This document shows, piece by piece, positions 1 through 64,000 of a stretch of 64,000 bases of DNA (within the stretch, counting starts at the first letter, position 1; each line of letters opens with the position of its first letter). The DNA comes from Nitrososphaera sp. (GTDB taxonomy: Archaea; Thermoproteota; Nitrososphaeria; Nitrososphaerales; Nitrososphaeraceae). Under the pieces are notes generated by a model, which worked only from the letters and a program-made list of their open reading frames with translations, was not told the DNA's origin and did not search any database. Made by a program: the position numbers and the translations under genes. The stretch spans positions 62,001 through 126,000 of the forward strand of contig JBDUUL010000010.1 in NCBI GenBank assembly GCA_039938515.1, given 5' to 3'.

Positions 1-1530
1 GCATTCTCACCGGATGGCTTTGGCTATACTTCACTTGGCAGACTCGCCCTTGCCTCTACTACGCTGTTGGCTGCAAAGGGCATCGAACTGGCGACGCGAA
101 AGCCAGCCGCAATCAACAAGTGGATTCATTCGAAGGATGATGTTGTCAGGGCCTCCTATGTCGTCAACTCTATCCTTGATCGGCTCGCAAGACAAAGAAT
201 ACAGCAGTCTTTGGGCGAACAGTTCTACACCGACGTAATTCGCTCAGCAGATTTGCTCTCCCTATGTTGCATACCAAAATATCCGGGAGATCTGAACGGC
301 CTCTTCAAAAGGGTTCTCACAGAGTCGTCCATGCTGCTTTCTCAGGATTGGACGCAGCGGTATCCGGGTCCTGCAGTTTCCTTTGCTTCAGAGTACTCGG
401 GTTTAATTGAAGGTTATCAGGCAAGCCAAGGTGAGAAAGACAAAAGCAGCGGTGATTCAAGCGGCAGCATTTCGTCATTAGCGGAATCGCTATACTCTCT
501 TCTGAAGAAAATACCGCCAGCTTTTAGCGATGGCACATATCTAGCGTATTCAAACCTGCTTGATTCGGGCAAGAACAAGACCACCCGAAACGCGCGTGCG
601 CCGAGTATTATTTCCGAGAGCGATTTCGCCAAGGCGTGTGTTGACTTTGGACTTGAGATAAAGCCGGTTGACGATACCTATGCCGAAATGGTCCGCCAGT
701 TAGCAAGGGACCAGAAAAAAATAGCGGCGCTGCGGGAAACAATTGCCCAGACCTCGCAGGGCTTGAACTTTGATTATTATGACATAGCACGGATGGACTA
801 TGGGTCATACAAGCAGCTAAGCAAGGAGATTGCACTTGAGATCAGGATGATCTCTGAAAGGATAAGCACCATAAAGTATGTGTCGGAAGAGAAGCATTTC
901 CTGGACTCGGGCAACGTGGACCTGCAGGTGGCCATACAAGCCATTGCAAGTCAGTCCGCAAGGGACGACATGTTCTTCAGAGAGGAGGATACAAACAAGA
1001 GTGAAGCCTGGACAATTTTGCTTGACGCTAGCAAAAGCCTTCAGGGTTCAAGCCGAACCGTCAGAACCATTGCTATATGCCTCGCGGAAACTGCGAATCA
1101 AATAATCGGCCAGCGCAACTGGGCAATGTTTGCCTTCTCGGACAGGATTTCCGGCATAAAGTACTATGGCGAGCCATTTGACTTTACTGTCAAGTCAAGA
1201 ATTGGAGGTCTCAAACAGTCTGGACTCACTCACATTCCAGACGCTCTACGGCTGACAAGGAACCTGGCGGGCGGTGCAAGCCAAACGGAAAGAAACTACA
1301 CCATAATGGTCACGGACGGGATCGCGTCGGGCTACTCTAACATAGAAGACGAGTTCTCAAAGTCGGTATCTGAGGTCAAGGGAAGAGGGATAAAGCTGGC
1401 TGCAATTGGAGTTGGGAGCGGGGGAGAAAGCGTTGCGAAAAACGTCAAATTGACACGAACTATCGACCAGCCCGCAGAAGTTGTCAAGGCTTTTGTCGAC
1501 ATTTACTTTGACTTGTCTGCAAGTGCATAA
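1..1530 (+). CDS. VWA (von Willebrand factor A) domain protein, 5' end outside the window
   Basis: The reading frame is open to the first base, so the TTG at 67 is only the first possible start in view and the gene probably begins upstream. The C-terminal third is a VWA domain with an intact metal-ion-dependent adhesion site: DASKS (DxSxS), a Thr in LTHIPDALR and the Asp of VTDG. The helical N-terminal part has no motif I recognise. VWA proteins of the CoxE/NorD kind usually assist a MoxR-type AAA+ ATPase in loading metals or remodelling complexes. A partner ATPase would have to lie upstream of the window. The domain call is firm; the role is inference. Confidence 0.85.
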   Translation, partial: AFSPDGFGYTSLGRLALASTTLLAAKGIELATRKPAAINKWIHSKDDVVRASYVVNSILDRLARQRIQQSLGEQFYTDVIRSADLLSLCCIPKYPGDLNGLFKRVLTESSMLLSQDWTQRYPGPAVSFASEYSGLIEGYQASQGEKDKSSGDSSGSISSLAESLYSLLKKIPPAFSDGTYLAYSNLLDSGKNKTTRNARAPSIISESDFAKACVDFGLEIKPVDDTYAEMVRQLARDQKKIAALRETIAQTSQGLNFDYYDIARMDYGSYKQLSKEIALEIRMISERISTIKYVSEEKHFLDSGNVDLQVAIQAIASQSARDDMFFREEDTNKSEAWTILLDASKSLQGSSRTVRTIAICLAETANQIIGQRNWAMFAFSDRISGIKYYGEPFDFTVKSRIGGLKQSGLTHIPDALRLTRNLAGGASQTERNYTIMVTDGIASGYSNIEDEFSKSVSEVKGRGIKLAAIGVGSGGESVAKNVKLTRTIDQPAEVVKAFVDIYFDLSASA

Positions 1531-1836
1531 ATTACTATGTACTTTTTTACCCCACTAGGCAATCAGTTACAGAGTTGAACTAAGTGACCGTCAGCTGCCG
1601 AGCCCGCCGAATTTCGCAATGCAATCGCCAATTGACGATAGACAATCATGTTCGCTAAGAAAGGAGACTTTATTCTCATTGCAGAACAAACTCTAGTTTA
1701 TGAGAAAGGCTTCTGTATCTCAACATGCCATCGTCTGCTGTCGAAGAGACTTGCTTGGCTCGTTTTTCGCACGTAGACAAAATTACGGAAGCTACTTTTT
1801 ATACTGATCCAGCATTGGTCAAGTTCCGAATCTGAA
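1531..1836 (+). promoter_or_regulatory. Intergenic region with promoter of the TrmB-type gene
   Basis: This stretch holds no convincing gene. A TATA-like element (TTTTTATACT, about 1796-1805) lies about 35 bases before the ATG of the downstream regulator, which fits an archaeal promoter with a short leader. I see nothing else in the region. Confidence 0.5.
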
Positions 1837-2676
1837 ATGCCAGCGGAATACATAGACGAATTCAAGCCTTCAAATCCGAACGAGGGAACGGAGTCAAAAC
1901 TTATCACTGAGCTTCAGAAACTGGACCTGACACTAAACGAGGCCCGGATACTCTTGTTCCTCATTACAAAAGGAAGCGCAAGTGCTGCCGAGGTATCAAG
2001 GCACACTGGAATTCAGAGGACCGAGACGTACAACTACATTTCTACGCTACTCTCAAAGGGCATCGTCTTTTCAACCTTTGACAGGCCGCAAAAGTATCAC
2101 GCGTTGCCAATCGATCAGGTAATCGACACTCTCGTACAGACCAAGCAAAACGCCCTCTCATCGCTTATCGAGAAAAAGGCGGAGTACAACCGACTGATTG
2201 AGACGATTATTAGCAGTACAGTCGGTTTTACAACTGACAAGAAAGAGAGCTATCAGATCGTTATCGGCGACAACTCGATAAACGCCAAGATCAAAAGAAT
2301 GCTAGACGAGGCAAAAGAAGATGTCACAGTCCTTGTAACTGACAAGAACCTTGTCAACTTTTACCATGCAGAAATTACAGACCAGCTAATCAGGCTAACA
2401 GCAAAGGGCGTCCGCGTAAAACTCAGGACACCGTGCAAGAAGGTCATGGACTACTTCAGCGGCGAGGACGAGGAGGGCAAGAAAGATGCAGAGATGCCGA
2501 TATCGCTCAAGACCACTGCGGAACTTGTTCCTGTAAACTTTGTCCTGGTGGACAACAAGGACATCATACTGTTGCTCGAAAGCCAGTCTTCCAAGAAAGC
2601 GGAACTTTGCGGCTTTTATACGAACAACATGTCAATGATTTCCATCTTCAGGTTCATCTTTGATAGCCTTATATAG
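1837..2676 (+). CDS. TrmB-family transcriptional regulator
   Basis: Residues about 25-95 form the winged helix typical of TrmB proteins, with the pattern LTLNEARILLFL, then SAAEVSRHTGI and a recognition helix RTETYNYISTL. Residues about 135-275 form the alpha/beta effector-type domain seen in TrmB and PLD-like sensors (short strands VTVLVTD and VRVKLRTP). TrmB proteins control sugar and energy metabolism genes in archaea, but the ligand cannot be read here. The gene has its own promoter and lies 23 bases before the next gene, so the two may be co-transcribed. Confidence 0.8.
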   Translation: MPAEYIDEFKPSNPNEGTESKLITELQKLDLTLNEARILLFLITKGSASAAEVSRHTGIQRTETYNYISTLLSKGIVFSTFDRPQKYHALPIDQVIDTLVQTKQNALSSLIEKKAEYNRLIETIISSTVGFTTDKKESYQIVIGDNSINAKIKRMLDEAKEDVTVLVTDKNLVNFYHAEITDQLIRLTAKGVRVKLRTPCKKVMDYFSGEDEEGKKDAEMPISLKTTAELVPVNFVLVDNKDIILLLESQSSKKAELCGFYTNNMSMISIFRFIFDSLI

Positions 2677-2699
2677 TTGAATGAGACTAAGCCTGCGTA

Positions 2700-3446
2700 T
2701 TGTCGGGCCTCTCATTTGACACTGTGCTAGACAGGGTGAGCTCTGAGCTAGAGGGCTCGCTGGTATTTGCAGGAGCATTGGACAATAATGCAAAGCTCCT
2801 TGGCTTTAGAAAAGGGACTTCCAAGATGGCCCTGCCAGTCGAAAGGCACGAGACCTTGGATGTCCAGATTTCACTTTTGTTTTCACTTTTGCACCAGCTC
2901 GAAGACATTGCCGGGCCCCACACCTACACAGTAACGCGGTTTGGCAAGTACAACATTTTCCTTTTCGGGACCAATGACATCCACCTTTTCATTGTTTCAA
3001 ACCCTGACAATGACGCTAATATCAGCAGAGTCATGTCGGGTATTTTAAGAAATGAGACAGAGGAATCTGACACGGGTCCAAGGTCTGACCCAAGAGCGAA
3101 GGTTGCCGCAGCACTTGCACCGGTTACAGCAAAGAACCCTCCAGGGCCGGACCGCTCAAAATTCGAAAACAAGTCTCACGCAAGGCCCGCGCAGAGATCG
3201 AATTCCGGTTCCAAGCCCGGCGCAATAATGATGCTGGAAGGCTATTTCCTGGGAACAGGTCCTGGACTCGAAATTGACGAAGACTCGGAAGGCTATATCA
3301 TCAGATCCTCTGGTGAAGGCGGAGCAAAGGTTCCGTTTTCTCTTGTTGAGAGAATTAATTCCACCTTCGGCGACAAGATCGAAATCGTCTCATTTGACAA
3401 CGACAAGGACGGTCGCCCAGTCATTCGAATTATGCCCAAGGAATAA
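2700..3446 (+). CDS. Conserved hypothetical protein with a roadblock-like N-terminal domain
   Basis: It begins with TTG; a nearby ATG at 2681 is out of frame. Residues 1-120 look like an alpha/beta roadblock-type or profilin-like fold, with strands LVFAGALD, YNIFLFG and DIHLFIVS. By eye this region resembles the protein at 19430, which has the same order of helices and strands. A low-complexity linker rich in Pro, Ala and Arg follows, then a C-terminal 75-residue domain ending in VIRIMPKE. No catalytic motif is visible. It follows the TrmB-type gene closely and may share its transcript. Function unknown. Confidence 0.6.
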   Translation: MSGLSFDTVLDRVSSELEGSLVFAGALDNNAKLLGFRKGTSKMALPVERHETLDVQISLLFSLLHQLEDIAGPHTYTVTRFGKYNIFLFGTNDIHLFIVSNPDNDANISRVMSGILRNETEESDTGPRSDPRAKVAAALAPVTAKNPPGPDRSKFENKSHARPAQRSNSGSKPGAIMMLEGYFLGTGPGLEIDEDSEGYIIRSSGEGGAKVPFSLVERINSTFGDKIEIVSFDNDKDGRPVIRIMPKE

Positions 3447-3670
3447 CTCAATACTCGCTCGAATAAATCAGTCTTCAAAAAGTCTCCACGTCACTTGCTA
3501 GCCAATAAGATAAATCTGCAACTATGGTATTGGAATTCTAAGGATAATCCTACAAGAAATAAGACGTCGTGGGCAGCCAGCGCGCCTGCTCTATTCAGTA
3601 TTCGGCAGAGTGTTTTTCTGTTTACGTACTGGTGATAATATCGGCCCATAAGGCTCAAAGAAGCATTGTA

Positions 3671-4126
3671 ATGGCTCCCTTAGGGGCTCGCACAAGACGA
3701 AAAGGCCGTAGAGGCATCAGTGTAGTAATCACTAGCCTGATGCTGGTAGTCGCAGTTTCATTATTCGGCTCGTTTCTTCTATCGTGGGGAAATTCATATT
3801 TTGCCTCACAGCAGGTGGCCATATCAAATCAAACCAATTCACGCCTGAACCAAGTTCGGGAGTCTGTGGTAATAGAGGATGCATGGTTCTTCCACAATAA
3901 TACAGGCAATTTTGCGACGGTGACGATACGCAATGCCGGCAACAACGGGTTTACCGTCGCATGGGTGACAGTCAACAACTCTATCGCATGGAACAAGGGG
4001 TTGCCCATCCAGAATGCAACTTACTCGCAAGTCACATTCCCGCTCGGCTGGCATAGCGGGGACCTTCAAAAGGTCGGTGTAACGACCAAGTCCGGAACAT
4101 CAACACAGCAGGCCTGGCAGTCATGA
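3671..4126 (+). CDS. Type IV pilin/archaellin-like secreted protein
   Basis: I chose the ATG at 3671 because the protein then begins with a short basic leader followed directly by a class III prepilin signal: RRG, the cut point for a PibD/FlaK-type peptidase, then the hydrophobic helix ISVVITSLMLVVAVSLFG. An upstream in-frame start at 3569 would add 34 unlike residues. The mature part is about 130 residues, beta-rich and with many Asn/Thr, as in archaeal pilins. Its stop overlaps the start of the next gene by four bases (ATGA), so the two surface proteins are translationally coupled. Confidence 0.75.
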   Translation: MAPLGARTRRKGRRGISVVITSLMLVVAVSLFGSFLLSWGNSYFASQQVAISNQTNSRLNQVRESVVIEDAWFFHNNTGNFATVTIRNAGNNGFTVAWVTVNNSIAWNKGLPIQNATYSQVTFPLGWHSGDLQKVGVTTKSGTSTQQAWQS

Positions 4127-5871
4127 GAGCGACCAGAACACGGCGTGGCATTTCCGCGGTTATAGGCGGTATTTTCATGGTCCTTCTGATTGCTGGAGCC
4201 GTGAACATGACTATATGGTCAATCCAACAGCAGAACCAGGTTACCGGAGCAATAATTCAAAAGGCAAATTCCAATCTTGCACAGCTCAACGAAAAGATTG
4301 CTGTAAGCGACCTTAGAATTACAAACAACAAACTCAATATCACTACGCAGAACACAGGCGGGACGGCAGCCAACATTCAGGCAATTTATGTCGTCAACAA
4401 GACAAGCAATACCGAATACAGATACAGCGTCAATTATGTTGTCGACGGCAAGAACTCTGTAACCAACATTGGGCAGAACATTCCATTTACAGTTTACAAT
4501 AATGCGGCATATTCTGTCAGGCTCGTGACCCAGGCAGGAAATACCGCGACTGCATCGTACACTCCGCTGTCACAGCTTGCGCTGCCCATGGCGCTGTATG
4601 CCATACCTCCTACCGTTCAGCCGAACGATAACATCACGCTTCTCTATACGGTGACAAACAATGTGACAAGCACCGGCAATTCGCTAACTGTAACGCCGAC
4701 CATGTCAACCTCTATGAGTTGCAGTCCTCCAGGACCCAGCTGCCAGTTGACGCCGGTTGTCACTCCATCAGCGACTACCATAGCTAGGGGGAATACAGCG
4801 CTTTTCAAGTGGGTATATACCGTGAACGCTCCAGACATGACCACGCTAACATTCAATGCCTCACTTGTCGGCGCAAAGAACGGCAACTATGTGATTGAAA
4901 AGGGCTCAGCCCGGCTTGTGCAAGCGTCGCAGACATCATTCCAATCAGACCAGCTAGTATCCTCAACTCTGGTTCAGCGACCAGAGATATTTGCGATGTT
5001 TCCAAACCCGTTCGGAATCTCCAATCAGAACGGAATCTGGGGTGTTGCAGTCGCCAACCCGACATTGCAGCCGATGAACGTAACAAAAATAATCATCACC
5101 GTAACCTCGCCGAGAGGCCAGTCAAATGACAAGATCTTTGATACTTCCGGCGGAAAATGCAATCCTCAGACTGTAAGTCCAACAGGGACGAATTATTGGA
5201 CATGCCCCGGCGTGAACATGATACAGTGGAGAAAAACCTCGGGCTATATAATCAACGGTCCGTCAGCGATGGCATTTCTTAGCTCCGTAGCTCCTGGTTC
5301 ATTAGCCGCAGCAGGGGATCTGCCTGCTTTCAATATTGACGTCACGGTATTTACCAATATGGGACAGTTCGGAAAGTCCGGCTATGCGAGCAGCATTCAA
5401 AATACAGGTTCTATGCCTAACGTCTACCTTTCTTCTGCCGTCAATTCTACTGTCACATCAAACATGGTAGGAAATTATACCGGTTTGAAGTCGGGAACTA
5501 CAAAAACGTTCAACGCTACTATTGCAAATCTGGATACTTCTGGTTCATATAAAATCAATTCAGGCTCGAGGCTGGTCATCGATATACCCAAATGCTTTTC
5601 CAATGTGCAGGTATTGCACAGCAATGACTTCATTTTATCAGGACCCACACAATATTCTGATGGCTCGTGGCAAATTATTGGTACGCTCAAGCATGATTTG
5701 ACGGGTGTTTCGCCCAATGCCGCTCGAACCATCCAGTTCTCTGCTACAATTCAAGCCCAGCCTCAGTCGATGGTCTACATAATGTATGTCTTGGGTGATG
5801 GAGACTCCGAAGGCGGCACTGCTTTTCCGATAGGTCCCCTCTCAGAGGTTCCCATGCAAGTGACGCCCTGA
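4123..5871 (+). CDS. Large pilin-like surface protein
   Basis: The N-terminus repeats the class III prepilin signal of the preceding gene: a basic leader TRRG, then the hydrophobic helix ISAVIGGIFMVLLIAGAVN. The remaining roughly 550 residues are Ser/Thr/Asn-rich, beta-strand-rich and contain several DUF11/CARDB-like stretches about tissue-like adhesive repeats (for example ITLLYTVTNNVT and TFNATIANLD). Four cysteines lie in two close pairs (SCSPPGPSC; GKCNPQ with WTCPG). It is much longer than a structural pilin, so I infer an adhesin or tip subunit displayed on a pilus formed with the smaller partner. Confidence 0.7.
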   Translation: MRATRTRRGISAVIGGIFMVLLIAGAVNMTIWSIQQQNQVTGAIIQKANSNLAQLNEKIAVSDLRITNNKLNITTQNTGGTAANIQAIYVVNKTSNTEYRYSVNYVVDGKNSVTNIGQNIPFTVYNNAAYSVRLVTQAGNTATASYTPLSQLALPMALYAIPPTVQPNDNITLLYTVTNNVTSTGNSLTVTPTMSTSMSCSPPGPSCQLTPVVTPSATTIARGNTALFKWVYTVNAPDMTTLTFNASLVGAKNGNYVIEKGSARLVQASQTSFQSDQLVSSTLVQRPEIFAMFPNPFGISNQNGIWGVAVANPTLQPMNVTKIIITVTSPRGQSNDKIFDTSGGKCNPQTVSPTGTNYWTCPGVNMIQWRKTSGYIINGPSAMAFLSSVAPGSLAAAGDLPAFNIDVTVFTNMGQFGKSGYASSIQNTGSMPNVYLSSAVNSTVTSNMVGNYTGLKSGTTKTFNATIANLDTSGSYKINSGSRLVIDIPKCFSNVQVLHSNDFILSGPTQYSDGSWQIIGTLKHDLTGVSPNAARTIQFSATIQAQPQSMVYIMYVLGDGDSEGGTAFPIGPLSEVPMQVTP

Positions 5872-5925
5872 CGGACGGATCTCCATGCTAGCTGGAAAAA
5901 AGGGAAGTCTAGATGCGATGGCCGC

Positions 5926-6321
5926 CTATTTGCTGTTGGTTATTATTCCCTTGATAACCTGGTTGTCAAGCAGCGCGTCAATGAGCTTGGTTCGCTCTTC
6001 CTTTGGAAGCTCATTGGACGTCTCCAGTGAATCAATGGCCTTGAGCTTCCAATAGTTCACCAAGGCGTCGTTGACCGTCAGCTGCGAGTCGTAAACGATT
6101 TTGCCAAAAGCAGTAAGCAGGTACTTGCCGCTTTTCTTGCGTACAAGACCTGCCTTTGACATTCTTGATAATCGAGAGTAATACTGCTTGCGTGTTAGCT
6201 TTGTCTTTTCCTTCAGGCTTTCACTGTCAATCATCCCGCTTGAAATTGTGGTAAAAAGCTCGAGGGATTTGTCGTCGGCAATGGTTCGTAGCACGGACGC
6301 AGTGGTCTGCGATTTTGCCAT
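5926..6321 (-). CDS. Small winged-helix DNA-binding protein
   Basis: The 131-residue protein has a winged-helix core at residues about 5-80: SLELFTTISSG, SLKEKTKLTRKQYYSRLSRM as the recognition helix, and a beta wing GLVRKKSGKYLLTAFG. A helical tail follows. The same architecture forms the N-terminus of the larger regulator at 7577-8464, where MSKKQFYIRLRKLRDAGL aligns with the recognition helix here. Such single-domain wHTH proteins are abundant in Nitrososphaera. A TATA-like TATATA run lies about 25-30 bases before the ATG. Target genes are unknown. Confidence 0.7.
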   Translation of the reverse strand: MAKSQTTASVLRTIADDKSLELFTTISSGMIDSESLKEKTKLTRKQYYSRLSRMSKAGLVRKKSGKYLLTAFGKIVYDSQLTVNDALVNYWKLKAIDSLETSNELPKEERTKLIDALLDNQVIKGIITNSK

Positions 6322-6442
6322 TTTCTAGATATGTTCATTGCAATATGTGTATATATGCGCATTGTCGCTTCCAAAGACATATTGCTCTGTAAAATGCCCG
6401 TTTTTGGACAAACACTTTTTCCTTTACAAAAGTGTCCGGTAC

Positions 6443-7405
6443 TTAAACAAGAATTGTACCGGCTATGATCGCGGACTGCATTAAAAAGTGCAGCGGCATA
6501 AGTCTCGCATGTTGGCTTCGAATTGCTTCCGACTTTGCCTCTAACCTGCTTGTCCTGATGATGTTGACAAGGATAAGCGAGGAGACGATACTCATTACTA
6601 TAGCGCCTGTGATGCCGAGAGACGAAGAAAAGTAGAGAACCCAGGACGCGGCTGACATTGTGCAGGCTGTCGCGCCAATCATTACGAGCGTGGCTTTCCT
6701 CCCAATTACTACCGGGATGGTCTTCCTTCCGGCTGCCGCATCTCCCTCTATGTCGCCCAAGTCGTTGTACGGCGAGGTGACAAATACCATCATCAGGACC
6801 ATCAGCGACCCGTATGCAAGCACCGATGAAACTGCCAGGTTGCTGAGATCCGAGCCGACAGTCGATCCCAGCATTAGCGACAGCGACATGTAGACGCCTA
6901 TTGTTAGCGTCTTTACCACAAACCTGTCCTTCAGCGCGACCTTCGGCGCAGAATACAGGATGCCGATAGCGATCATTGGCACGATTAGTAAGATTGTTGC
7001 CAGGTTCCCCGTTGACAAGGCGATCAGACCTGCAACTGCGTTGGTAGAAATTATGAAAAACACAGCCTGCCTTTTCGTGACAATCCCCATAGGAATCGGC
7101 CGCCTTTTCTTGTTCATGCGGTCAAGGTCGGCGTCCGTGAGGTCATTTAGTACATACAGGCCGACAGTTAGCAGAAGCGTGATTGCAGGAAGGGCCATCA
7201 TCCTCTCGACTAGAACAAGCGACTCTCCCTGCAAAGCCAGCCCCGGTAGACCGCCAGACGTACAAAACAAGCCTGTAACGGTTGACATCATGAACACCAA
7301 GCCGTGCTTTCTCCTGGAGGCAAACAAAATGCCCAGAGACTTCAAGTATGCAGACGGGCCCAGCCTCGAGCTTCTGCCGAGATTGCGGATGTGCAGGAAG
7401 GACAA
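6443..7405 (-). CDS. UbiA-family prenyltransferase
   Basis: This is an integral membrane protein with about eight hydrophobic segments. Both Asp-rich motifs of the UbiA superfamily are present: NDLTDADLDR near residue 87, which binds the prenyl diphosphate through Mg2+, and NDLGDIEGD near residue 214. The motif RRPIPMG after the first box is typical of archaeal members. The family includes geranylgeranylglyceryl-phosphate synthases of membrane lipid synthesis and quinone prenyltransferases, and I cannot tell these apart here. The start is TTG. About 170 bases without a gene separate it from the upstream regulator. Confidence 0.85.
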   Translation of the reverse strand: MSFLHIRNLGRSSRLGPSAYLKSLGILFASRRKHGLVFMMSTVTGLFCTSGGLPGLALQGESLVLVERMMALPAITLLLTVGLYVLNDLTDADLDRMNKKRRPIPMGIVTKRQAVFFIISTNAVAGLIALSTGNLATILLIVPMIAIGILYSAPKVALKDRFVVKTLTIGVYMSLSLMLGSTVGSDLSNLAVSSVLAYGSLMVLMMVFVTSPYNDLGDIEGDAAAGRKTIPVVIGRKATLVMIGATACTMSAASWVLYFSSSLGITGAIVMSIVSSLILVNIIRTSRLEAKSEAIRSQHARLMPLHFLMQSAIIAGTILV

Positions 7406-7576
7406 CTATAGAAGCAGCTGCTACATGCGACATCTGCATTGGCACTCTTTTCCCAAGGTATGTAGATCTGATTACATCAAGCGGAAAATACCCTCTAATG
7501 GACATTGCGAAGCCTTGATGTCCGAGAGGTGCATTTGTTATGCCGCTTCTGATGCTTGTTAGAATGCCTGAAGCGG

Positions 7577-8464
7577 CTATCGCCGAATTTCCGCCAGCCA
7601 CAAAGGTGCGCTAGCGGCCTTTGCCAGCGAATCAAAGTACTTGACTAAAGTCTGGGCCAAGTAGGCGTCGTCATGGCTTGCAATCCCTATCGTAAAGTCC
7701 TGAGGGTTGGCCGGAGATATTACCTCAAATGCTGCCTGCCTGCCGTCAATGACTGCAAAGCTTACCGGAACAGGGCAAGTCCTCAGGTTGAACCTGGGCG
7801 ACTTTATCATTTCCTGCACAAGCTCGTAGGATTCCTTGTTGTGTGGCGTGCGCAGTACCGCATTAAGTCTGCTTTCCAGGCTCGTCTGAGTTGGATTGCC
7901 GTCGAGCAGGTTGAGCGTGATCCCCTTTCTGTGCAGCTGCAAGAGTTTGGCGGATATCTTTGGATCATGATATCTTGTAGCAAAGTAAATCTGCTCTTGG
8001 GCTCCTTCCAAGAGCTTGCCCACCTCATGCACGAGCTGTTCAAAGTCCTTGACAATGGTAAACCCTGAAAGCTGTGACGGACTTAGGAGCTCTCTGAGCT
8101 TTGAGCCCTCTATGAATTCGTTGACAATGCTTTCCTTGTGGGATAGGGGTATGTCCTTATCCGCCCGGATAATGTCAATCGCGCGCAGGCTTCCATGGTT
8201 TTCCAGGATTTCTTCCATGGATTTTACGTGCTTGTTGTAGACAAGAGAACCAAAGGTTGTGGTATTATATCTGGAAGATTTTTTTTCAATTAGACCCGCG
8301 TCACGGAGCTTGCGGAGCCGGATATAGAACTGCTTCTTGCTCATCTTGCCTTCGTAGCTCGAAGAGGAACCGCCGAGACCTGTGTATGCCCTGCCAAGGA
8401 TTGTTCTTGTCCGCCTGTCTGCCAGCATGGCAAAAATTTGCTCCATAGTTGCGGGGCTCTGCAT
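7577..8464 (-). CDS. Winged-helix regulator with PLD-like sensor domain
   Basis: Residues about 1-95 form a winged helix with the recognition helix MSKKQFYIRLRKLRDAGL. Residues about 140-290 form an alpha/beta domain of the phospholipase-D-like type used as a sensor in TrmB-like archaeal regulators (QIYFATRYHDPKIS, GITLNLLDG), without the HKD catalytic motif. I prefer the ATG at 8464 over the TTG seven codons upstream, because a TATA element (ACTTAAATAA, about 8492-8501) lies some 30 bases before it, which would give an almost leaderless mRNA. Ligand and targets unknown. Confidence 0.7.
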   Translation of the reverse strand: MQSPATMEQIFAMLADRRTRTILGRAYTGLGGSSSSYEGKMSKKQFYIRLRKLRDAGLIEKKSSRYNTTTFGSLVYNKHVKSMEEILENHGSLRAIDIIRADKDIPLSHKESIVNEFIEGSKLRELLSPSQLSGFTIVKDFEQLVHEVGKLLEGAQEQIYFATRYHDPKISAKLLQLHRKGITLNLLDGNPTQTSLESRLNAVLRTPHNKESYELVQEMIKSPRFNLRTCPVPVSFAVIDGRQAAFEVISPANPQDFTIGIASHDDAYLAQTLVKYFDSLAKAASAPLWLAEIRR

Positions 8465-8542
8465 AATTAGGGGACAAGTAGCCAAGGTATTATTTAAGTA
8501 TTATAATTATCTCCCCTTTTGGGAATCGCTTCTAGCCTGAAA

Positions 8543-9220
8543 TCACTGGAGAATTGCCGCAGCAGTGTCGCGTACTCTCTGCTGCTGCTCCTCGATCTGT
8601 TCGTCGGCATTTATCACCGTAAAGCCTTCCTTCTGCACCATCGCATCATACTGATCCGTTATGCGCCCCTGAAAGATTCTATAGCTCTCGTACGGGTCGC
8701 TGCTAAGGTTGAGGTCCATACCCGCTTCGTAGAACTTGAGCTTGGGCCTGCCGGCCAGTATTCTGTCGATTGCAACGTCTACCGAGACTCTGAAATAGAA
8801 GGTAATGTCCGGCTTGGTAGCAAATCCGTACACTTTGCGGACCCAGTCCGGACTGCAGCCGCGAACGACATCCCTAGCAAACGCGGTGTAGATGTACCGG
8901 TCTGCAAGAACAATGTACCCTGCACGGAGCAGCGGAAAGATGTTCCGCTCGTACCTGGCAGCAAAGTCTGTTGCGTGCAAAAGGCTAAAGGTTGTCGGAG
9001 TCAGGAGGTTCTTCTTTTTGCCCTTTGAAATGATCTCCTTTACCTGCTCCGAGGAATTCCATTCAGTGAAAAAGACAGAGTGGCCTTTGTATTTCAGCCA
9101 TTTTTCAAGCAGGCGGATCTGAGTTGACTTGCCCGAGCCGTCTATTCCCTCTACAACAATCAATTTTCCGGGGACGTGAAGCTCCTTGCCTGACTCGGCC
9201 TTTACAGTCTTGACGCTCAA
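8543..9220 (-). CDS. tmk: Thymidylate kinase
   Basis: This enzyme phosphorylates dTMP to dTDP for DNA synthesis. The P-loop GIDGSGKST is at residues 25-33, the DRY motif (ADRYIYTAFARD) that holds the nucleotide is in the middle, and the length of 225 residues is usual. The lid region contains RVSVDVAIDRILAGR. The start is TTG, with a 17-residue leader before the first strand; a later start is possible but the leader is not unusual. It stands alone, with the neighbouring genes functionally unrelated. Confidence 0.9.
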   Translation of the reverse strand: MSVKTVKAESGKELHVPGKLIVVEGIDGSGKSTQIRLLEKWLKYKGHSVFFTEWNSSEQVKEIISKGKKKNLLTPTTFSLLHATDFAARYERNIFPLLRAGYIVLADRYIYTAFARDVVRGCSPDWVRKVYGFATKPDITFYFRVSVDVAIDRILAGRPKLKFYEAGMDLNLSSDPYESYRIFQGRITDQYDAMVQKEGFTVINADEQIEEQQQRVRDTAAAILQ

Positions 9221-9335
9221 ATCCGCTCACAGGGAACGGATCCCAGCTATATCAACATACATCGATTTGCTTTCGTTCAGAACTCGTTAGACTATTGCTG
9301 GTGATTCCGCAACCCTGGCACTTTGCGTCTGCCTG

Positions 9336-9494
9336 CTAGATTGGAAGGGTTATGCTCTCCATCGAATCGGGGTGACGTTCCTTATAGTGGCGGACCATTT
9401 CCTTTGCGCTTTCAAAATCAATGAGGCAGATCTCGCACGAATATGCGTGGGCAGGTTCGGGTGTGTCTCTTTTTTCGGTATCCTCTGAAACCAT
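9336..9494 (-). CDS. Single C2H2 zinc-finger microprotein
   Basis: A 52-residue protein begins at ATG 9494 (MVSEDTEKRD) and ends with TAG at 9336. It carries one classical C2H2 finger, CEIC-x12-H-x4-H (CEICLIDF...MVRHYKERH). A short acidic N-terminus precedes the finger. Tiny C2H2 proteins are common in Nitrososphaera and are probably nucleic-acid or protein-binding adaptors. The conserved spacing of Cys and His supports a real gene; function unknown. Confidence 0.7.
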   Translation of the reverse strand: MVSEDTEKRDTPEPAHAYSCEICLIDFESAKEMVRHYKERHPDSMESITLPI

Positions 9495-9723
9495 GCAATG
9501 TTGACACCATTAAAACTATTAAACTTTTCTTGAATAGAACAATAGATTTTGATACATTCAAGAAAAAGCCTCTGAAATAGTGACTAGAAAGACCTGTTTG
9601 CCAGAAATCTTTTGCAAACAATTTTAAATACATTCACCAAAAACTTATTCTAATTGCAGCAAGAACGCCCGCAAAAACGTTTTTCTTTGCAAAGCTCATA
9701 GAAAACAATAGCAGAACTAATCA

Positions 9724-9975
9724 ATGGACAAATCAAGAGTGACAGACAGGGTCAAGGACTATGTCATTGTGACAATTGTCAGCCACGTCGTGGGCCAGGC
9801 GGTTTTCCTTCCATGGAATCTGTACATCATGAACTTTACGCCCGACCAGTTCGTAAAAGGGGCGATTATCAGCTTGCCGATAGCATTCATGTGGAACTAT
9901 GCGGGAATCAAGGTCAACCTCTATTGCAGTAACAAAATAAAGTCAGTGGTCAACTCGATAACGCACAAGGCGTAG
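9724..9975 (+). CDS. Small membrane protein, function unknown
   Basis: The 83-residue protein has two hydrophobic stretches, about residues 13-36 (YVIVTIVSHVVGQAVFLPW) and 44-63 (KGAIISLPIAFMWNYAGI), joined by a short charged loop, and a basic C-terminus. No family is recognisable. It lies alone between the zinc-finger gene and the oxidoreductase, with an AT-rich stretch upstream that probably holds its promoter. Confidence 0.55.
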   Translation: MDKSRVTDRVKDYVIVTIVSHVVGQAVFLPWNLYIMNFTPDQFVKGAIISLPIAFMWNYAGIKVNLYCSNKIKSVVNSITHKA

Positions 9976-10004
9976 GGTTTCGAATCAGGCAGACTGCCTG
10001 GTCA

Positions 10005-10670
10005 TCACTTTTTTGTCAAGAGTTTAAACGCGTGGTTGCCCGAGCCTGTGTTTATGTAGTGCTTTATCCAGACCATTGCAAGCGGTTCGAGCAGCCGAGA
10101 CTCCTGTATTCCTCCCAGGTCAATAGTTTCCCATCCAAATTTGTCCAGAATGGATGTCACGGTGGTCTTGGCCTCGCTGCTGTTGCCGCAGATAAACATG
10201 GTCGGAGGGCCGCAGTCAAACTGCGGCTTGAACATGTGCGGGTTTCCAACTATGTTAAAGGCCTTGACAACGTTTGCGCCGGGGAGGAGTCTCTGAACCG
10301 TTTCGCCCGCAGAGTCTGTCATGCCGATTGCAAGTTTGGGAGGGCCTGACGAAAAGTCCAGAGGGTTTGTCACGTCAATCACGGTCTTGCCTGAAAAGTT
10401 GCGCGGTCCGACGAGCCGGATGGCGTTTTCCGCGCCGCTCCACGACGTCGCAATCACGACGATGTCGCCAAAATTTGCCGTTTGCTCAAACGTGCCCGTC
10501 TGGGCCCGCGCGCCGCGCGACTTTGCCCACGATGCGAGCTTGTCCTGATGCGGGTCTCTTGAGCCAAGCATCACATCATAGCCAATTTCATGAAAGCTGT
10601 TTGCAAGCTTGATTCCAACGTCGCCTGAGCCTATTATCCCAACACTCGTCATGGTCCTCTGTTGCTCCAT
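10005..10670 (-). CDS. F420-dependent NADP oxidoreductase-like protein (NpdG/Fno family)
   Basis: The dinucleotide-binding motif GIIGSGDVG sits at the N-terminus, followed by GSRDP, which places the 2'-phosphate of NADP, and a family-typical middle (VVIATSW, VIDVTNPL, VVKAFNIVG). Fno-type enzymes move hydride between F420H2 and NADP+. The length of 221 residues fits. Two ATG codons six apart are possible starts (10670 or 10652). The cofactor partner cannot be proven from sequence, since this fold also occurs in YMR226c-like and STEAP-type reductases. Confidence 0.8.
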   Translation of the reverse strand: MEQQRTMTSVGIIGSGDVGIKLANSFHEIGYDVMLGSRDPHQDKLASWAKSRGARAQTGTFEQTANFGDIVVIATSWSGAENAIRLVGPRNFSGKTVIDVTNPLDFSSGPPKLAIGMTDSAGETVQRLLPGANVVKAFNIVGNPHMFKPQFDCGPPTMFICGNSSEAKTTVTSILDKFGWETIDLGGIQESRLLEPLAMVWIKHYINTGSGNHAFKLLTKK

Positions 10671-10712
10671 GACTGATTCGAGTGGATGATAATAAGACTT
10701 TTCTCCCGCCCG

Positions 10713-11453
10713 TCAGGTTCGACGCACTATATACATGCGGTAAAGGCCTTCCTCAGCCGAAGAGGTTGGGAGCAAAGACTCGGCGAATGCAAAGCTGTCC
10801 AGAGATCGAACCTTCTCGTACATTCCTTGTCCTATGACCATACTGTCTCGCGGAGCGAAATCATTGATCCTCGAGCAGTGGTTCACCGTGGTCCCGAATA
10901 TGTCGTTTACAGATGAAGTGGAGACCTTGGCGACTGCGACCGAGCCGTATTCGCAGCTCACGCGGTAGCTTACCTCCGGCAGCCCCTCGTTTCTCATTTT
11001 GCGGTTTAGCGGTTCCCGCTCTTCGAGCATTGCGATTCCGCACAACAGAACGTTCTTGAACGACGCCGGCGTGCCAAGCTCTGTCTCGGGAAAGTAGTAC
11101 AGGATGCTGTCGCCGATGTTCTTTACGACCACTGCACCAAAGTTTGTGGCGATGTTGGCCATCCTGTTAAGAAAAATGGAATAGTACCTTCCGACCCCCG
11201 AGTCTCCGAGAGACCTGCTAATTGCAGTAGAGCTTACCATGTCCACCATGCATACACAATATTTCCTGCTATCGTCAAAGAAGCGAAGCAGGATTTCTAT
11301 TTGCTGCCGTTCCTTGGACTCGTGCTGCTCTGAATCCGATTCGCGTCTGTACTGCGACAGTGCGTCGCCGCCAGGAAGCGAAGTGACCGCGCCATGCGCA
11401 GACCCTCTGTCATCGCCGTACAGATGCAAATTGCTGTCGCTGTAGCGAGTCAA
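10713..11453 (-). CDS. Class III adenylate/guanylate cyclase-like protein
   Basis: A cyclase homology domain spans about residues 55-230. Both metal-binding aspartates are visible, in CVCMVDMVSST and in KNIGDSILYYF, together with the helix FGTTVNHCSRI that lines the active site. The first 50 residues are polar and probably disordered. No membrane segment is present, so it should act in the cytosol. It is the last gene of a same-strand group with a response regulator, a histidine kinase and a PII-like protein. Whether the product is cAMP, cGMP or something else cannot be told. Confidence 0.8.
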   Translation of the reverse strand: MTRYSDSNLHLYGDDRGSAHGAVTSLPGGDALSQYRRESDSEQHESKERQQIEILLRFFDDSRKYCVCMVDMVSSTAISRSLGDSGVGRYYSIFLNRMANIATNFGAVVVKNIGDSILYYFPETELGTPASFKNVLLCGIAMLEEREPLNRKMRNEGLPEVSYRVSCEYGSVAVAKVSTSSVNDIFGTTVNHCSRINDFAPRDSMVIGQGMYEKVRSLDSFAFAESLLPTSSAEEGLYRMYIVRRT

Positions 11454-11478
11454 TCAGAAAAGCCTGCTCCGGTTGCTC

Positions 11479-11859
11479 TCACTTTGCCACGCTCCGCGCT
11501 TTTTCAATCTCGGTCATTTTCTCAAAAAGAGTGTCGATCTGGACCGGCTTTCGAAGGCAGGAGTGGATGCCCAGTTTTACCAGTTCGGCTACTTCGGAGT
11601 CGGTTATCGACGAGGCCGTAAAGAGCACAATCAGGTTGTCTGCCAGCTTGCCTTCGCTTACGAGGCTGTCGATTATGTCAAGTCCTGAAAAGTCAGGCAT
11701 GGCGATATCCAGAAATACAGCATCAAAGCGGCCCGCCTTGATTAGTTCAAGTCCTTCGCGGCCGCTGTTTGTAAAGGACACCTGGTGCCCTATTGCCGTC
11801 AGTACCTTGACAAGGAGGTCTGTTATGTCTGGGCTGTCGTCAATTATGAGTACTTTCAT
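11479..11859 (-). CDS. Single-domain response regulator
   Basis: I start at ATG 11859 (MKVLIIDDSPD), which removes 29 unlike residues of a longer frame and leaves a normal CheY-like receiver of about 126 residues. The acidic pair IDDS, the phospho-acceptor Asp in AVFLDIAMPD, the Thr in VLFTASS and the Lys in CLRKPV are all present. There is no output domain. Its start overlaps the end of the histidine kinase gene by 20 bases, so the two are almost surely partners. Confidence 0.9.
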   Translation of the reverse strand: MKVLIIDDSPDITDLLVKVLTAIGHQVSFTNSGREGLELIKAGRFDAVFLDIAMPDFSGLDIIDSLVSEGKLADNLIVLFTASSITDSEVAELVKLGIHSCLRKPVQIDTLFEKMTEIEKARSVAK

Positions 11860-14308
11860 TGTTATCCTTTTGCCTGTCCTTTGGGATGCTGAAATAAAAA
11901 CTCGAACCCTTGCCTTCTTCGGTCTCCACCCAGATAGTGCCCCCAAGGCCGCTCACTAGACCCTTGCTGATTGCCAGCCCAAGGCCTGTTCCCCCGTGCT
12001 TTCTCGTCAGCGATGTATCCACCTGATAGAACTTTTGAAACAGATACTGCTGCTTTTCCTTGGCTATGCCGGGGCCGTTGTCCCGGACGCAGAACACAAT
12101 GTCGCCGTTTCTCTCTTCAGCACTGACGTCAATCCTGCCCGTCGTCGGGGGAACAAAGTCTATCGAGTTGTACAGGAGCGCGGAAAGCACCTGGGTAATC
12201 TTGGCCTCGTCGGAGTGAAGCTTTAGGCCCGGCTGTGAGTGGACCGTAAACTGGACGGCCTTATCCTTCATTGCAAGCTGGAAATCCTTTTCTATGTTTT
12301 TCAGAATCCTGTCCACGTCTGCCTCGCCTATGTTGAATCGGATCTCGCCCAGCTCTATCTTTTGCACATCAAGCATGTCGCTTATCATTTTCTCAAGCTT
12401 CACCGCATTCTTTTCTATCGTTTCCAACGCATTCTTTTGATCCTTTGAAATCGGTCCCAGGATTTTTTCGGACTTGAGCACTCCGCACCAGCCGATAATC
12501 GGGGTCAGCGGCGTCTTTAGTTCGTGCGACGCCATGCTCAAGAACTCGTCCTTGAGCTTGTCCTTGTTCCGAAGCTCGATGTTTGTCTGTCGGAGCTCTT
12601 CTGCCTGGCGCTTGATAATCTGGGCGTTCTCCCTCTCCCGTTCCAGCGCCCGCTGAAGCTTTTCCTCGTAATTCTTCAGGTCGGTCACGTCGCTGTGTAT
12701 GGCGATGTACTGCTTGGGCTTGCCGTACTCGTCAAGGAAAGGCACAATCGTGGTCTTGACCCAGTAGTACGAGCCGTCCTTTGCCATGTTCTTTATTTCG
12801 CCTTCAAATATCCTGCCTGATGATATGGTCTTCCACATTTCCTTGAAGAATTCCTCAGAGTGGTAGCCAGACTTTAGGATGCGGTGATTCATGCCGATAA
12901 GCTCGTCCTCGCGGTACTTGGAAATCTCTACAAACTTGTGGTTGACCTTGGTGATTTTTCCGTCCTTGTCAGTCACCGCCACGATTGCGGTCGCGTCAAG
13001 GGCGTTTGTCATGTCGCCCAGCTCCTTTGTGCGCTCGCGCACCATCTTGTTGAGGTTGTTGTTGGTTTCAAGGATGCTCTTTCGCATGCTGTCAAACTGC
13101 GAGGCAAGCTGGCCGACCTCGTCGCGCGATTCCGAGTGAACCTCGTACTCATAGTCCCCCTTTGAGATGCGGTCTGCAGCATCGCGCAGCTGGATTATCG
13201 GCCTGGAAATCGTCTTTGATACATACAGAGACGTTACGACCACCACGACCGTAATCGCGCCCGCAGTCGCAAGGATGTAGTTCCTCAGAGTACTGACGGG
13301 GCTGAAGATCTCCGCCTCGTCAAATTCAGCCAGCAGCACAAATCCCCTGTCGCGGGCGCAATACGAAAAGCCCACCACCGGGATGGTCCTATAGTCAGGG
13401 TAGATGTCGTGCACTTCGGTGCCCTGGACAAGACAGGCTCGCACAGCCTCTGTGTCAACCAGCTCTCTGAAGGGCGCGTTTTTGATGAATCGGGACTCGG
13501 TTATCATTATCTTGTTGTTGTTTACAAGGTACACTTCGCCAGTCTGACCGAGGCCCTTTCTGTTCAGGAGGATGTCGTCAAATCCATTCATGTTCATGGT
13601 TGCGACCATCTCTCCAATCTGCGTGTTTGGAGGCGCTGACGTGCTGTTTGTCGCGCCCGCAACGCTGCGGGAGATTATCGGTACAATGACTATTGCATCC
13701 CTGGCGCCATTTACAAGGCCAAAGTGAAATGACGCGGGGGTGGGCGATGCTCCCGGAACCGCGGTAGGCAAGATTGCCCTGATATCTTGGGGAAAGCCGG
13801 CGCTGTTTAGAACGATGGTCGAACTGTTTTGATCCCTGGCAGACACCGCGGTCGCGTTGGAGGCCGTAGAATTGGAAATAAAACTATCAGTCGATGCAAG
13901 GAGTTTGCCGTCCCTGCCGTACACGGCCACGTCTTGCAGTCCGATAGAGTTGCCCGCCACGTCCCTGAAAGAATCGATCTCCGACCTAAACTGCCTTTTG
14001 TAGTCCTCAAGCGCACTCGCAGAAATGGTAGACGGCTGGTCGGCAGCAAAGTGGGAGACGACCTGCTGGATTGCGTCGTTAGTGGCAAGGACCCTTATCT
14101 GGAGCGTACGAGAGTCCATGAGAGAGCTGACGGCCGCTCCCCTCCCTGTTGACTCGCTTGTCAGCTGGTCGGAAACACGCTGCCGAAGAAGGCTGTCTGA
14201 GGTAATGTAACTTAGCATCGACACAGCAAAAAGGGTGGTAAGGGAAAGGAACATGCTAAGGATAATGATCTTGGACTTGATGGTGAGCGAGACGGGTTTC
14301 TCAACCAA
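11840..14308 (-). CDS. Membrane sensor histidine kinase (Cache-HAMP-PAS-HisKA-HATPase)
   Basis: The order is: TM helix (residues 14-34), an extracellular sensor of about 300 residues resembling a double Cache domain, TM helix (343-363), HAMP (about 364-416), PAS/PAC (about 433-550), coiled coil, HisKA with H595 in SHELKTP, and an HATPase with N box (LLYNSIDF), G1 (DNGPGIA) and G2 (GTGLGLAIS). It senses an outside signal and phosphorylates a response regulator, probably the overlapping downstream one. The PII-like gene lies just eight bases upstream, which makes a nitrogen-linked signal plausible but unproven. Confidence 0.92.
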   Translation of the reverse strand: MVEKPVSLTIKSKIIILSMFLSLTTLFAVSMLSYITSDSLLRQRVSDQLTSESTGRGAAVSSLMDSRTLQIRVLATNDAIQQVVSHFAADQPSTISASALEDYKRQFRSEIDSFRDVAGNSIGLQDVAVYGRDGKLLASTDSFISNSTASNATAVSARDQNSSTIVLNSAGFPQDIRAILPTAVPGASPTPASFHFGLVNGARDAIVIVPIISRSVAGATNSTSAPPNTQIGEMVATMNMNGFDDILLNRKGLGQTGEVYLVNNNKIMITESRFIKNAPFRELVDTEAVRACLVQGTEVHDIYPDYRTIPVVGFSYCARDRGFVLLAEFDEAEIFSPVSTLRNYILATAGAITVVVVVTSLYVSKTISRPIIQLRDAADRISKGDYEYEVHSESRDEVGQLASQFDSMRKSILETNNNLNKMVRERTKELGDMTNALDATAIVAVTDKDGKITKVNHKFVEISKYREDELIGMNHRILKSGYHSEEFFKEMWKTISSGRIFEGEIKNMAKDGSYYWVKTTIVPFLDEYGKPKQYIAIHSDVTDLKNYEEKLQRALERERENAQIIKRQAEELRQTNIELRNKDKLKDEFLSMASHELKTPLTPIIGWCGVLKSEKILGPISKDQKNALETIEKNAVKLEKMISDMLDVQKIELGEIRFNIGEADVDRILKNIEKDFQLAMKDKAVQFTVHSQPGLKLHSDEAKITQVLSALLYNSIDFVPPTTGRIDVSAEERNGDIVFCVRDNGPGIAKEKQQYLFQKFYQVDTSLTRKHGGTGLGLAISKGLVSGLGGTIWVETEEGKGSSFYFSIPKDRQKDNNESTHN

Positions 14309-14315
14309 TCAGCTT

Positions 14316-14714
14316 CTACGATCCTTTCGAACCTGATGCCGAAGGATTCGTAGACTTGCCCCGCTCGTCAGGCTGAAGGACCGCCTTTTCGCCCTTGTCG
14401 AGAGTCGAGATGTTTATCGCCTGCTCAATGTTTGTAATGAAAATCACACCGTCGCCGTGCTCCCCAGTTCTTGCGGATTCTACTATCGCCGGAATTACAT
14501 TGTCGAGCTGTACGTCGGGAATGACAATCTCGAACTTTACGCGCGGCAAGAGGTCATAGGCCACAGGCTGCCCTCTCCACTGGAGGTGAAGTTCGCGCTC
14601 CTTGCTCCAGCCGGATACATTTGATATTGTCATGCCCCCTACACCTATCTGTCGCAGTTTTTCCTTCAGAACGGGAAGTTTTTCAGTTCTAACGATGGCT
14701 TCTATCTTCTTCAT
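14316..14714 (-). CDS. PII-like (GlnB/GlnK-type) protein with altered ligand residues
   Basis: From ATG 14714 (MKKIEAIVR) the first 100 residues align with GlnB without gaps through the T-loop (GMT...VKFEIVI). PII proteins read ATP/ADP and 2-oxoglutarate and gate ammonium transport and nitrogen metabolism. Several key positions differ: Trp replaces Tyr51, Glu replaces Gln39, Val replaces Lys90, and Asn/Ser replace Arg101/Arg103. A charged Ser/Gly-rich tail of about 25 residues is added. It heads a same-strand group with a histidine kinase, a response regulator and a cyclase. A TATA-like AAATTTATATC lies upstream. Confidence 0.85.
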   Translation of the reverse strand: MKKIEAIVRTEKLPVLKEKLRQIGVGGMTISNVSGWSKERELHLQWRGQPVAYDLLPRVKFEIVIPDVQLDNVIPAIVESARTGEHGDGVIFITNIEQAINISTLDKGEKAVLQPDERGKSTNPSASGSKGS

Positions 14715-14922
14715 CGATCGGCAAGACGGAATGCCCGGCAAAATGATATAAATTTATCGCTTAGAACATAATTATCATATTAATTTGACAGCGTGATGAT
14801 TCAAGTCAGCAAAGGAATTGATCGCCGGGAGTGGTTTGGCTATTTTTGTACATACGCTGAAAACAGGGAATGTCTGCAAACGTAAATAGTCGCCGGGGCC
14901 TGTACACTTTTGAAAAGCTCGT

Positions 14923-16602
14923 ATGGCAGACTTGCAAAAGACAGGCGGCGTACGCGTCGCCGACTACCTGATAAAGAGCCTCTATGGGTGCGGAGTGAGA
15001 CATGTATTCGGGGTCCCGGGAGATTATGTTCTCGGATTTTACGACCGGCTGGAAAAGACAAAGAGGCTTGAAATCGTGACGACCTGCGACGAGCAGGGCG
15101 CCGGCTTTGCAGCTGACGCCTATGCGAGGATTAGGGGTCTTGGAGTGGTCTGCATAACTTATGGAGTAGGGGGGTTAAAGGTGGCCAACACCACCTCGCA
15201 AGCCTTTGCTGAAAAATCACCGGTCATTGTGATTAGCGGATCGCCCGGCATGGACGAGCGGCTTGACGACCCGCTGCTTCATCACAAGGTGAGCGACTTT
15301 GGCATGCAAAAGCGGGTGTTTGACGAAATGACCTGCGAAGCGGCGGTCATTGACGACGCCGGCACTGCCGCCGAAAAGATCGACCGGGTGATAAGGTCAG
15401 TCTTGCGCTTCAAGCAGCCCGGCTACATCGAAATTCCGCGTGATGTCGCAGGCCAGCACATCCGGACAGCCGGACCGGAAAATCCGATAATGGCCGCGCG
15501 TCAGCCAAACGACACGCCTACGATACGCGAGGCAGGAGGCGAGGCAGTCTCGATGATTCTTGCCGCCAAAAAGCCGGTGATAATCGCAGGCGAGGAAATA
15601 CACCGGTTTGGGCTTCAAGAAACCCTTCTCCTGTTTATTCAGCGAACCGGCATCCCGGCAGCAGCTACAATCCTGGGCAAGTCGGTCATTGACGAGTTGC
15701 ACCCACTTTATGCCGGAATTTACGAAGGCGCGGTCGGCCGCAAGGAGACAAGGGAGTTTGTCGAATCAAGCGACTGCATAATAATTCTTGGCGCGTCCCT
15801 GAGCGACGTCACACTTGGCATGTTCACCGCAAAGCTCGACAGGTCAAAGACTATCTATGCCGCCTCGGAAAAGATTGCAATCCGCCACCACAGGTTCGAC
15901 GACATTACCATGCAGGGTTTTTTGGAATATCTTGCCAAATCCACCGAACTCGCGCAAAAGGCTCCGAGGAGAAATGACATCCCTCACCCGCCCCCGCCCA
16001 AGAACCCGCGCGCTACTCCGGGGAGCAAAATCACTGTGGACTATTTGGTTGAGCGGATTAACTTCTTTTTAAAGGACGGGATGATGGTACTTGCAGACGT
16101 CGGCGACTCGCTGTTTGCGAGCGCGGACATTGTGATAAGAGGCAAGACCAAGTTTCTGTCGCCGGCCTACTACGCATCGCTGGGGTTTGCAGTGCCCGGC
16201 TCCATCGGCGCGCAGATGGCCGAGCCTTCGCTACGGCCACTCGTGCTTGTAGGCGACGGGGCCTTTCAGATGACCGGAATTGAGCTTGCGACCGCGGCAA
16301 AATACAAGCTGAATCCAATCGTCATAGTTCTCAATAACGGAATCTATCTTACTGAGGAATCGATTCTCCCAGGGCAATTCAACGATCTCCAGCCCTGGGA
16401 TTACAGCCGGATGACTGATGTTGTCGGCAATGGCAGGGGTTTTGTAATAGAGACGGAGGAAGAGCTCGATGCGGCGCTTGCCGAGGCGGAAAAATCCACC
16501 GGCGCATTCTGCCTTCTCGATGTGAGGCTCAGCCGCTCTGACCGGTCAAGAGCTCTTCAGCAAATGTCAAAATACATGTCGCAGAAAGCTTCGTTCAAGT
16601 AA
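14923..16602 (+). CDS. Thiamine diphosphate enzyme of the pyruvate/indolepyruvate decarboxylase type
   Basis: All three ThDP-enzyme domains are present in 559 residues: the Pyr domain with catalytic Glu in TCDEQGAGFAADAYAR, the middle domain, and the PP domain with the cofactor motif GDGAFQ...NN (about residues 443-475). The GVPGDYVLGFYD start is typical of pyruvate and indolepyruvate decarboxylases. Such enzymes remove CO2 from 2-oxo acids to give aldehydes. The exact substrate is uncertain; acetolactate synthase is less likely because of the PDC-like N-terminus. It has its own promoter, facing away from the PII-like gene. Confidence 0.85.
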   Translation: MADLQKTGGVRVADYLIKSLYGCGVRHVFGVPGDYVLGFYDRLEKTKRLEIVTTCDEQGAGFAADAYARIRGLGVVCITYGVGGLKVANTTSQAFAEKSPVIVISGSPGMDERLDDPLLHHKVSDFGMQKRVFDEMTCEAAVIDDAGTAAEKIDRVIRSVLRFKQPGYIEIPRDVAGQHIRTAGPENPIMAARQPNDTPTIREAGGEAVSMILAAKKPVIIAGEEIHRFGLQETLLLFIQRTGIPAAATILGKSVIDELHPLYAGIYEGAVGRKETREFVESSDCIIILGASLSDVTLGMFTAKLDRSKTIYAASEKIAIRHHRFDDITMQGFLEYLAKSTELAQKAPRRNDIPHPPPPKNPRATPGSKITVDYLVERINFFLKDGMMVLADVGDSLFASADIVIRGKTKFLSPAYYASLGFAVPGSIGAQMAEPSLRPLVLVGDGAFQMTGIELATAAKYKLNPIVIVLNNGIYLTEESILPGQFNDLQPWDYSRMTDVVGNGRGFVIETEEELDAALAEAEKSTGAFCLLDVRLSRSDRSRALQQMSKYMSQKASFK

Positions 16603-16647
16603 GACCGGAAGGCTCGGAAAAAGTGGAACACGTAAAGGACTGCTCTT

Positions 16648-16887
16648 TCAGTCGCCCTGTCCTTCTATTACCACCATGGTCAGGCTCGACTTTATCCCGT
16701 CCGTAGTCCTGACGTTGCTCACAACCTTTTTGATGTCGCTCTCCGTGTCGGCTCGAACCCTGGCTATTACGTCGTAAACTCCAAACACGCCCTTGACCTC
16801 CGCCACCCCTGACAATTTCTTGAGCTGCTTTATTACAGAGTCCTCGGAGCCCAGGTCACAGTTAATGAGCACGTATGCTTCTGCCAT
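16648..16887 (-). CDS. Stand-alone Lrp/AsnC ligand-binding (RAM) domain protein
   Basis: From ATG 16887 (MAEAYVLINCD) the protein is 79 residues and consists only of the alpha/beta RAM domain of Lrp/AsnC regulators (VLINCDLGSED, VKGVFGVYDVIARVRA, GIKSSLTMVVIE). There is no helix-turn-helix, so it cannot bind DNA by itself. Single RAM proteins are frequent in archaea and may co-assemble with full-length Lrp proteins as small-molecule sensors. Seven extra codons upstream are possible but unlike the family. Confidence 0.85.
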   Translation of the reverse strand: MAEAYVLINCDLGSEDSVIKQLKKLSGVAEVKGVFGVYDVIARVRADTESDIKKVVSNVRTTDGIKSSLTMVVIEGQGD

Positions 16888-17148
16888 GCCACAACAGCCG
16901 TTGGACACAATATTAAACTATTATGTTACAGAAAAATCTGAGCCTTAGGCTTAACTTACGCAAAAGTCTGCCATCACAGGTCGCGCAGCTTCTGGTTGCA
17001 CCATGAGCATCAGCCGTACTCTGGTGCTCTCGAGACATCGCAACTCCTTCAGAAGTGCCTTTCTCTTCCTACGATCAAGATAGCCTCTTCAGAATAATTT
17101 CCCGCTACCCGTAAATACCGATAGTACAGTGTTCTAGTAGAAACTAGA

Positions 17149-17448
17149 GTGCGGAAGATCAGGAAGACGAAAACAAGCCCGCAGGGCGATAAACATGGTT
17201 CAGGCTACAATGCAGATTCATGTGCTGTATGCAAAAGCACAGGCTACTTTGACAGTGCGGCGACCCTATTGTGCTCATTTTGCAACGGGACAAAGGAAAG
17301 TACAAAGGCCGCCGAGAGTTTTATGCGCTCGCACCCCTGCCAGTGCATTTTCTCCGACAGAAAGAACTGCCCGCTGTGCGGGTCTATCTGTCATCACAGC
17401 ACAAGCAACAGGCCAAAACTTCTAGTGGTACAGCCACCGCCCAGATAG
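17149..17448 (+). CDS. Cysteine-rich zinc-binding small protein
   Basis: The protein starts with GTG and has 99 residues with ten cysteines arranged in pairs: CAVC, CSFC, CQC, CPLCG and a final C-HH. The CAVCKSTGY and CSFCNGT pairs resemble the CxxCxGxG repeats of DnaJ-type zinc fingers. The N-terminus is strongly basic. Two zinc sites are likely. Role unknown. Confidence 0.55.
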   Translation: MRKIRKTKTSPQGDKHGSGYNADSCAVCKSTGYFDSAATLLCSFCNGTKESTKAAESFMRSHPCQCIFSDRKNCPLCGSICHHSTSNRPKLLVVQPPPR

Positions 17449-17621
17449 GCAGCCAAATCATCTTTCTTTGGCCAAGTTCTGACTTCATTTTCTATTCCTC
17501 TTAAGGTGCAAGAACCGATGCACCACGCGGTGAATAAAGAGAAGGCAATTTGTCACCCATGTTATCGCAGGCGCCAAGGCCTGAAGCTAGGCCGGCGTAT
17601 CTAGCATTGCAGTCCGCCCCG

Positions 17622-18724
17622 TCATTGATATTGACCAATGAATTTCATTATAGCCGCTTTTGCTTCTCGCTCATGCCCAAAAAGCAAATGTCCGCCCGTA
17701 GCGTATTCTATATGGACAGCATTTGGAGTCTTTTCAGCGGCGTAAGCCGAGTGCGATGGGGAGGTGGAAAACATTGCATTTGCAGGGGGGCCAAGGTCAT
17801 CTTTGGCATCTATTATTAGAGTTGGCACGCGGATTTGCTCTAGAGGATAATTGATTCGGGCAAAATCGGTTGTGTGGTGCGATATGCCCGGTTCACGCTC
17901 GCTGATTGGAAGCAGGGAAGGAATCACAACGTTTGACACCCAGGCGTTGTCCTGTGGAGAAAGCCCTGCCTTCAGCTCCGGTGTCACTGCAAAAAATGTT
18001 ACGAAGGTCGGCTGCAGATATTTCGTTGTCAGCCACATGAGAAAATCAGACTTGAGCATCGCATCATGAAGTTGATTATTGATATCCATAGCTGATGGGG
18101 GTTGAATGTGATGTACTATCGCAGAAACGAGTATGAGCGAGGACGTTCGATCTGCGTGTCTCAATGCAAATTCAATAGAAGATGGACCCCCTACAGAATA
18201 GCCTATAACCGCCACTTTTGATGTAACGTTTAATCTGTCAAGTAAAGAAGAATAGGCATCAGCTTCTGAAGCCAGGCTAGCATTGCCTGCGCTTGGCGGC
18301 ACTGGTATACCGAGGAATCCAAACATAGAGGGGCAATTATTCGGACATTGTTTTGATCAAGCAGTACTTGTGACAGTATCAATGCATGATCATGACCCGG
18401 CCCATGTACAAACAATACGGGATATCAGTGACCCACGTCTGCATACTGCATTGGACCGTAAGCAGTGTTTAGCACGTGACTTCCTTCGGAAATACGATGC
18501 TGTGCAACCGCGAGATCAGATTGGAAGCTAGTGTACAGGGAACCGAATATTCCGATTGTCACTGCAGTCAAAGCAGTTCCAACAAGCAGGCAATATCTCG
18601 ATTTTTTTGAGTCACGATTCCTCAAAACAATAAATGCGATGACTCCGCCAATGATTTGAAGAAATATGGGAAGAAGATACCATAGCCTGCTTGCTCTGGA
18701 TTTAGCCGGTATCTGCTTTGCCAC
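17622..18724 (-). pseudogene. Broken alpha/beta hydrolase with N-terminal membrane helices
   Basis: Three adjacent frames on the minus strand make up one protein. The first (18724-18425) has two hydrophobic helices and ends in GPMQYADVGH followed by an in-frame TGA. The same frame then continues YPVLFVHGPGHDHALIL, the oxyanion-hole region, so the TGA most simply replaces a Gly codon (GGA). At about 18326 the frame shifts by one base inside a short C run (IAP to MFGFLG), after which the nucleophile elbow GYSVGG, an Asp in DAKDD and the His of GGHLL follow. Two independent lesions argue for a pseudogene; a sequencing error could explain the C-run change only. Confidence 0.75.
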
Positions 18725-19296
18725 TGGTTATCTGAAATCGAATAGGTAGTTAACGGCTCGGAATGCACTGCATTGCAATGAGATTATGCGGTTTTACTCA
18801 CATTGTCCCGAACCTGTCCTCATCCCGAACCCCCACTGTTGCCGATATTTGTTCATCAGTTCAGGCAACAAGCAAGGTAAGGTGGGCACTTGGCCTTGTG
18901 ACAGAACCGAAGATCTGAATGGCAGGTTACCCAGCCACTAGGCCGTTACCCATCCACACGGTAGGTGCGTGACTCCCAGTGGCAGCACTGGAGTCTGATA
19001 ATTATTTGGCAATTGCAGTATTTATGGCTGCCAAGTCTCTCAATAGACATGCAATAAGGTCAAGGATCCTAATATGGAGAGAATCCAATGAAGATTCCGA
19101 TCATGCCGGCCATTATCCATTGTGACCAATATTGGGAGCGAGTATGATTGTTCAATCCTTTCACGGCTATAAAAACAAGTCAACACGTCAAAAAGAAATT
19201 AGGATCATTCAATTGTTCGCCGAAGATTGAGGTAATACGCCATCCTTGACGCACCAAATTTAATTAGCCCGGGGTGCGGAATCGTCGTAAGCACCT
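18725..19296. other. Gene-free stretch
   Basis: About 570 bases without a coding frame I can support. It contains a few short direct and inverted repeats around 18930-18970 (GTTACCCA twice) but no clear promoter, RNA gene or mobile-element end. It lies upstream of the decayed hydrolase, so part of it may be former promoter sequence. Confidence 0.4.
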
Positions 19297-19425
19297 ATGG
19301 CCAAGACCTTGCATTGTCCCAAGTGCGGCGGAACACAGAACGTTTCTGATGACTTTATCCACACTCTAAACTGCAGTTTTTGCGGCACGGCTATGAGCAA
19401 AAGGATACGAAAATCATCAGGATGA
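19297..19425 (+). CDS. Zinc-ribbon microprotein
   Basis: A 42-residue protein from ATG 19297 to TGA 19425. It has two CxxC pairs: HCPKCGG near the start and NCSFCGT in the second half, spaced as in a zinc ribbon, with a basic tail (MSKRIRKSSG). The next gene begins four bases after its stop, so the two are probably co-translated. Function unknown. Confidence 0.65.
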   Translation: MAKTLHCPKCGGTQNVSDDFIHTLNCSFCGTAMSKRIRKSSG

Positions 19426-19429
19426 TTAT

Positions 19430-19789
19430 ATGAACACTTTTGAAATTTGCAAGGCAATTTGCAATCTATCGGACAGTGTATTGGGCGCCGGCATTATCGT
19501 TGACAACAAACTGGTTGCAATGGACACAAAGCCGGGTGTTCCAATTCCAGACAACGAGCGTTTGGAAAAGATGTTTTTCCAGACCAGCCTGATTGCAGGC
19601 ATTATGATTGGCAATTCTGATTTTTTCGGTCCTGCAAGATATTTCACACTGCACTTTGGCAATGCGGATTTGTTTTTCTTTTTTCTTGCCGACTATGGAA
19701 TCAAAGGCATCCTTGCAGTACAGGTTGCCAAAGAGCACGATCATGAGCAAATTGTGTCTGGAGTCCAAGGATTTCTCGCCGGACTGTGA
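19430..19789 (+). CDS. Small roadblock-like hypothetical protein
   Basis: The protein has 119 residues with alternating helix and strand (GAGIIVDNKLVAM, YFTLHFGNADLFFFFLA, GILAVQVA). This layout resembles the first 120 residues of the protein at 2700. Roadblock-like domains usually bind small GTPases or dimerise. It follows the zinc-ribbon microprotein by four bases. There is no catalytic motif and the role is unknown. Confidence 0.6.
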   Translation: MNTFEICKAICNLSDSVLGAGIIVDNKLVAMDTKPGVPIPDNERLEKMFFQTSLIAGIMIGNSDFFGPARYFTLHFGNADLFFFFLADYGIKGILAVQVAKEHDHEQIVSGVQGFLAGL

Positions 19790-19940
19790 AAGTTATGAAA
19801 GGCCAGCGACTCTAACGGACTTTCTATTTCCTCTGACGCGATATTACAACCGATCCTTCATTGGTTGGCTTTGTGCCCGCGATAGCAAATGCGAAAGAAT
19901 GGTGACAAAATCCCGTCTCTGTATATCCTCGTATCAAAAG

Positions 19941-20015
19941 TGGGCAGGGGGTGATTCGAACACCCGACCACCTCGATGTCAACGAGGTATCATAACCGAG
20001 CTAGACCACCTGCCC
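19941..20015 (-). tRNA. tRNA-Val (anticodon GAC)
   Basis: The minus strand folds into a full cloverleaf: acceptor GGGCAGG/CCTGCCC with discriminator A, anticodon stem CCTCG/CGAGG with loop TTGACAT (anticodon GAC, reading GTC), and T arm GGGTG-TTCGAAT-CACCC. CCA is not encoded. No intron is present. Confidence 0.95.
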
Positions 20016-20133
20016 TGACTACTTGCTCGTGAACATTGGAGCTCGGATACCCAAATATAATTCATCGATGGGAACCAGAGCTACACCGGTTGTAAGCAAA
20101 TCTACTAATTGGACCCGGTCAGAAGTTGATTCA

Positions 20134-20925
20134 ATGGCGCGGGAAAACCAATCAGATGTTCAAGCAGCCGGGGATGCGCCTCCAGATTACGGTCTGACGG
20201 GCTGCGAAAAGCAGGGCCTTTACAGGGCGATTCATTCCCGGCGCGATGTCAGGTCGCATTTTATCCCCGGTGCCAAAATCCCTGCAGACGCCCTCGCGAG
20301 AATCTTAAACGCGGCCCACCATGCGCCTTCCGTTGGTTTTTCGCAGCCTTGGAACTTTATCCTGATACGAGACATTTCTACCCGGACCCGGGTGAAGGAG
20401 TCCTTTTTGCGGGAGCGCGAAAAATCGGTAAGGAAACTCGACGGCGATCCGCGGCAGGAGAAATACAAGTCGCTAAAACTTGAAGGCATCACAGAATCGG
20501 ATGTGAACGTATGCGTAACGTATGATCCTACAAGGTTCGGCCCGTTTGTTCTGGGCAGGACGTCAATAGTGGAAACCGGCGTCTATAGCGTGTGCTGCGC
20601 GGTACAAAACCTGTGGCTTTCCGCAAGGGCCGAGGGGATAGGCGTCGGCTGGGTGAGCATCATAGACAATGAGGAAATAGGCCAGATCCTTGGCTTGCCT
20701 CCGCACATAAGACCCATCGCGTATCTCTGCCTTGGTTACGTGGCCAAGTTTGAAGAAAAACCGGACCTGGAAAAGGCCGGATGGCTTCCGCGCATGACGC
20801 TTGCAGATGTCGTGTGTTACGAAAAATGGGATTCCCACGATTCTGACAACTGGCGGGATTTATGCTCCTTGGTAGAAAAGGTCAGGGAACATTCCGAAAA
20901 ACAGGGCCGTGAAGACAATATATAG
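20134..20925 (+). CDS. bluB: 5,6-dimethylbenzimidazole synthase (BluB)
   Basis: BluB breaks down FMNH2 with O2 to make the lower ligand of vitamin B12. The nitroreductase-fold signature is clear: YRAIHSRRDVRSHF, AARILNAAHHAPS-type helix (LNAAHHAPSVGFSQPW), SIVETGVYSVCCAVQNLWL and GVGWVSI. I choose ATG 20134 because a TATA element (AAATATAA near 20053) predicts a transcript start after the earlier ATG at 20068. Thaumarchaeota are known cobalamin makers. The stop overlaps the start of the next gene, so the two may be coupled. Confidence 0.85.
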   Translation: MARENQSDVQAAGDAPPDYGLTGCEKQGLYRAIHSRRDVRSHFIPGAKIPADALARILNAAHHAPSVGFSQPWNFILIRDISTRTRVKESFLREREKSVRKLDGDPRQEKYKSLKLEGITESDVNVCVTYDPTRFGPFVLGRTSIVETGVYSVCCAVQNLWLSARAEGIGVGWVSIIDNEEIGQILGLPPHIRPIAYLCLGYVAKFEEKPDLEKAGWLPRMTLADVVCYEKWDSHDSDNWRDLCSLVEKVREHSEKQGREDNI

Positions 20926-23371
20926 TGCGCTTCTGGACGTTAGTACCCAGAGATATTGGCTGCAGGCTGCAGGGTTGAAGGGTGGGCCTGAAATCGGGGC
21001 TCATATTTTCGGGCTGTTGCATCATATTTCCTCTGCAGACCAAGTGGTACTGCACCTTAACCTCAAGTACCACGAGCTTGCCAAGTGGCTTTTTATCACG
21101 CTTGCCTTCGCGGGCCTTTTAGCCACCGGCTGGTTTGGAATACCACTTATTCCAGAATACCTGACGACCCACCACATTAACCTGCTCTTTGGGATTTTTG
21201 CACTCTTTAGTGCGCTTGGAACCATATGGGGCGTCATGGCCTACCGCGAGTTTTCAAGGTCAATACTTACAATCGTCGAGGCAAGGACTGCCGCACGCAG
21301 GCTTGACCCCATGATAGGCGACTACGAGTACCGGTCATACGATCCTTCCACGCGGGAGTACGAGCCGGGCTTTGTGCCGGTGGGGGCAATCGACTTTTGG
21401 GACAAGGAGACACACGTGCCTCCGTGGATGGACAAGGGCAAATACTGGCACCTAGTGCTGAGCCTTCAGTTTGGCGACAGGGATGTACGGATCCAGGTCG
21501 TGAAGGACAGCGATCTAAACTACAGTGGCGGACGGGGTTTTGCTGCGATGACAGTCAGGCAGCAGGTTCCCGCAGTGTATGGAGGAGGCAAGCACACAAG
21601 GTACGTTGTCAAAGTCCCGCAATGGCTTGTAATGAACACCGAGCGCGAGCGCTTTTCTCATTCTGACATTCCCCCAGCCGAGCTCAGCGGCCAGGTCGCA
21701 ACCCTGAACAAGAGCATAGTTTCAGCGTCAGAAGAGGTTTCAGAATGGGAGCGGCAGAGGATAAGGTACCCCTGGAAAGCCGCGACGTTTGGCATATACC
21801 TGAACAAAAGCCTCCCTCTGCGCCTGGTTTACGGACAGGTGATCCGCAATTTTCCCGGAGCCAAAAGGCGTAAGCTGTCGGACGCAAACAACAACCTGGC
21901 AAACATCAGAGACGACGAGCTAGAGTCCGCACTGCTTCTGCTTGCGCAGGAGAAGGGCGGCATCCGCCCGGACAGGATACAGAGAATCAACATGATGCTG
22001 AGATTTCTGAAAAATGCCTATGCCCGGCAGGGGCTCGGTGAGGGTGCGAGCGAGTACCACAGCTTCCATCATTCGCTGGAGGTTTCGTACATGGCACTGC
22101 ACATGCTTCCCAAGTCCTACCAGCTCTATACCTTTGAGCCGCGCGATTTTGAGGTAATGCTGGTGGCCAGCCTGCTGCACGACTACGACCCCGAGCAGGC
22201 TACTTTTCTGCGCGGAAATCCTGCAGCGAGAAAGGGCCCTAGCGTCACCAGAACAATGAACGAACTTGAACGCTCAAAGATACTTGATGCTTATTTTATC
22301 CTAAAGCTCGACGATTTTGCAAGGTACTTTCAGGATTTCAATTCGCGTACTTCCCCGGAATTCTCGGCGACCAATCCGGAAATGGTGCCCCCAGAAGTAG
22401 TCGAGCCGGTCGAGACGACGCTTGTTGAAGTCTTGATCTGGAGGACCGACTTTCCGTTTCTGAAGCAAAAGGTTGCACAGGAAAAATACGCTAGCCTGAT
22501 AGCCCAACTTGCTGCCAGGGGGACAGACGTGGGCAAAGTCAACCTGATGGCCGAAATCCTCTGGCTGGCAGACCTGGCAGTGACGTACATGGGCTCGGAT
22601 CCGGTGAGGGCATGGGACAGGGTGACAAACCTGTACAACGAGCTCAACCTTTCAAAGTTCGACGCAATGTCCGGCACGGACGCATTCTTTGGGGATTTTG
22701 CCAACAACGAAGTGTTCCAGCAGGTGATAAAGATGCGCCACTTTCCTCCTGTGTTCCGCCAGAGATGGGAGGCCATCTTCAACTTCTTCCACGAAGGAAA
22801 TCCTTCAACGCAGATAAACAGGAACATCGAGTCGGCCAGGAAGCTGTACAACAAGGTAAACGTGGAGCTGGGCCTGCGCAGGGGAGAACTTTTGGAAATT
22901 ATTGCCTCGGAGCATTTTTTCGAGTACTTTATTGGAATAGGGCGCGACCAGAGGGAAGTCTTTAAGGCAAAATCCCGCTTTTCAGAAATGGACCCTCAGA
23001 ACGCCTCGGCTTACTGGGGCGACATTCAAAAACTCGTTCCGGGAATAGACAAGAAGTCAATCGACAACTTTTTGATGGTTATGCCCAAAAGCGCCGCTCC
23101 TCTTTTTTCGGAAAATCAGAGAGATTCTTTTCGAACCTTACTGAAAAACGCAAGGGAAAAACTCGTTCCAGGTGGGGCGGTGAGGATTCTCACGGACATG
23201 CAGCCGGATGACGCGCTGGCAAAAACACTGGAAGAGCTTGCCAGTCGGGCCGGCTTTGAGCTTTCATACGATGGTGGCAAGCCCTATTTTCCAGAAAACT
23301 GGAGTGATGCAGAATTTGAGGTGGACGCGACGCCGCGGGTCTTTGTGCTTCATCCGGCTTCAAAAACTTAG
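20909..23371 (+). CDS. Membrane-anchored HD-domain protein with methyltransferase-like C-terminus
   Basis: The GTG start overlaps bluB by 17 bases; a later start is possible. Two hydrophobic helices lie at about residues 58-115 (WLFITLAFAGLLATGWFG and NLLFGIFALFSALGTIWGV). A middle region of unknown fold is followed at about 380-440 by an HD-phosphohydrolase-like core (HSFHHSLEVSYMALHML and LLHDYDP), which resembles the metal centre of cyclic nucleotide phosphodiesterases. The last 150 residues resemble the second half of a Rossmann methyltransferase (NAREKLVPGGAVRILTD) but lack a clear SAM loop. The activity is an inference; the HD ligands are visible. Confidence 0.7.
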   Translation: MKTIYSALLDVSTQRYWLQAAGLKGGPEIGAHIFGLLHHISSADQVVLHLNLKYHELAKWLFITLAFAGLLATGWFGIPLIPEYLTTHHINLLFGIFALFSALGTIWGVMAYREFSRSILTIVEARTAARRLDPMIGDYEYRSYDPSTREYEPGFVPVGAIDFWDKETHVPPWMDKGKYWHLVLSLQFGDRDVRIQVVKDSDLNYSGGRGFAAMTVRQQVPAVYGGGKHTRYVVKVPQWLVMNTERERFSHSDIPPAELSGQVATLNKSIVSASEEVSEWERQRIRYPWKAATFGIYLNKSLPLRLVYGQVIRNFPGAKRRKLSDANNNLANIRDDELESALLLLAQEKGGIRPDRIQRINMMLRFLKNAYARQGLGEGASEYHSFHHSLEVSYMALHMLPKSYQLYTFEPRDFEVMLVASLLHDYDPEQATFLRGNPAARKGPSVTRTMNELERSKILDAYFILKLDDFARYFQDFNSRTSPEFSATNPEMVPPEVVEPVETTLVEVLIWRTDFPFLKQKVAQEKYASLIAQLAARGTDVGKVNLMAEILWLADLAVTYMGSDPVRAWDRVTNLYNELNLSKFDAMSGTDAFFGDFANNEVFQQVIKMRHFPPVFRQRWEAIFNFFHEGNPSTQINRNIESARKLYNKVNVELGLRRGELLEIIASEHFFEYFIGIGRDQREVFKAKSRFSEMDPQNASAYWGDIQKLVPGIDKKSIDNFLMVMPKSAAPLFSENQRDSFRTLLKNAREKLVPGGAVRILTDMQPDDALAKTLEELASRAGFELSYDGGKPYFPENWSDAEFEVDATPRVFVLHPASKT

Positions 23372-23417
23372 AATGATTCAAATTGCTCGTGGAGAATTTT
23401 TTTTGGAAGTACAATGC

Positions 23418-23492
23418 GGGCTCGTAGCTCAGCATGGACAGAGCGAACGCCTCCTAAGCGTTAGGTCGGGGGTTCGAATCCCCCCGGGCCCG
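23418..23492 (+). tRNA. tRNA-Arg (anticodon CCT)
   Basis: Cloverleaf: acceptor GGGCTCG/CGGGCCC with discriminator G, D arm GCTC...GAGC, anticodon stem AACGC/GCGTT with loop CTCCTAA (anticodon CCT, reading AGG), T arm GGGGG-TTCGAAT-CCCCC. CCA is not encoded. Its 3' end forms one border of the proposed island (see the repeat at 23481-23503). Confidence 0.95.
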
Positions 23493-23503
23493 CCTCTATA
23501 ACG
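23481..23503 (+). repeat. Putative left attachment site at the tRNA-Arg 3' end
   Basis: These 23 bases cover the last part of tRNA-Arg and the first bases after it. They recur at 42507-42529 with 22 of 23 matches (C at 23494 is A there), including nine bases (TCTATAACG) outside the tRNA. A directly repeated tRNA end about 19 kb apart is the usual trace of site-specific integration. Confidence 0.65.
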
Positions 23504-23552
23504 TTACTTCAGCCGCTGATTTGACAGCATTGGCGGCTTAGTCTTCTTCGGG

Positions 23553-24614
23553 CTAGGCGCCGGCTGTATTTTCTATTCTTCTTAGTTTGTATATTGCAAT
23601 TGAGACCAGCCAAGAAACAGCAAATATCCCAATTAATGCATAGCCTAGGGTCTCAAAGTCGAGATTAGCAAGCCAGGTCCAAAATGTGCCAGCAAGCTTC
23701 AACTGGCCTGATAGAACCTGCAACAGTTCGACGCCGCCTATAACAAGGGCTACGAGCACCGAGATTATCGTAATTGTTAGGTTGTAGTAGACCTTGCGGA
23801 TGGGCTTGACAAATGCCCATCCATACGCTAGTCGCATAGTTACCGAGTCTAAAGTGTCGACGAGCACCATCCCACAAGTGAACATGAATGGAAGAATAAG
23901 GATCATCCACATGGGGATAGTTGATGAGACCCCAATTCCCACACTGATCGCAATAAGTGCGACCTCACTTGCAGTGTCAAATCCAAGACCAAACAGTATT
24001 CCTACTGGGTAGATCTGCCACGGCTTCCTCACGAGTTTGAACAAAGGACCAAAATATCGGACAAGAATCCCACGCTTATTCAGTAGTTCTTCAAGATGAA
24101 CGGCGTCAAGGTTGCCTGCATGTACCTGCTTGTAGACTCGATACACGCCTGCTGCTATCGCCACATTAACTATTCCGATGGCGGCGAGGAACCCACCCGA
24201 AATGCTAGTGCCTATGGTGCTCCCAATGCTCTGAAGGCTTGGGATCTCTCCAGCGATCGCTCTGGTCGACACGATCAAGGCAACAACCAACAAGATGACT
24301 ATAGTCGAATGACCAAGCGAGAACCATGTTCCCACTGTCAGCGGCCGCTTGCCTTCTTGCATCAATTTTCTTGTCGTATTATCGATAGCGGCTATATGGT
24401 CGGCATCAACTCCGTGTCGCAGTCCAAAAACAAAGGCGGCTATGCCAAGCCCAGCAAGTGGCAATGAAAGGTTGCCTATCAAGTATGAGGCCGCAAAGCC
24501 AAGCACAGTTGCTGCAACAATTGGAACGAAGAGCAGAATTATTCTGGATTTTTCGCCAGCTGTAAGTCCAACGAGCGAAGTTCTCCGTTCTCGAGAACCA
24601 GCGTGCGGCGCCAA
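23553..24614 (-). CDS. NiCoT-family nickel/cobalt permease, copy 1 (island)
   Basis: This is a HoxN/NixA-type secondary transporter that brings Ni2+ (or Co2+) through the cell membrane. About eight hydrophobic helices are visible. The family signature in helix II reads RHGVDADHIAAID, with the metal-binding His and Asp residues intact, followed by SLGHSTIV. The start is TTG. It lies directly downstream of nikR on the same strand, so it is the expected NikR target and the nickel source for the nearby urease. A close copy lies at 48807. Val in the signature is the HoxN-like state; the second copy has Phe. Confidence 0.9.
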   Translation of the reverse strand: MAPHAGSRERRTSLVGLTAGEKSRIILLFVPIVAATVLGFAASYLIGNLSLPLAGLGIAAFVFGLRHGVDADHIAAIDNTTRKLMQEGKRPLTVGTWFSLGHSTIVILLVVALIVSTRAIAGEIPSLQSIGSTIGTSISGGFLAAIGIVNVAIAAGVYRVYKQVHAGNLDAVHLEELLNKRGILVRYFGPLFKLVRKPWQIYPVGILFGLGFDTASEVALIAISVGIGVSSTIPMWMILILPFMFTCGMVLVDTLDSVTMRLAYGWAFVKPIRKVYYNLTITIISVLVALVIGGVELLQVLSGQLKLAGTFWTWLANLDFETLGYALIGIFAVSWLVSIAIYKLRRIENTAGA

Positions 24615-24736
24615 TCAGTTCACAGCCTCACTACTGGTCAAGATGTGCAGATTCACGTCGACCTGACATGTCAGCGGTATTACGTATTTGCGGACAAGTA
24701 ATACCCAAGACGACAACCATTCAGACAGGCAATCTA

Positions 24737-24804
24737 TCTATAAAAAGAAATTGATTTTACACGTAAACTACGAGATCGATTCTGCAAATGCATACGTAGT
24801 TTGT
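24737..24804 (-). promoter_or_regulatory. Nickel permease promoter with inverted repeat
   Basis: Read on the minus strand, a TATA box (CTTTTTATAG, about 24739-24748) precedes the permease gene. Upstream of it lies an inverted repeat, GTAAACTACG (24763-24772) and CGTAGTTTGT (24795-24804), separated by 22 bases. A very similar pair, with a 23-base gap, lies before the gene at 36338. Candidate NikR or other metal-regulator site; spacing differs from the E. coli NikR operator. Confidence 0.5.
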
Positions 24805-24831
24805 GAATTGGTTTTTTGCCTGTTGCACTGT

Positions 24832-25320
24832 CTATACCTTTGTGACAAAATTCACCTTTAGGCTCTTTATTCCCCTGTTCTCAGACAGCCGCCTTGCCAG
24901 CTCCTTTATTCTCTTGACTCTGCCTCTTACCATTATTGCCTCAAGGCAATTATCATGGTCAAGATGAAGGTGTGTAGTGGCACCGATTACCTCGCTGAAG
25001 AGGTGTTGAATGTCGGCCATCGCAGAGTCCTGATTGTACGAGTGATTGTCATATAGCAGTGTAATTACACCTGCTCCGTCTAGAGTGTCGTCAGCATTGC
25101 TCCACTCGTAATGGTCAACAAAAGAATGGAGTGCGGTCTGGATTGCTTTGGACCTGTCGCTAAATCCGGCTCTGCTCATGCTTTTGTCAAATTCTAAAAG
25201 CAGCGCAGGCGGAAGCGACATGCTGATTCGTCTTACCCCTTTCCTGTCGTTCGTTCTGCTTTTGCCACTATTCTTATGCTCATGCGAGCCGTTTTTGCCC
25301 ACGGTTATGCTTGGTTGCAA
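24832..25320 (-). CDS. nikR: Nickel-responsive regulator NikR
   Basis: An N-terminal ribbon-helix-helix (RRISMSLPPALLLEFDKSM...SDRSKAIQTAL) is followed by an ACT-like metal-binding domain. All four high-affinity nickel ligands of E. coli NikR have counterparts: a His in DIQHLF, the two His of HLHLDHDN and the Cys of NCLE, with the 11-residue spacing between the first two kept. The first 30 residues are a charged extension. NikR tetramers bind DNA when loaded with nickel and normally repress nickel uptake. It lies between the urease genes and the permease gene. Confidence 0.92.
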   Translation of the reverse strand: MQPSITVGKNGSHEHKNSGKSRTNDRKGVRRISMSLPPALLLEFDKSMSRAGFSDRSKAIQTALHSFVDHYEWSNADDTLDGAGVITLLYDNHSYNQDSAMADIQHLFSEVIGATTHLHLDHDNCLEAIMVRGRVKRIKELARRLSENRGIKSLKVNFVTKV

Positions 25321-25377
25321 CGTAAATGGATTTAACCTTTAACCATTAACCATGCATTTGATTACGATCCCATGAAT

Positions 25378-25391
25378 TTCGGCTGTCGAAC
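25378..25391 (-). repeat. Dispersed 14-base element, copy 1
   Basis: On the minus strand this reads GTTCGACAGCCGAA. It lies between the end of ureC and the start of nikR. Further copies are at 33694, 36132 and 36594, all inside the island. The best copy is a perfect 7+1+7 palindrome. Confidence 0.6.
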
Positions 25392-25396
25392 TTCGC

Positions 25397-27121
25397 TTAG
25401 AACAGATTATACAACCTTGATAGTGAGACCCTGTCTGCAACTCCAACCGTTGCGATTTTGCCATCCACTTTAACCTCGTATGTCTCAGGGTCAATCTCTA
25501 TCTCTGGAGTCAGGTCATTATACAGCAAGTCCTTCTTGCCGATTCTGCGACATCCTTTGACAGGCAACAACTTCTTGGCCAGACCAAGCTTTTTCGCAAT
25601 CCCATTCTTGATGGCAAGCTTGGAAGTAAATGTCACTGATGTCGTGGCACTAGCCCTTCCAAAGGCGCCAAACATTGGCCTATAGTACACCGGCTCCGGT
25701 GTGGGAATGGACGCATTCGGATCGCCCATTAGCGAAAATGCAATCATTCCTCCCTTAATTACCATTTTGGGCTTGAGTCCAAAAAATTGTGGTGTCCATA
25801 CAACAATGTCTGCAATTTTACCGGGCTGGATGGAACCGACGTAGTCTGAAATACCATGCGTAATGGCGGGGTTTATTGTCAGTTTGGCAAGATAGCGCTT
25901 CACCCTGAGATTGTCGTTGTCAACCTTACCTCTTCCCTTCTTCTCCCTGTCAAGCCTGCCCGTTAACTTTTTCATTTTGTCTGCGGTCTGCCATGCCCGG
26001 GCGCTTACCTCGCCGACCCTGCCCATCGCTTGGCTATCCGACGAATACATACTCAGTGCTCCTATGTCATGCAGAACGTCTTCTGCGGCTATTGTTTCCA
26101 TTCTAATTCTTGACTCCGCGAATGCGACATCCTCAGGCACTGATGGGTTAAGGTGGTGACAGACCATCATCATGTCAAGATGCTCATCAAGCGTGTTGAC
26201 AGTAAATGGCCTCGTAGGGTTCGTTGAAGAAGGCAGAATGTTCTGCTCGCCTGCGATTTTCATTATGTCTGGTGCATGACCACCACCAGCTCCTTCGGTA
26301 TGATAAGTGTGAATAGTTCTACCTGCAATCGCTTCTATGGTGTCGTCTACAAACCCGCATTCATTGAGCGTATCACTGTGAATTGCGACCTGCGTGTCAG
26401 TTTTGTCGGCCACTCTGAGCGCTGCATCAATGGTAGCAGGAGTAGTTCCCCAATCCTCGTGCAACTTCAAACCACACGCGCCTGCTGCTATTTGTTCAAC
26501 AAGCGACACCTCAAGAGAGTCATTGCCCTTGCCAAGGAAGCCAAAGTTCATTGGCATCGCGTCCACGGATTCGAGCATCCTTGCAATATTCCAGATGCCC
26601 GATGTGCACGTTGTGGCGTTTGATCCATCAGTGGGACCAAAACCTCCGCCAATCATGGTAGTGGTACCGGCGCAGATCGCCTCGATTACCTGCTGAGGCG
26701 AGATAAAGTGAATGTGCGTATCGATAACTCCGGGCGTGCAGATAGTATGTTCGCCGGAAATCACATCAGTGCCTGAGCCTACTATCATGTCCACGTTGTC
26801 AGAGATGTCGGGGTTTCCAGCCTTACCCACGCCGGCAACGATACCGTTCTTGATGCCGATATCGGCCTTGATTATTCCAAGCAAAGGATCCATTACAATG
26901 GCATTGGTAATAACAAGGTCCAACACCTGGCTCGATTTCTTGCCACTTGATTGGCCCATGCCATCCCTTACGCTTTTTCCGCCGCCAAATACGAGCTCGT
27001 CGCCATAACCAACCAGATCCTTCTCAATTTCTATTAGTAGGTCGGTGTCCGCTAACCGCACGCAATCACCAACAGTCGGCCCGAAAAGGTCAACGTACCG
27101 CTTGCGCGTGATCTCAAGCAC
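25397..27121 (-). CDS. ureC: Urease alpha subunit (catalytic)
   Basis: Urease splits urea into ammonia and carbamate with a di-nickel centre. The 574 residues match the usual length. Nickel ligands are visible in order: THIHF, the carbamylated Lys of GLKLHEDW, His in VAIHSD, His in the GGGHAPD region and the Asp of [10 protein letters not shown]. The mobile flap with MVCHHLNP, which carries the flap Cys and the catalytic His, is intact. The start overlaps the end of ureB by eight bases, so C, B and A form one operon in the order A-B-C. In this organism the ammonia would supply both biomass and ammonia oxidation. Confidence 0.97.
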
Positions 27122-27488
27122 CTTTGTATCCTCTCCTCCTTGCGCGGGATATTGCCGAAGCCTTGTTTGTGGCCAAGGACCCGTTTACAAGGCCGCCAAA
27201 GCCATAGACCCTTCTCTTCCCGGAAAACTCTGTCAGTTCGACTTCCTTTGTCTCACCCGGCTCAAACCTTATTGAAGTGCCGGACGGAATATTGAGCCTG
27301 AAGCCATATGCCTTGACTCGCTGGAAATTCAAAGCCTTGTTGACCTCAAAGAAATGCGTGTGCGAGCCAACCTGAACGGGCCTGTCGCCAGTATTACTTA
27401 CCTGAAGTCTTGTAGTCTTCCGGCCAGGGTTTGCAATTATCGGCTCGTCCGAAATAATATATTCGCCTGGAATCAAGCTCCGATCCAT
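27114..27488 (-). CDS. ureB: Urease beta subunit
   Basis: The small structural subunit of urease, a beta-barrel that packs on UreC. The family pattern is clear: [11 protein letters not shown], then [36 protein letters not shown] and [10 protein letters not shown]. The length of 124 residues is typical, with a short basic tail. It overlaps ureC by eight bases and follows ureA by 37 bases. Confidence 0.96.
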
Positions 27489-27525
27489 TTCCTTTTTTCG
27501 CTATGTTCCAATTACTCACACAACT

Positions 27526-27828
27526 TTACACTATCGGGTCATGCACGGTTACGAGCTTTGTTCCGTCCTCAAAAGTTGCCTCTACCTGCACTGACCTTAT
27601 CATTTCGGGAACTCCTTGAAGAACATCGGTTCGTGAAAGAACTGCTCTGCCTGAGCTCATGAGTTCCGATACGGACCTGCCATCCCTAGCGCCTTCCAGG
27701 ATATGATCCGATATCAGCGCAACAGCCTCAGTGTAATTGAGCTTGAGTCCTCTCTCTTTTCGCCGGAGTGCCACTTGGGCCGCTACAAAAATGTACATCT
27801 TGTCAATTTCTCTGGGAGCGAGCATCAT
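27526..27828 (-). CDS. ureA: Urease gamma subunit
   Basis: The smallest urease subunit, 100 residues, begins with the family start [13 protein letters not shown] and contains [25 protein letters not shown] split over two helices, then [14 protein letters not shown] and the closing HDPI. It is the first gene of the ureABC operon and starts about 30 bases after a TATA box, facing away from ureE. A diverged second gamma-like protein is encoded at 33664-34062. Confidence 0.96.
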
Positions 27829-27888
27829 AGTATAACAATTCGAATTACTAATTCATGTATTTATAATTGATCAAACAGCAAATCTAGC
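27829..27888. promoter_or_regulatory. Divergent ureABC / ureEFGD promoter region
   Basis: Sixty bases separate the two urease operons. A TATA element (ATTTATAATT, about 27858-27868) can serve the ureA side at a distance of about 30 bases from its ATG. Between TATA and ureA lies TTACTAA (27845-27851), the motif shared by five island promoters. No ribosome-binding site is evident before ureA or the GTG of ureE. Confidence 0.6.
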
Positions 27889-28473
27889 GTGCCAAAATTG
27901 CGAGCAGACCCCAAATTGCCTGGAGGTCGCATGTCTCCCAAGCAGAATCCGGCAGTAGTAAATGCAATAGTCGGCAATATCTTCGAGGACAGGTCGCTAC
28001 TGCTGAAACTTCAAAGAATGAAACGCCTAAGGCGCCATGAAGCCCTCAGGCTAACCAGAGAGGAAATGCAAAAACTCAGGCTCAGAAGAAGGACAGCAAG
28101 AGGCACTGAGATTCTTATCGATCTTCTGTCTAGGCTACCTCTCCGCAATGGCGACGTGCTAGAAGAAAGCCGCAATCGATTGATTTCGATCGAGCAGAAG
28201 CCCGAGCTCGTAGTGGGAGTAATGCTCAAAAGAGCGGTGTCGATGCCTGAAACCTTGATACGGATTTCCGGCCTTGTAGGCCATGCCGTCGGAAATAGAC
28301 ACAGGTCAATAGCTATCCGCCACCGGACAATCTACTTTCCAGTTATGAATGAGGCTGACGCGACCGCATTTAGAAAGGTTCTTGCGCCATTTAAAAAACA
28401 AACAAGGGTTCGAATTACAAGAGTTGTGTTGACGGCGGAGGACCTAGGGGGTGGCAACCATTCGCACACCTAA
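27889..28473 (+). CDS. ureE: Urease accessory protein UreE (nickel metallochaperone)
   Basis: UreE delivers nickel to the urease-UreDFG complex. The metal-binding core is visible as GHAVGNRH in the C-terminal domain, the usual site with the conserved His at the dimer interface. The protein ends in GGNHSHT, so the long His-rich tail of bacterial UreE is missing. The N-terminal half is unusually Arg-rich (LQRMKRLRRHEALRL). The start is GTG and the end overlaps ureF by 23 bases. The lack of a His tail is notable because the nearby chaperonin has His-rich parts. Confidence 0.9.
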   Translation: MPKLRADPKLPGGRMSPKQNPAVVNAIVGNIFEDRSLLLKLQRMKRLRRHEALRLTREEMQKLRLRRRTARGTEILIDLLSRLPLRNGDVLEESRNRLISIEQKPELVVGVMLKRAVSMPETLIRISGLVGHAVGNRHRSIAIRHRTIYFPVMNEADATAFRKVLAPFKKQTRVRITRVVLTAEDLGGGNHSHT

Positions 28474-29182
28474 CCTTGACAGTCACGAACTGGCAATGAT
28501 GCAGTTGTCAGATTCGTTCTTTCCGTCAGGGATGTTTGGCATGTCTGGTGGTCTTGAGTCCATGGCTAAGGCGAATTGGATTAAGGATAAGAAAGCGGTC
28601 AGTGAGTTCTTACATCAGCAAATCCTCTTTCAAATTGTGCCGTGCGACTGCATGGCGTTTTCAATCGCAATAGATGCCGCAAGAAAAGGTGATCTTCGAT
28701 TAGCCGTCAAAGTTGACCATGCATACCTCGCAATGAAACTTGTGTCAGAAGTCCGGTTGGCATCGGTGCGCTCAGGCAGGCAGCTGCTTAAAAGTGTCCT
28801 GCAGGTTTCAAGAATAAAGTTTGCATCCCAGTTTAATGAAAAGATAGACACTGGTAAGGCAGAGGGCTCTTATCCAGTCTGTATGGCGATTGCCGCGACT
28901 GCATTTGACATCCCAAAGACAAGCGCCTTGCGCATAGTACTCTATACCTATTGCACATCCATTACCGCCGCAGCTGTGCGCCTTGGACTCTTGGACCACA
29001 TTGAAGCCCAGACTGTCCTGAAGCAAATGCATCAACTGATTAATTCAGAAGCCATCCGCGCATCAGATCCAAAATTTAGCAAGAACGCCGACCCATTATC
29101 GATTCTGTGGCAGCTAAGCCCGCTTGTAGACATTGCTCAAATGCTGCACGAACGCGACGAACTACGAATGTTTATTACTTGA
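28451..29182 (+). CDS. ureF: Urease accessory protein UreF
   Basis: UreF is an all-helical scaffold that, with UreD and UreG, opens apo-urease for activation. Family marks: MMQLSDSFFPSGMFGMSGGLES near the N-terminus (QLSDSxFP...G.S.GLE), a central CDCMAFSIA helix and a closing region with SPLVDIAQMLHE. The 243 residues are normal in length. It overlaps ureE, and only 25 bases separate its stop from the chosen start of ureG. Confidence 0.92.
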   Translation: MATIRTPNLDSHELAMMQLSDSFFPSGMFGMSGGLESMAKANWIKDKKAVSEFLHQQILFQIVPCDCMAFSIAIDAARKGDLRLAVKVDHAYLAMKLVSEVRLASVRSGRQLLKSVLQVSRIKFASQFNEKIDTGKAEGSYPVCMAIAATAFDIPKTSALRIVLYTYCTSITAAAVRLGLLDHIEAQTVLKQMHQLINSEAIRASDPKFSKNADPLSILWQLSPLVDIAQMLHERDELRMFIT

Positions 29183-29207
29183 TCGAATAAAGTGTCTGCG
29201 AAGCCAA

Positions 29208-29951
29208 ATGAAGAGGGCTGGAGTTGCTCCAAAGGCGCGTATTCCACGCGTTGGCGTAGGTGGACCGGTGGGATGCGGAAAAACTCGGCTTATTGAGGTA
29301 ATTGTACCGCTTTTGAGCAGTCAAGGGTATCGCTGCTGCATTATTTCAAATGACGTGGTGTCAAAGGAGGATGCGGTGCGAATGAGGCGAATTCTAGCCA
29401 CAGAGGCTCACATCATGCCTGAAGAGTTGATAATCGGAATCGCTACCGGCGGCTGCCCGCACACCGCTATTCGCGAGGATCCGTCAGTAAACTTGGCCGT
29501 AATTGATGAAATAGAACGAAAGGACCCTTTGCTTGACTTGATCTTAATTGAGAGCGGTGGTGACAACACTATGACTACATTCAGTCCTGCCCTCGCAGAC
29601 TATTTTATTTACATTGTAGACGTCGCGGGCGGCGACAAGTATCCGCGTAAAAGGGGACTTGGAATTGAAAGTTGCGACCTTCTCGTCGTAAACAAGGTGG
29701 ACCTTGCACCTTTCGTTGGCGCGGATATCGAGGCAATGATTCGTGACGCTAGGATTGTGAGGAATGGGAAACCGTTTGAGTTTATTGATTGCAAATCAGG
29801 AGCAGGAGTAGAGAAAGTCGTCAGGCACATCGTTCGTGATGTTCTGTTTGACGCGCCAGCAAAAAAGAGTAATGACGGAGCTTTAAGTCATACTGCTGGC
29901 TCTAAAAAAGCGTCACAAAGACAAGGCATGCATGCAAAAAAACCTCGCTAG
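29208..29951 (+). CDS. ureG: Urease accessory GTPase UreG
   Basis: UreG binds GTP and nickel and drives nickel insertion. I use ATG 29208 because the protein then starts just before the first strand (RIPRVGVGGPVGCGKT), whereas the longer frame overlaps ureF with unlike residues. The P-loop GPVGCGKT, the metal motif CPH (GGCPHTAIRED), the switch region IESGGDN and the base-recognition NKVD are all present. A polar tail of about 35 residues, rich in Lys, Ser and His, is appended. Confidence 0.95.
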   Translation: MKRAGVAPKARIPRVGVGGPVGCGKTRLIEVIVPLLSSQGYRCCIISNDVVSKEDAVRMRRILATEAHIMPEELIIGIATGGCPHTAIREDPSVNLAVIDEIERKDPLLDLILIESGGDNTMTTFSPALADYFIYIVDVAGGDKYPRKRGLGIESCDLLVVNKVDLAPFVGADIEAMIRDARIVRNGKPFEFIDCKSGAGVEKVVRHIVRDVLFDAPAKKSNDGALSHTAGSKKASQRQGMHAKKPR

Positions 29952-29962
29952 GCAGACCTGCT

Positions 29963-30889
29963 TTGAATCACAACACATCCAGATCGGACACCGATTTTAC
30001 AGCCGAAGCCGGCTTTCTGAAGCTGAGCCTGGCTCCAAGCTCGCAATTGCCTTATTCAAATCGACCAAAGACCACAATTAAATGCGCTGAATCAAAAGCG
30101 CCGTTGCTTATTCAAAGAGCGTTATATCCTGAACCTTCATACCCGTTTCTTGCACACATTTACATGATGTCTTCAGCAGGCGGAATCCTGCAGGGTGATC
30201 GGCTGAACATCTCAATAGAGTCCGAACCTCACTCATACGCCTCTGTAACGACTCAAGCGTCTACCAAAATCTATAGAATGGATCGAGGCTATGCCACCCA
30301 ACAAATCTCTCTACGCATAAATAAAGACGCTTACCTTGAATTCCTGCCGCATTCGAACATTCCCTATAAAGGCTCAAAATTTCACCAAACCACATCTATA
30401 CAAGCTGACACTGGCTCGGTGCTAGTCTATTCTGAAACAATGTCTGCTGGCAGGATAGCTTTTGGCGAGAGATTTGACTTCAATTCGCTTGAGCTACAGA
30501 TAACGGCACGGCATTCTTCAGGCAAGCTGTTGTTTCATGATAGTTCGAAGTTCAGATCCATGCGGAATGCTGGGCAAAGTTTCAATCATGCTGCACAGCT
30601 TGACAAGCTATTTGGAAAAAGGGACATTCTGTCTACCGTCTACATTGTGAGCCCTTCATCCGACCAAACTCTCACTGGGTTAGACGAAGATTTCTTCCAG
30701 CTCCTGCAAACCGAGCGTGAATTTATTGCTAAATGTGGTTCTTCGGCAAAGAGCGCATTTATTTCAGGAATTTCTTCATTACCCAATAACTCAGGCCTTG
30801 TTATTAGGATGCTCTCGAATTCGATTGATCAAATCGAAAGCGTCATTAGCAGAGTTTCACGCATATGCCGCAAACAATTTCTTTCCTGA
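29963..30889 (+). CDS. ureD: Urease accessory protein UreD (UreH)
   Basis: UreD is the beta-sheet-rich scaffold that contacts apo-urease and passes nickel from UreG. Motifs SSAGGILQGDRL, VTTQASTKIYRM and LEFLPHSNIPYKGSKF are those of the family. The 308 residues are slightly longer than usual. The start is TTG, 11 bases after ureG, and it ends the ureEFGD operon. Codon third positions look AT-rich compared with genes left of the island. Confidence 0.92.
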   Translation: MNHNTSRSDTDFTAEAGFLKLSLAPSSQLPYSNRPKTTIKCAESKAPLLIQRALYPEPSYPFLAHIYMMSSAGGILQGDRLNISIESEPHSYASVTTQASTKIYRMDRGYATQQISLRINKDAYLEFLPHSNIPYKGSKFHQTTSIQADTGSVLVYSETMSAGRIAFGERFDFNSLELQITARHSSGKLLFHDSSKFRSMRNAGQSFNHAAQLDKLFGKRDILSTVYIVSPSSDQTLTGLDEDFFQLLQTEREFIAKCGSSAKSAFISGISSLPNNSGLVIRMLSNSIDQIESVISRVSRICRKQFLS

Positions 30890-30922
30890 CCCAGAGTCAA
30901 GCTAGTTCAATCACTCACAATG

Positions 30923-31330
30923 TTACCTTAGTTCGCGGGCATCGTCCATTACACGGTACATGTTCCAGTGCTGATTCTCCTTAGGCGGGATTCTAGCAAG
31001 CTGCTCTAATGGCATGACGACAAGGTACCCGTGGTGAATAACAAATGACGCTGACGAAACGACTAGCGCTCCATCAATATCCAAAAATGAAATACTGCAT
31101 GAGAATGGGTTTGCATCATCCACGATACAGTATTTGTGTTTTCGATACTTGTCCAGAACCTGAATCTGAAAGTACGCTAAAGCTCGAGTTTGGCCGCTTG
31201 ATTGATCATCCTGACGCAATTGAAATGAATTTTTTGTAAGAGTGTCTAGGGCATCATTTTCAGTCATCCATGGAAGATCCAAAATGTCATCATTGCGGTT
31301 TTCCGCCGCTCCAGGCTCCAATCGGCTCAA
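30923..31330 (-). CDS. Hypothetical protein
   Basis: A 135-residue protein facing the urease accessory operon. The middle (KYCIVDDANPFSCSISFLDIDGALVVSSASFVIHHGYLVVMPL, in two halves) looks like a small beta-rich fold. The N-terminal 40 residues are acidic and polar. The TTG start is uncertain; an ATG at 31267 would give 114 residues. A competing frame on the plus strand is less protein-like. No family recognised. Confidence 0.45.
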   Translation of the reverse strand: MSRLEPGAAENRNDDILDLPWMTENDALDTLTKNSFQLRQDDQSSGQTRALAYFQIQVLDKYRKHKYCIVDDANPFSCSISFLDIDGALVVSSASFVIHHGYLVVMPLEQLARIPPKENQHWNMYRVMDDARELR

Positions 31331-31364
31331 CCATCAAAAAAAGATGTAGAGGTCAAAAATATGG

Positions 31365-31619
31365 CTAGAGTGGAGCCATTGTGTCTATAAGACGCGCGTT
31401 TGTAACCAGACCGTCCTTTTCCTGTATTATGAGGTCCACTGTGTACTGCATACCTCCTAGCATGAAGGTGGTCTGGACGTCCCAGGAATCGCGGTTCAGT
31501 TCACTCGGAAACGGAAACAGCACTCTAATCTTAAAGTCTCTGATGTCTGAGCCGTAAAGGGATTGGATGGCGCTCCGCGAGGCCTTTTCGATCTCCACGT
31601 TAGATTTGACTGGGTTCAT
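31365..31619 (-). CDS. Small hypothetical protein under a urea-type promoter
   Basis: From ATG 31619 the protein has 84 residues with a helix (EIEKASRSAIQSLYG) and three or four strands (FKIRVLFPF, VQTTFMLGGMQYTVDLIIQEKDG). The end is NARLIDTMAPL. The family is unknown. It starts 15 bases after a TTACTAA motif next to a TATA element, the same arrangement as ureA, the ureohydrolase, the ParB-like gene and the SSS permease, so it is probably part of the same response. Confidence 0.6.
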   Translation of the reverse strand: MNPVKSNVEIEKASRSAIQSLYGSDIRDFKIRVLFPFPSELNRDSWDVQTTFMLGGMQYTVDLIIQEKDGLVTNARLIDTMAPL

Positions 31620-31633
31620 AACCAATTATATAG

Positions 31634-31650
31634 TTAGTAAGTTAATAAAC
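31634..31650 (-). promoter_or_regulatory. TATA plus TTACTAA element
   Basis: On the minus strand a TATA-like GTTTATTAAC is followed directly by TTACTAA, about 15 bases before the ATG of the small hypothetical gene. Confidence 0.5.
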
Positions 31651-31808
31651 CTTTTTGAGCATGATTTTTGGAATTGCTAGAAGGTGTGTAATCTACCCTT
31701 GAGATTCAATGCTGGTATCAGAACAATCCGTAGAATACTCAGAAAATGGATTTGCATAAATACACGCCGAACTACTTTCACCTGTTTGATGCTTCTGGAG
31801 GTTGACAA

Positions 31809-33656
31809 TTGGTTTTGATTCAAAAGAATGCAATCCAACGAATACTTGGAGAAGACGTCAAACGTTCAAGCGGTCAAGACGCTAGACGCTCCAATCTTCT
31901 AGCAGCCCGACTCATTGCGGAACTCATGAAGAACTCCCTAGGCCCGCGCGGACTTGAAAAAATGTTTGTCGATATAATGGGCGAGGTGACCGTGACAAAA
32001 GACGGCGCTACGCTGCTTCGCAAAATTGATGTTGAACATCCTGCGGCAAAAGTCCTCATAGAAGCTTCAAACTCTGTTGATAATGAAGTTGGCGACGGCA
32101 CAAAAGCTGTCGTTGTGGTCATTGGAGCTCTACTGGAAAAGGCCGAAGAAATGCTCGACAAAGGTATCTCTCCTGCCATGATTATTGACGGCTACCAGAG
32201 TGCCCTAGAGCTGGCTCTTGTGGAACTGGAGAATCTGGCAGAAAAACATGCCGGTCCCGATAAGGACACGATGGGCCGCCTGGTGCAAACTAGTCTTGAC
32301 TCAAAATCGCTGGGGCCTGCGGTAAAGAACGTTACTGACATGATCGTTGACGCTGCACTTTCAGTTGCTGATTCCAGTCGCAAGAGCATTGATGTCGACA
32401 ACATCAAGATTGAGCAAAAACTCGGAGACATGTCGATGACACAGCTCATTAAGGGAATGGTCGTTGACAAAACTATAGACAGTTCATCAATGCCAAAGAG
32501 CATTGAAAAAGCCAGGATAATGCTCATTGATGACGATCTTGAAGGCAGAACTACAAGGACTGGATCGCAAATTAACATCAATTCGCCGAAGCTAATGATG
32601 TCTTTCAAAAAAGAGGAAACTGAAGAAATTCGATCCAAAGTCAAACATATCATAGAGTCCGGGGCAAATGTTGTTTTCTCAAGGAAGGGAATAAACACAC
32701 TTGCGCAGCACTTACTTGCCAGAGAGGGAATCATTTCTGTTAGAAGGGTAAAAGAGAATGATCTTCTCTGGCTTGCCAGGGCGACGGGGGCATCTATCGC
32801 AGCAAGGCTAGACCATGAGCATGAGGTTCACTATGGTTCAGACGGTCATGACCATGATCACCACAGTCACGAGCACAAACATGCTCACACTCATTCGGAA
32901 AGATACTCCACGCGCCACGACGATTTCCATCCTCACTATCATCACGGGGATATCGATATTAAACTTGGATTTGCTGAACGGGTTTCTGAGCGAGTAATAG
33001 GTGACGATAGAATGGTGTTCGTCGAAAGCTGCAGGAACCCAAGGGCTGTTACGATTCTGTTGCGAGCGGGTTCAAAGCGCACTCTCGATGAGTTCCAGCG
33101 CTCAACAATTGACGGCATATCTGTTCTGAGAGACTATTTTACCAAACCTGCAATCATCTCAGGAGGGGGATCAGCCGAAGCTGCCATTGCGAAAAGGCTC
33201 AGGAATACTGCAAACTCGATTCCTTCCCGGGAGCAAATCGTCCTTTCAATGTTCGCAGACGCGCTTGAGGAAATTCCTCTCACCCTGGCTAGAAATGCCG
33301 GCATGGACGTCATTAACACGCTTGCTACGCTACGACACGAGCATCGCGACGATAATAGGGGCCACACCGGTAGGGGCAAAACATATGGAGTAGACGTATT
33401 CGGAAGAAAAGTCTCACAAATGTATCCTGCAGTGGTAGAACCCGTTCTTGTCAAGGAACAGGTGCTCAAGACAGCCACCGAGGTCGCAAACCTGTTACTC
33501 CGAGTAGATGATGTCCTAATGGCGAAGCCTGCAATGAACACGCACACACATGCAAATGGGACTACACACTCTCATGGAGGCGGAGATAAGGCGCATCAAC
33601 ATGACTATTTTGACCGACTAGGAAAGATGCAGCGGCCAAGCCACCATTATTACTAG
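31809..33656 (+). CDS. Histidine-rich thermosome paralogue (group II chaperonin)
   Basis: The whole group II chaperonin fold is present: GPRG, KDGATLL, GDGT, the hydrolytic Asp of STIDGI, SGGGSAE and NAGMDV. It differs from the canonical subunit at 43572 in two additions. A loop in the apical domain, residues about 336-379, has 17 His in 44 residues (HDHDHHSHEHKH and neighbours). The C-terminus, residues about 577-613, adds eight more His. The usual GDGTT is GDGTK. Placed between urease accessory genes and a ureohydrolase, it may bind nickel or help fold nickel enzymes; this is inference. The TTG start follows a TATA-like CATAAATAC. Confidence 0.92.
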   Translation: MVLIQKNAIQRILGEDVKRSSGQDARRSNLLAARLIAELMKNSLGPRGLEKMFVDIMGEVTVTKDGATLLRKIDVEHPAAKVLIEASNSVDNEVGDGTKAVVVVIGALLEKAEEMLDKGISPAMIIDGYQSALELALVELENLAEKHAGPDKDTMGRLVQTSLDSKSLGPAVKNVTDMIVDAALSVADSSRKSIDVDNIKIEQKLGDMSMTQLIKGMVVDKTIDSSSMPKSIEKARIMLIDDDLEGRTTRTGSQININSPKLMMSFKKEETEEIRSKVKHIIESGANVVFSRKGINTLAQHLLAREGIISVRRVKENDLLWLARATGASIAARLDHEHEVHYGSDGHDHDHHSHEHKHAHTHSERYSTRHDDFHPHYHHGDIDIKLGFAERVSERVIGDDRMVFVESCRNPRAVTILLRAGSKRTLDEFQRSTIDGISVLRDYFTKPAIISGGGSAEAAIAKRLRNTANSIPSREQIVLSMFADALEEIPLTLARNAGMDVINTLATLRHEHRDDNRGHTGRGKTYGVDVFGRKVSQMYPAVVEPVLVKEQVLKTATEVANLLLRVDDVLMAKPAMNTHTHANGTTHSHGGGDKAHQHDYFDRLGKMQRPSHHYY

Positions 33657-33663
33657 TTGTTGA

Positions 33664-34062
33664 TTAAACCAGGGGTTGAAAGTCCGACGATGCGTTCGAC
33701 AGCCGAATGGGCGAGTCTATCTTCAACCGCACAGGAGCCTCGCCATCGACAGCAGCCTCGATCAACAGCTGTTGTAGTGACTCTGGAACACCTATCAGAA
33801 CAGATTCGTGAGATAGGATCACTCTTGCCTGTCTTTCAATTTCAGCGGGCGCTATGCTCGCCCGCAGTCCATTAACAGCATACGAACAATACAACAATAT
33901 CGACTCATTGACATTGAGCTTCAACCCGCGATCGAGTTTTTCCTTAACCGCGATGGCGCTCCTAAAAAAGATCTCCTCATCAGATCCGTTTTCAAAACTC
34001 ATTGTCCTCAAAAGAGGAGGGACGTCAGGCTCTCCCTTTATGATCGCTCTGACGTGAATCAT
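33664..34062 (-). CDS. Orphan urease gamma-like (UreA-like) protein
   Basis: Residues about 35-125 align with UreA of this window: EKLDRGLKLNVNESILL matches [16 protein letters not shown], then ARVILSHESVLIGVPE matches [14 protein letters not shown], and the end has LKIDSPI against VHDPI. A 30-residue N-terminal extension is added. The standard UreA start (LxPREIDK) is missing. No second ureB or ureC accompanies it. It lies 10 bases upstream of the ureohydrolase-type gene's end-side on the same strand and faces the thermosome paralogue. It could modify urease or serve the ureohydrolase. The homology is clear by eye, the role unknown. Confidence 0.75.
   Translation of the reverse strand: MIHVRAIIKGEPDVPPLLRTMSFENGSDEEIFFRSAIAVKEKLDRGLKLNVNESILLYCSYAVNGLRASIAPAEIERQARVILSHESVLIGVPESLQQLLIEAAVDGEAPVRLKIDSPIRLSNASSDFQPLV
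33694..33707 (+). repeat. Dispersed 14-base element, copy 2
   Basis: GTTCGACAGCCGAA, here inside the 3' end of the UreA-like gene and about 40 bases after the stop of the thermosome paralogue. Confidence 0.55.
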
Positions 34063-34071
34063 ATCTAGAAC

Positions 34072-35217
34072 TCACTTTGACTTCTTGGCATATTCCAGTG
34101 GAGCCCTCTTAGGGACCTTCGCCTTCGGCCCGTTGCCAAAGTCATATGTGTGACCTTGGCCACGGTAAAGCTTTGGACGCACAGGCTTGCCTTCACTCTT
34201 GCCCTTCTTGGTCAAAGATAGTCCTGCCATCAGCTCAACGATGAGCCTGTTTGCAAGACCAGAAGTGATGCCCCCGTTGTATGAATTTCCATCACTTACG
34301 TCATAATTAGGCGCCACTTCTACCAAGTCAAACGCAAACCTGTCAGGATCAAATGAGGTTGAGAGTAGTCTCATAAGCCTCATGCCTTCTCTTGAGGTCA
34401 GACCGTTTGGCTCCGGCTCGCCAGTGCCCGGTGCATATGCCGGATCGAAGGTGTCAATGTCCCAGCTGATGTAGACTGCATCGACATTGTCATTTGCCCT
34501 GTCAGCAGCTTCTTTTGCTATCCTGTCAATTCCAAGTTCCTCTACATCTAGCATGGTAAACCATTGAAAGTCCTGGTCAGCCATCCATTTGTACAAATCC
34601 GGACCGGGCCAATAGCCACGCGGGCCGATGAGTGTGTAGTTCTTGCCCTTCAGGCATCCAAGTTCCATGATCCTTCTTATGTGCGCGCCGTGGTCGTACT
34701 TGAAGCCGCAGAGTCCCTGGGGCGCGCAATCTGCGTGTGTGTCAATGTGAATCATTCCAATGTTTTTGTACTTTTTCGAAAATGCTCGAACATTTGCAAA
34801 TGTAATCGAGTGGTCGCCTCCAAGCATAACAGGGATGCCGTCGATGTCGAGGACTTCCTTCACTTTGTCGGTCATCCTTCTGTGCGATTCTACAACGTCT
34901 CCAGGAGATACTACGACATCGCCATAATCTACAGTTTTGAAGACTCCAAAGGGATCGACTCCGGTCTCAATGTTGAAGTGTTCGTAAGGCGGAGAGGGCA
35001 CTGTCGATGCGGCTCTAATGGCGCGCGGACCGTATCTGGCGCCTGGCCTGATTGTGGTCCCAAAGTCAAACGGTTCGCCGATAATTGCGATGTCTGGCTT
35101 TACCTTCTTTAGTTCATCTCTGCTTCTTACCCAAGGCAATTTCAGAAAGGTGGGGATTCCCACAAAAATTGGTTCGTCATTGCCTTTGTACGAGTCTCCG
35201 TAAAATTCCATTCCCAT
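34072..35217 (-). CDS. Arginase/agmatinase-family ureohydrolase, possibly guanidine hydrolase
   Basis: The di-metal motifs of the family are complete: GGDHS, DTHAD (in place of the usual DAHxD) and DIDTFDPAYAPGTGEPEP. At 381 residues it is longer than agmatinase (about 300), with about 40 extra residues in front (FVGIPTFLKLPWVRS) and a basic tail. The family releases urea from agmatine, arginine, guanidinobutyrate or, in the Ni-dependent GdmH of Synechocystis, from guanidine itself. The longer N-terminus and the nickel/urease surroundings favour a GdmH-like role, but agmatinase remains possible. Promoter: TATA, two TTAGTAA copies, then the ATG. It ends 10 bases before the UreA-like start. Confidence 0.85.
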   Translation of the reverse strand: MGMEFYGDSYKGNDEPIFVGIPTFLKLPWVRSRDELKKVKPDIAIIGEPFDFGTTIRPGARYGPRAIRAASTVPSPPYEHFNIETGVDPFGVFKTVDYGDVVVSPGDVVESHRRMTDKVKEVLDIDGIPVMLGGDHSITFANVRAFSKKYKNIGMIHIDTHADCAPQGLCGFKYDHGAHIRRIMELGCLKGKNYTLIGPRGYWPGPDLYKWMADQDFQWFTMLDVEELGIDRIAKEAADRANDNVDAVYISWDIDTFDPAYAPGTGEPEPNGLTSREGMRLMRLLSTSFDPDRFAFDLVEVAPNYDVSDGNSYNGGITSGLANRLIVELMAGLSLTKKGKSEGKPVRPKLYRGQGHTYDFGNGPKAKVPKRAPLEYAKKSK

Positions 35218-35230
35218 AGTGGCTCTACTA

Positions 35231-35260
35231 TTAGTAATTACTTAGTAAGCGTTTTTAAAT
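35231..35260 (-). promoter_or_regulatory. Ureohydrolase promoter with two TTACTAA copies
   Basis: On the minus strand: TATA (ATTTAAAAAC, 35251-35260), TTACTAA at 35242-35248 and a second TTACTAA at 35231-35237, then the ATG at 35217. The doubled motif, 11 bases apart (one helical turn), is the strongest version of this element in the island. Confidence 0.55.
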
Positions 35261-35301
35261 ATTGCTAAGTAAATTACGTCGAGCCCGTGAAAAGCAGGTT
35301 T

Positions 35302-36054
35302 TCAGCGCTTTAACTGCTTGGCAAGCAAAGTCCTGACGTACTGCGTCACTTCTAGGCCATTTTCATTTGCATATTCGTTCAGCCTATCCCACAAATCTTT
35401 GTCAACTCTGTTTCGGGGGTCAAACACTAACCTGATTGTGAGCAATCCTTTTGGCGCTCCACGCTTGACGCCAGCTTTCGACATTTCTTCTTGAAGAGTT
35501 CCCGAGCGTGCTGCAGAAACAAGCCTTTCTTGAACAGACTTGGGTTTGCGGGCTATCTTTATAGCCTCAAAAGCAGTGATTTGGCCTTTTTCTATGTTTT
35601 CTTGAAGCGCTTCGGGCAAATTAAGGATGCTTAGCCATTCGCTAACGGTGCTCTTGGGAAGGCCATACTTTAGCGCAACCTTAGTTATGCCCCCGTCAGT
35701 GGAATCAACTAGCCTCTTCACCATCCTTCCTTTCTCGATCGGCGACAAGTCCTTGCGAACAAGATTCTCAAATAACGACGCAGCCTCTGCTTCGGCTCCT
35801 TCGAGCTCTGTTATTACAGCAGGAATCTCGCGCTCGCCCTTCGCGCTGAGAGCAAAGTAGCGACGTCTGCCAATGAGCAGCTTATACCGTTTGCTTTCAT
35901 CGTCAAACCTGACGACGACTGGCTGAAGCAAGTCAAATTTTGCGAGATGTTCTTTCATTAGGTGATCTTTATCGTCCTCTCCAAAGGAGTGATCCTTACG
36001 AACATTCTCATTTGCAATGTCTATCAGGTTGATCGGAATCGTCTTTATCTTCAT
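35302..36054 (-). CDS. ParB-like DNA-binding protein
   Basis: I take ATG 36054 (MKIKTIPINLIDIANENVR). Residues about 1-95 form the ParB/Srx-like domain with the nucleotide-binding box LIGRRRYFAL and ENLVRKDLSPIEKG. Residues about 105-150 form the helix-turn-helix (ITKVALKYGLPKSTVSEWLSIL). A C-terminal domain (LTIRLVFDPRNRVDKDLW...QYVRTLLAKQL) resembles a ribbon-helix-helix. ParB proteins bind parS-like DNA; some, such as KorB, act as regulators. No ParA lies beside it (the ParA-like gene is at 60 kb). Its own promoter carries TTACTAA, and four palindromic elements lie around it. Confidence 0.85.
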   Translation of the reverse strand: MKIKTIPINLIDIANENVRKDHSFGEDDKDHLMKEHLAKFDLLQPVVVRFDDESKRYKLLIGRRRYFALSAKGEREIPAVITELEGAEAEAASLFENLVRKDLSPIEKGRMVKRLVDSTDGGITKVALKYGLPKSTVSEWLSILNLPEALQENIEKGQITAFEAIKIARKPKSVQERLVSAARSGTLQEEMSKAGVKRGAPKGLLTIRLVFDPRNRVDKDLWDRLNEYANENGLEVTQYVRTLLAKQLKR

Positions 36055-36063
36055 AGCAACCAA

Positions 36064-36088
36064 TTAGTAATCTACGTATTTATAATTA
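36064..36088 (-). promoter_or_regulatory. ParB-like gene promoter with TTACTAA
   Basis: On the minus strand a TATA element (TAATTATAAATA, about 36077-36088) is followed by TTACTAA (36064-36070), 10 bases before the ATG. Between them lies CGTAGATTAC, close to the half-sites found upstream of 36338 and in the nickel permease promoter. Confidence 0.5.
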
Positions 36089-36131
36089 TCTATGCTTTAA
36101 TTAACAATGAATCGGCATTGCAGATACTCTT

Positions 36132-36146
36132 AGTTCGACAGCCGAA
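36132..36146 (+). repeat. Dispersed element, copy 3
   Basis: GTTCGACAGCCGAAC, an imperfect 7+1+7 palindrome about 80 bases upstream of the ParB-like gene start. Confidence 0.6.
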
Positions 36147-36246
36147 CCGATACACCAATTTAATTCACGTCTGCCCTGCAAGCAAATTCAAGAGCAACTC
36201 ACATTAGTCAAACGGCAAATATTTCACAATTTACGCGAATTAGAAA

Positions 36247-36289
36247 GTAAATTACGCATGATTTTTTTATTCTCCGTTACGTAGTTTAC
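36247..36289 (+). promoter_or_regulatory. Inverted repeat upstream of the 36338 gene
   Basis: GTAAATTACG (36247-36256) and CGTAGTTTAC (36280-36289), with a 23-base gap, form an inverted repeat with nine of ten pairs. It lies upstream of a TATA-like CCTTAAATC and mirrors the pair in the nickel permease promoter. Confidence 0.5.
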
Positions 36290-36337
36290 ATTTCGAACCT
36301 AAAACCTTAAATCTTTTCATAAGACTTAGGATCGATT

Positions 36338-36592
36338 ATGAGGGCTGGCTTGAATGAAGAGTATTTGGTCAATCAATCAATGGTCAAGACAGCGTTTCTC
36401 AGCTACTACATAAGCATGTATAATTCAGTTAGCAGAGAGCTAGAGTTGGCGGATGCGCCTGTCACCGTCGACGAAATCTATGAGTTCATTCAGGACATGA
36501 AGCACGAGGTAGGAAAGGACGTCCCGGAGATTCAAAAGGAAGACATAAGCCTCTGTTTCAAAGTCCTACAGGCTGGCGGAATCTGCCGGTAA
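36338..36592 (+). CDS. Small helical hypothetical protein
   Basis: The protein has 84 residues, mostly helical and acidic (VDEIYEFIQDMKHEVGKDVPEIQ). Near the N-terminus FLSYYISMYNSVSREL forms an amphipathic helix. Two Cys are near the C-terminus (LCFKVLQAGGICR). No family recognised. It is followed at once by a terminator-like palindrome and preceded by an inverted repeat shared with the nickel permease promoter, so it is probably a metal- or urea-regulated single gene. Confidence 0.6.
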   Translation: MRAGLNEEYLVNQSMVKTAFLSYYISMYNSVSRELELADAPVTVDEIYEFIQDMKHEVGKDVPEIQKEDISLCFKVLQAGGICR

Positions 36593-36614
36593 AGTTCGAC
36601 AGTCGAACTTTTTT
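36591..36614 (+). terminator. Palindrome plus T run (dispersed element, copy 4)
   Basis: AAAGTTCGAC-A-GTCGAACTTT is a perfect 10-base stem with a one-base centre, followed by T residues, immediately after the stop codon at 36592. It contains the perfect form of the dispersed GTTCGACAGYCGAAC element (36594-36608), so it may be a terminator, a protein-binding site, or both. Confidence 0.55.
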
Positions 36615-36685
36615 GGCGGAAGAGCCCGCCTTCGTTAACCCAGAGGAGGCAAAAGTTTTATATATATTTAATATTATAATGAAGT

Positions 36686-36811
36686 GTGGATATTTCGGGA
36701 GTCTTGGCAACGTTTGCCGTCATTCTCGCAGCAAGCGGATTCTTCCTCTTCATGGGTACAGTGGGTCTAAAGAGCGACAAGAAAGAAGACGAGATGCACA
36801 AGGCGGAGTAG
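36686..36811 (+). CDS. Single-helix membrane microprotein
   Basis: A 41-residue protein from GTG 36686 (MDISGVLATF) to TAG 36811. Residues about 5-27 are hydrophobic (LATFAVILAASGFFLFMG) and the C-terminus is charged (KSDKKEDEMHKAE). A strong TATA run (TTTATATATA, about 36657-36666) lies about 25 bases before the GTG, so the mRNA should be leaderless. This frame fits the promoter better than the longer overlapping frame of the TPR gene. Confidence 0.6.
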   Translation: MDISGVLATFAVILAASGFFLFMGTVGLKSDKKEDEMHKAE

Positions 36812-36870
36812 CTCTTTTTGATCATACCCACATGCGAAGGCGCGACCATCAGGGAAGGTTTGATTTAGAC

Positions 36871-37386
36871 ATGGTTCTAGGATGGCTCCGCGGCAAAGGC
36901 GCCAAGCCGTCGAAAGAACCGGTTGTTCGGAAGGTGGATAGGAAAACTGCGTCTGACGAGTGGGTAAAACATGGCGAGGATCTGGCTAACTCAAATAGGC
37001 CTGAGGAAGCTATCCAGGCTTTTGACAAGGCCATAGAAATTCTTCCGCAGAACGCGTATGCATGGGGCGACAAGGCGCTCATGCTCGATAAACTCGGCCG
37101 CACTGACGAGGCGTTGATCGCGTTTGCAAGGTCAACAGAGATCGATTCAAGCAGCGCTATTACGTGGAATAACAAGGGTTTGACGCTTTTGAAAGCCGGC
37201 AAGTTTGCTCAAGCGGTTGAATCCTTTGACAAGGCAATCGAGTGCAATGGAAAGTATGCAAAAGCATGGTACAACAAGGGAAGGGCACTTACAATGTTAA
37301 ACAAAGTCAGCGATGCGCAGCGATGCTTTGATGTTGCTCGAAAAATGGATCCGTTGCTGTTTGCAAAATTGAAAAAGATGCACTAG
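36871..37386 (+). CDS. TPR-repeat protein
   Basis: From ATG 36871 (MVLGWLRGKG) the protein has 171 residues with three to four tetratricopeptide repeats, for example AIQAFDKAIEILPQNAYAWGDKA, split by the usual 34-residue period, then AVESFDKAIECNGKYAKAWYNKG. TPR arrays bind other proteins. The frame upstream of this start runs through the membrane microprotein gene and is not protein-like. Partner unknown. Confidence 0.8.
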   Translation: MVLGWLRGKGAKPSKEPVVRKVDRKTASDEWVKHGEDLANSNRPEEAIQAFDKAIEILPQNAYAWGDKALMLDKLGRTDEALIAFARSTEIDSSSAITWNNKGLTLLKAGKFAQAVESFDKAIECNGKYAKAWYNKGRALTMLNKVSDAQRCFDVARKMDPLLFAKLKKMH

Positions 37387-37439
37387 CATCGCTTGCAGCA
37401 AAAAAATCTTAAATAAATAATCTCTTCTTTAATCCTTGA

Positions 37440-37622
37440 ATGTTTGGAAAAATGTATGGTTGCGGTGCTTGCGGGTCCCGGTTTAAGGACCGTGAGGCGC
37501 TTCTACTTCACGCAGAGGAGCAGCACAACAAGGCAACGACGTATCAGTGTATAACTTGTGACGAGGATTTCAATAACGAATCCACATTTAAAATGCACAT
37601 GGCAAGGAACCACAAAATCTAA
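37440..37622 (+). CDS. Protein with two C2H2 zinc fingers
   Basis: Sixty residues with two fingers: CGACGSRF...LLLHAEEQH and CITCDEDF...FKMHMARNH, each C-x2-C-x12-H-x4-H or close. Nothing else is present. It probably binds nucleic acid. A TATA-like CTTAAATAAATAA lies just upstream, giving a short or absent leader. Confidence 0.8.
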   Translation: MFGKMYGCGACGSRFKDREALLLHAEEQHNKATTYQCITCDEDFNNESTFKMHMARNHKI

Positions 37623-37655
37623 TAATTAATTTTAGTGGCTCGTAATGTTAGATAC

Positions 37656-37672
37656 GCTTAAATACTTACTAA
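37656..37672 (+). promoter_or_regulatory. SSS permease promoter with TTACTAA
   Basis: TATA (GCTTAAATAC, 37656-37665) is followed directly by TTACTAA (37666-37672), 16 bases before the ATG of the permease. This is the plus-strand version of the arrangement seen at four other island genes. Confidence 0.55.
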
Positions 37673-37687
37673 ATAGATAAAATAATC

Positions 37688-39265
37688 ATGGCTGACGTGC
37701 CTATTATTTACCCAATTACCGTCATGGCGTTCGTGGCCGCTACCGCGGCCATTGGCGTTCTTGCGGTCAAATTTGTCAAGAAAAGCAGCAAGCGATACAT
37801 AGTTGCTGGCAAGAGCCTTCCACTGTTCTTCATCGGAACTATGTTAGTTTCAGAGGCTGTCGACGGTAACGCCTCTCTTGGCAACGTCTCGCTTACATTT
37901 TCAGGTGGGTTTTGGGCAGGCGCGGTAGTCCCATTAGGACTAGCCATCTGCTTGGTGCTTACCGGAGCCTTCTTTGGCAAACGATTTAATCGAATGAACA
38001 TGATCACTTTAGCGGACTTTTATTTCCGCCGGTATGGCAACCTCACAGAGGTTATGGCTGGAACTCTGATGTCGATAAGCTTCATTGTTCTTGTAGCGGG
38101 GAACCTTGCTGCAAGCGGCTACATCATTTCGGTTGTAATGAGTATTCCGCTAATCTTTGCCATGCTAATTGCAACTGCTGTCGTTCTTCTCTACACATAT
38201 TTCGGCGGTCTGTTCTCTTGCGCATATACCGACATATTCCACATCTACCTAGCGGTTGTTGGATTCTGGGGAGGCTTCTTGTTCCTGATAAGCCCGTGGT
38301 CGCCAATACAAGGAGGGCTTGAAACTATTGTCTCAAATGTTCCCGCCAACTTTATGGACCTGTCTGGCCTCTACGATGCTGGAAACGGCGCACTTGTGAA
38401 CTGGGCATCTATAATATCGCTTGGACTTGGAGACATTGTCGCCTTAGACTTTATGGAAAGGATTTTCGCAGCAGATGGTGGCAGAACTGCGCAGAAAAGC
38501 AGCTATTTTGCCGCCGGCTTGACGTTGCTCATATTGATTCCTACAACAATGATCGGGATAATTGGACATACACTTGAACCAAACATCCAAGATGCATTTA
38601 CACTCTATCCGATAATGGCCATAAACCATATGCCATCAATCCTTGGAATATTGATGCTGGTAAGTACAGTTAGCTGTGGCATGTCAACTGCTAACGGGGG
38701 CACACTAGCGATAGCTAGCGTACTGTCAAGAAACATGCTACAGCGAAATATCATAACTCGCTTCCTTCACAGACCAAAGTTGAGCGATCGCCAACTACTG
38801 ATCGCCACGAGGCTCTTGGTAATACCAATGTTCTTTACAGCTTTTGCTCTTGGTTACCTGATTCCCAGGCCTGGGATTTATCTAATCTTGGCATTTGATA
38901 TTGTCCTTGCGGGCTGCCTTGTACCGCTAGTTCTTGGAACATTCTGGAAAAAGTCCACTGCATCAGGCGCCGTTGCATCTATCGCAGTTGGTTCAACTCT
39001 TCGAATGATCCTGTACTTCTTGATAAGCACTGCACCATCTGACAGTCCATACTATGCATACGGCGGCCTCGACACAATGATTCCGCCAATTGTCTCGCTG
39101 GCTGTCTTTGTCGGAGTGAGTCTTGCAACGCAAAAGAAAACTCCTCCGAGACACGACGTGATCTACCTTATTCCAAATGATGACGACGTGGTCAGTGGTG
39201 CGGACGTGGATCAATGGGTCAACCCGATAGACGTGCGGCAAATAGCCGGAGCCAAGCGAACATGA
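37688..39265 (+). CDS. SSS-family sodium:solute symporter, probable urea permease (DUR3-like)
   Basis: The protein has 525 residues and about 13 hydrophobic helices, typical of the sodium:solute symporter family. The N-terminal helices contain VAGKSLPLFFIGTMLVSEAVDGNASLGN, in line with DUR3-type urea/polyamine symporters. The position next to the urease island genes and the shared TTACTAA promoter make urea the likely substrate, though substrate cannot be read from sequence alone. Eukaryotic DUR3 proteins are longer (about 650-700 residues). It has a hydrophilic tail of about 35 residues. Confidence 0.8.
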   Translation: MADVPIIYPITVMAFVAATAAIGVLAVKFVKKSSKRYIVAGKSLPLFFIGTMLVSEAVDGNASLGNVSLTFSGGFWAGAVVPLGLAICLVLTGAFFGKRFNRMNMITLADFYFRRYGNLTEVMAGTLMSISFIVLVAGNLAASGYIISVVMSIPLIFAMLIATAVVLLYTYFGGLFSCAYTDIFHIYLAVVGFWGGFLFLISPWSPIQGGLETIVSNVPANFMDLSGLYDAGNGALVNWASIISLGLGDIVALDFMERIFAADGGRTAQKSSYFAAGLTLLILIPTTMIGIIGHTLEPNIQDAFTLYPIMAINHMPSILGILMLVSTVSCGMSTANGGTLAIASVLSRNMLQRNIITRFLHRPKLSDRQLLIATRLLVIPMFFTAFALGYLIPRPGIYLILAFDIVLAGCLVPLVLGTFWKKSTASGAVASIAVGSTLRMILYFLISTAPSDSPYYAYGGLDTMIPPIVSLAVFVGVSLATQKKTPPRHDVIYLIPNDDDVVSGADVDQWVNPIDVRQIAGAKRT

Positions 39266-39318
39266 TGGTATGCTCCTTGGCGACCGGATTTACCGCAATT
39301 GTGGAGGCCGACTAACAA

Positions 39319-39786
39319 TTGGATATGCCTAATCAAGGAAAGATAAAGCGAATACTCGTTGCTATCGATAATTCAGGATATAAGGACAGAATAATCGGCC
39401 TTGCCTTTGATTTGGCGTCATCGCTTAACGCGGAGCTGTATGCGATTCATGTGATTGACAGGGCTTCAATGGGTGCAGTAGGAGATCTAATCGGATACTA
39501 TCGAGGTGGCAAGGTCGAAGTGTACCAGGAAGAGCTAAAGAAGCAGGGAGAGAAACTCTTGGATGAGGTCAAGGCGCCTGCCGAACATCTTGGGATAAAG
39601 GTCACTTCCGAGGTAGTCGTCGCTTCATCAGTGGCCGGAACTCTCATTGACTACGCCAGGGATCACAACATTGACCTTATATTGATTGGAACCAAAGGTA
39701 TTACCGGAATGCAGAGGTTCCTTATGGGCAGTGTCGCCAACAATGTGATAGCAAACGCACATTGCCCAGTGCTTGCAGTGCGGTGA
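39319..39786 (+). CDS. Universal stress protein (UspA family)
   Basis: A single Usp domain of about 150 residues. It begins with KRILVAIDNSGYKDR and ends with the ATP-binding signature GTKGITGMQRFLMGSVANNV, which has the G-x2-G-x9-G(S) pattern of ATP-binding members. TTG 39319 or ATG 39325 can be the start. It follows the permease by about 50 bases and may be co-transcribed, as Usp proteins often are with transporters. Confidence 0.9.
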   Translation: MDMPNQGKIKRILVAIDNSGYKDRIIGLAFDLASSLNAELYAIHVIDRASMGAVGDLIGYYRGGKVEVYQEELKKQGEKLLDEVKAPAEHLGIKVTSEVVVASSVAGTLIDYARDHNIDLILIGTKGITGMQRFLMGSVANNVIANAHCPVLAVR

Positions 39787-39982
39787 CAGAGAATTCTATC
39801 TGAACCGAAGTGATGACTCCAATATAGATGCAGTACCGACACTCTCCTTTTACCGGTTATCAGTCGGTTTACAACGCGTCACTGCTCGAATTACTTTATT
39901 TGAGGTCCCTAGTCCGACGCGCCATTAGATCGGTCCAATTTGCGATGATAAACTAATTAATCATCGCTATTTCTAACTGCTT

Positions 39983-40504
39983 GTGCCGAGTCAAGGGTAC
40001 GCAACTATAGGTCTAAAACCAGCAATCCTGACCAGGCTCGAGGAAGAGACTGACAGGTTTTACCCCGGCATGTTTCTTCCCAGCGCTCTCATAATTATGA
40101 TGAACGAAGTAAAGCGGGGTTACTACTCCGTTGAAATGCAACCAATAAAGGCTGATTTTTCTGGACAATATACTTCGCTTACAATTAGGTCCGATGTACG
40201 GAAATGGCTTGAAGAGAACTATGAGTCCCTTAAGTCCGACTATGACAGAAGGTACAAAGTAAACAGCTTTACAAAATTTGCGGGCATTTTCATGCTCAAT
40301 ATTTTTGAGTCAAAGGCAATCGCACAAAACAACATAGTAAGGCTCAAGGAGGCAGACTTTCGCTGGCTGGTAAGTGAATATGAAAAAAGAAAGAATGAGT
40401 ACAAGATGAAATACGGTGTAACGAGCTTTGAACAATTTGCCGATCTCTTCCTAAAGGAGATTTTTGACAGGCTTGGAATCGCCAAAAAAGCCCTAACCTT
40501 TTAG
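39983..40504 (+). CDS. Protein with repeated small helical domains, possibly DNA-binding
   Basis: The N-terminus (YATIGLKPAILTRLEEETDRFYP) resembles a ribbon-helix-helix strand and first helix. Two further units follow: SLTIRSDVRKWLEENYESLK with NSFTKFAGIFMLNIF, and ADFRWLVSEYEKRKNEYK with TSFEQFADLFLKEIF. They share a period of about 60 residues. The start is GTG. I know no function; a regulator is a guess from the first unit. Confidence 0.6.
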   Translation: MPSQGYATIGLKPAILTRLEEETDRFYPGMFLPSALIIMMNEVKRGYYSVEMQPIKADFSGQYTSLTIRSDVRKWLEENYESLKSDYDRRYKVNSFTKFAGIFMLNIFESKAIAQNNIVRLKEADFRWLVSEYEKRKNEYKMKYGVTSFEQFADLFLKEIFDRLGIAKKALTF

Positions 40505-40678
40505 CACATTTCGAACCGGAGGGCCGACTTAGAAATTGGCTGTTCCTATCGAATTGCGATAATAAACACATAATGAAAAGCACTTTGCTGAAAAGTGTGT
40601 TGTATCATAAAACGCACAATTTGTGTTAATAACTCGATGCAACGATTTATATCATACAGGGTCAATAATATTGTTGAT

Positions 40679-40822
40679 ATGCTCGAAGAACTTCTTGCGA
40701 TGGGTGCAATTATCGCTGCCTGCGCTGCAGGCACTTGGTATGCCAAGAACAAGTTTCAGCCCATGATTAATCTGGGAATGGAAAAGCAGAAGGCGAAGGA
40801 AGCGACCCTCAGAAGAAGGTAA
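40679..40822 (+). CDS. Small single-helix membrane protein
   Basis: From ATG 40679 the protein has 47 residues with one hydrophobic helix (LLAMGAIIAACAAGTWYA) and a basic tail (KQKAKEATLRRR). A TATA-like TTTATATCA lies about 30 bases upstream, which agrees with this start rather than one 28 codons earlier. Function unknown. Confidence 0.5.
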   Translation: MLEELLAMGAIIAACAAGTWYAKNKFQPMINLGMEKQKAKEATLRRR

Positions 40823-40931
40823 AGCTCGTTTTCCCTTATCTTTGTTCTTCTGCTCACTCTTTAAGAAGTGAATCGGCCCGATCTGTTTTTAAATCAACTT
40901 CTCCTTAACTGGAGTAGCCGGACGCTGACAT

Positions 40932-41900
40932 TTGCATCGCAATGCTCTCATAAAGCAGCTCGTAGAGTTGCTCGAAGAAAGTCCTGCAGACCAGTACCAG
41001 ATTCAGAGACGACTAGAATCTACACCTGCTAATGAAGTTTCTAAAGCCTTAGGTGAACTCCTATCAAACAAGACTGTCTACATAGTCGCATACCGCAAAA
41101 GCGAGCGATTTGGAATTGATATCCCAGTATACTCACTGAAAGCTGCTCCTCAGCCGAGCAGACCCGACCTTCATCCTCTGATGACGGGAGTTACCTCTGA
41201 ACGGTCTCTCGAATATGAGTTTGTTTCAAGATCGCTCATCTCAAGAAAGTGCCGTGCCCGAATTTTGGATGTCGGTGCCGCTAACTCTGGTCTTGTCAGG
41301 GAACTGCAGTCATTTGCAAATGGAAAATGGCATGTACTTGGTATAGATTTGAAAAGAACTTGTGATATCTTGATGGATGCCCGTCAGATGGGCTTTCGCG
41401 ATGCAAGTATCGACCAAGTTCTTTGCATCAGCACGCTTGAGCACGTGGGAATGGACGATGGGTGCTCGAATACCGACAAGGAAGGAGACACAAAAGTCAT
41501 CCGGGAAATATTCCGAGTGCTCAAGTCAGGTGGAAAACTAGTTCTTACAGTTCCAATTGGAGGGGCAAGTCCGTCTGAAGGTACGAAAGATGCTGTGGTT
41601 AAAGCGCGAGTTAGCTACATGCCAACAATGCGGACACGAATTTACGACAGCGCGAGCCTCGCAACTTTGGTCGAAGCGTTTACGATTGAATCTGGTGAAT
41701 TCTACAGATATCAGAACGGTAGATGGGGCAGATGCAGCCTACAAACTGCGATGAGCGTACAGGAATCTGATCACAAAGGCAATGCAATTCCTGTGGGGTT
41801 TCATAGTAGCGCATGTGCCTGTCTACTATTAAGAAAAGGGCGAGATCAAGCTGCTCGGGACGCCTCATTTTTCGATACTAACGATCCGCCGCAAACTTGA
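40932..41900 (+). CDS. SAM-dependent methyltransferase with N-terminal winged-helix-like domain
   Basis: Residues about 1-75 look like a winged helix (LIKQLVELLEESPADQYQIQRRLE in helices, VYIVAYRKS as wing). Residues about 105-260 are a class I methyltransferase: RILDVGAANSG as SAM loop, VLGIDLK, IDQVLCISTLEHV and FRVLKSGGKLVLTVPIGG. The start is TTG. The substrate is unknown. It is one of the last genes before the right border of the island, and could be cargo. Confidence 0.75.
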   Translation: MHRNALIKQLVELLEESPADQYQIQRRLESTPANEVSKALGELLSNKTVYIVAYRKSERFGIDIPVYSLKAAPQPSRPDLHPLMTGVTSERSLEYEFVSRSLISRKCRARILDVGAANSGLVRELQSFANGKWHVLGIDLKRTCDILMDARQMGFRDASIDQVLCISTLEHVGMDDGCSNTDKEGDTKVIREIFRVLKSGGKLVLTVPIGGASPSEGTKDAVVKARVSYMPTMRTRIYDSASLATLVEAFTIESGEFYRYQNGRWGRCSLQTAMSVQESDHKGNAIPVGFHSSACACLLLRKGRDQAARDASFFDTNDPPQT

Positions 41901-41906
41901 CAAAAC

Positions 41907-42227
41907 GTGAATCCGCAGAGATTATCTATTTCCGATCTAGTTCACATTGCGAATATGGCTAAATCAAAGCCAAAATCTGACTTGCTAATCATAGTGAGCA
42001 CTACTGCAATGAAGATACTAGAGATGAGTCAAGACGGCATCGAAGCAGAGCAAACAAACGAAGGGACAGTTGCTGGCAAGTACTCGGGAAAGCGTTGGGA
42101 TACAGTAGAATTGCAAATGAACAGAGACGGTACCTCAAAGTTAAGTGTAAAGTTTATTCAAATGACAAGTAAAGGTATGGTATTTGGTATTGGTCAAGGA
42201 ACTAGTGTGCGGCCAAGTGCAAGATGA
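41907..42227 (+). CDS. Hypothetical protein, perhaps truncated by a stop codon
   Basis: The protein has 106 residues, starts with GTG and follows the methyltransferase by six bases. A helix (LSISDLVHIANMA) is followed by beta strands. After its TGA the same frame stays open for 46 more codons to a TAG at 42366 (ending ASIAVNFQE), which might be the former C-terminus. No family recognised. Confidence 0.45.
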   Translation: MNPQRLSISDLVHIANMAKSKPKSDLLIIVSTTAMKILEMSQDGIEAEQTNEGTVAGKYSGKRWDTVELQMNRDGTSKLSVKFIQMTSKGMVFGIGQGTSVRPSAR

Positions 42228-42432
42228 ATCCCCAAGGAGAGAAGCGAAGGAACTTCATGGGCGGATTCACCAAACCTATCTGAATACAAAGGCGCAAAAT
42301 GGACATGCGAGGTAGAAAACAATCTAATGACAGAGAAAGCATCAATTGCCGTGAACTTTCAAGAGTAGTTAGCCCAAACAAGTTAAAGTGCCACGGTAAA
42401 CAAACCCGCTGATGTTAGTACAGCGTAAAGAC

Positions 42433-42458
42433 GGGGCAGTTTAGGGTTGTCCTGCCCC
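42433..42458. other. Hairpin near the right island border
   Basis: GGGGCAG and CTGCCCC form a perfect seven-base stem around a 12-base loop. There is no T run after it. It might be a recombination-related structure or a remnant. Confidence 0.35.
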
Positions 42459-42506
42459 AATAGTCCAGTTACCTGACCACTGACCCCCACCCTTATCAGT
42501 ACGTAT

Positions 42507-42529
42507 CCCCCGGGCCCGCATCTATAACG
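42507..42529 (+). repeat. Putative right attachment site (copy of tRNA-Arg end)
   Basis: Direct copy of 23481-23503 with one mismatch (A at 42520). The sequence before it does not continue the tRNA beyond one or two bases, so it is only the 3' end, as expected for an att site made by integration into a tRNA gene. Confidence 0.65.
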
Positions 42530-42650
42530 GTGCGGAACCCTGGATAGAACGCTCGATGTTAACGCGCGTTCATTACTCCGCGGGAATCCTTCCCTGACTT
42601 GTCTATGCCATCTGTATGCCGGATTGGGTTCGCCAACTGATCTCTATGAC

Positions 42651-43064
42651 TTAATGTGGGGAAACCTCTTTGAATGAAGGTGAGCCTCCAATGAACTTGG
42701 CAATTCTATGTCTAAGAAATACCTCGTGGTCCTTTCCGCAGTCGTTACATCTAAGCCGGATTTTGCCAGACACGCTCCTGTATTTTGGTTTTGTCGCCTC
42801 ATCCTCCTCGACGCATTCCATAACGTTTCCGCATGTACATGAAATCGGGTGTTTTGGCATATGACAAGCTATACACGTTACTGCAATAAAGGCTTGATGA
42901 GCATGGAATTCAGACTGGCTAGCAGATTTTGAATATGTCCATCTCATTTTTCCGCTGATAAATGCATTGACCAGCGGTTGATATTGCGTCATCTCACTTA
43001 TTGACCTCCAAGGCCAAATCCGTACTTGGCTAACCCGCCAATAGCCAATTCTGTAAAATGACAA
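42651..43064 (-). CDS. Zinc-ribbon hypothetical protein
   Basis: The C-terminal two thirds contain Cys pairs in zinc-ribbon style: CIACHMPKHPISCTCG and later CNDCGKDHEVFLRHRIAKFIG. The first 24 residues are Trp/Arg-rich and unlike a protein start, so ATG 42992 (MTQYQPLVN) may be the true beginning. Function unknown. It lies just outside the right island border. Confidence 0.55.
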   Translation of the reverse strand: MSFYRIGYWRVSQVRIWPWRSISEMTQYQPLVNAFISGKMRWTYSKSASQSEFHAHQAFIAVTCIACHMPKHPISCTCGNVMECVEEDEATKPKYRSVSGKIRLRCNDCGKDHEVFLRHRIAKFIGGSPSFKEVSPH

Positions 43065-43149
43065 GCCTTGCTATCGATAATTGTCTTCATTTACAAAATG
43101 TGTGCCATCTAACCAGATGGTTAAAGTATGACAAGCGCATAGTTTTGTA

Positions 43150-43353
43150 GTGGCAGAATCAAATACTGACGGCCAAGAATTCCCGCGTAAACAACAAGAC
43201 AATGCAATTGATAGAGCTCACGCAAAACTTGCATCCGGAAAGAAAGAACTGGCAGAACTTGTCGAGAGCGGCGTGACCCAGCCTGATGACAGAATTATTG
43301 AACTGCGAGCAGAGAACCAACAGAACCAGCAGGTAGTAGACGAGGGGCCTTAG
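43150..43353 (+). CDS. Small charged hypothetical protein
   Basis: A 67-residue, hydrophilic, helix-forming protein (AIDRAHAKLASGKKELAELVES, broken by short polar segments) rich in Gln and Glu. The start is GTG. There are no motifs. It diverges from the zinc-ribbon gene. Confidence 0.45.
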   Translation: MAESNTDGQEFPRKQQDNAIDRAHAKLASGKKELAELVESGVTQPDDRIIELRAENQQNQQVVDEGP

Positions 43354-43571
43354 CTCCGGAAACGTGCGGAAAACTTTATCGTCGTCTACTGAGTCGTTAT
43401 CCGCAAGGCAATTCAACTAAGAAACCCGAAATAGATTTCAATCTACAGTTCTGAAATCCGACTTTTCTTGTGAGAAGGCATCATCGTTCAATGTTGTGAC
43501 GCTATCGCAGCCATGGTGTGTGTCAAATAAACGCAAAAGGGGGACGGCTGATTACCCCTCGTACTGCATAC

Positions 43572-45215
43572 TTATCGCGATGTTGCGGAAAGTATATCGT
43601 CGATCCTCAGTAGCATTGCAGTCGTTTCGGTAGCTGATTTTAGAATCTGCTCCTTGACCGACAATGGCTCAATGACATTCTTTTTGCGCATATCCGCAAC
43701 CTTCAGGCCTCTTACATCTATCCCTATCCATGGATTGTTCTCTTCCGATTGTCTTGAGTGCAACCCTGCAATACTATCAATTATGTCCATGCCTGCGTTC
43801 TCTGCAAGTGCAATTGGAATCGATTCCAGTGCGTCGGCATATGCCAGAATGGCATAGTGCTGCCTGCCAGAAACGCTAGAAGCCCATGCCCTCAGCTTTC
43901 TTGATACGAATGCTTCCGGCGCGCCTCCACCTGCGACGATTCCCGGCTTTTGCATGACGTCTTTTACAACCATCAGGGCATCATGCATCGAGCGATCGAC
44001 CTCGTCGACAACCTTCTCCGAGCCGCCTCTTATCAAAATCGACACGGCCTTTGGGTTCTTGCATTTCTCAACAAACACCCATTTGTCGTTCTCCACCTTT
44101 CGCTCTTCGACATACTGTGCAGAACCAAGGTCCTTTGATGACGCATTCTCTGGATTTGACACGACGCTTGCGCCTGTCGCTTTTGCCAGGGCTCCCATAT
44201 CTGATTCCTTTACCCTTTTTATTGCCAGGATGCCTGCCTTTGCGAGATACTCTAGAACTGTGTCATCTATTCCTTTTTGACAAAACAAAACGTTTGCCTT
44301 TGTTTGGGATACCTTGTCAGCCATCGATTTCAGCATTCTGATTTCCTCGTCTATGAACATCTTCATTTGGCCTGGCTGGCTTATCGTGATTTTGGCGTCG
44401 AACTCTGTCTTTTCTATTTCCAGAGGAGTGTTTAGGAGTAGAATCTTGGCGTCTTTGGCAAATCGAGGCATTGCAGGGTGGGCAATCTCTTTGTCAATAA
44501 TGATGCCTTTTACCAATCTCGAATCGCGCATCGAACCTCCGGACTTTTTTTGAATCTTTACATTGTCAAGATCGATTTTGGCGTAGCTGCTATCATCGGT
44601 GATTTCCTCCGACTGTGAAGAGGGGGCCTCAGCTACTGCAAGCACGGCTCCGACTGCCAGCTTTGACAGCACATCGCTGTCTACTGATACAATCTTGGAT
44701 TCCATACTGGTCCTTGCAATGTTTTCAAGGATTGAATGGTCGCCATCCAGCTTTACGTCTTCTGCTACTTTATTCAAAATATCCAAAGCCTGTGCCAAAG
44801 CCTTCCTATATCCATCCACCACTACCGTGGGATGAATGCCCTGCTTGACCAGATCCGCTGCCTTTTCCAGCAGCGCTCCCGCTATTATTACGGACGAAGT
44901 AGTTCCGTCGCCTGCTTCATTATCCACGGCCTTTGCGATTTCGACCATCATTTTTGCTGCCGGATGCTGCACGTCCATCTCCTTCAGGATGGTTGCGCCG
45001 TCATTTGTGATAGTTACGCCGCCCGTAGAATCAACAAGCATCTTGTCCATCCCTCGTGGGCCCAGAACGCTCCGCAGCATAGACGCGACGATTTTGGCCG
45101 CTGAAATATTGTTGTTTAGTGCTTCCCTTCCCCTCGTTTGGGAAGCCCCTTCCTTCAAGAGAAGTATTTGCGTTCCATCTCTTGTTGTTCCCACTATGGA
45201 TAATGATGATGACAT
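43572..45215 (-). CDS. ths: Thermosome subunit (canonical group II chaperonin)
   Basis: This ATP-driven folding machine forms a double ring with a built-in lid. At 547 residues it has the standard length and motifs: LGPRGMDKMLVD, TNDGATIL, GDGTTSSV, the hydrolytic Asp in MHDALMVVKD, GGGAPE and AENAGMDIID. The apical loop that is His-rich in the island paralogue is short here (NPENASSKD). It does not carry the Gly/Met-rich tail of many thermosomes. It is transcribed alone towards the island. Confidence 0.95.
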   Translation of the reverse strand: MSSSLSIVGTTRDGTQILLLKEGASQTRGREALNNNISAAKIVASMLRSVLGPRGMDKMLVDSTGGVTITNDGATILKEMDVQHPAAKMMVEIAKAVDNEAGDGTTSSVIIAGALLEKAADLVKQGIHPTVVVDGYRKALAQALDILNKVAEDVKLDGDHSILENIARTSMESKIVSVDSDVLSKLAVGAVLAVAEAPSSQSEEITDDSSYAKIDLDNVKIQKKSGGSMRDSRLVKGIIIDKEIAHPAMPRFAKDAKILLLNTPLEIEKTEFDAKITISQPGQMKMFIDEEIRMLKSMADKVSQTKANVLFCQKGIDDTVLEYLAKAGILAIKRVKESDMGALAKATGASVVSNPENASSKDLGSAQYVEERKVENDKWVFVEKCKNPKAVSILIRGGSEKVVDEVDRSMHDALMVVKDVMQKPGIVAGGGAPEAFVSRKLRAWASSVSGRQHYAILAYADALESIPIALAENAGMDIIDSIAGLHSRQSEENNPWIGIDVRGLKVADMRKKNVIEPLSVKEQILKSATETTAMLLRIDDILSATSR

Positions 45216-45964
45216 GTTGTCTGAAATATCTAGTCAATCGCTATAGAATTATCATGCGCTCTGCAATTGCGATATTCATGTCGTAACGCTCACAAATGCT
45301 TTCCGAATGGACCGAAAGACCTAGTCATGCCTTGTTCTTCTTTGCTCTAAGTCTCAATGCGCTTGCAGCACAAGCAAGTTCTATCTCTCAAACAACCTCG
45401 CTTGGGCCGTTGGATTATCAAGTATGACGATGGAATCTGGGGTGCAGCTTGCTCGGGCAACTCCTAAAACGCTCTGTCTCCAAAGGTGGCAGGTGCTCCG
45501 GAGAATTGTCGGTATATTTTCGTTCCCTGCGGCATGAAACTACGGGAAATTCATACTTGTGCTCTCTTTACGTGCAATCTAGCTCAAAACAGATGATTTG
45601 ATGTAATCCCGACTGTCGCTGACATTATATGCCCCGGAAACTCTCCTGAAGTTGTGGAGATGAAGGTTGCTGTATTTTTCGACGCTAGCCACATCAGTGG
45701 TAAATTCGCTGAGCTCTCATGGCTACCCAGCTCTGCAGATGCTCCTGTCCCACATTTTGGATAAGAGAATCAGGCTGTTATTGAGTTCACGCAAGGTGTT
45801 CGCTGTCCTACTGGCCGCAACGACAGTCGAATTGATAGCAGAAGTATTCTGAGACGAGAAAGACTTCCAGGATGGTTGTTTCTAGGCTAGAACTATTGGA
45901 CACCAAGGCCCCCTGCCCTTATTTTTTGCTGATAACGATATAGCGGCGGATTATTCCCGTCTCC
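45216..45964. other. Gene-free stretch
   Basis: About 750 bases between the thermosome start and the Lrp-type gene end. Short frames exist, such as a 34-codon frame from ATG 45661, but none shows domain character. The thermosome promoter lies at the left edge. I see no RNA gene or repeat. Confidence 0.4.
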
Positions 45965-46462
45965 TCACATGGCGTCGATAATTGAACTAGGCACGGATCT
46001 TTTTTTGCCTATTATCTTTACGATTTCGCTCCACACCACGTCCCTGACGCTTGGCATGGCCTTAATTTCTTCAAGCAGGTCGAGCAATTGCGAGTTATTT
46101 CTGACAATGACCTCAGCCCTAAGGTCAATCGTGTGCTCTCCAATGCTTCTTCCAACGTAAACCACTTCCTCTCTAAGCAACAGCTTTTCTGCGACCTTGA
46201 CAGTCTGGCCGCCTCCGGTGTAGATCAGAAGGTCCACGCGTCTGTATCCCAGCTCATCTAGCTTTAGCGCATACGAGAATTCGAGGTATTGCTTTTCAAG
46301 AAAATTCCTCCGTCTCTGGATAGTGGTTCTTGGAAGTCCGAGCTTCTCGGCAAGCGCACGCGACGAAAGCCGGGCAGAGGGATCAAGCAGGAGCTTTAGC
46401 ATTTTCTTATCGACTGTCGATAGTCTCTTTGTCCGTTGCATCTCCATCCTAACTGCGCCCAA
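45965..46462 (-). CDS. Lrp/AsnC-type transcriptional regulator
   Basis: An N-terminal helix-turn-helix (STVDKKMLKLLL, SSRALAEKLGLPRTTIQRR) is followed by an alpha/beta ligand domain (RVDLLIYTGGG, IDLRAEVIV, VRDVVWSEIVKII). Lrp proteins sense amino acids or related compounds. The start may be any of the first Met codons (46462, 46447 or 46441). Targets are unknown. Confidence 0.75.
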   Translation of the reverse strand: MGAVRMEMQRTKRLSTVDKKMLKLLLDPSARLSSRALAEKLGLPRTTIQRRRNFLEKQYLEFSYALKLDELGYRRVDLLIYTGGGQTVKVAEKLLLREEVVYVGRSIGEHTIDLRAEVIVRNNSQLLDLLEEIKAMPSVRDVVWSEIVKIIGKKRSVPSSIIDAM

Positions 46463-46659
46463 TTACCTTTGGCCGGTTCGCTGATTAAAGCGATTCGCTA
46501 CTGACCTGATCCGTTCTTGCGAGGGTTGACGATTGGGTGATTAAACTGAATCTTGCGGTATTGGTCCAACAGATGTGCAAGCGGTAATTCCACACTAGCA
46601 CATTTCATACTTTTCTTACCGAAAGAGGAACTAAACCGGTGCGTCGAATACAACCCAGA

Positions 46660-46941
46660 CTATTGTCTTATTGGCTCCTTGTCTTTTCTCGTGTCCCCGA
46701 CGGCTTTGAATTTCAGGCAGCCACACTTTTTGCATTCTAGATTTGAGCCGTGTTGTCTTCTTTGATGTCCGCAGTTGCAATGCTCCAAGTTCTCTTCTCT
46801 AAGGATTCTATCATCTGCCTCCACTTTATCAACTTGATCACGCTCTTGGGCCTCTGCTGTCCAGTAATAATTCCCCCGGTAAGTGACTGGGTTGAGAATG
46901 TGGACTGCATTGAGGAGTGGCGATTGCCTTAAAGATGTCAA
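46660..46941 (-). CDS. Small Cys-rich zinc-binding protein
   Basis: The C-terminal half has a zinc-ribbon pattern: HCNCGHQRRQHGSNLECKKCGC, here in two halves CNCGH and CKKCGC. The first 35 residues are less protein-like, and the TTG start is doubtful. The middle is acidic (VEADDRILREEN). Function unknown. Confidence 0.5.
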   Translation of the reverse strand: MTSLRQSPLLNAVHILNPVTYRGNYYWTAEAQERDQVDKVEADDRILREENLEHCNCGHQRRQHGSNLECKKCGCLKFKAVGDTRKDKEPIRQ

Positions 46942-47019
46942 TTCAGGACACTATCAACTTCTTAATTAGGCGGCTCTGTGTATAGAGTCTGCCCGTGGCG
47001 ATAGTAGTAAGATAATTCA

Positions 47020-47910
47020 ATGATAGAACAAGACGACGAATATGAAATTACTGAGGACGACCAGCGGGGCGAGGCGAACGAAGCGGTCAACGCCGACAGG
47101 CAATTTGCAAAGCTTGAGCGAGAAAATAGACTGCTGGACAAGAAATCCGAGGACTATCAAGTCTTTAACAATGTTTTTGATAAGCCGACTCTGATGGCGA
47201 TTACCAAGCTGATAAACAATGGCAGAATAAAATCTGTCAGGAGCCAGTTTGGCTCAGGCAAAGAATCGCAAGTCTTTCTTGCAGAAGCTCCCGACGGGTC
47301 TCTGCTTGCGCTAAAAATCTACCTGACAGTTAGCGCGGAATTCAGGAAACGCCGGCAGTATATCCAGGGAGACAGACGATTTTCAAGGACCAAATCAGAC
47401 GTTCGAAGCCTGGTGTCAATCTGGGCAAATAAAGAGTTCAAGAACCTGCAATCTGCATATAGATGCGGGGTCAGCGTTCCGGCTCCTGTGCTCGTAAAGA
47501 GAAACTTGCTACTGATGAAATTCATCGGTGACAGTGAAGGCAATGCCGCGGTTATCCTCGCGCACTCGCCGGTCGTTTCAATAGACGATTATAACGAGAT
47601 TATCGAGCAGATGCAGCTCCTCTACCAAAAAGCTGGCCTTGTACATGCCGACCTGTCTGAGTACAACATCTTCAAAACCAAGGCCGGAAAGATAGTGCTG
47701 TTTGACTTTGGCTCGGCAGTAGACATTCAGCATCCAAATGCAAAGCAATTACTTATTCGAGACATTGTCAATGTCAACAGGTTCTTTGAGAAGAATGGAA
47801 TTGGCGTTCTGGATGTCGACTCGGCGATGAAGAAAATTTGCGGTGCAGACCAGGGGGACTGCACGACGATCAGCGCCAATCTCCACTTTCAATCCGAGCT
47901 TGAGAACTAG
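47020..47910 (+). CDS. RIO1-type serine/threonine kinase
   Basis: RIO kinases act in maturation of the small ribosomal subunit in archaea and eukaryotes. Visible motifs: flexible P-loop region SGKESQVF, the conserved Lys in LALKIYL, the catalytic loop HADLSEYN and the metal-binding DFGSAVD. A glutamate-rich N-terminal 45-residue segment precedes the domain. The length of 296 residues is normal for archaeal RIO1. Confidence 0.92.
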   Translation: MIEQDDEYEITEDDQRGEANEAVNADRQFAKLERENRLLDKKSEDYQVFNNVFDKPTLMAITKLINNGRIKSVRSQFGSGKESQVFLAEAPDGSLLALKIYLTVSAEFRKRRQYIQGDRRFSRTKSDVRSLVSIWANKEFKNLQSAYRCGVSVPAPVLVKRNLLLMKFIGDSEGNAAVILAHSPVVSIDDYNEIIEQMQLLYQKAGLVHADLSEYNIFKTKAGKIVLFDFGSAVDIQHPNAKQLLIRDIVNVNRFFEKNGIGVLDVDSAMKKICGADQGDCTTISANLHFQSELEN

Positions 47911-48070
47911 GTCAATTGTTCTTCTTCGGAATGATGCGATCCGAAGTACCCCGTGATCTCAAAGCCGAACGGTACTGGATTCAGTGGTTCAGCCGCTGGA
48001 ACCCCAGAAATAACGCCTGTGGGAATCAGACGGTCGCTCGCTGAAGCGACGAGACAAGTTAGAAAGTTGT

Positions 48071-48364
48071 TCACTGCAGCTTGATAATTTCGTCCCATGT
48101 CCCGGACATCGAGAACATAAAGTACTTGTCATTGCCACTGGCTTCAAACTGCAAGATATCGCCGGCTGCTATCTGCGTCTTGAATAGTTTGTTTAGGTAC
48201 TGAATAAAACTGGGTCCTGCCACAATGCTTCTCGCCTCGTGCTCAAACGGCTTGTTGTAGTATTTCTTCAGTGTATCAGATAGACCTGCGGTACTAAGCT
48301 CTTCGACAAGGTTTGACAAATCGACGTATGTCGCGTTCCTTTTGTATACTCGAATGACTGCCAA
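48071..48364 (-). CDS. Small hypothetical protein
   Basis: The protein has 97 residues with a helix-rich middle (SNLVEELSTAGLSDTLKKYYNK) and strands near the end (GDILQFEASG, KYFMFSMSG). The start is TTG. A TATATA element lies about 30 bases upstream. No family recognised. Confidence 0.5.
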   Translation of the reverse strand: MAVIRVYKRNATYVDLSNLVEELSTAGLSDTLKKYYNKPFEHEARSIVAGPSFIQYLNKLFKTQIAAGDILQFEASGNDKYFMFSMSGTWDEIIKLQ

Positions 48365-48472
48365 TGTAAGGACTCACTTCCGTACGTCAAAGCGCTATAT
48401 ATTGATGCCTAGACCTGCCTCATCGCCAAACAACTTTAAGCGGGCAAGGCGAAATTAAGGCGAGCAATAATC

Positions 48473-48622
48473 ATGTACAGAAACTGCAAATCATGCAACA
48501 AAGAGTACCAAGAGTTCAATGAAGGAATACAATATTCTCGCGCAACTGGAACAATGCTGAATTTCTGCTCCGACATTTGCTGCAGAGACTTTCTTAACCG
48601 CACTATTGCAGTGCAAAAATAG
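48473..48622 (+). CDS. TRASH/MYM-like zinc-binding microprotein
   Basis: A 49-residue protein from ATG 48473 (MYRNCKSCNKEY) to TAG 48622. It has C-x2-C near the start and FCSDICCRDF (C-x3-C) 24 residues later, the layout of TRASH/MYM-type metal-binding knuckles. TRASH domains often sense or carry metals. It lies close to the second nickel permease gene, but a link is only inference. Confidence 0.65.
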   Translation: MYRNCKSCNKEYQEFNEGIQYSRATGTMLNFCSDICCRDFLNRTIAVQK

Positions 48623-48806
48623 CAAGTCACACACCCGCAGCTACCGTGGATTTTACCTGGAAGCTCCTGAGAAGGTCGGCATTTATGCCTAGTAGCTTGC
48701 CAAAAATCATGGTTCCAGCCCCACAATGGCTTGAATTCTGATGGATCAGCCTCTGTAAATGTACATCAGCCGCAGATTTGACCATAGCGGCGACTGAAAC
48801 TTCAGG

Positions 48807-49868
48807 TTAGGCGCTGGCCTTATTTTCTATTCTTCTTAGTTTGTATATTGCAATTGAAACCAGCCAAGAAACGACGAATATTCCAATTAATGCATAGCCT
48901 ATGGTCTCAAAGTCGAGATTACCAAGCCAGGTCCAAAACGCGCCGGCAAGCCCGAGCTGGCCAGACAGAACCTGCAACAGCTCTATGCCGCCTATAACAA
49001 GGGCAACGAGCACCGAGATTACTGTAATTGTCAGGTTGTAGTAGACTTTGCGAATGGGCTTAACAAACGCCCATCCATAAGCCAGTCGCATGGTCACCGA
49101 GTCTAGAGTATCAACAAGCACCATTCCGCAAGTGAACATGAATGGAAGAACAAGGATCATCCACATGGGGATAGTTGAGGAGACCCCAATTCCTACACTA
49201 ATTGCAATAAGTGCGACTTCGCTTGCAGTGTCAAATCCAAGGCCGAACAATATTCCTACCGGGTAGATCTGCCAGGGCTTACTCACGAGTCTGAACAAGG
49301 GGCCGAAATATCGGACAAGAATCCCGCGCTTGTTCAGCAGTTCTTCGAGATAAACGGCGTCAAGGCTGCCTGCATGAACCTGTCTGTATGCTCGATATGC
49401 CCCTAATGCAATTGCCATATTGATAATGCCGATGGCGGCGAGGAACCCGCCTGAAATGCCAGTTCCTATGGTGTTACCAATGTTTTGTAGGCTTGGGATC
49501 TCCCCAGCAATTGCTCTTGTCGATGCGATTAAGGCAATAACCAACAAGATGACTATAGTCGAGTGACCAAGTGAGAACCACGTTCCCACTGTCAGCGGCC
49601 TCTTGCCTTCTTGCATCAACTTTCTTGTCGTATTATCGATAGCGGCTATATGGTCCGCATCAAATCCGTGACGTAGTCCAAAAACAAAGGCGGCTATGCC
49701 AAGCCCCGCAAGTGGCAATGATAGGTTGCCTATCAAGTATGACGCTCCAAAGCCAAGCACAGTTGCTGCAACAATTGGAACAAGCAGCAGAATTATTCTG
49801 GATTTTTCGCCAGCTGTAAAGCCAAGCAATGAAGCGCCCCTTTCTTCAGAGCCTGCGCGTCGAGCCAA
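48807..49868 (-). CDS. NiCoT-family nickel/cobalt permease, copy 2
   Basis: This copy is nearly the same as the gene at 23553: same length of 353 residues, TTG start and, by eye, about nine in ten residues alike. The helix II signature reads RHGFDADHIAAID, with Phe where copy 1 has Val. In the NiCoT family this position affects nickel versus cobalt selectivity. The similarity extends beyond the gene on both sides, which shows a duplication of the block. The upstream nikR is reduced to a relic, and the inverted repeat of the copy 1 promoter is degraded. Confidence 0.9.
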   Translation of the reverse strand: MARRAGSEERGASLLGFTAGEKSRIILLLVPIVAATVLGFGASYLIGNLSLPLAGLGIAAFVFGLRHGFDADHIAAIDNTTRKLMQEGKRPLTVGTWFSLGHSTIVILLVIALIASTRAIAGEIPSLQNIGNTIGTGISGGFLAAIGIINMAIALGAYRAYRQVHAGSLDAVYLEELLNKRGILVRYFGPLFRLVSKPWQIYPVGILFGLGFDTASEVALIAISVGIGVSSTIPMWMILVLPFMFTCGMVLVDTLDSVTMRLAYGWAFVKPIRKVYYNLTITVISVLVALVIGGIELLQVLSGQLGLAGAFWTWLGNLDFETIGYALIGIFVVSWLVSIAIYKLRRIENKASA

Positions 49869-50082
49869 TCAGTCCGCTGCCTCACTACTGGCCAAGGCAT
49901 GCATATCGCCATCGGCCTGACATGTCAGCGGTATCACGCACTTGCAGACAAGTAATACCAAAAGTGACATCCATTCAGACATGCGAGCTATCTATAAAAA
50001 GAAATTGATTTTGCACGTAAATCGTTAGATCGATTGTGCAAATGCGTACATAGATTGTGAATTGGTTTTTGCCTGCTCTATT

Positions 50083-50220
50083 GTCTTTACCTCTGTGACT
50101 AGGTTCACTTTTAGGCTCTCTACTCACCGGATCTCAGGCAGTCGCTTTTCCGGCTCATTTATTCTGATCATTCGGCCCTCTTACCATTGTTGCCCTAGGA
50201 CAATCCTGATGGTCAAGATG
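50083..50220 (-). pseudogene. Relic of nikR (C-terminal part)
   Basis: These 140 bases align with the 3' end of nikR (24830-24970): for example GTGACTAGGTTCACTTTTAG against GTGACAAAATTCACCTTTAG, and TCTTACCATT with GGTCAAGATG further on. The stop codon is changed and several small indels break the frame. The match ends at about 50220. The rest of nikR is gone, so only the permease of the duplicated block survives intact. Confidence 0.7.
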
Positions 50221-50406
50221 CATGCAATATCGGAGGACTCTGAGCTTGATTTATCCGACCCGATCCTTGTAATAGTTCAAATCAGCTGCCGTATCCGAAT
50301 TCCCAATCAAAAGCGGATTCGCAACATAAGTGTCGCAGATGTTCCGGGCCCTCTTGATATCACAAAAATAGAGAGAGGCAAGACTCCCCTCTTGCCCATG
50401 CCAGTA

Positions 50407-51666
50407 CTACTTGCCGTTTCCGTGGTCATTGTTATGCGGTGCAGGTACGGGGACGTCGCTTTGTCCGGCATCTTGTTGTGCATACTGGGTTATTGTCTGT
50501 GTCACGTCGCCATTGCCGGTGGCTGTCTGTTTGGCAATCTGGCTAATAGTCTGGCTGGCCTGCGTGGGATTGCCGTCAGATTCTTGCCTGGCTAGTTGTG
50601 AGATAAACTGCTTGACATGCCCGTTTGCTTTGCCGTGCCCATTTTCTGTCGCGACCTGCTTGGCAATCTGCGATACAGCCTGGTTTGCGTCTCCGCCGTT
50701 GTTTGCGACCTGAATTGCGATCTGCATTATGACCTGCTTTATGAAAACCTCGTTAACGTTGGTGCTCTGCGCAATTTGCTTTGTAACTTGGTTAACCTGT
50801 GGTTCGACCTGAGAGGCGACGTTGGCCGAGCTTGAAGTCTGCGTACTTGGCGGAGACATTTGCTGGAGTACAGTGATGCAGTTCTGTGATGATATCTGTA
50901 CTATCTTTGAAATCATGCCCACAAACTGCTCGATGTTACCCCCGTTATTTGCAGTCTGGAGCGCCAGCTGCTGGATCAATTGCTTGACTTGCATTCCCGC
51001 AACAGGATTGTTGCCCGCAGCCTGCTGAGAAATCTGATCTATCTGCTGGTTGACATCCACGTTCTGCTTTACCGAGGCAGACTGAATCGCGACCTGGACT
51101 ATTTTTTGCGATATATCTGTTGAATTTGACGGATTGGAATTAGCCAATTGACTGGCAAGCTGCGTAATTGCCTGGTCCGAGCTTCCACCGGTCGAAAACG
51201 CCGTTTGCTTTGCCAGCTGAACGATTGATTGTGACACAGCGCCCTGGTTGTCTAGTGCCACCTGATTTGCAATCTGGTTTACCACTTGGACCTGGTCTCC
51301 GCCATTAGCAGCGACCTGGTTGGCCAGCTGAAATATGGTCTGCCTAATCTCACCTGTTTGTACTCCACTGGCTGTGGATACCTGGTCTGCGATCTGGGTT
51401 ATCGTTTGGTTAGTGCCAGACGCATTATCCTGACTTTGAGGCGTGGTTATCGAATCCTGAGGCGTTGTTTGGTTTAATCCAAAGAGTTTCTGAAACTGCG
51501 GCGGAAACTGGCTTTCAGACTGTGCAAATGATTTGGCAGTCAGCGCGGGAATTGCAATGCCTGCAATAAGCAGTGCCGACAGAGCTAGAAAGTATATTTT
51601 GCCGTGCGACCTGCCTTGACTCTTGCCTTCTTTTGGGCTCGGTGGCCCTCCGTTTTGGTGTTTCAT
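50407..51666 (-). CDS. Secreted protein made of amphipathic helical repeats
   Basis: An N-terminal basic leader and hydrophobic helix (IYFLALSALLIAGIAIPAL) form a signal peptide or anchor, with FAQ as a possible cut site. The rest is a run of about ten units of roughly 30-35 residues built on QxIxQIAxQVAxxNGG, for example QIADQVSTASG, QLANQVAANGG and QIANQVALDNQG. It is rich in Gln, Asn, Ser and Ala, with few charges and a single Cys. No family recognised. Fibre-like or matrix-forming extracellular roles are possible. Confidence 0.7.
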   Translation of the reverse strand: MKHQNGGPPSPKEGKSQGRSHGKIYFLALSALLIAGIAIPALTAKSFAQSESQFPPQFQKLFGLNQTTPQDSITTPQSQDNASGTNQTITQIADQVSTASGVQTGEIRQTIFQLANQVAANGGDQVQVVNQIANQVALDNQGAVSQSIVQLAKQTAFSTGGSSDQAITQLASQLANSNPSNSTDISQKIVQVAIQSASVKQNVDVNQQIDQISQQAAGNNPVAGMQVKQLIQQLALQTANNGGNIEQFVGMISKIVQISSQNCITVLQQMSPPSTQTSSSANVASQVEPQVNQVTKQIAQSTNVNEVFIKQVIMQIAIQVANNGGDANQAVSQIAKQVATENGHGKANGHVKQFISQLARQESDGNPTQASQTISQIAKQTATGNGDVTQTITQYAQQDAGQSDVPVPAPHNNDHGNGK

Positions 51667-52022
51667 GCCGATTCGATGGCGGTATTTCTTTTATCCACTT
51701 TAGAGCCCGGCTCTGTAGAAGGACGGTACTGTAAATTTCTCCCCCTAGATTACAGATTAACCGGCAGAATATTCCATTCGTATTTACATTCCGGTTATCC
51801 AGTCTTTTTTTCTTGGCCGAAAGTACAATGCTGTCCTCAGGGTAAACTGCTAGAATAACTTGCAGATCTTCAAGTGCAATCGTTCCGATATTCTTGCATG
51901 GCCGGACCGCACGTGACGGGGGCTAGCCATTTCATCAGAGGATTTACCGTTTATGATACTTTCAGGCTACCCATCAAATTATGAAAAAAAAGTTATCAAG
52001 CATACGGCTCAATGGTGTAACG
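51667..52022. other. Gene-free stretch
   Basis: About 355 bases between the start of the repeat protein gene and the zinc-ribbon microprotein. It must hold the promoters of both. I see no other structure I would defend. Confidence 0.35.
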
Positions 52023-52148
52023 ATGTCTACGGCCATTACTCAAACCCACATTACATGTTCAAAGTGCAAGGTTTCCGACGCCGAAATTTTTAGCATAAAC
52101 GGCGACTACTGCGTTCAGTGCTGGCAGGACCTCAGTTACAGAAAGTAG
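52023..52148 (+). CDS. Zinc-ribbon microprotein
   Basis: A 41-residue protein from ATG 52023 (MSTAITQTHITCSKCK) to TAG 52148, with the pairs CSKC and CVQC 15 residues apart, as in a minimal zinc ribbon. It is one of several proteins of this kind in the window. Function unknown. Confidence 0.6.
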   Translation: MSTAITQTHITCSKCKVSDAEIFSINGDYCVQCWQDLSYRK

Positions 52149-52235
52149 CCCCTCGGAGGGTTGCCTTCATTTCTTTTTGAAACCACCTCATATGTCGGAG
52201 CTTTTGCTCGAACTTTCAAAGACGCTTACGTTATT

Positions 52236-53525
52236 CTAGCCTGCAACTCGAAAAACAATGAATGCGTAATAGACTGCTATGTTTGCAGCTGTGACGAGAC
52301 ATCCCGCCTTGGTAAACTCGCCAAAGGTGAACGCGGTTGTGCCCCTGGATTCGGCGGCTTCGATGATAATGATGTTGCTCGCCGCTCCAAGTATGGTGAG
52401 GTTTCCGGCTATGGTGCTTGCAGCGGCAAGCATCATCCACTGGGATACATGGCCCGCATCAAAACCCGCGTTAATCAGGACTAGATTATAAAGCGCAACA
52501 AAAGGCACGTTGCTCAGGATCTGGCTCACGCCGATGCTGGCTGCCGATATAACTGCGGCACTCTGGCTAAGGTCGCCGGGTTCTGGCTGAGGCAGGTATC
52601 CAAGTAGAATTGAGACCGCCCCTGACTGCCACATTGCGCCGGTGACCACGAACATTGCCGCAAAAAATATCAGCACCGAGTAGTCAACCCGCTTCATAAT
52701 CTCGATCCGTCTGCCGCTCAGCGCGTAAACTGCCGCAGCGCCTATCATGGCTATGGCGCTCAAGCTGAGCGAGGCGACGCCTTGGATTTCGAAAAATTCC
52801 GATACGACAAAGCCTGCCACGGTTGCAATCAGCACTCCGACGGAAATTCTTGCAAGCCGCGGGTCATAGTTTGCATCCATCTTCTCCTGAAGTTCCAGCG
52901 AGCTGAGCTCAAAGCTCGACGGAATTTCCTTCCGGTATAGCAGGCGCAGTATGCCGTAAGTGACAAGCAGGTTGATGAGCGTAGGTATCGCAAGGTACTG
53001 CAAAAAAGTGACAAAAGGCGACCTGATGCCACTCTGGACCGCAACCAGGAGGTTTTGCGGATTGCCTATGGGAGTCATGGTGCTCCCGACGGTGATGCCA
53101 AAGGCAAGTGCGATGAACAAGACTGCGGGACGTATGCCTGAATGACGGGCGATGTAGACTACAAGCGGTATCGCAAGCAGCGCTATCGTATCATTTACCG
53201 CAAATGCCGCCAGCAGCCCCATCCCGACCACGAACACAAAAAGAAGCCTGCCCGGGGTTTTTGCCACGGAGAGCATCTTTACTGCGACACGCTGCAGAAT
53301 GCCGGCTCTGTCCATGGCAGCAACTATGCTAAACATGCCAAAGAGAAACGCAATGACGTCGAGGTTGATGGACCTGACGGCAGCAGTCGCCCCGACCACC
53401 TGCAGCCCAATCATCAGCCCGGCACCTATCAGCATGGCGGCCCAGATTGGAACCCTAAAAATTCGCCGGCCAATTATGAGGGCATAAACGACAGCAAAGA
53501 CTGCCATCGCAACGAATTCTTGCAA
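52236..53525 (-). CDS. Ion transporter of the ArsB/NhaD (IT) superfamily
   Basis: The protein has 429 residues and about 11-12 hydrophobic helices. The two half-repeats end in related motifs, ALAFGITVGSTMTPIGNPQN and TIAGNLTILGAASNIIII, which form the crossing hairpins of the IT superfamily (ArsB arsenite pumps, NhaD sodium antiporters, SLC13-like anion carriers). NDTIALL in the first half also fits. The ion cannot be told from sequence. It is transcribed alone. Confidence 0.85.
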   Translation of the reverse strand: MQEFVAMAVFAVVYALIIGRRIFRVPIWAAMLIGAGLMIGLQVVGATAAVRSINLDVIAFLFGMFSIVAAMDRAGILQRVAVKMLSVAKTPGRLLFVFVVGMGLLAAFAVNDTIALLAIPLVVYIARHSGIRPAVLFIALAFGITVGSTMTPIGNPQNLLVAVQSGIRSPFVTFLQYLAIPTLINLLVTYGILRLLYRKEIPSSFELSSLELQEKMDANYDPRLARISVGVLIATVAGFVVSEFFEIQGVASLSLSAIAMIGAAAVYALSGRRIEIMKRVDYSVLIFFAAMFVVTGAMWQSGAVSILLGYLPQPEPGDLSQSAAVISAASIGVSQILSNVPFVALYNLVLINAGFDAGHVSQWMMLAAASTIAGNLTILGAASNIIIIEAAESRGTTAFTFGEFTKAGCLVTAANIAVYYAFIVFRVAG

Positions 53526-53707
53526 GCGAGTCTCAGAGTTTTGTGCGACATATTAGTTGATGCAAGTCAATGGAACTTGGCAACGTGTTCAACTTGGCCT
53601 ATAGTCAGACCGGCGCCAATCAATACTGAGAATTGAAACCCGCCGTCGATTCGAGGCAATCACCTGAGGAAAAATACAATAATCCGCAGAGCACAGCGGG
53701 TTGTAGG

Positions 53708-54574
53708 ATGAGTAGTCCTCCGTCGTTTAACCCGGAACAATTCAAGATTTCGCAGCGCAAGATGTGGGACAACGCAGCAAAGGGCTGGCAGGAATGGTGG
53801 CAAACGTTCGAGCACGGGGCACAGGTAGTAAGCAACAAACTGGTAGAAATTGCCGGCATAATGCCCGGCGACCGGGTGCTTGATGTCGCTACGGGAATAG
53901 GCGAGCCGGCCGTAACTGCTGCGAGGCGCGTGGGTCAGAAGGGCAAAGTGGTTGCCACAGACCTCTCGGCGCAAATGATTGCCACTGCAAAGTCCCGGGC
54001 AAAATCTGTCGGGCTTGATGGCATTATAGAATTCGTTGAAATCGATGCTGAACACCTGGACTTTCCTGAAGCGTCTTTTAACGCAGTTCTCTCAAGGTGG
54101 GGACTGATGTTTCTGCCAAACCTCCCGGCGGCTCTTGCTAGGATAAGGAAGATTCTTGTTCCTCAAGGCAGGCTGGCTGCAGCAGTATGGGCCGCTCCAC
54201 CCAAGGTTCCAGTGCTTGACGTTGTCTTTTCCACCGTTAACAAGCAGATTGGTGCAAAGGGTCCACCGCCCTCGACACCCGGTCCATTTTCGCTTGCTAA
54301 TACTGATGCGCTCAAGATGTCATTTGTCAATGCGGGGTTCAAAGACGTACAACTCCATCCAGTCATCTGCACGTTTAACTTCGAATCGCCCTCTGCCTTT
54401 ACTGCCTTTCATCAGCAAATAGCCGCCCCGGTACAGCTGATGCTGGCAAGCTACCCGGACGAGAAAAAGAAACAGGTCTGGGATGCGGTGACGGACGCGG
54501 CAAGCGCATACGCTGACTCCCACGGAAGGGTCAGCATGGACGGCGAGTCAGTCTGCGTGGTGGGAACAAAGTAG
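53708..54574 (+). CDS. Class I SAM-dependent methyltransferase (UbiE/COQ5-like)
   Basis: From ATG 53708 (MSSPPSFNPEQF) the protein has 288 residues. The SAM loop DVATGIGEPA, the acidic end of strand 2 (VVATDLS), IDAEHLDFPEASFNAVLSRWG and the helix LARIRKILVPQGRL match UbiE-like enzymes, which methylate quinones or other small molecules. The longer frame upstream lacks a good start context. Substrate unknown. Confidence 0.85.
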   Translation: MSSPPSFNPEQFKISQRKMWDNAAKGWQEWWQTFEHGAQVVSNKLVEIAGIMPGDRVLDVATGIGEPAVTAARRVGQKGKVVATDLSAQMIATAKSRAKSVGLDGIIEFVEIDAEHLDFPEASFNAVLSRWGLMFLPNLPAALARIRKILVPQGRLAAAVWAAPPKVPVLDVVFSTVNKQIGAKGPPPSTPGPFSLANTDALKMSFVNAGFKDVQLHPVICTFNFESPSAFTAFHQQIAAPVQLMLASYPDEKKKQVWDAVTDAASAYADSHGRVSMDGESVCVVGTK

Positions 54575-54696
54575 CAGGCAAACAGGGCAGTCTGATGCAC
54601 TGAAAATGTGATGGCCGAGACTGCCTTCCCCTGAACGACTCACTCTGGATTTGCTGAATAAGCGTTTGACATGGCTGAAGCGGCTGTCACGAGGTG

Positions 54697-54987
54697 TTAG
54701 AGCAGGCCACCGAGGCCGCCAAGGTCTGACGACGTCTGGGTTCTGCTCGCATCTCCCGCGCTTGTAATCTGCTTCATCATGGAGTTGATTTCACTCATTA
54801 TCTCTGCTTCACGCGTGTCAAACTCCTTTTTCGAAATCGCGCCCGTGCTGTATTCAGAGGTCAATTTCAACAGACGGCTCTTGAGAATCCTGACGCGCTC
54901 CTGCAGTTCCTGTTGATAAGCAATGCTGTTCACGTGGTCAAGGATGGCGTCAAAGGTGATTTTCATTGTCAGGAACTCTATTATCAT
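54697..54987 (-). CDS. gvpG: Gas vesicle protein GvpG-like
   Basis: A 96-residue helical, charged protein with the GvpG pattern: QELQERVRILKSRLLKLTSEYSTG in two helices, then ISKKEFDTREAEIMSEIN. The C-terminus is GlyLeu-rich (LGGLGGLL). GvpG is an accessory gene next to gvpF/L in most clusters. ATG 54987 or 54966 can be the start. It is the last gene of the gvp operon. Confidence 0.8.
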   Translation of the reverse strand: MIIEFLTMKITFDAILDHVNSIAYQQELQERVRILKSRLLKLTSEYSTGAISKKEFDTREAEIMSEINSMMKQITSAGDASRTQTSSDLGGLGGLL

Positions 54988-55023
54988 TTCATTGCACCTT
55001 GAAAGAAACTGGCATGATTTTTC

Positions 55024-55851
55024 CTAGCAAAATGAATAGGGAGCCCAAGGCCCGCTCTTGTGGATTGTTAGACCGCGACCAGCAAACCTGTGCGATAGCT
55101 CGGCTGCTTTTTGCTCAAAAGATGGGATTTCGTTCCTGTTTACAAGGTACGATGCGTTGAGGATTACCTGGCTGACGTCCGACTTGAGCTTGGCAGTTTC
55201 CTCGGCTACTGAGGCCAATTCCCTGTGGATGGTATTTGACACGTCTTCGAGTTTTCTGAGCGTCTCCGTCTTTATTGCGTCCTGAAGCTTCATGCTGAGA
55301 AAATATGCACGGCCTTTGTTTGCCGATGACGAGATCTCGTCCTTTAGTTTTTGAACGGCAGGCGACTCTACTTCGACGCTGCTTCGGAATTTAGCAGCGT
55401 CTTCCTTGTTGAGGATCACCTTTATTCCAAATTCGTCCTTCTGGTATAGTTGGCGCATCTTTTGCTTGTACCTTTCAGCAGATGTCTGCAGGAGCTTTCT
55501 TACTCCAGCTTCTCCGTTGATTATCACGCCGAACCGTACAGGCAGTACCACCGCGTCAAGTTTCCTTGCCTCCTCGACCACGCGCTGGTGGGCCATCACA
55601 TGATCGATTGTCGAGTCCATCTGCTTGTAGGGGATTTCACTGATAACCGCCGTTACGCCAGAATCGCTTACGGTTCGGACGGCGCTGCTGTTGATTCCTA
55701 TGTTGCCAAGCTGCACTGCTGTTTGTCCCTCAAGGATGCAGTAGACATACCTGCCGCCGCCCGTCGAAGCAGGCGCGACCTGAGAAAAACTCGCGCTGGA
55801 GGATTTGGACGCAGCACTATCTGACAATTTGATTGTCCTCCGACTTGGCAT
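55024..55851 (-). CDS. gvpF: Gas vesicle accessory protein GvpF/GvpL
   Basis: GvpF/L proteins bind GvpA and help start vesicle assembly. Family marks: YVYCILEG at the first strand, HQRVVEEARKLDAVVLPVRFGV in the middle and the C-terminal region with NASYLVNRNEIPSFEQ. The N-terminal 35 residues are basic and Ser-rich. The ATG at 55851 overlaps the end of the preceding gene by 35 bases; a TTG three codons earlier is possible. Whether it is F or L cannot be decided, as only one copy is here. Confidence 0.88.
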   Translation of the reverse strand: MPSRRTIKLSDSAASKSSSASFSQVAPASTGGGRYVYCILEGQTAVQLGNIGINSSAVRTVSDSGVTAVISEIPYKQMDSTIDHVMAHQRVVEEARKLDAVVLPVRFGVIINGEAGVRKLLQTSAERYKQKMRQLYQKDEFGIKVILNKEDAAKFRSSVEVESPAVQKLKDEISSSANKGRAYFLSMKLQDAIKTETLRKLEDVSNTIHRELASVAEETAKLKSDVSQVILNASYLVNRNEIPSFEQKAAELSHRFAGRGLTIHKSGPWAPYSFC

Positions 55852-56347
55852 CCGAGCCAAAAGCGCTGCTTATCGAAGCGACCAGATTCAGCGTGACAAG
55901 GTCAACGCCTGCAACGGCAAGCCTGATGTCTCCTGCGAGCACTGCTTCCTTGTCGATGAGCTTGTCCACAATGTCCGCCAGTGAAATCGCCGTTGATTGC
56001 ATGCCAGTCGTTTCCTGCGAGCCGAGTATTTCCTGATGTCCGGTATTAAGTGAAAGCTCCAGCGCCTTTGGCTGGTAATCGAATTTTGCGGCCATCTCTG
56101 CCATTCGCTCCCGCATGCGGGCGAAAGCGATTCCAAGACGCTCGATTTCACCTTCTGTAAGCGTGCCGGAACTAAACCTTCGAAAAGCCTGCCGTTCGAG
56201 TACCTCTATGATGGTCTCCACTAGGTTGAGGACGAGTGAAGCCAGTCCGTGCTGCAGGTTATCTGCCTGCTTGGTAATGTCGTCTGAGCCTGACTGTCCG
56301 CGCCTACCTGCAAGAAGCGTCAGGACATTTGAGTCTGCGGCGCTCAC
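55817..56347 (-). CDS. GvpK fused to a GvpA/GvpJ-type domain
   Basis: Residues about 30-95 match GvpK: LASLVLNLVETIIEVLERQAFRR, then LTEGEIERLGIAFARMRERM. Residues about 120-165 match the GvpA/J/M fold: ISLADIVDKLIDKEAVLAGDIRLAVAGVDL, the strand-turn-strand that builds the vesicle wall or its tip. In known clusters these are separate proteins. There is no frameshift or stop between them. The GTG start lies in TAGTG, touching the stop of the gene before it. The fused protein might link tip initiation with wall growth. Confidence 0.85.
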   Translation of the reverse strand: MSAADSNVLTLLAGRRGQSGSDDITKQADNLQHGLASLVLNLVETIIEVLERQAFRRFSSGTLTEGEIERLGIAFARMRERMAEMAAKFDYQPKALELSLNTGHQEILGSQETTGMQSTAISLADIVDKLIDKEAVLAGDIRLAVAGVDLVTLNLVASISSAFGSDAKSEDNQIVR

Positions 56348-56679
56348 TATGCCTCGCCACCCTTTGCATCTTTAGCATTGATGTCACCTGACGGCAGCTC
56401 CTTTCTCTCTGACCTCTCCCTGATCTCCTTTTTCTCGCGTTCCCACTTTTCCCAGGGGAGCTCGATGCCATAGCGCTTTGCCGTTTCAAGCGACGCTATG
56501 ACCAGGTTTATCTTCAGTGAGAGGAGGTCAATGCTTGCAAACGACAGAGTGATGTCGCCGTTAATCACAACTCCTTTGTCGAGAATCCTGTCCAAAATGT
56601 CGAGGAGCGTCAGCTGTCTGGAAGCAGGAGCCGGACCAGGTTCGAGCGAGTGCGCCGGGATGTATGAGGGCCTAGGCAA
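56347..56679 (-). CDS. gvpJ: GvpJ/GvpA-like gas vesicle protein
   Basis: The GvpA-type core (LTLLDILDRILDKGVVINGDITLSFASIDLLSLKINLVIAS, in sections) spans residues about 22-65. A charged tail of 40 residues (WEKWEREKKEIRERSERK) follows, which sets it apart from the main wall protein and fits GvpJ/M/S minor proteins. It overlaps the zinc-ribbon gene before it by eight bases and touches the fusion gene after it. Confidence 0.85.
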   Translation of the reverse strand: MPRPSYIPAHSLEPGPAPASRQLTLLDILDRILDKGVVINGDITLSFASIDLLSLKINLVIASLETAKRYGIELPWEKWEREKKEIRERSERKELPSGDINAKDAKGGEA

Positions 56680-56938
56680 GGTCTTCTCCCGGGTTTACGA
56701 TGCCAAGAGCCGAGCGCTTCATTTTGCAATACGAGCAAACGCCGCTGTCCTTGAACCAGTGCTCAGGACAAAATCCCTCCATATAGTGCTCGGGGATTGT
56801 CTTTAGAAGGTGGATAACGACAATATCAAAGGGGGTTCCTCGCTGGCACTCCGGGCACCTGAGAAACACCCAGCCTCTCTCCATAGCACCGTTAATCGGA
56901 AGATTCTCAAATCTGCCGCAGACTAGACAAACCGCCAT
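56672..56938 (-). CDS. Zinc-ribbon protein within the gas vesicle operon
   Basis: An 88-residue protein with three Cys pairs: CLVCGRFENLP at the start, CPECQRG in the middle and CSYCKMKR near the end, plus CPEHW. Two zinc sites are likely. It sits between gvpA and gvpJ, overlaps gvpJ by eight bases and has the same direction, so it belongs to the operon. I know of no such protein among the standard Gvp set. Role unknown. Confidence 0.7.
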   Translation of the reverse strand: MAVCLVCGRFENLPINGAMERGWVFLRCPECQRGTPFDIVVIHLLKTIPEHYMEGFCPEHWFKDSGVCSYCKMKRSALGIVNPGEDLA

Positions 56939-57040
56939 CTCTAAACTACCTGCCTTTCCTGAGCAAGATTGACCTGCCTTTTGAAATTTCCGCTCTCGAG
57001 ATAAAAGAATGCCGGGGGCAATTCCGCTCCACTACCAAGT

Positions 57041-57277
57041 TTATCTGGTAGTGGGGGATGGGGGTGTACTTGCGGGCAGGCCTGCGAGACCCAATGCAGA
57101 TGCATAGCGCAAGAAGGTGTCTACACCAGAGACGACGATTCTCGCCCTGATTACCAGAATTTCGATACCTACGAGCGAAATGGCAATGTTGGCATCTATG
57201 ACAAGTCCCTTGTCCAGAACTCGATCAAGAAGGTCGAACAAGCTAAGAACTGGTCTGTATACCTGTTGTTGAGACAT
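57041..57277 (-). CDS. gvpA: Gas vesicle structural protein GvpA
   Basis: GvpA forms the ribs of the hollow protein shell. The core LFDLLDRVLDKGLVIDANIAISLVGIEILVIRARIVV (given here in part: LLDRVLDKGLVIDA and GIEILVIRARIVV) is highly typical. The protein has 78 residues with a Pro/Ser/Thr-rich tail. It is the first gene of the operon. A TATA element and a 12-base palindrome lie upstream. Confidence 0.92.
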   Translation of the reverse strand: MSQQQVYRPVLSLFDLLDRVLDKGLVIDANIAISLVGIEILVIRARIVVSGVDTFLRYASALGLAGLPASTPPSPTTR

Positions 57278-57323
57278 GAATAGATTCGTGACTGAAAGCT
57301 ACTAGATAAACCTGTTGAAATAT

Positions 57324-57335
57324 AGTTCTAGAACT
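57324..57335. promoter_or_regulatory. Palindrome upstream of gvpA
   Basis: AGTTCTAGAACT is a perfect 12-base palindrome directly next to the TATA-like ACTATATTTC of the gvpA promoter, about 50 bases before the ATG. The ten-base core GTTCTAGAAC recurs before the kinase-ParA pair at 57924. Candidate operator. Confidence 0.55.
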
Positions 57336-57463
57336 TACTTTCACTATTCCTTTGTTAATTCTAGTCCTACGTGGAGTGCAACAAAGATACTGACATGGCG
57401 CAAATCTTAGGTTGAAAAAGGTTATAGGATGGAATTCGCGCCTCTCAATCTGCCTTACATAAA

Positions 57464-57907
57464 ATGGATAGCGTTCAAAATGATAGCAGTGCTTCTCCCG
57501 CTCACAGAAAACCTCGACTCATGGTAGTCGATGACGAGCGCGACATCACGCTTGTTCTCAAGAGGGGGTTGGAATATCATGGATTTGAGGTCACAACCTT
57601 CAACGATCCGTTAGACGCCCTTGAAAGTTACAGGCCCGGCCAGTATGACCTAATACTACTTGACATTCGCATGCCAAAAATGACTGGATTTGAATTATTC
57701 AGGAAAATCAGGGAGCTTGATCCGCGCGTCAAGGCATGCTTTTTGACGGCGTTTGAAGTTTACTTTGACGAGTTTAGGAGGGTTTTTCCAAAGTTGCACA
57801 TAAGATGCTTTGCGAAAAAACCCATAAGCGCATCAGACCTCAAAACACTGATAATGCAAGAAATCGGGGACGGCTCTTCGACCGAAGAGCTCAACCTTTC
57901 TCCGTAA
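57464..57907 (+). CDS. Single-domain response regulator
   Basis: A CheY-like receiver with an N-terminal tail of 20 polar residues. VVDDERD, the phospho-acceptor in LILLDIRMPKMTG, the Thr of CFLTAFE and the Lys of CFAKKPI are intact. There is no output domain. The region FDEFRRVFPKLHIRCF is unusual and also occurs in the receiver at 62074 (IDEYRRSYPKLNGHTF), so the two are paralogues. It faces away from gvpA and precedes the kinase gene by about 80 bases. Confidence 0.9.
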   Translation: MDSVQNDSSASPAHRKPRLMVVDDERDITLVLKRGLEYHGFEVTTFNDPLDALESYRPGQYDLILLDIRMPKMTGFELFRKIRELDPRVKACFLTAFEVYFDEFRRVFPKLHIRCFAKKPISASDLKTLIMQEIGDGSSTEELNLSP

Positions 57908-57908
57908 A

Positions 57909-57922
57909 GGCTCTACGGAGCC
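57909..57922 (+). terminator. Small hairpin after the response regulator
   Basis: GGCTC-TACG-GAGCC forms a perfect five-base stem with a tetraloop right after the stop. There is no T run, so terminator function is uncertain. It ends just before the palindrome at 57924. Confidence 0.4.
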
Positions 57923-57923
57923 G

Positions 57924-57935
57924 TGTTCTAGAACA
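57924..57935. promoter_or_regulatory. Palindrome upstream of the kinase-ParA pair
   Basis: TGTTCTAGAACA is a perfect 12-base palindrome with the same ten-base core as the site before gvpA. It lies about 15 bases upstream of the TATA element GATTATATAG (about 57949-57958) of the kinase gene, a place usual for archaeal activators. Confidence 0.55.
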
Positions 57936-57988
57936 TTATTGCTTACATGATTATATAGAGCAGTTCCATTCCGAACAGACGTAACGTT

Positions 57989-60367
57989 ATGGGTCAAGAA
58001 TCCTCAGGGCTTTCTGATCGTGTCGCTGCCATAATCAGCAGTGAAGAGGAGATTATCCATGCCCTCAGGACCGTCTTTGATACCGAATCTTCCCTTGAAA
58101 TCTGCGTAGACATGAAGAATCCTCTCAGCTCGATCGATCTGCGTCTTTTCAAGGCGCTTGCCTCCGAGGCGGCTTCCGCGGGAAAATCGATTAGGCTGAT
58201 TACGGAGATAGACGTGCACAATATCGAATATTGCAAAACTCTGCTTCCCACTGTTCAACTTCGACACCTAAGCGATGTCGCAGGATTGATGATTGCAGGA
58301 GCTCAAACCTTTGTAGGAACGGTCGCGTTTGAGGACCTGACCACTGCCAGGCAGCTAATTGTCAGCAAGTCAGAAAAAGTGCTCTCACATCAGCACAAAG
58401 TTTTCAACGAGCTGTGGAACATTGCAATTCCTGCTCCAGTCCGCGTGAAGGAGGTAGAAAGCGGGACAACAAAAGGGAGGCACGAGCTCATCCAAAATCC
58501 GGTTTCGGTTCAAGACGCCTACACCAAGAGCCTCGAATCTGCAAACTCTCAGGTGCTGTTGATGCTTCCATCGATACGCGCGTTCCAACGACAGCACGCG
58601 ATAGGTTTGCTGGATCAGCTAAAGCGGCTGAGCTCTAAAGGCGTCCAAGTCAAGATACTCCTTCCTTCCGGGGACGGGGTACGCAAGCAGTTGCAACAAT
58701 TTTCTGGTTCGAAAAATGTAAAGGTTCACTTTATCGAAACCGACCTTAACACGCGGTCAACAATTCTGGTCGTAGACAGAAAACTATCCCTGGTAATTGA
58801 AATTCGTGATGACTTTGAGGAGGATTTTATCAAAGCCGTCGGTCATGCGACCCTCTCTTCCGTCAAGTCTACTGTTTTATCTTATACCTCGCTCTTTGAC
58901 AGCTACTGGATTCATGCAGGCACCTTCGAAAAGTTGCAGCAAGCCGATAGGCTGAAAGACGAATTCATCAATATCGCGGCACATGAGCTCCGCACTCCGA
59001 TCATGCCGATCGTCGGAATTGTCGAAGTTCTTATGGACAGGTTCAACGATCCATCGCAGCAGGACCTGCGCAACGACATCGAAGTGATTTATAGAAACGC
59101 CGACAGGTTGAAGGGTCTGGCCGAGGATATACTCAACGTAAGCAGGATAGAAAGCGGGAACTTTAGACTCGAAATTGCAGAATGTGATATTTACTCGATT
59201 ATTGAAGAGTCAATCCAAGAAGCAAAAGGCAGCTTCACGTATTGGTCTCGAAGACAGCAGCTAAAATCGGAGCAAAAGAAAACAGCCATTTCCGATACGA
59301 GCCGTGGAGCTCAAAATCAGCCGCAAACTGCAAGTCCAAACGGCAACCTTTACACCATGATAATGGATATTATCGGTACCGGTGGGGCAGCGAGCCCTCC
59401 TGCAAAAGATGAAATTATTATCTTCTCGCAGCGCTCTGGCTATCCAAGCAGAGCTAACGGATACGAAAGTCTCAGCAGCACCAAGGACAGCGGACTCTGG
59501 ATAAGATGCGACCACAAGAAGCTAAAACAGGTTCTTCATAACCTCTTTTCAAACGCACTAAAGTTTACTGATTTCAATGGCTCTGGCAAGATCTTTGTCG
59601 CCGCAAACATGGTTGACAGAAATCTGGTCAGAATTTCAGTCAAGGACAGAGGAACAGGCATCGACGCTTCAATCATGGACAGAATCTTTGAGCGTTTTGC
59701 CAGCAAGTCTGAGAGCGGGACAGGCCTTGGCCTCTACATTTCAAAGAGAATTGTCGAGGCGCACGGTGGGACCATCACGGCGGAGAACAACATTGACGGT
59801 CGGGGGGCGACAATTTCCTTCACAATTCCAGTTTCACCGTTTTCAGTACTTCGCTTTGAAAGGCCCGAAAGCCTAGACCGGCTGTCGATGCTCCAAAGGG
59901 AAATCGAGGAAAGGAGGAGCACGCTCACGCAAGTTCGAACCACAGCACTCCAAAAAATATCTGACATGAAGGACAAGTTAATGGATGCACGAGACAGGGC
60001 GGTCAAGACAAGAGACGCAGCAATTGAAGAATATCAGAAGAAAGTGGAAGCATCAAGAGGCTTGCTAAGAGTGAGACAGGAGCTTTTGAACGAGCAGATA
60101 AATTACAATTCCATGCGCAGGGAAATTGACAGAAGGGTGGAGAGGGGACTTGAAGGCCTCACGACGGTCATTGAAAACCTCAAAGGCGATCTGGCTGGCG
60201 ACGAGGCTTTGGACAAGCTAGTCCTGAACACTTCCTATTCAAACACTGTTGCTGCTGAAGCGCAGCGGATAATCGAGTCAGAGTTTTTCAAGTCTCTTCG
60301 AAAGCAGCTGGGCATAGAGCAGGAAGAACATGCCACTCTTGTTAGCAGTGGCGGGCAGGCAAAATGA
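57989..60367 (+). CDS. Soluble sensor histidine kinase with coiled-coil tail
   Basis: No membrane segment is present. Residues about 20-300 hold what look like two PLD-like alpha/beta sensor domains of the TrmB type (VKILLPSGDG, ILVVDRK). HisKA follows with H332 in AAHELRTP. The HATPase has N box (HNLFSNALKF), DRGTG and GTGLGLYIS, with an insertion of about 70 polar residues (415-480) before the N box. A coiled coil of about 150 residues (640-790) extends the C-terminus. The stop overlaps the start of the ParA-like gene (ATGA), so kinase and ATPase are made together. Confidence 0.9.
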   Translation: MGQESSGLSDRVAAIISSEEEIIHALRTVFDTESSLEICVDMKNPLSSIDLRLFKALASEAASAGKSIRLITEIDVHNIEYCKTLLPTVQLRHLSDVAGLMIAGAQTFVGTVAFEDLTTARQLIVSKSEKVLSHQHKVFNELWNIAIPAPVRVKEVESGTTKGRHELIQNPVSVQDAYTKSLESANSQVLLMLPSIRAFQRQHAIGLLDQLKRLSSKGVQVKILLPSGDGVRKQLQQFSGSKNVKVHFIETDLNTRSTILVVDRKLSLVIEIRDDFEEDFIKAVGHATLSSVKSTVLSYTSLFDSYWIHAGTFEKLQQADRLKDEFINIAAHELRTPIMPIVGIVEVLMDRFNDPSQQDLRNDIEVIYRNADRLKGLAEDILNVSRIESGNFRLEIAECDIYSIIEESIQEAKGSFTYWSRRQQLKSEQKKTAISDTSRGAQNQPQTASPNGNLYTMIMDIIGTGGAASPPAKDEIIIFSQRSGYPSRANGYESLSSTKDSGLWIRCDHKKLKQVLHNLFSNALKFTDFNGSGKIFVAANMVDRNLVRISVKDRGTGIDASIMDRIFERFASKSESGTGLGLYISKRIVEAHGGTITAENNIDGRGATISFTIPVSPFSVLRFERPESLDRLSMLQREIEERRSTLTQVRTTALQKISDMKDKLMDARDRAVKTRDAAIEEYQKKVEASRGLLRVRQELLNEQINYNSMRREIDRRVERGLEGLTTVIENLKGDLAGDEALDKLVLNTSYSNTVAAEAQRIIESEFFKSLRKQLGIEQEEHATLVSSGGQAK

Positions 60368-61122
60368 CCTTCAAGATAGCCGTGCACTCTTTCAAGGGAG
60401 GGACAGGCAAGAGCACGATTACTGCAAACATCGCAGCGCTTCTCGCTTCTTCCGGCCGGAGCGTCGGAGTCGTAGATCTTGATCTCGCCGGCCCAGGTCT
60501 CCATGTTATCTACCAACTCGACCGCGACATCCGATACACCCTAAACGACGTTTTGTTAAAGAGATGCAAGCCGACTGACCCGATAATTGACCTGACAAAA
60601 AAGCTCGGCATAAAAAACGGCAAGCTGCTCTTCGTCCCGGCCAGCTACAAGGCCGAGGACATTGTCCAAGTGCTGGCGGAGGGCTATGAAGTCGCTTCCT
60701 TTAGAGCCATGCTGGAATCGGCAATGCAGTCATACAACCTTGACTATCTGATTGTTGACACGCATCCGGGAATTGAAAAATCCACACTGCTTTCAATCGG
60801 AGTGTGCGACGTGCTCCTTCTGATCACCAGGCTTGATTCTCAGGATCTTTTCGGGACAAGCGTTATCCGCGAGATTGCAAGGACGCTGCACAAGCCGGAA
60901 ATCCTTGTTGCAAACATGATCCCTCCGGGAATTGACAGCGACAAATTGCAGGAACGCCTTCAGACTGTGTTTCCGGAAGCGCCGTTTGCCGCGATTCCGT
61001 TTTACAATGACGTGCTCCGATCCCTGAGCTCAAGCGTTTTTGTCTTGAACAACCCAGAGCATGAATTCGCATCCAAGTTGCTGCCGATTTTGAGCCAGCT
61101 TCAGCTCGCGCCGCGGCAGTAG
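60364..61122 (+). CDS. ParA/MinD-type P-loop ATPase
   Basis: The deviant Walker A motif KGGTGKST is at residues about 11-18, followed by the switch regions (VVDLDLAGPGLH and IVDTHPGIEKSTL). The protein has 252 residues, as usual for ParA/MinD. Such ATPases place plasmids, chromosomes, chemoreceptors or other cargo in the cell. No ParB lies next to it; instead it overlaps the histidine kinase with the coiled-coil tail. A ParA homologue is known to help gas vesicle formation in Serratia, and the gvp operon is 3 kb away. Cargo here is inference. Confidence 0.9.
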   Translation: MTFKIAVHSFKGGTGKSTITANIAALLASSGRSVGVVDLDLAGPGLHVIYQLDRDIRYTLNDVLLKRCKPTDPIIDLTKKLGIKNGKLLFVPASYKAEDIVQVLAEGYEVASFRAMLESAMQSYNLDYLIVDTHPGIEKSTLLSIGVCDVLLLITRLDSQDLFGTSVIREIARTLHKPEILVANMIPPGIDSDKLQERLQTVFPEAPFAAIPFYNDVLRSLSSSVFVLNNPEHEFASKLLPILSQLQLAPRQ

Positions 61123-61219
61123 CGGGCTTTGCAAGAAAGACATGCTTAAGTGCGAGCAAAGAGGTAGTACTGCGTGTCAGCCACGATTATCGGCCGGCAA
61201 CTTACCGGGGAGGATTCAG

Positions 61220-62068
61220 ATGCCATTCTTTAGCGTTGGCAAAGAGAACTCTGGTTCAATCGATCTGTACTATGAAGACCACGGCACAGGCAAGCCTGTA
61301 GTCCTTATCCATGGATGGCCGCTCAGCGGCCGCTCATGGGAAAAACAGGTCTCATTTCTTTTGTCGTCAGGCTTTAGGGTTATAACATACGACAGGAGGG
61401 GTTTTGGTCAATCTAGCAGGCCGGCCTCCGGCTACAACTATGACACGCTAGCTGACGATCTGGACAAACTGATAGAGACACTGGATCTCAAGCAGGCAGC
61501 ACTGGTTGGTTTTTCAATGGGGGGCGGAGAGGTCGCACGGTATATGGGAAAATATGGCGAACGCGTCGAGAAGGTGGCCTTTATTGCAGCAATCCCGCCA
61601 TTCTTGCTAAAGGCGCCGGACAATCCAGAGGGCATAGATGGCAAGGTTTTTGACGGAATAAAGTCGGGGATAGTAGCTGACAGGCTCGCATTTCTCACAG
61701 CCTTTTTTGCCAACTTTTACAACACGGATGTCCTTGGCGGCAAGCTGGTCAGCGAAGAGGTGGTTCGGCAGAGCTGGATAATTGGCGCGGGCGCATCGCC
61801 CATCGGAAGCCTGGAGTGTGTGTCTGCGTGGCTGAGCGACTTCAGAAAGGATCTATCAAAGATAAATGTCCCAGCACTGGTTGTGCATGGCGATGCAGAC
61901 AGAATCCTGCCAATTAGCGCCACAGGCAAAAGGACGCATGAGCTCGTCACGGGCAGCCGGCTAGCAGTTATCGAGGGCGGCCCACACGGCCTGAACTGGA
62001 CTCATGCTGATCAGCTAAACCGCGAGCTTTTTGCATTTCTGAAGGCAGAGCGAAAGCCCGGCCGATAA
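61220..62068 (+). CDS. Alpha/beta hydrolase (non-haem chloroperoxidase/esterase type)
   Basis: From ATG 61220 (MPFFSVGKENSG) the protein has 282 residues. The oxyanion segment HGWPLSGRSWE, the nucleophile elbow GFSMGGGE, the Asp in HGDADRILP and the His in GGPHGLNWTH are all present. This set is typical of cofactor-free haloperoxidases and esterases. The 26 extra codons upstream are unlike the family. It follows the ParA-like gene and converges with the second receiver. Substrate unknown. Confidence 0.88.
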   Translation: MPFFSVGKENSGSIDLYYEDHGTGKPVVLIHGWPLSGRSWEKQVSFLLSSGFRVITYDRRGFGQSSRPASGYNYDTLADDLDKLIETLDLKQAALVGFSMGGGEVARYMGKYGERVEKVAFIAAIPPFLLKAPDNPEGIDGKVFDGIKSGIVADRLAFLTAFFANFYNTDVLGGKLVSEEVVRQSWIIGAGASPIGSLECVSAWLSDFRKDLSKINVPALVVHGDADRILPISATGKRTHELVTGSRLAVIEGGPHGLNWTHADQLNRELFAFLKAERKPGR

Positions 62069-62073
62069 AGCGA

Positions 62074-62511
62074 TCAGTCGGAATTTTTCTCGAGCAATAC
62101 CCCGAGCTCGGACAAGAGAAATTTTGACAGTCTTGCAATGGAGACGGGCTTGATGATAAAAGTATGTCCATTTAGTTTCGGATAACTTCTTCTGTATTCG
62201 TCAATATAGTTCTCGGATGCGGTAATGAAGACGACTAGGGCATCCTGCGCTGACTCGAGTGCCTTCTGGCAAAACTCTAAGCCGTTCATTTTGGGCATGA
62301 GGACGTCAATTAGCAGTATATGATAGCTGTCATGCTCAATGCTCTTCAGGGCGTCGAGCGGTTCGGTAAAGGCGCTAACAGTGAAAGGGCCTTTGCTTTC
62401 GAGACCCCTTTTCAGGGTCGCTGCGGTGTCTCGCTCATCGTCAATAACAAGGACTGAAAACCCGTGGTGATTTTCAACGCGAGTCACCTGCTTTGCGGTT
62501 CCTACATTCAC
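62074..62511 (-). CDS. Single-domain response regulator
   Basis: A receiver with VIDDERD, the phospho-acceptor in LLIDVLMPKMNG, the Thr of VFITASE and the Lys of FIIKPVS. It resembles the receiver at 57464 along its length, including the shared TLKRGLE and EPLDALKS stretches (TLVLKRGLE, DPLDALES there). Two paralogous receivers thus enclose the kinase-ParA pair and may compete for one kinase. Confidence 0.88.
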   Translation of the reverse strand: MNVGTAKQVTRVENHHGFSVLVIDDERDTAATLKRGLESKGPFTVSAFTEPLDALKSIEHDSYHILLIDVLMPKMNGLEFCQKALESAQDALVVFITASENYIDEYRRSYPKLNGHTFIIKPVSIARLSKFLLSELGVLLEKNSD

Positions 62512-62668
62512 AATACTTGAGGCTCGAGCGCAGTATAAAGGAGTCCGGTTTACGCAGTAAGCATATGCCCGAAAATCCCCTGTTCATGGCAGGTTATGTG
62601 CACTGTACGAAAATTCGTACAAAGCAAAAAGGCTAAAAGGTGGTCAATTCCCAAAGGGCAGCACAGCG

Positions 62669-63211
62669 ATGCCTGCTTCTCACGATGGCAAATCAGGATC
62701 GAAAACGGCTAGTTTTCGAATAGACAACACCTTGCTTGAAGAACTTCAGCAGGAGGCCGCGCAGAAAGAGATTAGCCTGAACACTCTTGCAAACCAGATT
62801 TTTCGAGAGTACATTGAGTGGTATGCAAACGCTCCCAAGGCCGGCTACGTGACTGTAAGGCGATCGCTTTTGGAAGAGATTCTGAAAAATTCTACCGAGC
62901 AGCAGATTCTCGAGTACGCAAGAATTACCGCCAAAGAATCAAGGGACATAAACCTGATTCTGACAAACGAATACACACTCGCCTCTGCGCTCAAAGTCAT
63001 CGAGCACAAGATCAAAATTTCCGGCTACAAGTACAGGCGCGAACTCAAGGGCAATACTCAGTCTTATGTCATACAGCATGACCTTGGTCGCAAATGGTCA
63101 ATGTATCTGGCGGCGCTATTCAAGATGGAGTTTGAAGAACTCGGCCGCGGCGGGACAGAGTTTGAGATACTGGACAACACAATCGTTTTCAGGGTAAGGA
63201 TGGATGATTGA
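62669..63211 (+). CDS. Ribbon-helix-helix protein with unknown C-terminal domain
   Basis: Residues about 12-50 form a ribbon-helix-helix (TASFRIDNTLLEELQQEA, SLNTLANQIFREYIEW). Residues about 60-178 form a domain of helices and strands (RRSLLEEILKNSTEQQI; KGNTQSYVIQHDLGRKWSMYLAALF) that I do not recognise. Proteins of this make-up occur often in Nitrososphaera. It probably binds DNA; targets unknown. Confidence 0.65.
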   Translation: MPASHDGKSGSKTASFRIDNTLLEELQQEAAQKEISLNTLANQIFREYIEWYANAPKAGYVTVRRSLLEEILKNSTEQQILEYARITAKESRDINLILTNEYTLASALKVIEHKIKISGYKYRRELKGNTQSYVIQHDLGRKWSMYLAALFKMEFEELGRGGTEFEILDNTIVFRVRMDD

Positions 63212-63506
63212 GCTGGGCCTGCATCACCTGCAAACTTCCCTTGAAGCGTTGCCCGGCTGCTAGAGCATTATGTTAAGCAATTCAAGCCAGTCTTGCATAC
63301 TCTGTTGAGACGGCCTGAAGCATTCTCGGATTGGTCTGGCATTGAGAGACCCAGGAGCTATGTTATGTGATAATTCACGCTCTCAATTCTCGAGTCGTCT
63401 GTCATGAGCGGCGGGTTTGGGGGCCGCCGCGTCTCAACTGTAATTGTTGACAGTCTAAAAACATACACAATGTTTTTACGCCTAGAATGTCAATAGACTA
63501 CCAGCC

Positions 63507-63830
63507 TTGAACCCTAGCACGAAAGCATTCCTTTCGAACCAATTGATGTGGATAGGCATATCGCTTGGCATCAGCTTTGCGATTTCAATCCTCCTGCCGT
63601 TTCCGGTTTCGATCGTGGTGATAATCGGGGTATTTCTGGGAATCAACTACTATATCAGAAGGCGCATGTTCCAGAGGATGGGGGGAGGCGGACTGGGAGG
63701 CTCGTTCCTTGGCGGTGGCATCGGCGGCCAGTCAAGGGGCGTCAGCTACTATTGCCTCGCCTGTGGCCAGAAATACAACGGCGGATCATGTCCTCGCTGC
63801 GGCTCGAAAATGAAAAAGGCCGAATTCTGA
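63507..63830 (+). CDS. Membrane protein with C-terminal zinc ribbon
   Basis: The start is TTG. Two hydrophobic helices (MWIGISLGISFAISILL and VSIVVIIGVFLGINYYI) are followed by a Gly-rich linker (MGGGGLGGSFLGGGIGG) and a zinc ribbon (CLACGQKYNGGSCPRCGSKM). Function unknown. The architecture is similar to other archaeal membrane zinc-ribbon proteins. Confidence 0.65.
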   Translation: MNPSTKAFLSNQLMWIGISLGISFAISILLPFPVSIVVIIGVFLGINYYIRRRMFQRMGGGGLGGSFLGGGIGGQSRGVSYYCLACGQKYNGGSCPRCGSKMKKAEF

Positions 63831-63848
63831 AATCGGCTGAGAAATAGC

Positions 63849-64000
63849 TCAGGCGCTCGTAGTCGCCTGAGAAAGCTTTGTTTTAGATACCTTATCAAGC
63901 ACTGCTACAAGCGATTTTACTCCCTCTCGCACGCTGCGCGCGGGAGAATACCCAAGCTCCGATTTTATCAGGGCAATGTCTGCCAGGGTGTCCTGGACGT
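63849..64000 (-). CDS. NAD-dependent sugar epimerase/dehydratase (SDR), 3' end only
   Basis: The minus-strand frame runs into the right edge of the window and ends with TGA at 63849. Its last 50 residues contain DTLADIALIKSELGYSP and VREGVKSLVAVL, the typical C-terminal helices of extended SDR enzymes such as UDP-glucose 4-epimerase (D-x-x-A-x(1,2)-A-x-x-x-LGY-P). The Rossmann part lies outside the window. Confidence 0.75.
   Translation of the reverse strand, partial: VQDTLADIALIKSELGYSPARSVREGVKSLVAVLDKVSKTKLSQATTSA

Follow-up and report, generated by a model that had tools for sequence, protein, structure and literature searches.

The window, meaning the whole stretch of 64,000 nucleotides of Nitrososphaera sp. 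DNA analysed here, encodes a thermosome paralogue whose C-terminal tail is rich in histidine. Judged from the sequences, this tail, rather than the ATP cycle, is the feature common to all members of the family to which the protein belongs, and the best co-inherited partner of the tail chaperonin is a ureohydrolase encoded in the same neighbourhood. What appears to be new here is a His-tailed chaperonin in group II that is conserved over two families (designated f1 and f9) and co-inherited with one enzyme. The original interpretation is partly supported: the window does have a paralogue of the thermosome that is distinct and His-rich and belongs to a urea/nickel island, and this protein is conserved in relatives and plausibly binds metal. 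The features of the window are collected in Table 1.

The chaperonin gene begins with a TTG start codon, with GGAGGT immediately 5' of it. Its product matches the Pfam profile Cpn60_TCP1 over the entire length (positions 1-490 of 490, E=1.5e-144), which bears out the complete group II fold that had been claimed. An AlphaFold model of the protein (mean pLDDT 77) gave Mm-cpn and thermosome structures as its top structural matches in Foldseek (E 7.6e-43 to Mm-cpn). Over the model, the solved group II chaperonins of archaea are 36-39% identical to the protein, and the alignment with 1q3r includes the lid region. The sequence reaches more than 500 bits with three archaeal thermosome models; NF041082 and NF041083 are passed and the cut-off of TIGR02339 (thermosome_arch) is missed, at 526.1 versus 671.1 bits. 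The GroEL model TIGR02348 gave 49.9 bits versus the 582.1 needed, and the protein is thus not of group I GroEL ancestry. The whole fold is shared with the canonical archaeal thermosomes (Mm-cpn, T. KS-1, T. acidophilum). However, these have a Gly/Met tail, whereas the window chaperonin has a His tail and misses TIGR02339, and most of its relatives lack one or both catalytic Asp residues. The protein contains 32 His, of which 17 are in an apical loop, 8 in the tail and 7 elsewhere, and the counts for loop and tail agree with those given originally. Both segments are of low confidence in the AlphaFold model. A second thermosome in the window (43572-45215, minus strand) scores 690 with TIGR02339, above the cut-off, and has neither the His loop nor the His tail, as had been noted. 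Its C-terminus is also without the usual Gly/Met tail.

Table 1. Coordinates of the chaperonin gene, its His-rich segments and the neighbouring genes in the window.
Feature	Coordinates	Strand	Basis or remark
NicO-family nickel transporter	23553..24614	-	Pfam
NikR	24832..25320	-	Pfam
UreC, urease alpha	25397..27121	-	ORF list, UreC search
UreB	27114..27488	-	Named by position and gene order
UreA, urease gamma	27526..27828	-	PF00547, E=6.7e-45
ureE, ureF, ureG, ureD	27889..30889	+	Pfam
86-aa ORF, no Pfam family	31365..31625	-	In 24/28 named loci of at least 15 kb
His-tailed group II chaperonin (thermosome paralogue), 615 aa	31809..33656	+	ORF list, Pfam, Foldseek
Apical His loop, residues 336-379, 17 His in 44	32814..32945	+	Residues 338-381 with pLDDT <50
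C-terminal tail, residues 571-615	33519..33653	+	Family-wide motif ending HHYY
UreA2, diverged urease-gamma-like, convergent with chaperonin	33664..34062	-	PF00547, E=1.7e-9
Ureohydrolase (arginase family)	34072..35217	-	Pfam; metal ligands align; PGTGEPEP motif
ParB-like and TPR proteins	35302-36063 and 36613-37386	- and +	Recur near ureohydrolase block
Sodium:solute symporter (SSS), PF00474	37688..39265	+	Co-inherited with chaperonin and ureohydrolase

The eight His of the window tail from residue 571 (positions 579, 581, 587, 589, 596, 598, 612 and 613) have a binomial probability of about 2e-7 when a His background of 1.4% is expected, a value taken from the cores of relatives without the apical loop. 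The general tail motif is HxH..G..HxH...HxH...QR..HHYY. Among 61 genomes, the closest proteins share, beyond the fold, the common tail THTHxDGTxHSHxGG..HxHxxFDxLGKxQRPxHHYY, and in most of family f9 the tail reads NTHCHIDGTVHAH.DGG..HNHFEQEGLEQRQMHHYY. Of 400 genomes of the order, 88 matched a tail profile of 48 positions, and 51 of these 88 belong to f9; in a phylum set, 9 of 300 genomes matched, all of f1 or f9. The matches in the 400 genomes are mostly the end of a frame of 558-636 aa, with some contig-edge fragments, and among them no convincing tail was found outside chaperonins. Two odd matches were set aside, an extra half-tail in a 33-aa fragment of G359 and a weak match in a 115-aa frame of G363. 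The pattern HxH..G..HxH, which itself served to locate the tails, is kept in all 89 remaining tails, which come from all 88 profile-positive genomes. The third HxH pair is present in 88 of the 89, the fourth-from-end His in all 89 and the next His, before YY, in 82, with Gln in the other 7. His accounts for 23.7% of the tail residues but only 1.4% of those in the core. The invariant His of the tail are encoded by both CAT and CAC codons, which indicates selection on the residues and not a DNA repeat.

A scan of one genome per species, which rested on one peptide pattern, returned 128 stretches, 61 of which were confirmed and 67 of which were not. All 61 confirmed contigs are titled Nitrososphaerota. 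The genera among the named contigs are Nitrososphaera, Nitrosocosmicus, Nitrosotalea, Nitrosarchaeum, Nitrosopumilus, Nitrosotenuis and Cenarchaeum, all of which we take to be ammonia oxidizers. A set of 84 full-length proteins was used for the tree and the residue counts; it includes two copies from G348 and excludes G147, G193, G281, G359 and G397, which have no full-length protein. In a tree calculated with the tails removed, all 84 form one clade with a long stem (support 0.847), and outside this clade are nine ordinary thermosomes and nine divergent Hsp60s. These Hsp60s are 22-25% identical to the window chaperonin, have no His tail and end in KR or RR. Their genes lie between ureC and ureE of a second type of urease operon in archaea, found at nine loci (L101-L104, L112, L113, L117-L119). 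By score, G014 and G015 each contain one UreC gene of either operon type, two in all. Also, ten Nitrosotalea-like f9 members are placed within the f1 sequences in the tree, and those of their loci that were read have the same ureEFGD-chaperonin order, which suggests lateral transfer of the island.

In excerpts of their paper, Abby et al. (2018) describe an 'Hsp60 homolog' that is conserved in the urease loci of ammonia-oxidizing archaea and absent from Nitrosopumilales (PMC5797428). Its position makes this homolog presumably the divergent Hsp60 between ureC and ureE. Both it and the tail chaperonin are chaperonins of ammonia-oxidizer urease loci; however, the low identity of the Hsp60, its lack of a tail and its place outside the tail clade make the tail chaperonin another family. 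The tail chaperonin would also be present in Nitrosopumilales, if f9 is Nitrosopumilaceae as the contig titles suggest. Two easily confused chaperonin families at archaeal urease loci are now told apart.

The apical loop, in which 17 His in 44 residues have a binomial probability of about 1e-20 at the same background, had been put forward as a key feature of the protein. It is found in only 8 of the 84 full-length members, all of the window's genus and forming one clade (support 0.993), a single Nitrososphaera lineage. Its length in the eight carriers is hypervariable, with 31-62 residues and 13-17 His, and the loop edge HYHH.DI is kept in all eight. In the other 76 members, where the tail persists, the loop has 10-13 residues and at most one His, and the loop was rejected as a family-wide feature. 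In addition, it is absent from three urease-bearing members of the window's genus (G013, G014 and G015), in which urease genes lie within 10 kb of the loop-less chaperonin. Absence of the insertion from close relatives with urease had been named originally as a refutation, and the importance given to the loop is thus refuted. By sequence, the loop replaces what lies between residues 335 and 343 in 1q3r, an apical-domain loop that we take to be distinct from the lid protrusion.

Co-inheritance was analysed in the 400 genomes of the order, with cuts set beforehand for the ureohydrolase (1e-70) and the SSS transporter (1e-100). The ureohydrolase was found in 92 genomes, SSS in 83, the tail in 88 and UreC in 151 (E <1e-10, which dropped 42 of 193 rows; a curated cut-off counts 141). 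Expressed as both/first only/second only/neither, the counts were 81/7/11/301 for tail and ureohydrolase (phi 0.87), 73/15/10/302 for tail and SSS (phi 0.82) and 79/9/72/240 for tail and UreC (phi 0.57). In the 209 good genomes (completeness of 90% or more, contamination of 5% or less) the counts for tail and ureohydrolase were 55/1/4/149; the exceptions are G024, G038, G111 and G160, with the ureohydrolase and no chaperonin, and G282, with the reverse. Both states occur within one genus in 13 genera, as judged by eye (g1, g2, g6, g8, g12, g20, g32, g35, g44, g48, g49, g55 and g56), so the pattern is not one old split. Among single-contig genomes, G014 and G015 carry the module whereas G010 of their genus does not, and G029 and G036 differ from G018 in the same way.

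Urease had been named as the partner of the chaperonin, and the expected co-occurrence was found; however, this association is loose and the ureohydrolase is a far better predictor. Seventy-two of the 151 urease-positive genomes have no chaperonin, and 65 of these 72 also have no ureohydrolase. Within the urease-positive genomes, the counts for tail and ureohydrolase were 73/6/7/65. Where the ureohydrolase is missing, the tail occurs in 6 of 71 urease-positive versus 1 of 237 urease-negative genomes (p=7e-4), and where it is present the association of tail and urease has p=0.03, although these Fisher p-values overstate significance because the genomes are related. Urease as the sole partner was rejected as the best correlate.

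The 61 named loci, many of which end at contig ends, comprise 37 with the ureohydrolase, 15 with urease genes and no ureohydrolase, and 9 with neither. In 21 of the 37 the ureohydrolase is convergent with the chaperonin, at a distance of 330-1563 bp, and in 19 of the 61 it is present without ureC, ureE or ureG. For the 28 loci of at least 15 kb, SSS was found in 26, the ureohydrolase in 19 and UreC in 18. Two classes of SSS occur among the matches, 78-83% and 48-60% identical to that of the window. NikR was found in none of the 61 named loci and NicO in six, yet NikR adjoins the chaperonin in L065 and L066. In the window, the genes reported originally (ureEFGD, a ureohydrolase, nikR and a nickel permease) were all confirmed by Pfam. 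The UreA-like gene, which had not been mentioned, stands between the chaperonin and the ureohydrolase, and two small minus-strand ORFs separate ureD from the chaperonin. A UreA2-like gene adjoins the ureohydrolase in both families. Most loci have the 86-aa ORF together with the chaperonin or with the urease cluster, L105 among them although it has no chaperonin match, and the ParB-like and TPR proteins occur in 19 and 17 of the 61 named loci.

Full-length matches to the window ureohydrolase are 79-95% identical to it: 90-95% in f1 and the Nitrosotalea-like f9 members, 79-88% in all other f9 members, and 80% in G038, which belongs to a third family. The nearest solved structures are the guanidinobutyrase 3nio (3.6e-51), which we take to be a manganese enzyme, the comammox guanidinase 9fek (1.7e-47) and the cyanobacterial guanidinase 7esr/7oi1 (5.8e-47). 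Both guanidinases contain nickel. Excerpts of the guanidinase literature state that nickel-loading chaperones were co-expressed for the Synechocystis enzyme, and that the comammox enzyme has manganese besides nickel, no nickel-loading protein having been found in those genomes (PMC11410670). Such a chaperone is thus not always required. The same excerpts give T105 and W313 as the specificity residues of the N. inopinata guanidinase (PMC11410670). In the window ureohydrolase the metal ligands and the specificity Thr align, and the position of the guanidinase Trp is Glu, as it is, within PGTGEPEP, in 44 of 44 distinct ureohydrolase sequences. Identification as a guanidinase was rejected at this position. 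Since the top match is a guanidinobutyrase and Glu replaces the Trp, the ureohydrolase sequence does not imply nickel. The cut-off of the agmatinase model TIGR01230 was also missed (154.3 versus 174.3 bits). The guanidinase excerpts report no guanidine degradation genes in ammonia-oxidizing archaea (PMC11410670), and part of a soil study describes a conserved and expressed 'agmatinase' beside an SSS transporter (PMC11131427), which is probably the same gene as the window ureohydrolase.

The catalytic Asp residues are numbered here as D60 and D386 of Mm-cpn, by means of alignment offsets; D386A mutants appear in PDB titles. At the D386-like site, f1 has Asp in 25 members, Ser in 7 and Asn in 3, and f9 has Asn in 38 and Asp in 11. 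At the D60-like site, f1 has Asp in 33 members, Asn in 1 and Ser in 1, and f9 has His in 38, Asn in 6, Ser in 3 and Asp in 2. The D386-like Asp is lost in 48 of the 84 members, the D60-like Asp in 49 and at least one of the two in 58. In 38 members, which are 38 of the 49 full-length f9 proteins, both are replaced, by the same His/Asn pair. The nine ordinary thermosomes have Asp at both sites. The window copy retains both catalytic Asp, but has Lys after GDGT. The losses in most relatives suggest that the conserved role of the family is something other than folding driven by ATP.

Close to an even chance is given to the reading that the tail chaperonin binds metal and is devoted to the metallation or assembly of the ureohydrolase, and perhaps also of urease. 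The sequences show a lineage-specific group II subunit of ammonia-oxidizing archaea in which an invariant His tail stands in place of the Gly/Met tail, and which is inherited within a module of ureohydrolase, sodium symporter and UreA-like protein. In group II chaperonins the tails project into the central chamber. The metal bound by the His tails would be divalent and most likely Ni2+, and a ring or mixed ring would serve specifically to metallate and assemble the ureohydrolase, with urease as a possible further client where it is adjacent to the chaperonin. In the Nitrososphaera lineage of the window, the apical loop has turned into a second His-rich site. Nickel is favoured because of the company of urease, NikR and NicO in the window and the nickel in the nearest guanidinases. 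Against it stand the absence of NikR and the rarity of NicO in the named loci, and the manganese in the comammox guanidinase. The five exceptional good genomes, the urease signal that remains without the ureohydrolase and the 15 named loci with urease genes and no ureohydrolase speak against the reading as a whole. A more specific form of this reading, which we regard as somewhat unlikely, is that the cage was repurposed as a metal-loading chamber, in which ATP hydrolysis was lost in most members, a ring of about 16 invariant His tails concentrates nickel in the cavity and the enclosed new ureohydrolase is metallated. If true, it would be a new kind of metallochaperone and would account for the metal loading of some ureohydrolases, and if the chamber does hold metal, the role of chaperonins would extend from folding to metallation.

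That the chaperonin stores or delivers nickel, as was originally predicted, and does so for urease, with tail and loop holding Ni2+ for UreE and UreG, is rather unlikely. The chaperonin does directly follow ureEFGD in L061, L064, L084, L088 and L092, UreC occurs in 79 of 88 chaperonin genomes, and the association with urease remains, weakly, after conditioning on the ureohydrolase. However, the urease genomes without a chaperonin include G010 and G018, 99% complete; UreC was not matched in two good genomes with the tail (G033 and G188); a different Hsp60 is encoded in the second type of urease operon; and no chaperonin match was found in eight f9 urease loci of tail-less genomes (L106-L110, L114-L116). 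Also, according to excerpts on H. pylori HspA, its His tail is needed for maturation of hydrogenase, not of urease (PMC3856676). An ordinary folding chaperonin for the proteins of the module, whose His tail is a client handle or structural element that binds no metal physiologically, would fit the strict co-inheritance if it were client-specific, and the window copy has the complete fold and both catalytic Asp. This explanation is doubtful in view of the His/Asn replacement of both Asp in most of f9 and of the second His-rich segment that one lineage acquired in this protein. In addition, paired HxH motifs, such as those of the tail, are typical metal ligands.

It is improbable that the protein is a general copper or zinc buffer and that its link with the ureohydrolase is merely genomic company. 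Ammonia oxidizers are copper-rich, which speaks for such a buffer, but copper enzymes are generally common to ammonia-oxidizing archaea and presence of the chaperonin tracks the ureohydrolase and not these enzymes; 149 of the 209 good genomes have neither chaperonin nor ureohydrolase. A model for such a buffer is mycobacterial GroEL1, the His-rich tail of which is described, in excerpts, as binding Cu(II) in a protein tied to copper homeostasis (PMC10170517). Drifting, functionless low-complexity sequence is a highly implausible account of tail and loop. The loop does have a hypervariable length and is confined to a single lineage, but its edge is kept in all carriers, and drift is contradicted for the tail by conservation across two families while the codons vary.

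Two group I systems are analogues of the tail chaperonin and not relatives, and we know of no link between one of them, GroEL1, and a ureohydrolase module. Excerpts describe GroEL1 as a paralogous subunit in which a His tail likewise replaces the Gly/Met tail and for which metal homeostasis over folding is predicted; it differs in being of group I, said to be monomeric and studied with copper (PMC10170517). The other, HspA of H. pylori, binds nickel in vitro and was proposed to be a nickel store and chaperone, and it shares with the tail chaperonin a place in the chaperonin system, a C-terminal extension (His/Cys-rich and metal-binding in HspA, predicted to bind metal in the tail chaperonin) and a urease-bearing organism. 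However, it is a GroES, a group I co-chaperonin and not a cage subunit, and the extension serves hydrogenase and not urease (excerpts of PMC3856676). The tail chaperonin has a C-terminal His-rich extension as these two proteins do, with metal binding predicted. In archaea, excerpts of a study of a hadal marine MAG describe an additional thermosome, separate in phylogeny, that is encoded close to urease and a Na+/solute symporter, and suggest that it helps under high pressure (PMC7265257). This thermosome probably belongs to the tail chaperonin family; the words 'histidine' and 'nickel' have no occurrences in the main text of that paper. The original view that such a chaperonin had not been described was thus too broad, given the published group I chaperonins with His-rich tails, the nickel-binding GroES and this extra thermosome in one marine MAG. 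No report of the His tail of this chaperonin was found in searches of the open-licence literature. Ammonia-oxidizing archaea are major nitrifiers, and their use of organic nitrogen beyond urea is a question touched by these results. The tie of the chaperonin to a very conserved ureohydrolase and a transporter makes both substrate and metal loading testable in cultured strains.

Lastly, the UreE of the window had been noted to lack its usual His tail, a lack for which the chaperonin might compensate. This UreE has two His in its last 30 residues, and the UreE frames of every locus read, except the fragments L089 and L099, have 2-5 His in the last 45 residues. The C-termini of UreE in the relatives read are as a rule short with or without the chaperonin, so compensation is not supported. 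In the UreE frame of L117 (G036), which has 246 aa and 39 His, a long His-rich tandem repeat separates the N-terminal from the C-terminal part. This is the only UreE seen with a long His insert, and its genome has the tail chaperonin.

Follow-up and report, generated by a model that had tools for sequence, protein, structure and literature searches.

An archaeal ureohydrolase co-inherited with a urease-gamma paralogue and a histidine-tailed thermosome

Several characterized members of the arginase family resemble UHL, the archaeal ureohydrolase analysed here. GdmH (Synechocystis Sll1077 and the Nitrospira inopinata enzyme; PDB 7esr/7oi1, 9fek) shares with UHL its family, three Thr, His and Glu positions, nickel-related neighbours and, for UHL by prediction, the supply of urea to urease; in comammox bacteria, GdmH feeds ammonia oxidation. 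Two members of the family, GdmH and metformin hydrolase, use nickel (PMC12186494; PDB titles), and the latter, MfmAB (PDB 8snf), requires a partner subunit, which is a second arginase-family protein, whereas the neighbour of UHL is a protein like the urease gamma subunit UreA. The agmatinase SpeB (TIGR01230; PDB 3pzl, 7lol) has the fold and metal ligands of UHL, and GbuA and GpuA (PDB 3nio, 3nip) share its N-terminal GI.TF..LP region.

UHL differs from GdmH in belonging to a separate clade (~35% identity), in having Glu in place of a key Trp, and in its companions: where GdmH has an ABC/APC importer and nickel accessory proteins, UHL has an SSS symporter, the UreA-like protein and a His-tailed thermosome. 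A guanidine riboswitch, which is not essential for activity, was not found with Rfam models in the 64,000-nucleotide stretch of DNA analysed (the window) or in six related loci. GbuA and GpuA also form a separate clade, have Thr at the position of Glu267 in UHL, and do not have its insert after YD; we know of no co-occurrence of either with urease.

Family placement of the ureohydrolase

The host of the window was judged from its closest genomes to be an ammonia-oxidizing archaeon (AOA), and UHL was placed as follows.

34072–35217, minus strand: UHL, arginase-family ureohydrolase, 381 aa (PF00491, 266 bits; tree support 100/99)

An intact open reading frame fills this interval exactly, and its product matched the Arginase family well above the cut-off of 22 bits (E=4.5e-79), which makes it a member of the superfamily. 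The di-metal ligand motifs GGDH, DTHAD and DID..DP were complete and invariant in 17 orthologues, as an earlier reading of the sequence alone had proposed, and the DTHAD motif singled out in that reading proved to be D[TC]HAD across the UHL clade. The extra length that the sequence-only reading assigned to the N-terminus lies mainly elsewhere: when residues 41–310 were aligned with residues 33–284 of the 306-residue E. coli agmatinase, UHL exceeded that enzyme by only 8 residues on the N-terminal side of the core and by 49 on the C-terminal side (71 versus 22). Further marks of the clade were GTGEPEP, PPYEHFNIETG.DPF (varied at one or two positions in some marine members), SYNGG(I/V)TSG after YD, and a conserved 7-residue insert after YDVSD. 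GbuA, GpuA, PAH and SpeB did not share this insert, Glu267 or the PPYEHFNIETGVDPF segment.

Orthologues with 79–95% identity were present in 85 of 400 sampled genomes of the class, and haloarchaeal orthologues were 53–56% identical. In a tree with characterized members, AOA and haloarchaeal UHL formed one clade (100/99); the GdmH pair (100/100), GbuA/GpuA (96/95), and PAH and SpeB, whose own positions were poorly resolved, all fell outside it, and GdmH was a weakly supported neighbour (81/81). UHL also scored below the cut-offs of the curated agmatinase models TIGR01230 (154.3 versus 174.3 bits) and PRK02190 (196.9 versus 302 bits). In the family tree that the earlier reading had suggested, UHL did not group with agmatinase and did not fall within GdmH, a membership also spoken against by the replacement of Trp by Glu267 in every UHL. 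On these comparisons of sequence, UHL is a separate clade of AOA and haloarchaea, which is neither an agmatinase by curated models nor inside GdmH.

The host genome has three arginase-family genes. One of the two besides UHL encodes a short SpeB-like protein (285 aa, on L003) whose best match is a Thermoplasma agmatinase, and shorter arginase-family relatives were present in most genomes, whereas UHL was patchy. These results agree with the proposal in the earlier reading that UHL is distinct from a housekeeping agmatinase. The third family member (L002, 1252–2349) adjoins a methyltransferase-like gene and a gene for an MFS-like transporter.

The best PDB sequence match of UHL was GbuA (177 bits). 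Of the four residues singled out for the N. inopinata guanidinase (PMC11410670), UHL keeps three, with T55, H176 and E300 at the positions of Thr105, His222 and Glu344, and has Glu267 at the position of Trp313. The predicted structure of UHL, made from a shallow alignment, was poor (pLDDT 62.8), and for this reason we did not use its pocket shape and took its fold matches, the Nitrospira guanidinase being best with the nickel metformin hydrolase close behind, as weak support only.

A block of genes inherited with UHL

UHL was repeatedly surrounded by the same genes, namely those for an SSS symporter, a thermosome paralogue, the proteins o86 and o173, a TPR protein and often urease. In the window, the neighbours of UHL are:

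31365–31625, minus strand: o86, 86-aa conserved protein with no Pfam or NCBIfam match
31809–33656, plus strand: His-rich thermosome paralogue (PF00118)
33664–34062, minus strand: UreA-like, urease gamma subunit paralogue, 132 aa (PF00547), next gene after UHL
35302–36063, minus strand: ParB-like DNA-binding protein, directly upstream of UHL (PF02195, PF17762)
36338–36592, plus strand: orf84, recurring neighbour
36613–37386, plus strand: TPR protein, recurring neighbour
37688–39265, plus strand: SSS sodium-solute symporter of the UHL-linked subfamily, not the urease-linked DUR3 type (PF00474)
39983–40504, plus strand: o173, 173-aa conserved protein with no NCBIfam match

Profiles built from UHL-linked loci were used to search 80 AOA genomes, comprising 40 with UHL, 20 with urease and no UHL, and 20 with neither. 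The UHL-linked SSS and o86 were each present in 38 of the 40 UHL-positive genomes, as was the His-tailed thermosome (at least 750 bits); o173 was present in 33 and UreA-like in 35, counting a divergent copy in genome G112. None of the 40 UHL-negative genomes had any of these genes in intact form, and their thermosomes, which were canonical, scored at most 618 bits. Eight genera include genomes with and without UHL, and in each the SSS, His-tailed thermosome, o86, o173 and UreA-like genes all followed UHL. The UHL block is thus a set of at least six gene families that are inherited together and switch as a unit. Chance linkage was rejected on the strength of this co-occurrence and of the link between UHL and UreC described below. 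This co-inherited block, with its urease-gamma partner and His-tailed thermosome, is a stronger finding than the unusual ureohydrolase tied to urease that the earlier reader rightly recognized; UHL may still work as GdmH does. In the open-access literature searched, we found no earlier description of the UreA-like partner or of the His-tailed thermosome.

The UreA-like gene, which was overlooked in the sequence-only reading, starts 9 nt downstream of UHL in the window. Its product belongs to the urease gamma family (PF00547, E=1.7e-9, 38.4 versus 23.9 bits) but scored below the equivalog cut-offs for functional UreA (38.4 versus 123 bits and 36.3 versus 82.3 bits), and it was 34% identical over 76 aa to the true UreA. 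An AF2 model (pLDDT 92) best matched the urease gamma subunit 2kau_A (E=6.7e-7) in the PDB; UreA-like has the same fold as UreA (PF00547) but has extra N-terminal strands and is encoded with UHL rather than with UreB and UreC. The spacing between UHL and UreA-like was –4 to +9 nt in every locus read, with a 4- or 1-nt overlap in most relatives, the commonest being the 4-nt overlap of translational coupling. UreA-like followed UHL in all 28 close loci with room for it and was present in all 20 of the 20-kb loci, which came from Nitrososphaeraceae, Nitrosopumilaceae and one further family. It evolves fast, being 24–40% identical to the window copy among AOA (UHL, 79–95%), and its absence from 5 of the 40 UHL-positive genomes shows that it cannot be strictly essential. 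The UHL-negative genome G108 retains part of a UreA-like gene next to a NicO gene (L142, 6570–7479), as expected from a decayed UHL operon. In two loci where UreA-like is missing (L147, 6381–7070; L146, 7549–8304), a NicO-like permease gene directly follows UHL, and the permease of L147 has a very His-rich loop.

Ordinary thermosomes have been described with GGM-rich tails (PMC6821194). The window paralogue instead has an internal His-rich insert (~32811–32957) and a C-terminal tail with THTHANGTTHSH..HQHD..HHYY (~33537–33656), and a tail of the form THTHxDGTxHSH...HDHF...HHYY was present in all 16 locus members. Among the 80 AOA genomes, this tail tracked UHL and not urease. Genome G112 does not have the His-tailed thermosome, and its own UHL bears a His-rich C-terminus, HSHKHGHHAHNH. 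Such a UHL, with a His-rich C-terminal extension in a genome without the His-tailed thermosome, is encoded at L053 (9521–10837). In several genomes, UHL or UreA-like has a NicO-type permease gene as its immediate neighbour. On these indirect hints UHL is probably nickel-loaded, a reading to be taken with the facts that its ligands do not tell the metal and that the nickel genes may serve urease alone.

Urease and a shared promoter element

The sequence-only reading had listed a nickel permease, NikR and urease as neighbours of UHL, and all were present at 23553–30889:

23553–24614, minus strand: NiCoT nickel permease (PF03824)
24832–25320, minus strand: NikR-like regulator (PF08753)
25397–27121, minus strand: UreC
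27114–27488, minus strand: UreB
27526–27828, minus strand: UreA
27889–30889, plus strand: UreE, UreF, UreG and UreD accessory genes, named from sequence and order

Among the 400 class genomes, UreC was present in 75 of the 85 with UHL (p=3e-31), and the UHL-positive genomes without UreC were mostly incomplete or fragmented assemblies. Nitrosopumilaceae genomes of at least 95% completeness numbered 25 with UHL and urease, none with UHL alone, 12 with urease alone and 67 with neither (p=2.5e-15). Because the genomes are related, these Fisher p-values overstate independence, and the pattern across eight genera is the safer statement. When UHL and UreC were on the same contig, they were no more than 21 kb apart in 40 of 44 cases. 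UHL presupposes urease, in that near-complete genomes almost never have UHL without it; urease does not need UHL, since genomes with urease and no UHL exist. This co-occurrence and linkage strongly favour a route that ends in urea and ammonia, as the earlier reading had anticipated.

Two minor features of this region were also recorded. An Rfam match to 5_ureB_sRNA above threshold (26680–26972, plus strand) is antisense to ureC in the window, with similar matches in L034, L041 and L049; these matches are probably conserved ureC coding sequence. The NiCoT gene at 23553–24614 is very similar to another at 48807–49868, with similar upstream regions, indicating a recent duplication.

The promoter motif noted in the earlier reading was real.

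35230–35280, minus strand: UHL promoter, with the CGTAATTTAC palindrome, TATA-like ATATTTAAAAA, and then TTACTAA repeats (from sequence)

In 17 of 20 loci the palindrome, CGTA-N3-TAC, immediately preceded the TATA-like box of UHL (p=7e-21), and it also lay upstream of ParB-like (9 of 9), orf84 (9 of 9) and SSS (6 of 20), against a background of 10 of 412 ORFs. TTACTAA was rejected as the shared motif, being weaker (UHL, 6 of 20; SSS, 9 of 20; background, 5 of 235). The ParB-like gene adjoins UHL in several Nitrososphaeraceae loci, and we regard its product as a candidate regulator of UHL.

Proposed pathway and candidate substrates

We consider it probable that an archaeal module with UHL as its central catalyst converts a guanidino compound to urea and feeds ammonia oxidation. 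The UHL-specific SSS symporter would import a small guanidino compound with sodium; UHL, as a di-metal ureohydrolase probably loaded with nickel, would hydrolyse it to urea and an amine or ammonia; and urease would split the urea into two ammonia molecules that enter ammonia oxidation. Folding UHL, supplying it with nickel, or both would probably fall to the His-tailed thermosome. The UreA-like protein, co-translated with UHL, probably either joins UHL as a partner subunit or serves as an adaptor taken over from urease. The family, clade and metal ligands of UHL, its operon coupling, all-or-none co-inheritance, dependence on urease and shared promoter element were all computed; because the block is inherited whole and near-complete genomes almost never have UHL without urease, AOA probably turn a guanidino compound into ammonia for energy. 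A more elaborate version, which we offer as speculation, is that a UreA paralogue was captured to form a UHL–urease complex or as a urease-derived UHL subunit, with the His-tailed thermosome loading nickel, so that guanidino compounds are channelled to ammonia in soil and marine AOA and partly in haloarchaea.

Free guanidine is the leading single candidate for the substrate, a choice we make tentatively. That UHL is a functional guanidinase, performing the GdmH reaction (guanidine to urea and ammonia) in a convergent or relaxed pocket with Glu267 for Trp, is possible but doubtful. GdmH is its nearest characterized clade, albeit weakly, and its best fold match; the guanidinase Thr, His and Glu residues are kept; the module showed no enzyme that would handle a carbon-containing product; the His-rich thermosome tail, NicO-type neighbours and G112 UHL tail hint at nickel; and comammox bacteria live on guanidine by means of guanidinase and urease (PMC11410670). 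However, every UHL has Glu in place of the Trp on which guanidine specificity depends, the UHL clade is separate, the riboswitch was not found in the window or six related loci, and published screens did not find guanidinase genes in AOA (PMC11410670, PMC12625717), a result that we ascribe to their having sought GdmH-like sequences. Instead, UHL might be a dissimilatory agmatinase or act on another substituted guanidine (guanidinobutyrate, -propionate or -acetate, methylguanidine or taurocyamine) with excretion of the product, a possible reading to which we give clearly less than an even chance. The sequence match to GbuA and the annotation of an SSS-linked gene as SpeB in print (PMC11131427) are consistent with this reading; the scores below agmatinase cut-offs, the distinct SpeB-like gene of the genome, and the absence of Glu267, the PPYEHFNIETGVDPF segment and the 7-residue insert from GbuA, GpuA, PAH and SpeB argue against it.

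Two further readings give UHL a more ancillary role. Family resemblance and the 2–3 speB copies ascribed to AOA (PMC10753782) would suit a housekeeping agmatinase for polyamine synthesis, but UHL is patchy (85 of 400 genomes) and tied to urease and a private transporter, and most of the same genomes have shorter arginase-family relatives; its distribution and the separate SpeB lead us to reject this reading as very unlikely. It is unlikely that the SSS imports urea and that UHL and all the rest of the block merely assist urea use, for example by clearing inhibitory guanidino compounds. AOA SSS genes have been treated as low-affinity urea transporters (PMC10579303, PMC11131427), and the block is linked to urease. 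Yet the UHL-linked SSS did not group with the urease-linked AOA SSS (DUR3-type urea symporter) and was missing from each of the 20 genomes tested that have urease but no UHL; one of these (G061) has two different SSS genes near urease with ~21–24% identity to it. This absence, together with the closeness of the UHL-linked SSS to the SSS beside haloarchaeal UHL (36–38% identity), points to the substrate of UHL rather than urea as its predicted cargo.

The accepted view is that AOA live on ammonia and partly on urea. The block, which is present in about one-fifth of the 400 sampled genomes and more than half of the 139 with urease, predicts an additional source of nitrogen and energy for soil and marine nitrifiers and suggests what a symporter generally interpreted as a urea transporter may do. 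It may also account for lineages that have urease but no known urea transporter (NS-delta, PMC10579303), and its His-tailed thermosome suggests a nickel-related role for a chaperonin that can be tested.

In haloarchaea, SSS, an AbrB/PhoU-type regulator and UHL occurred together in Haloglomus, Halonotius, Halalkalicoccus and Haloarcula, and the Haloarcula locus also had a TCP-1 chaperonin paralogue; the Natronorubrum locus had a full urease cluster instead. The Haloarcula island (L134, 2881–10361) includes formamidase and APC permease genes as well. Within AOA, loci L041–L043 (Nitrosopumilaceae genera g16/g20) were 93–94% identical to the window in UHL and ~79–83% in SSS, and other Nitrosopumilaceae were ~80% and ~50% identical, respectively; the higher identity of g16/g20 makes transfer of the whole block between families likely.
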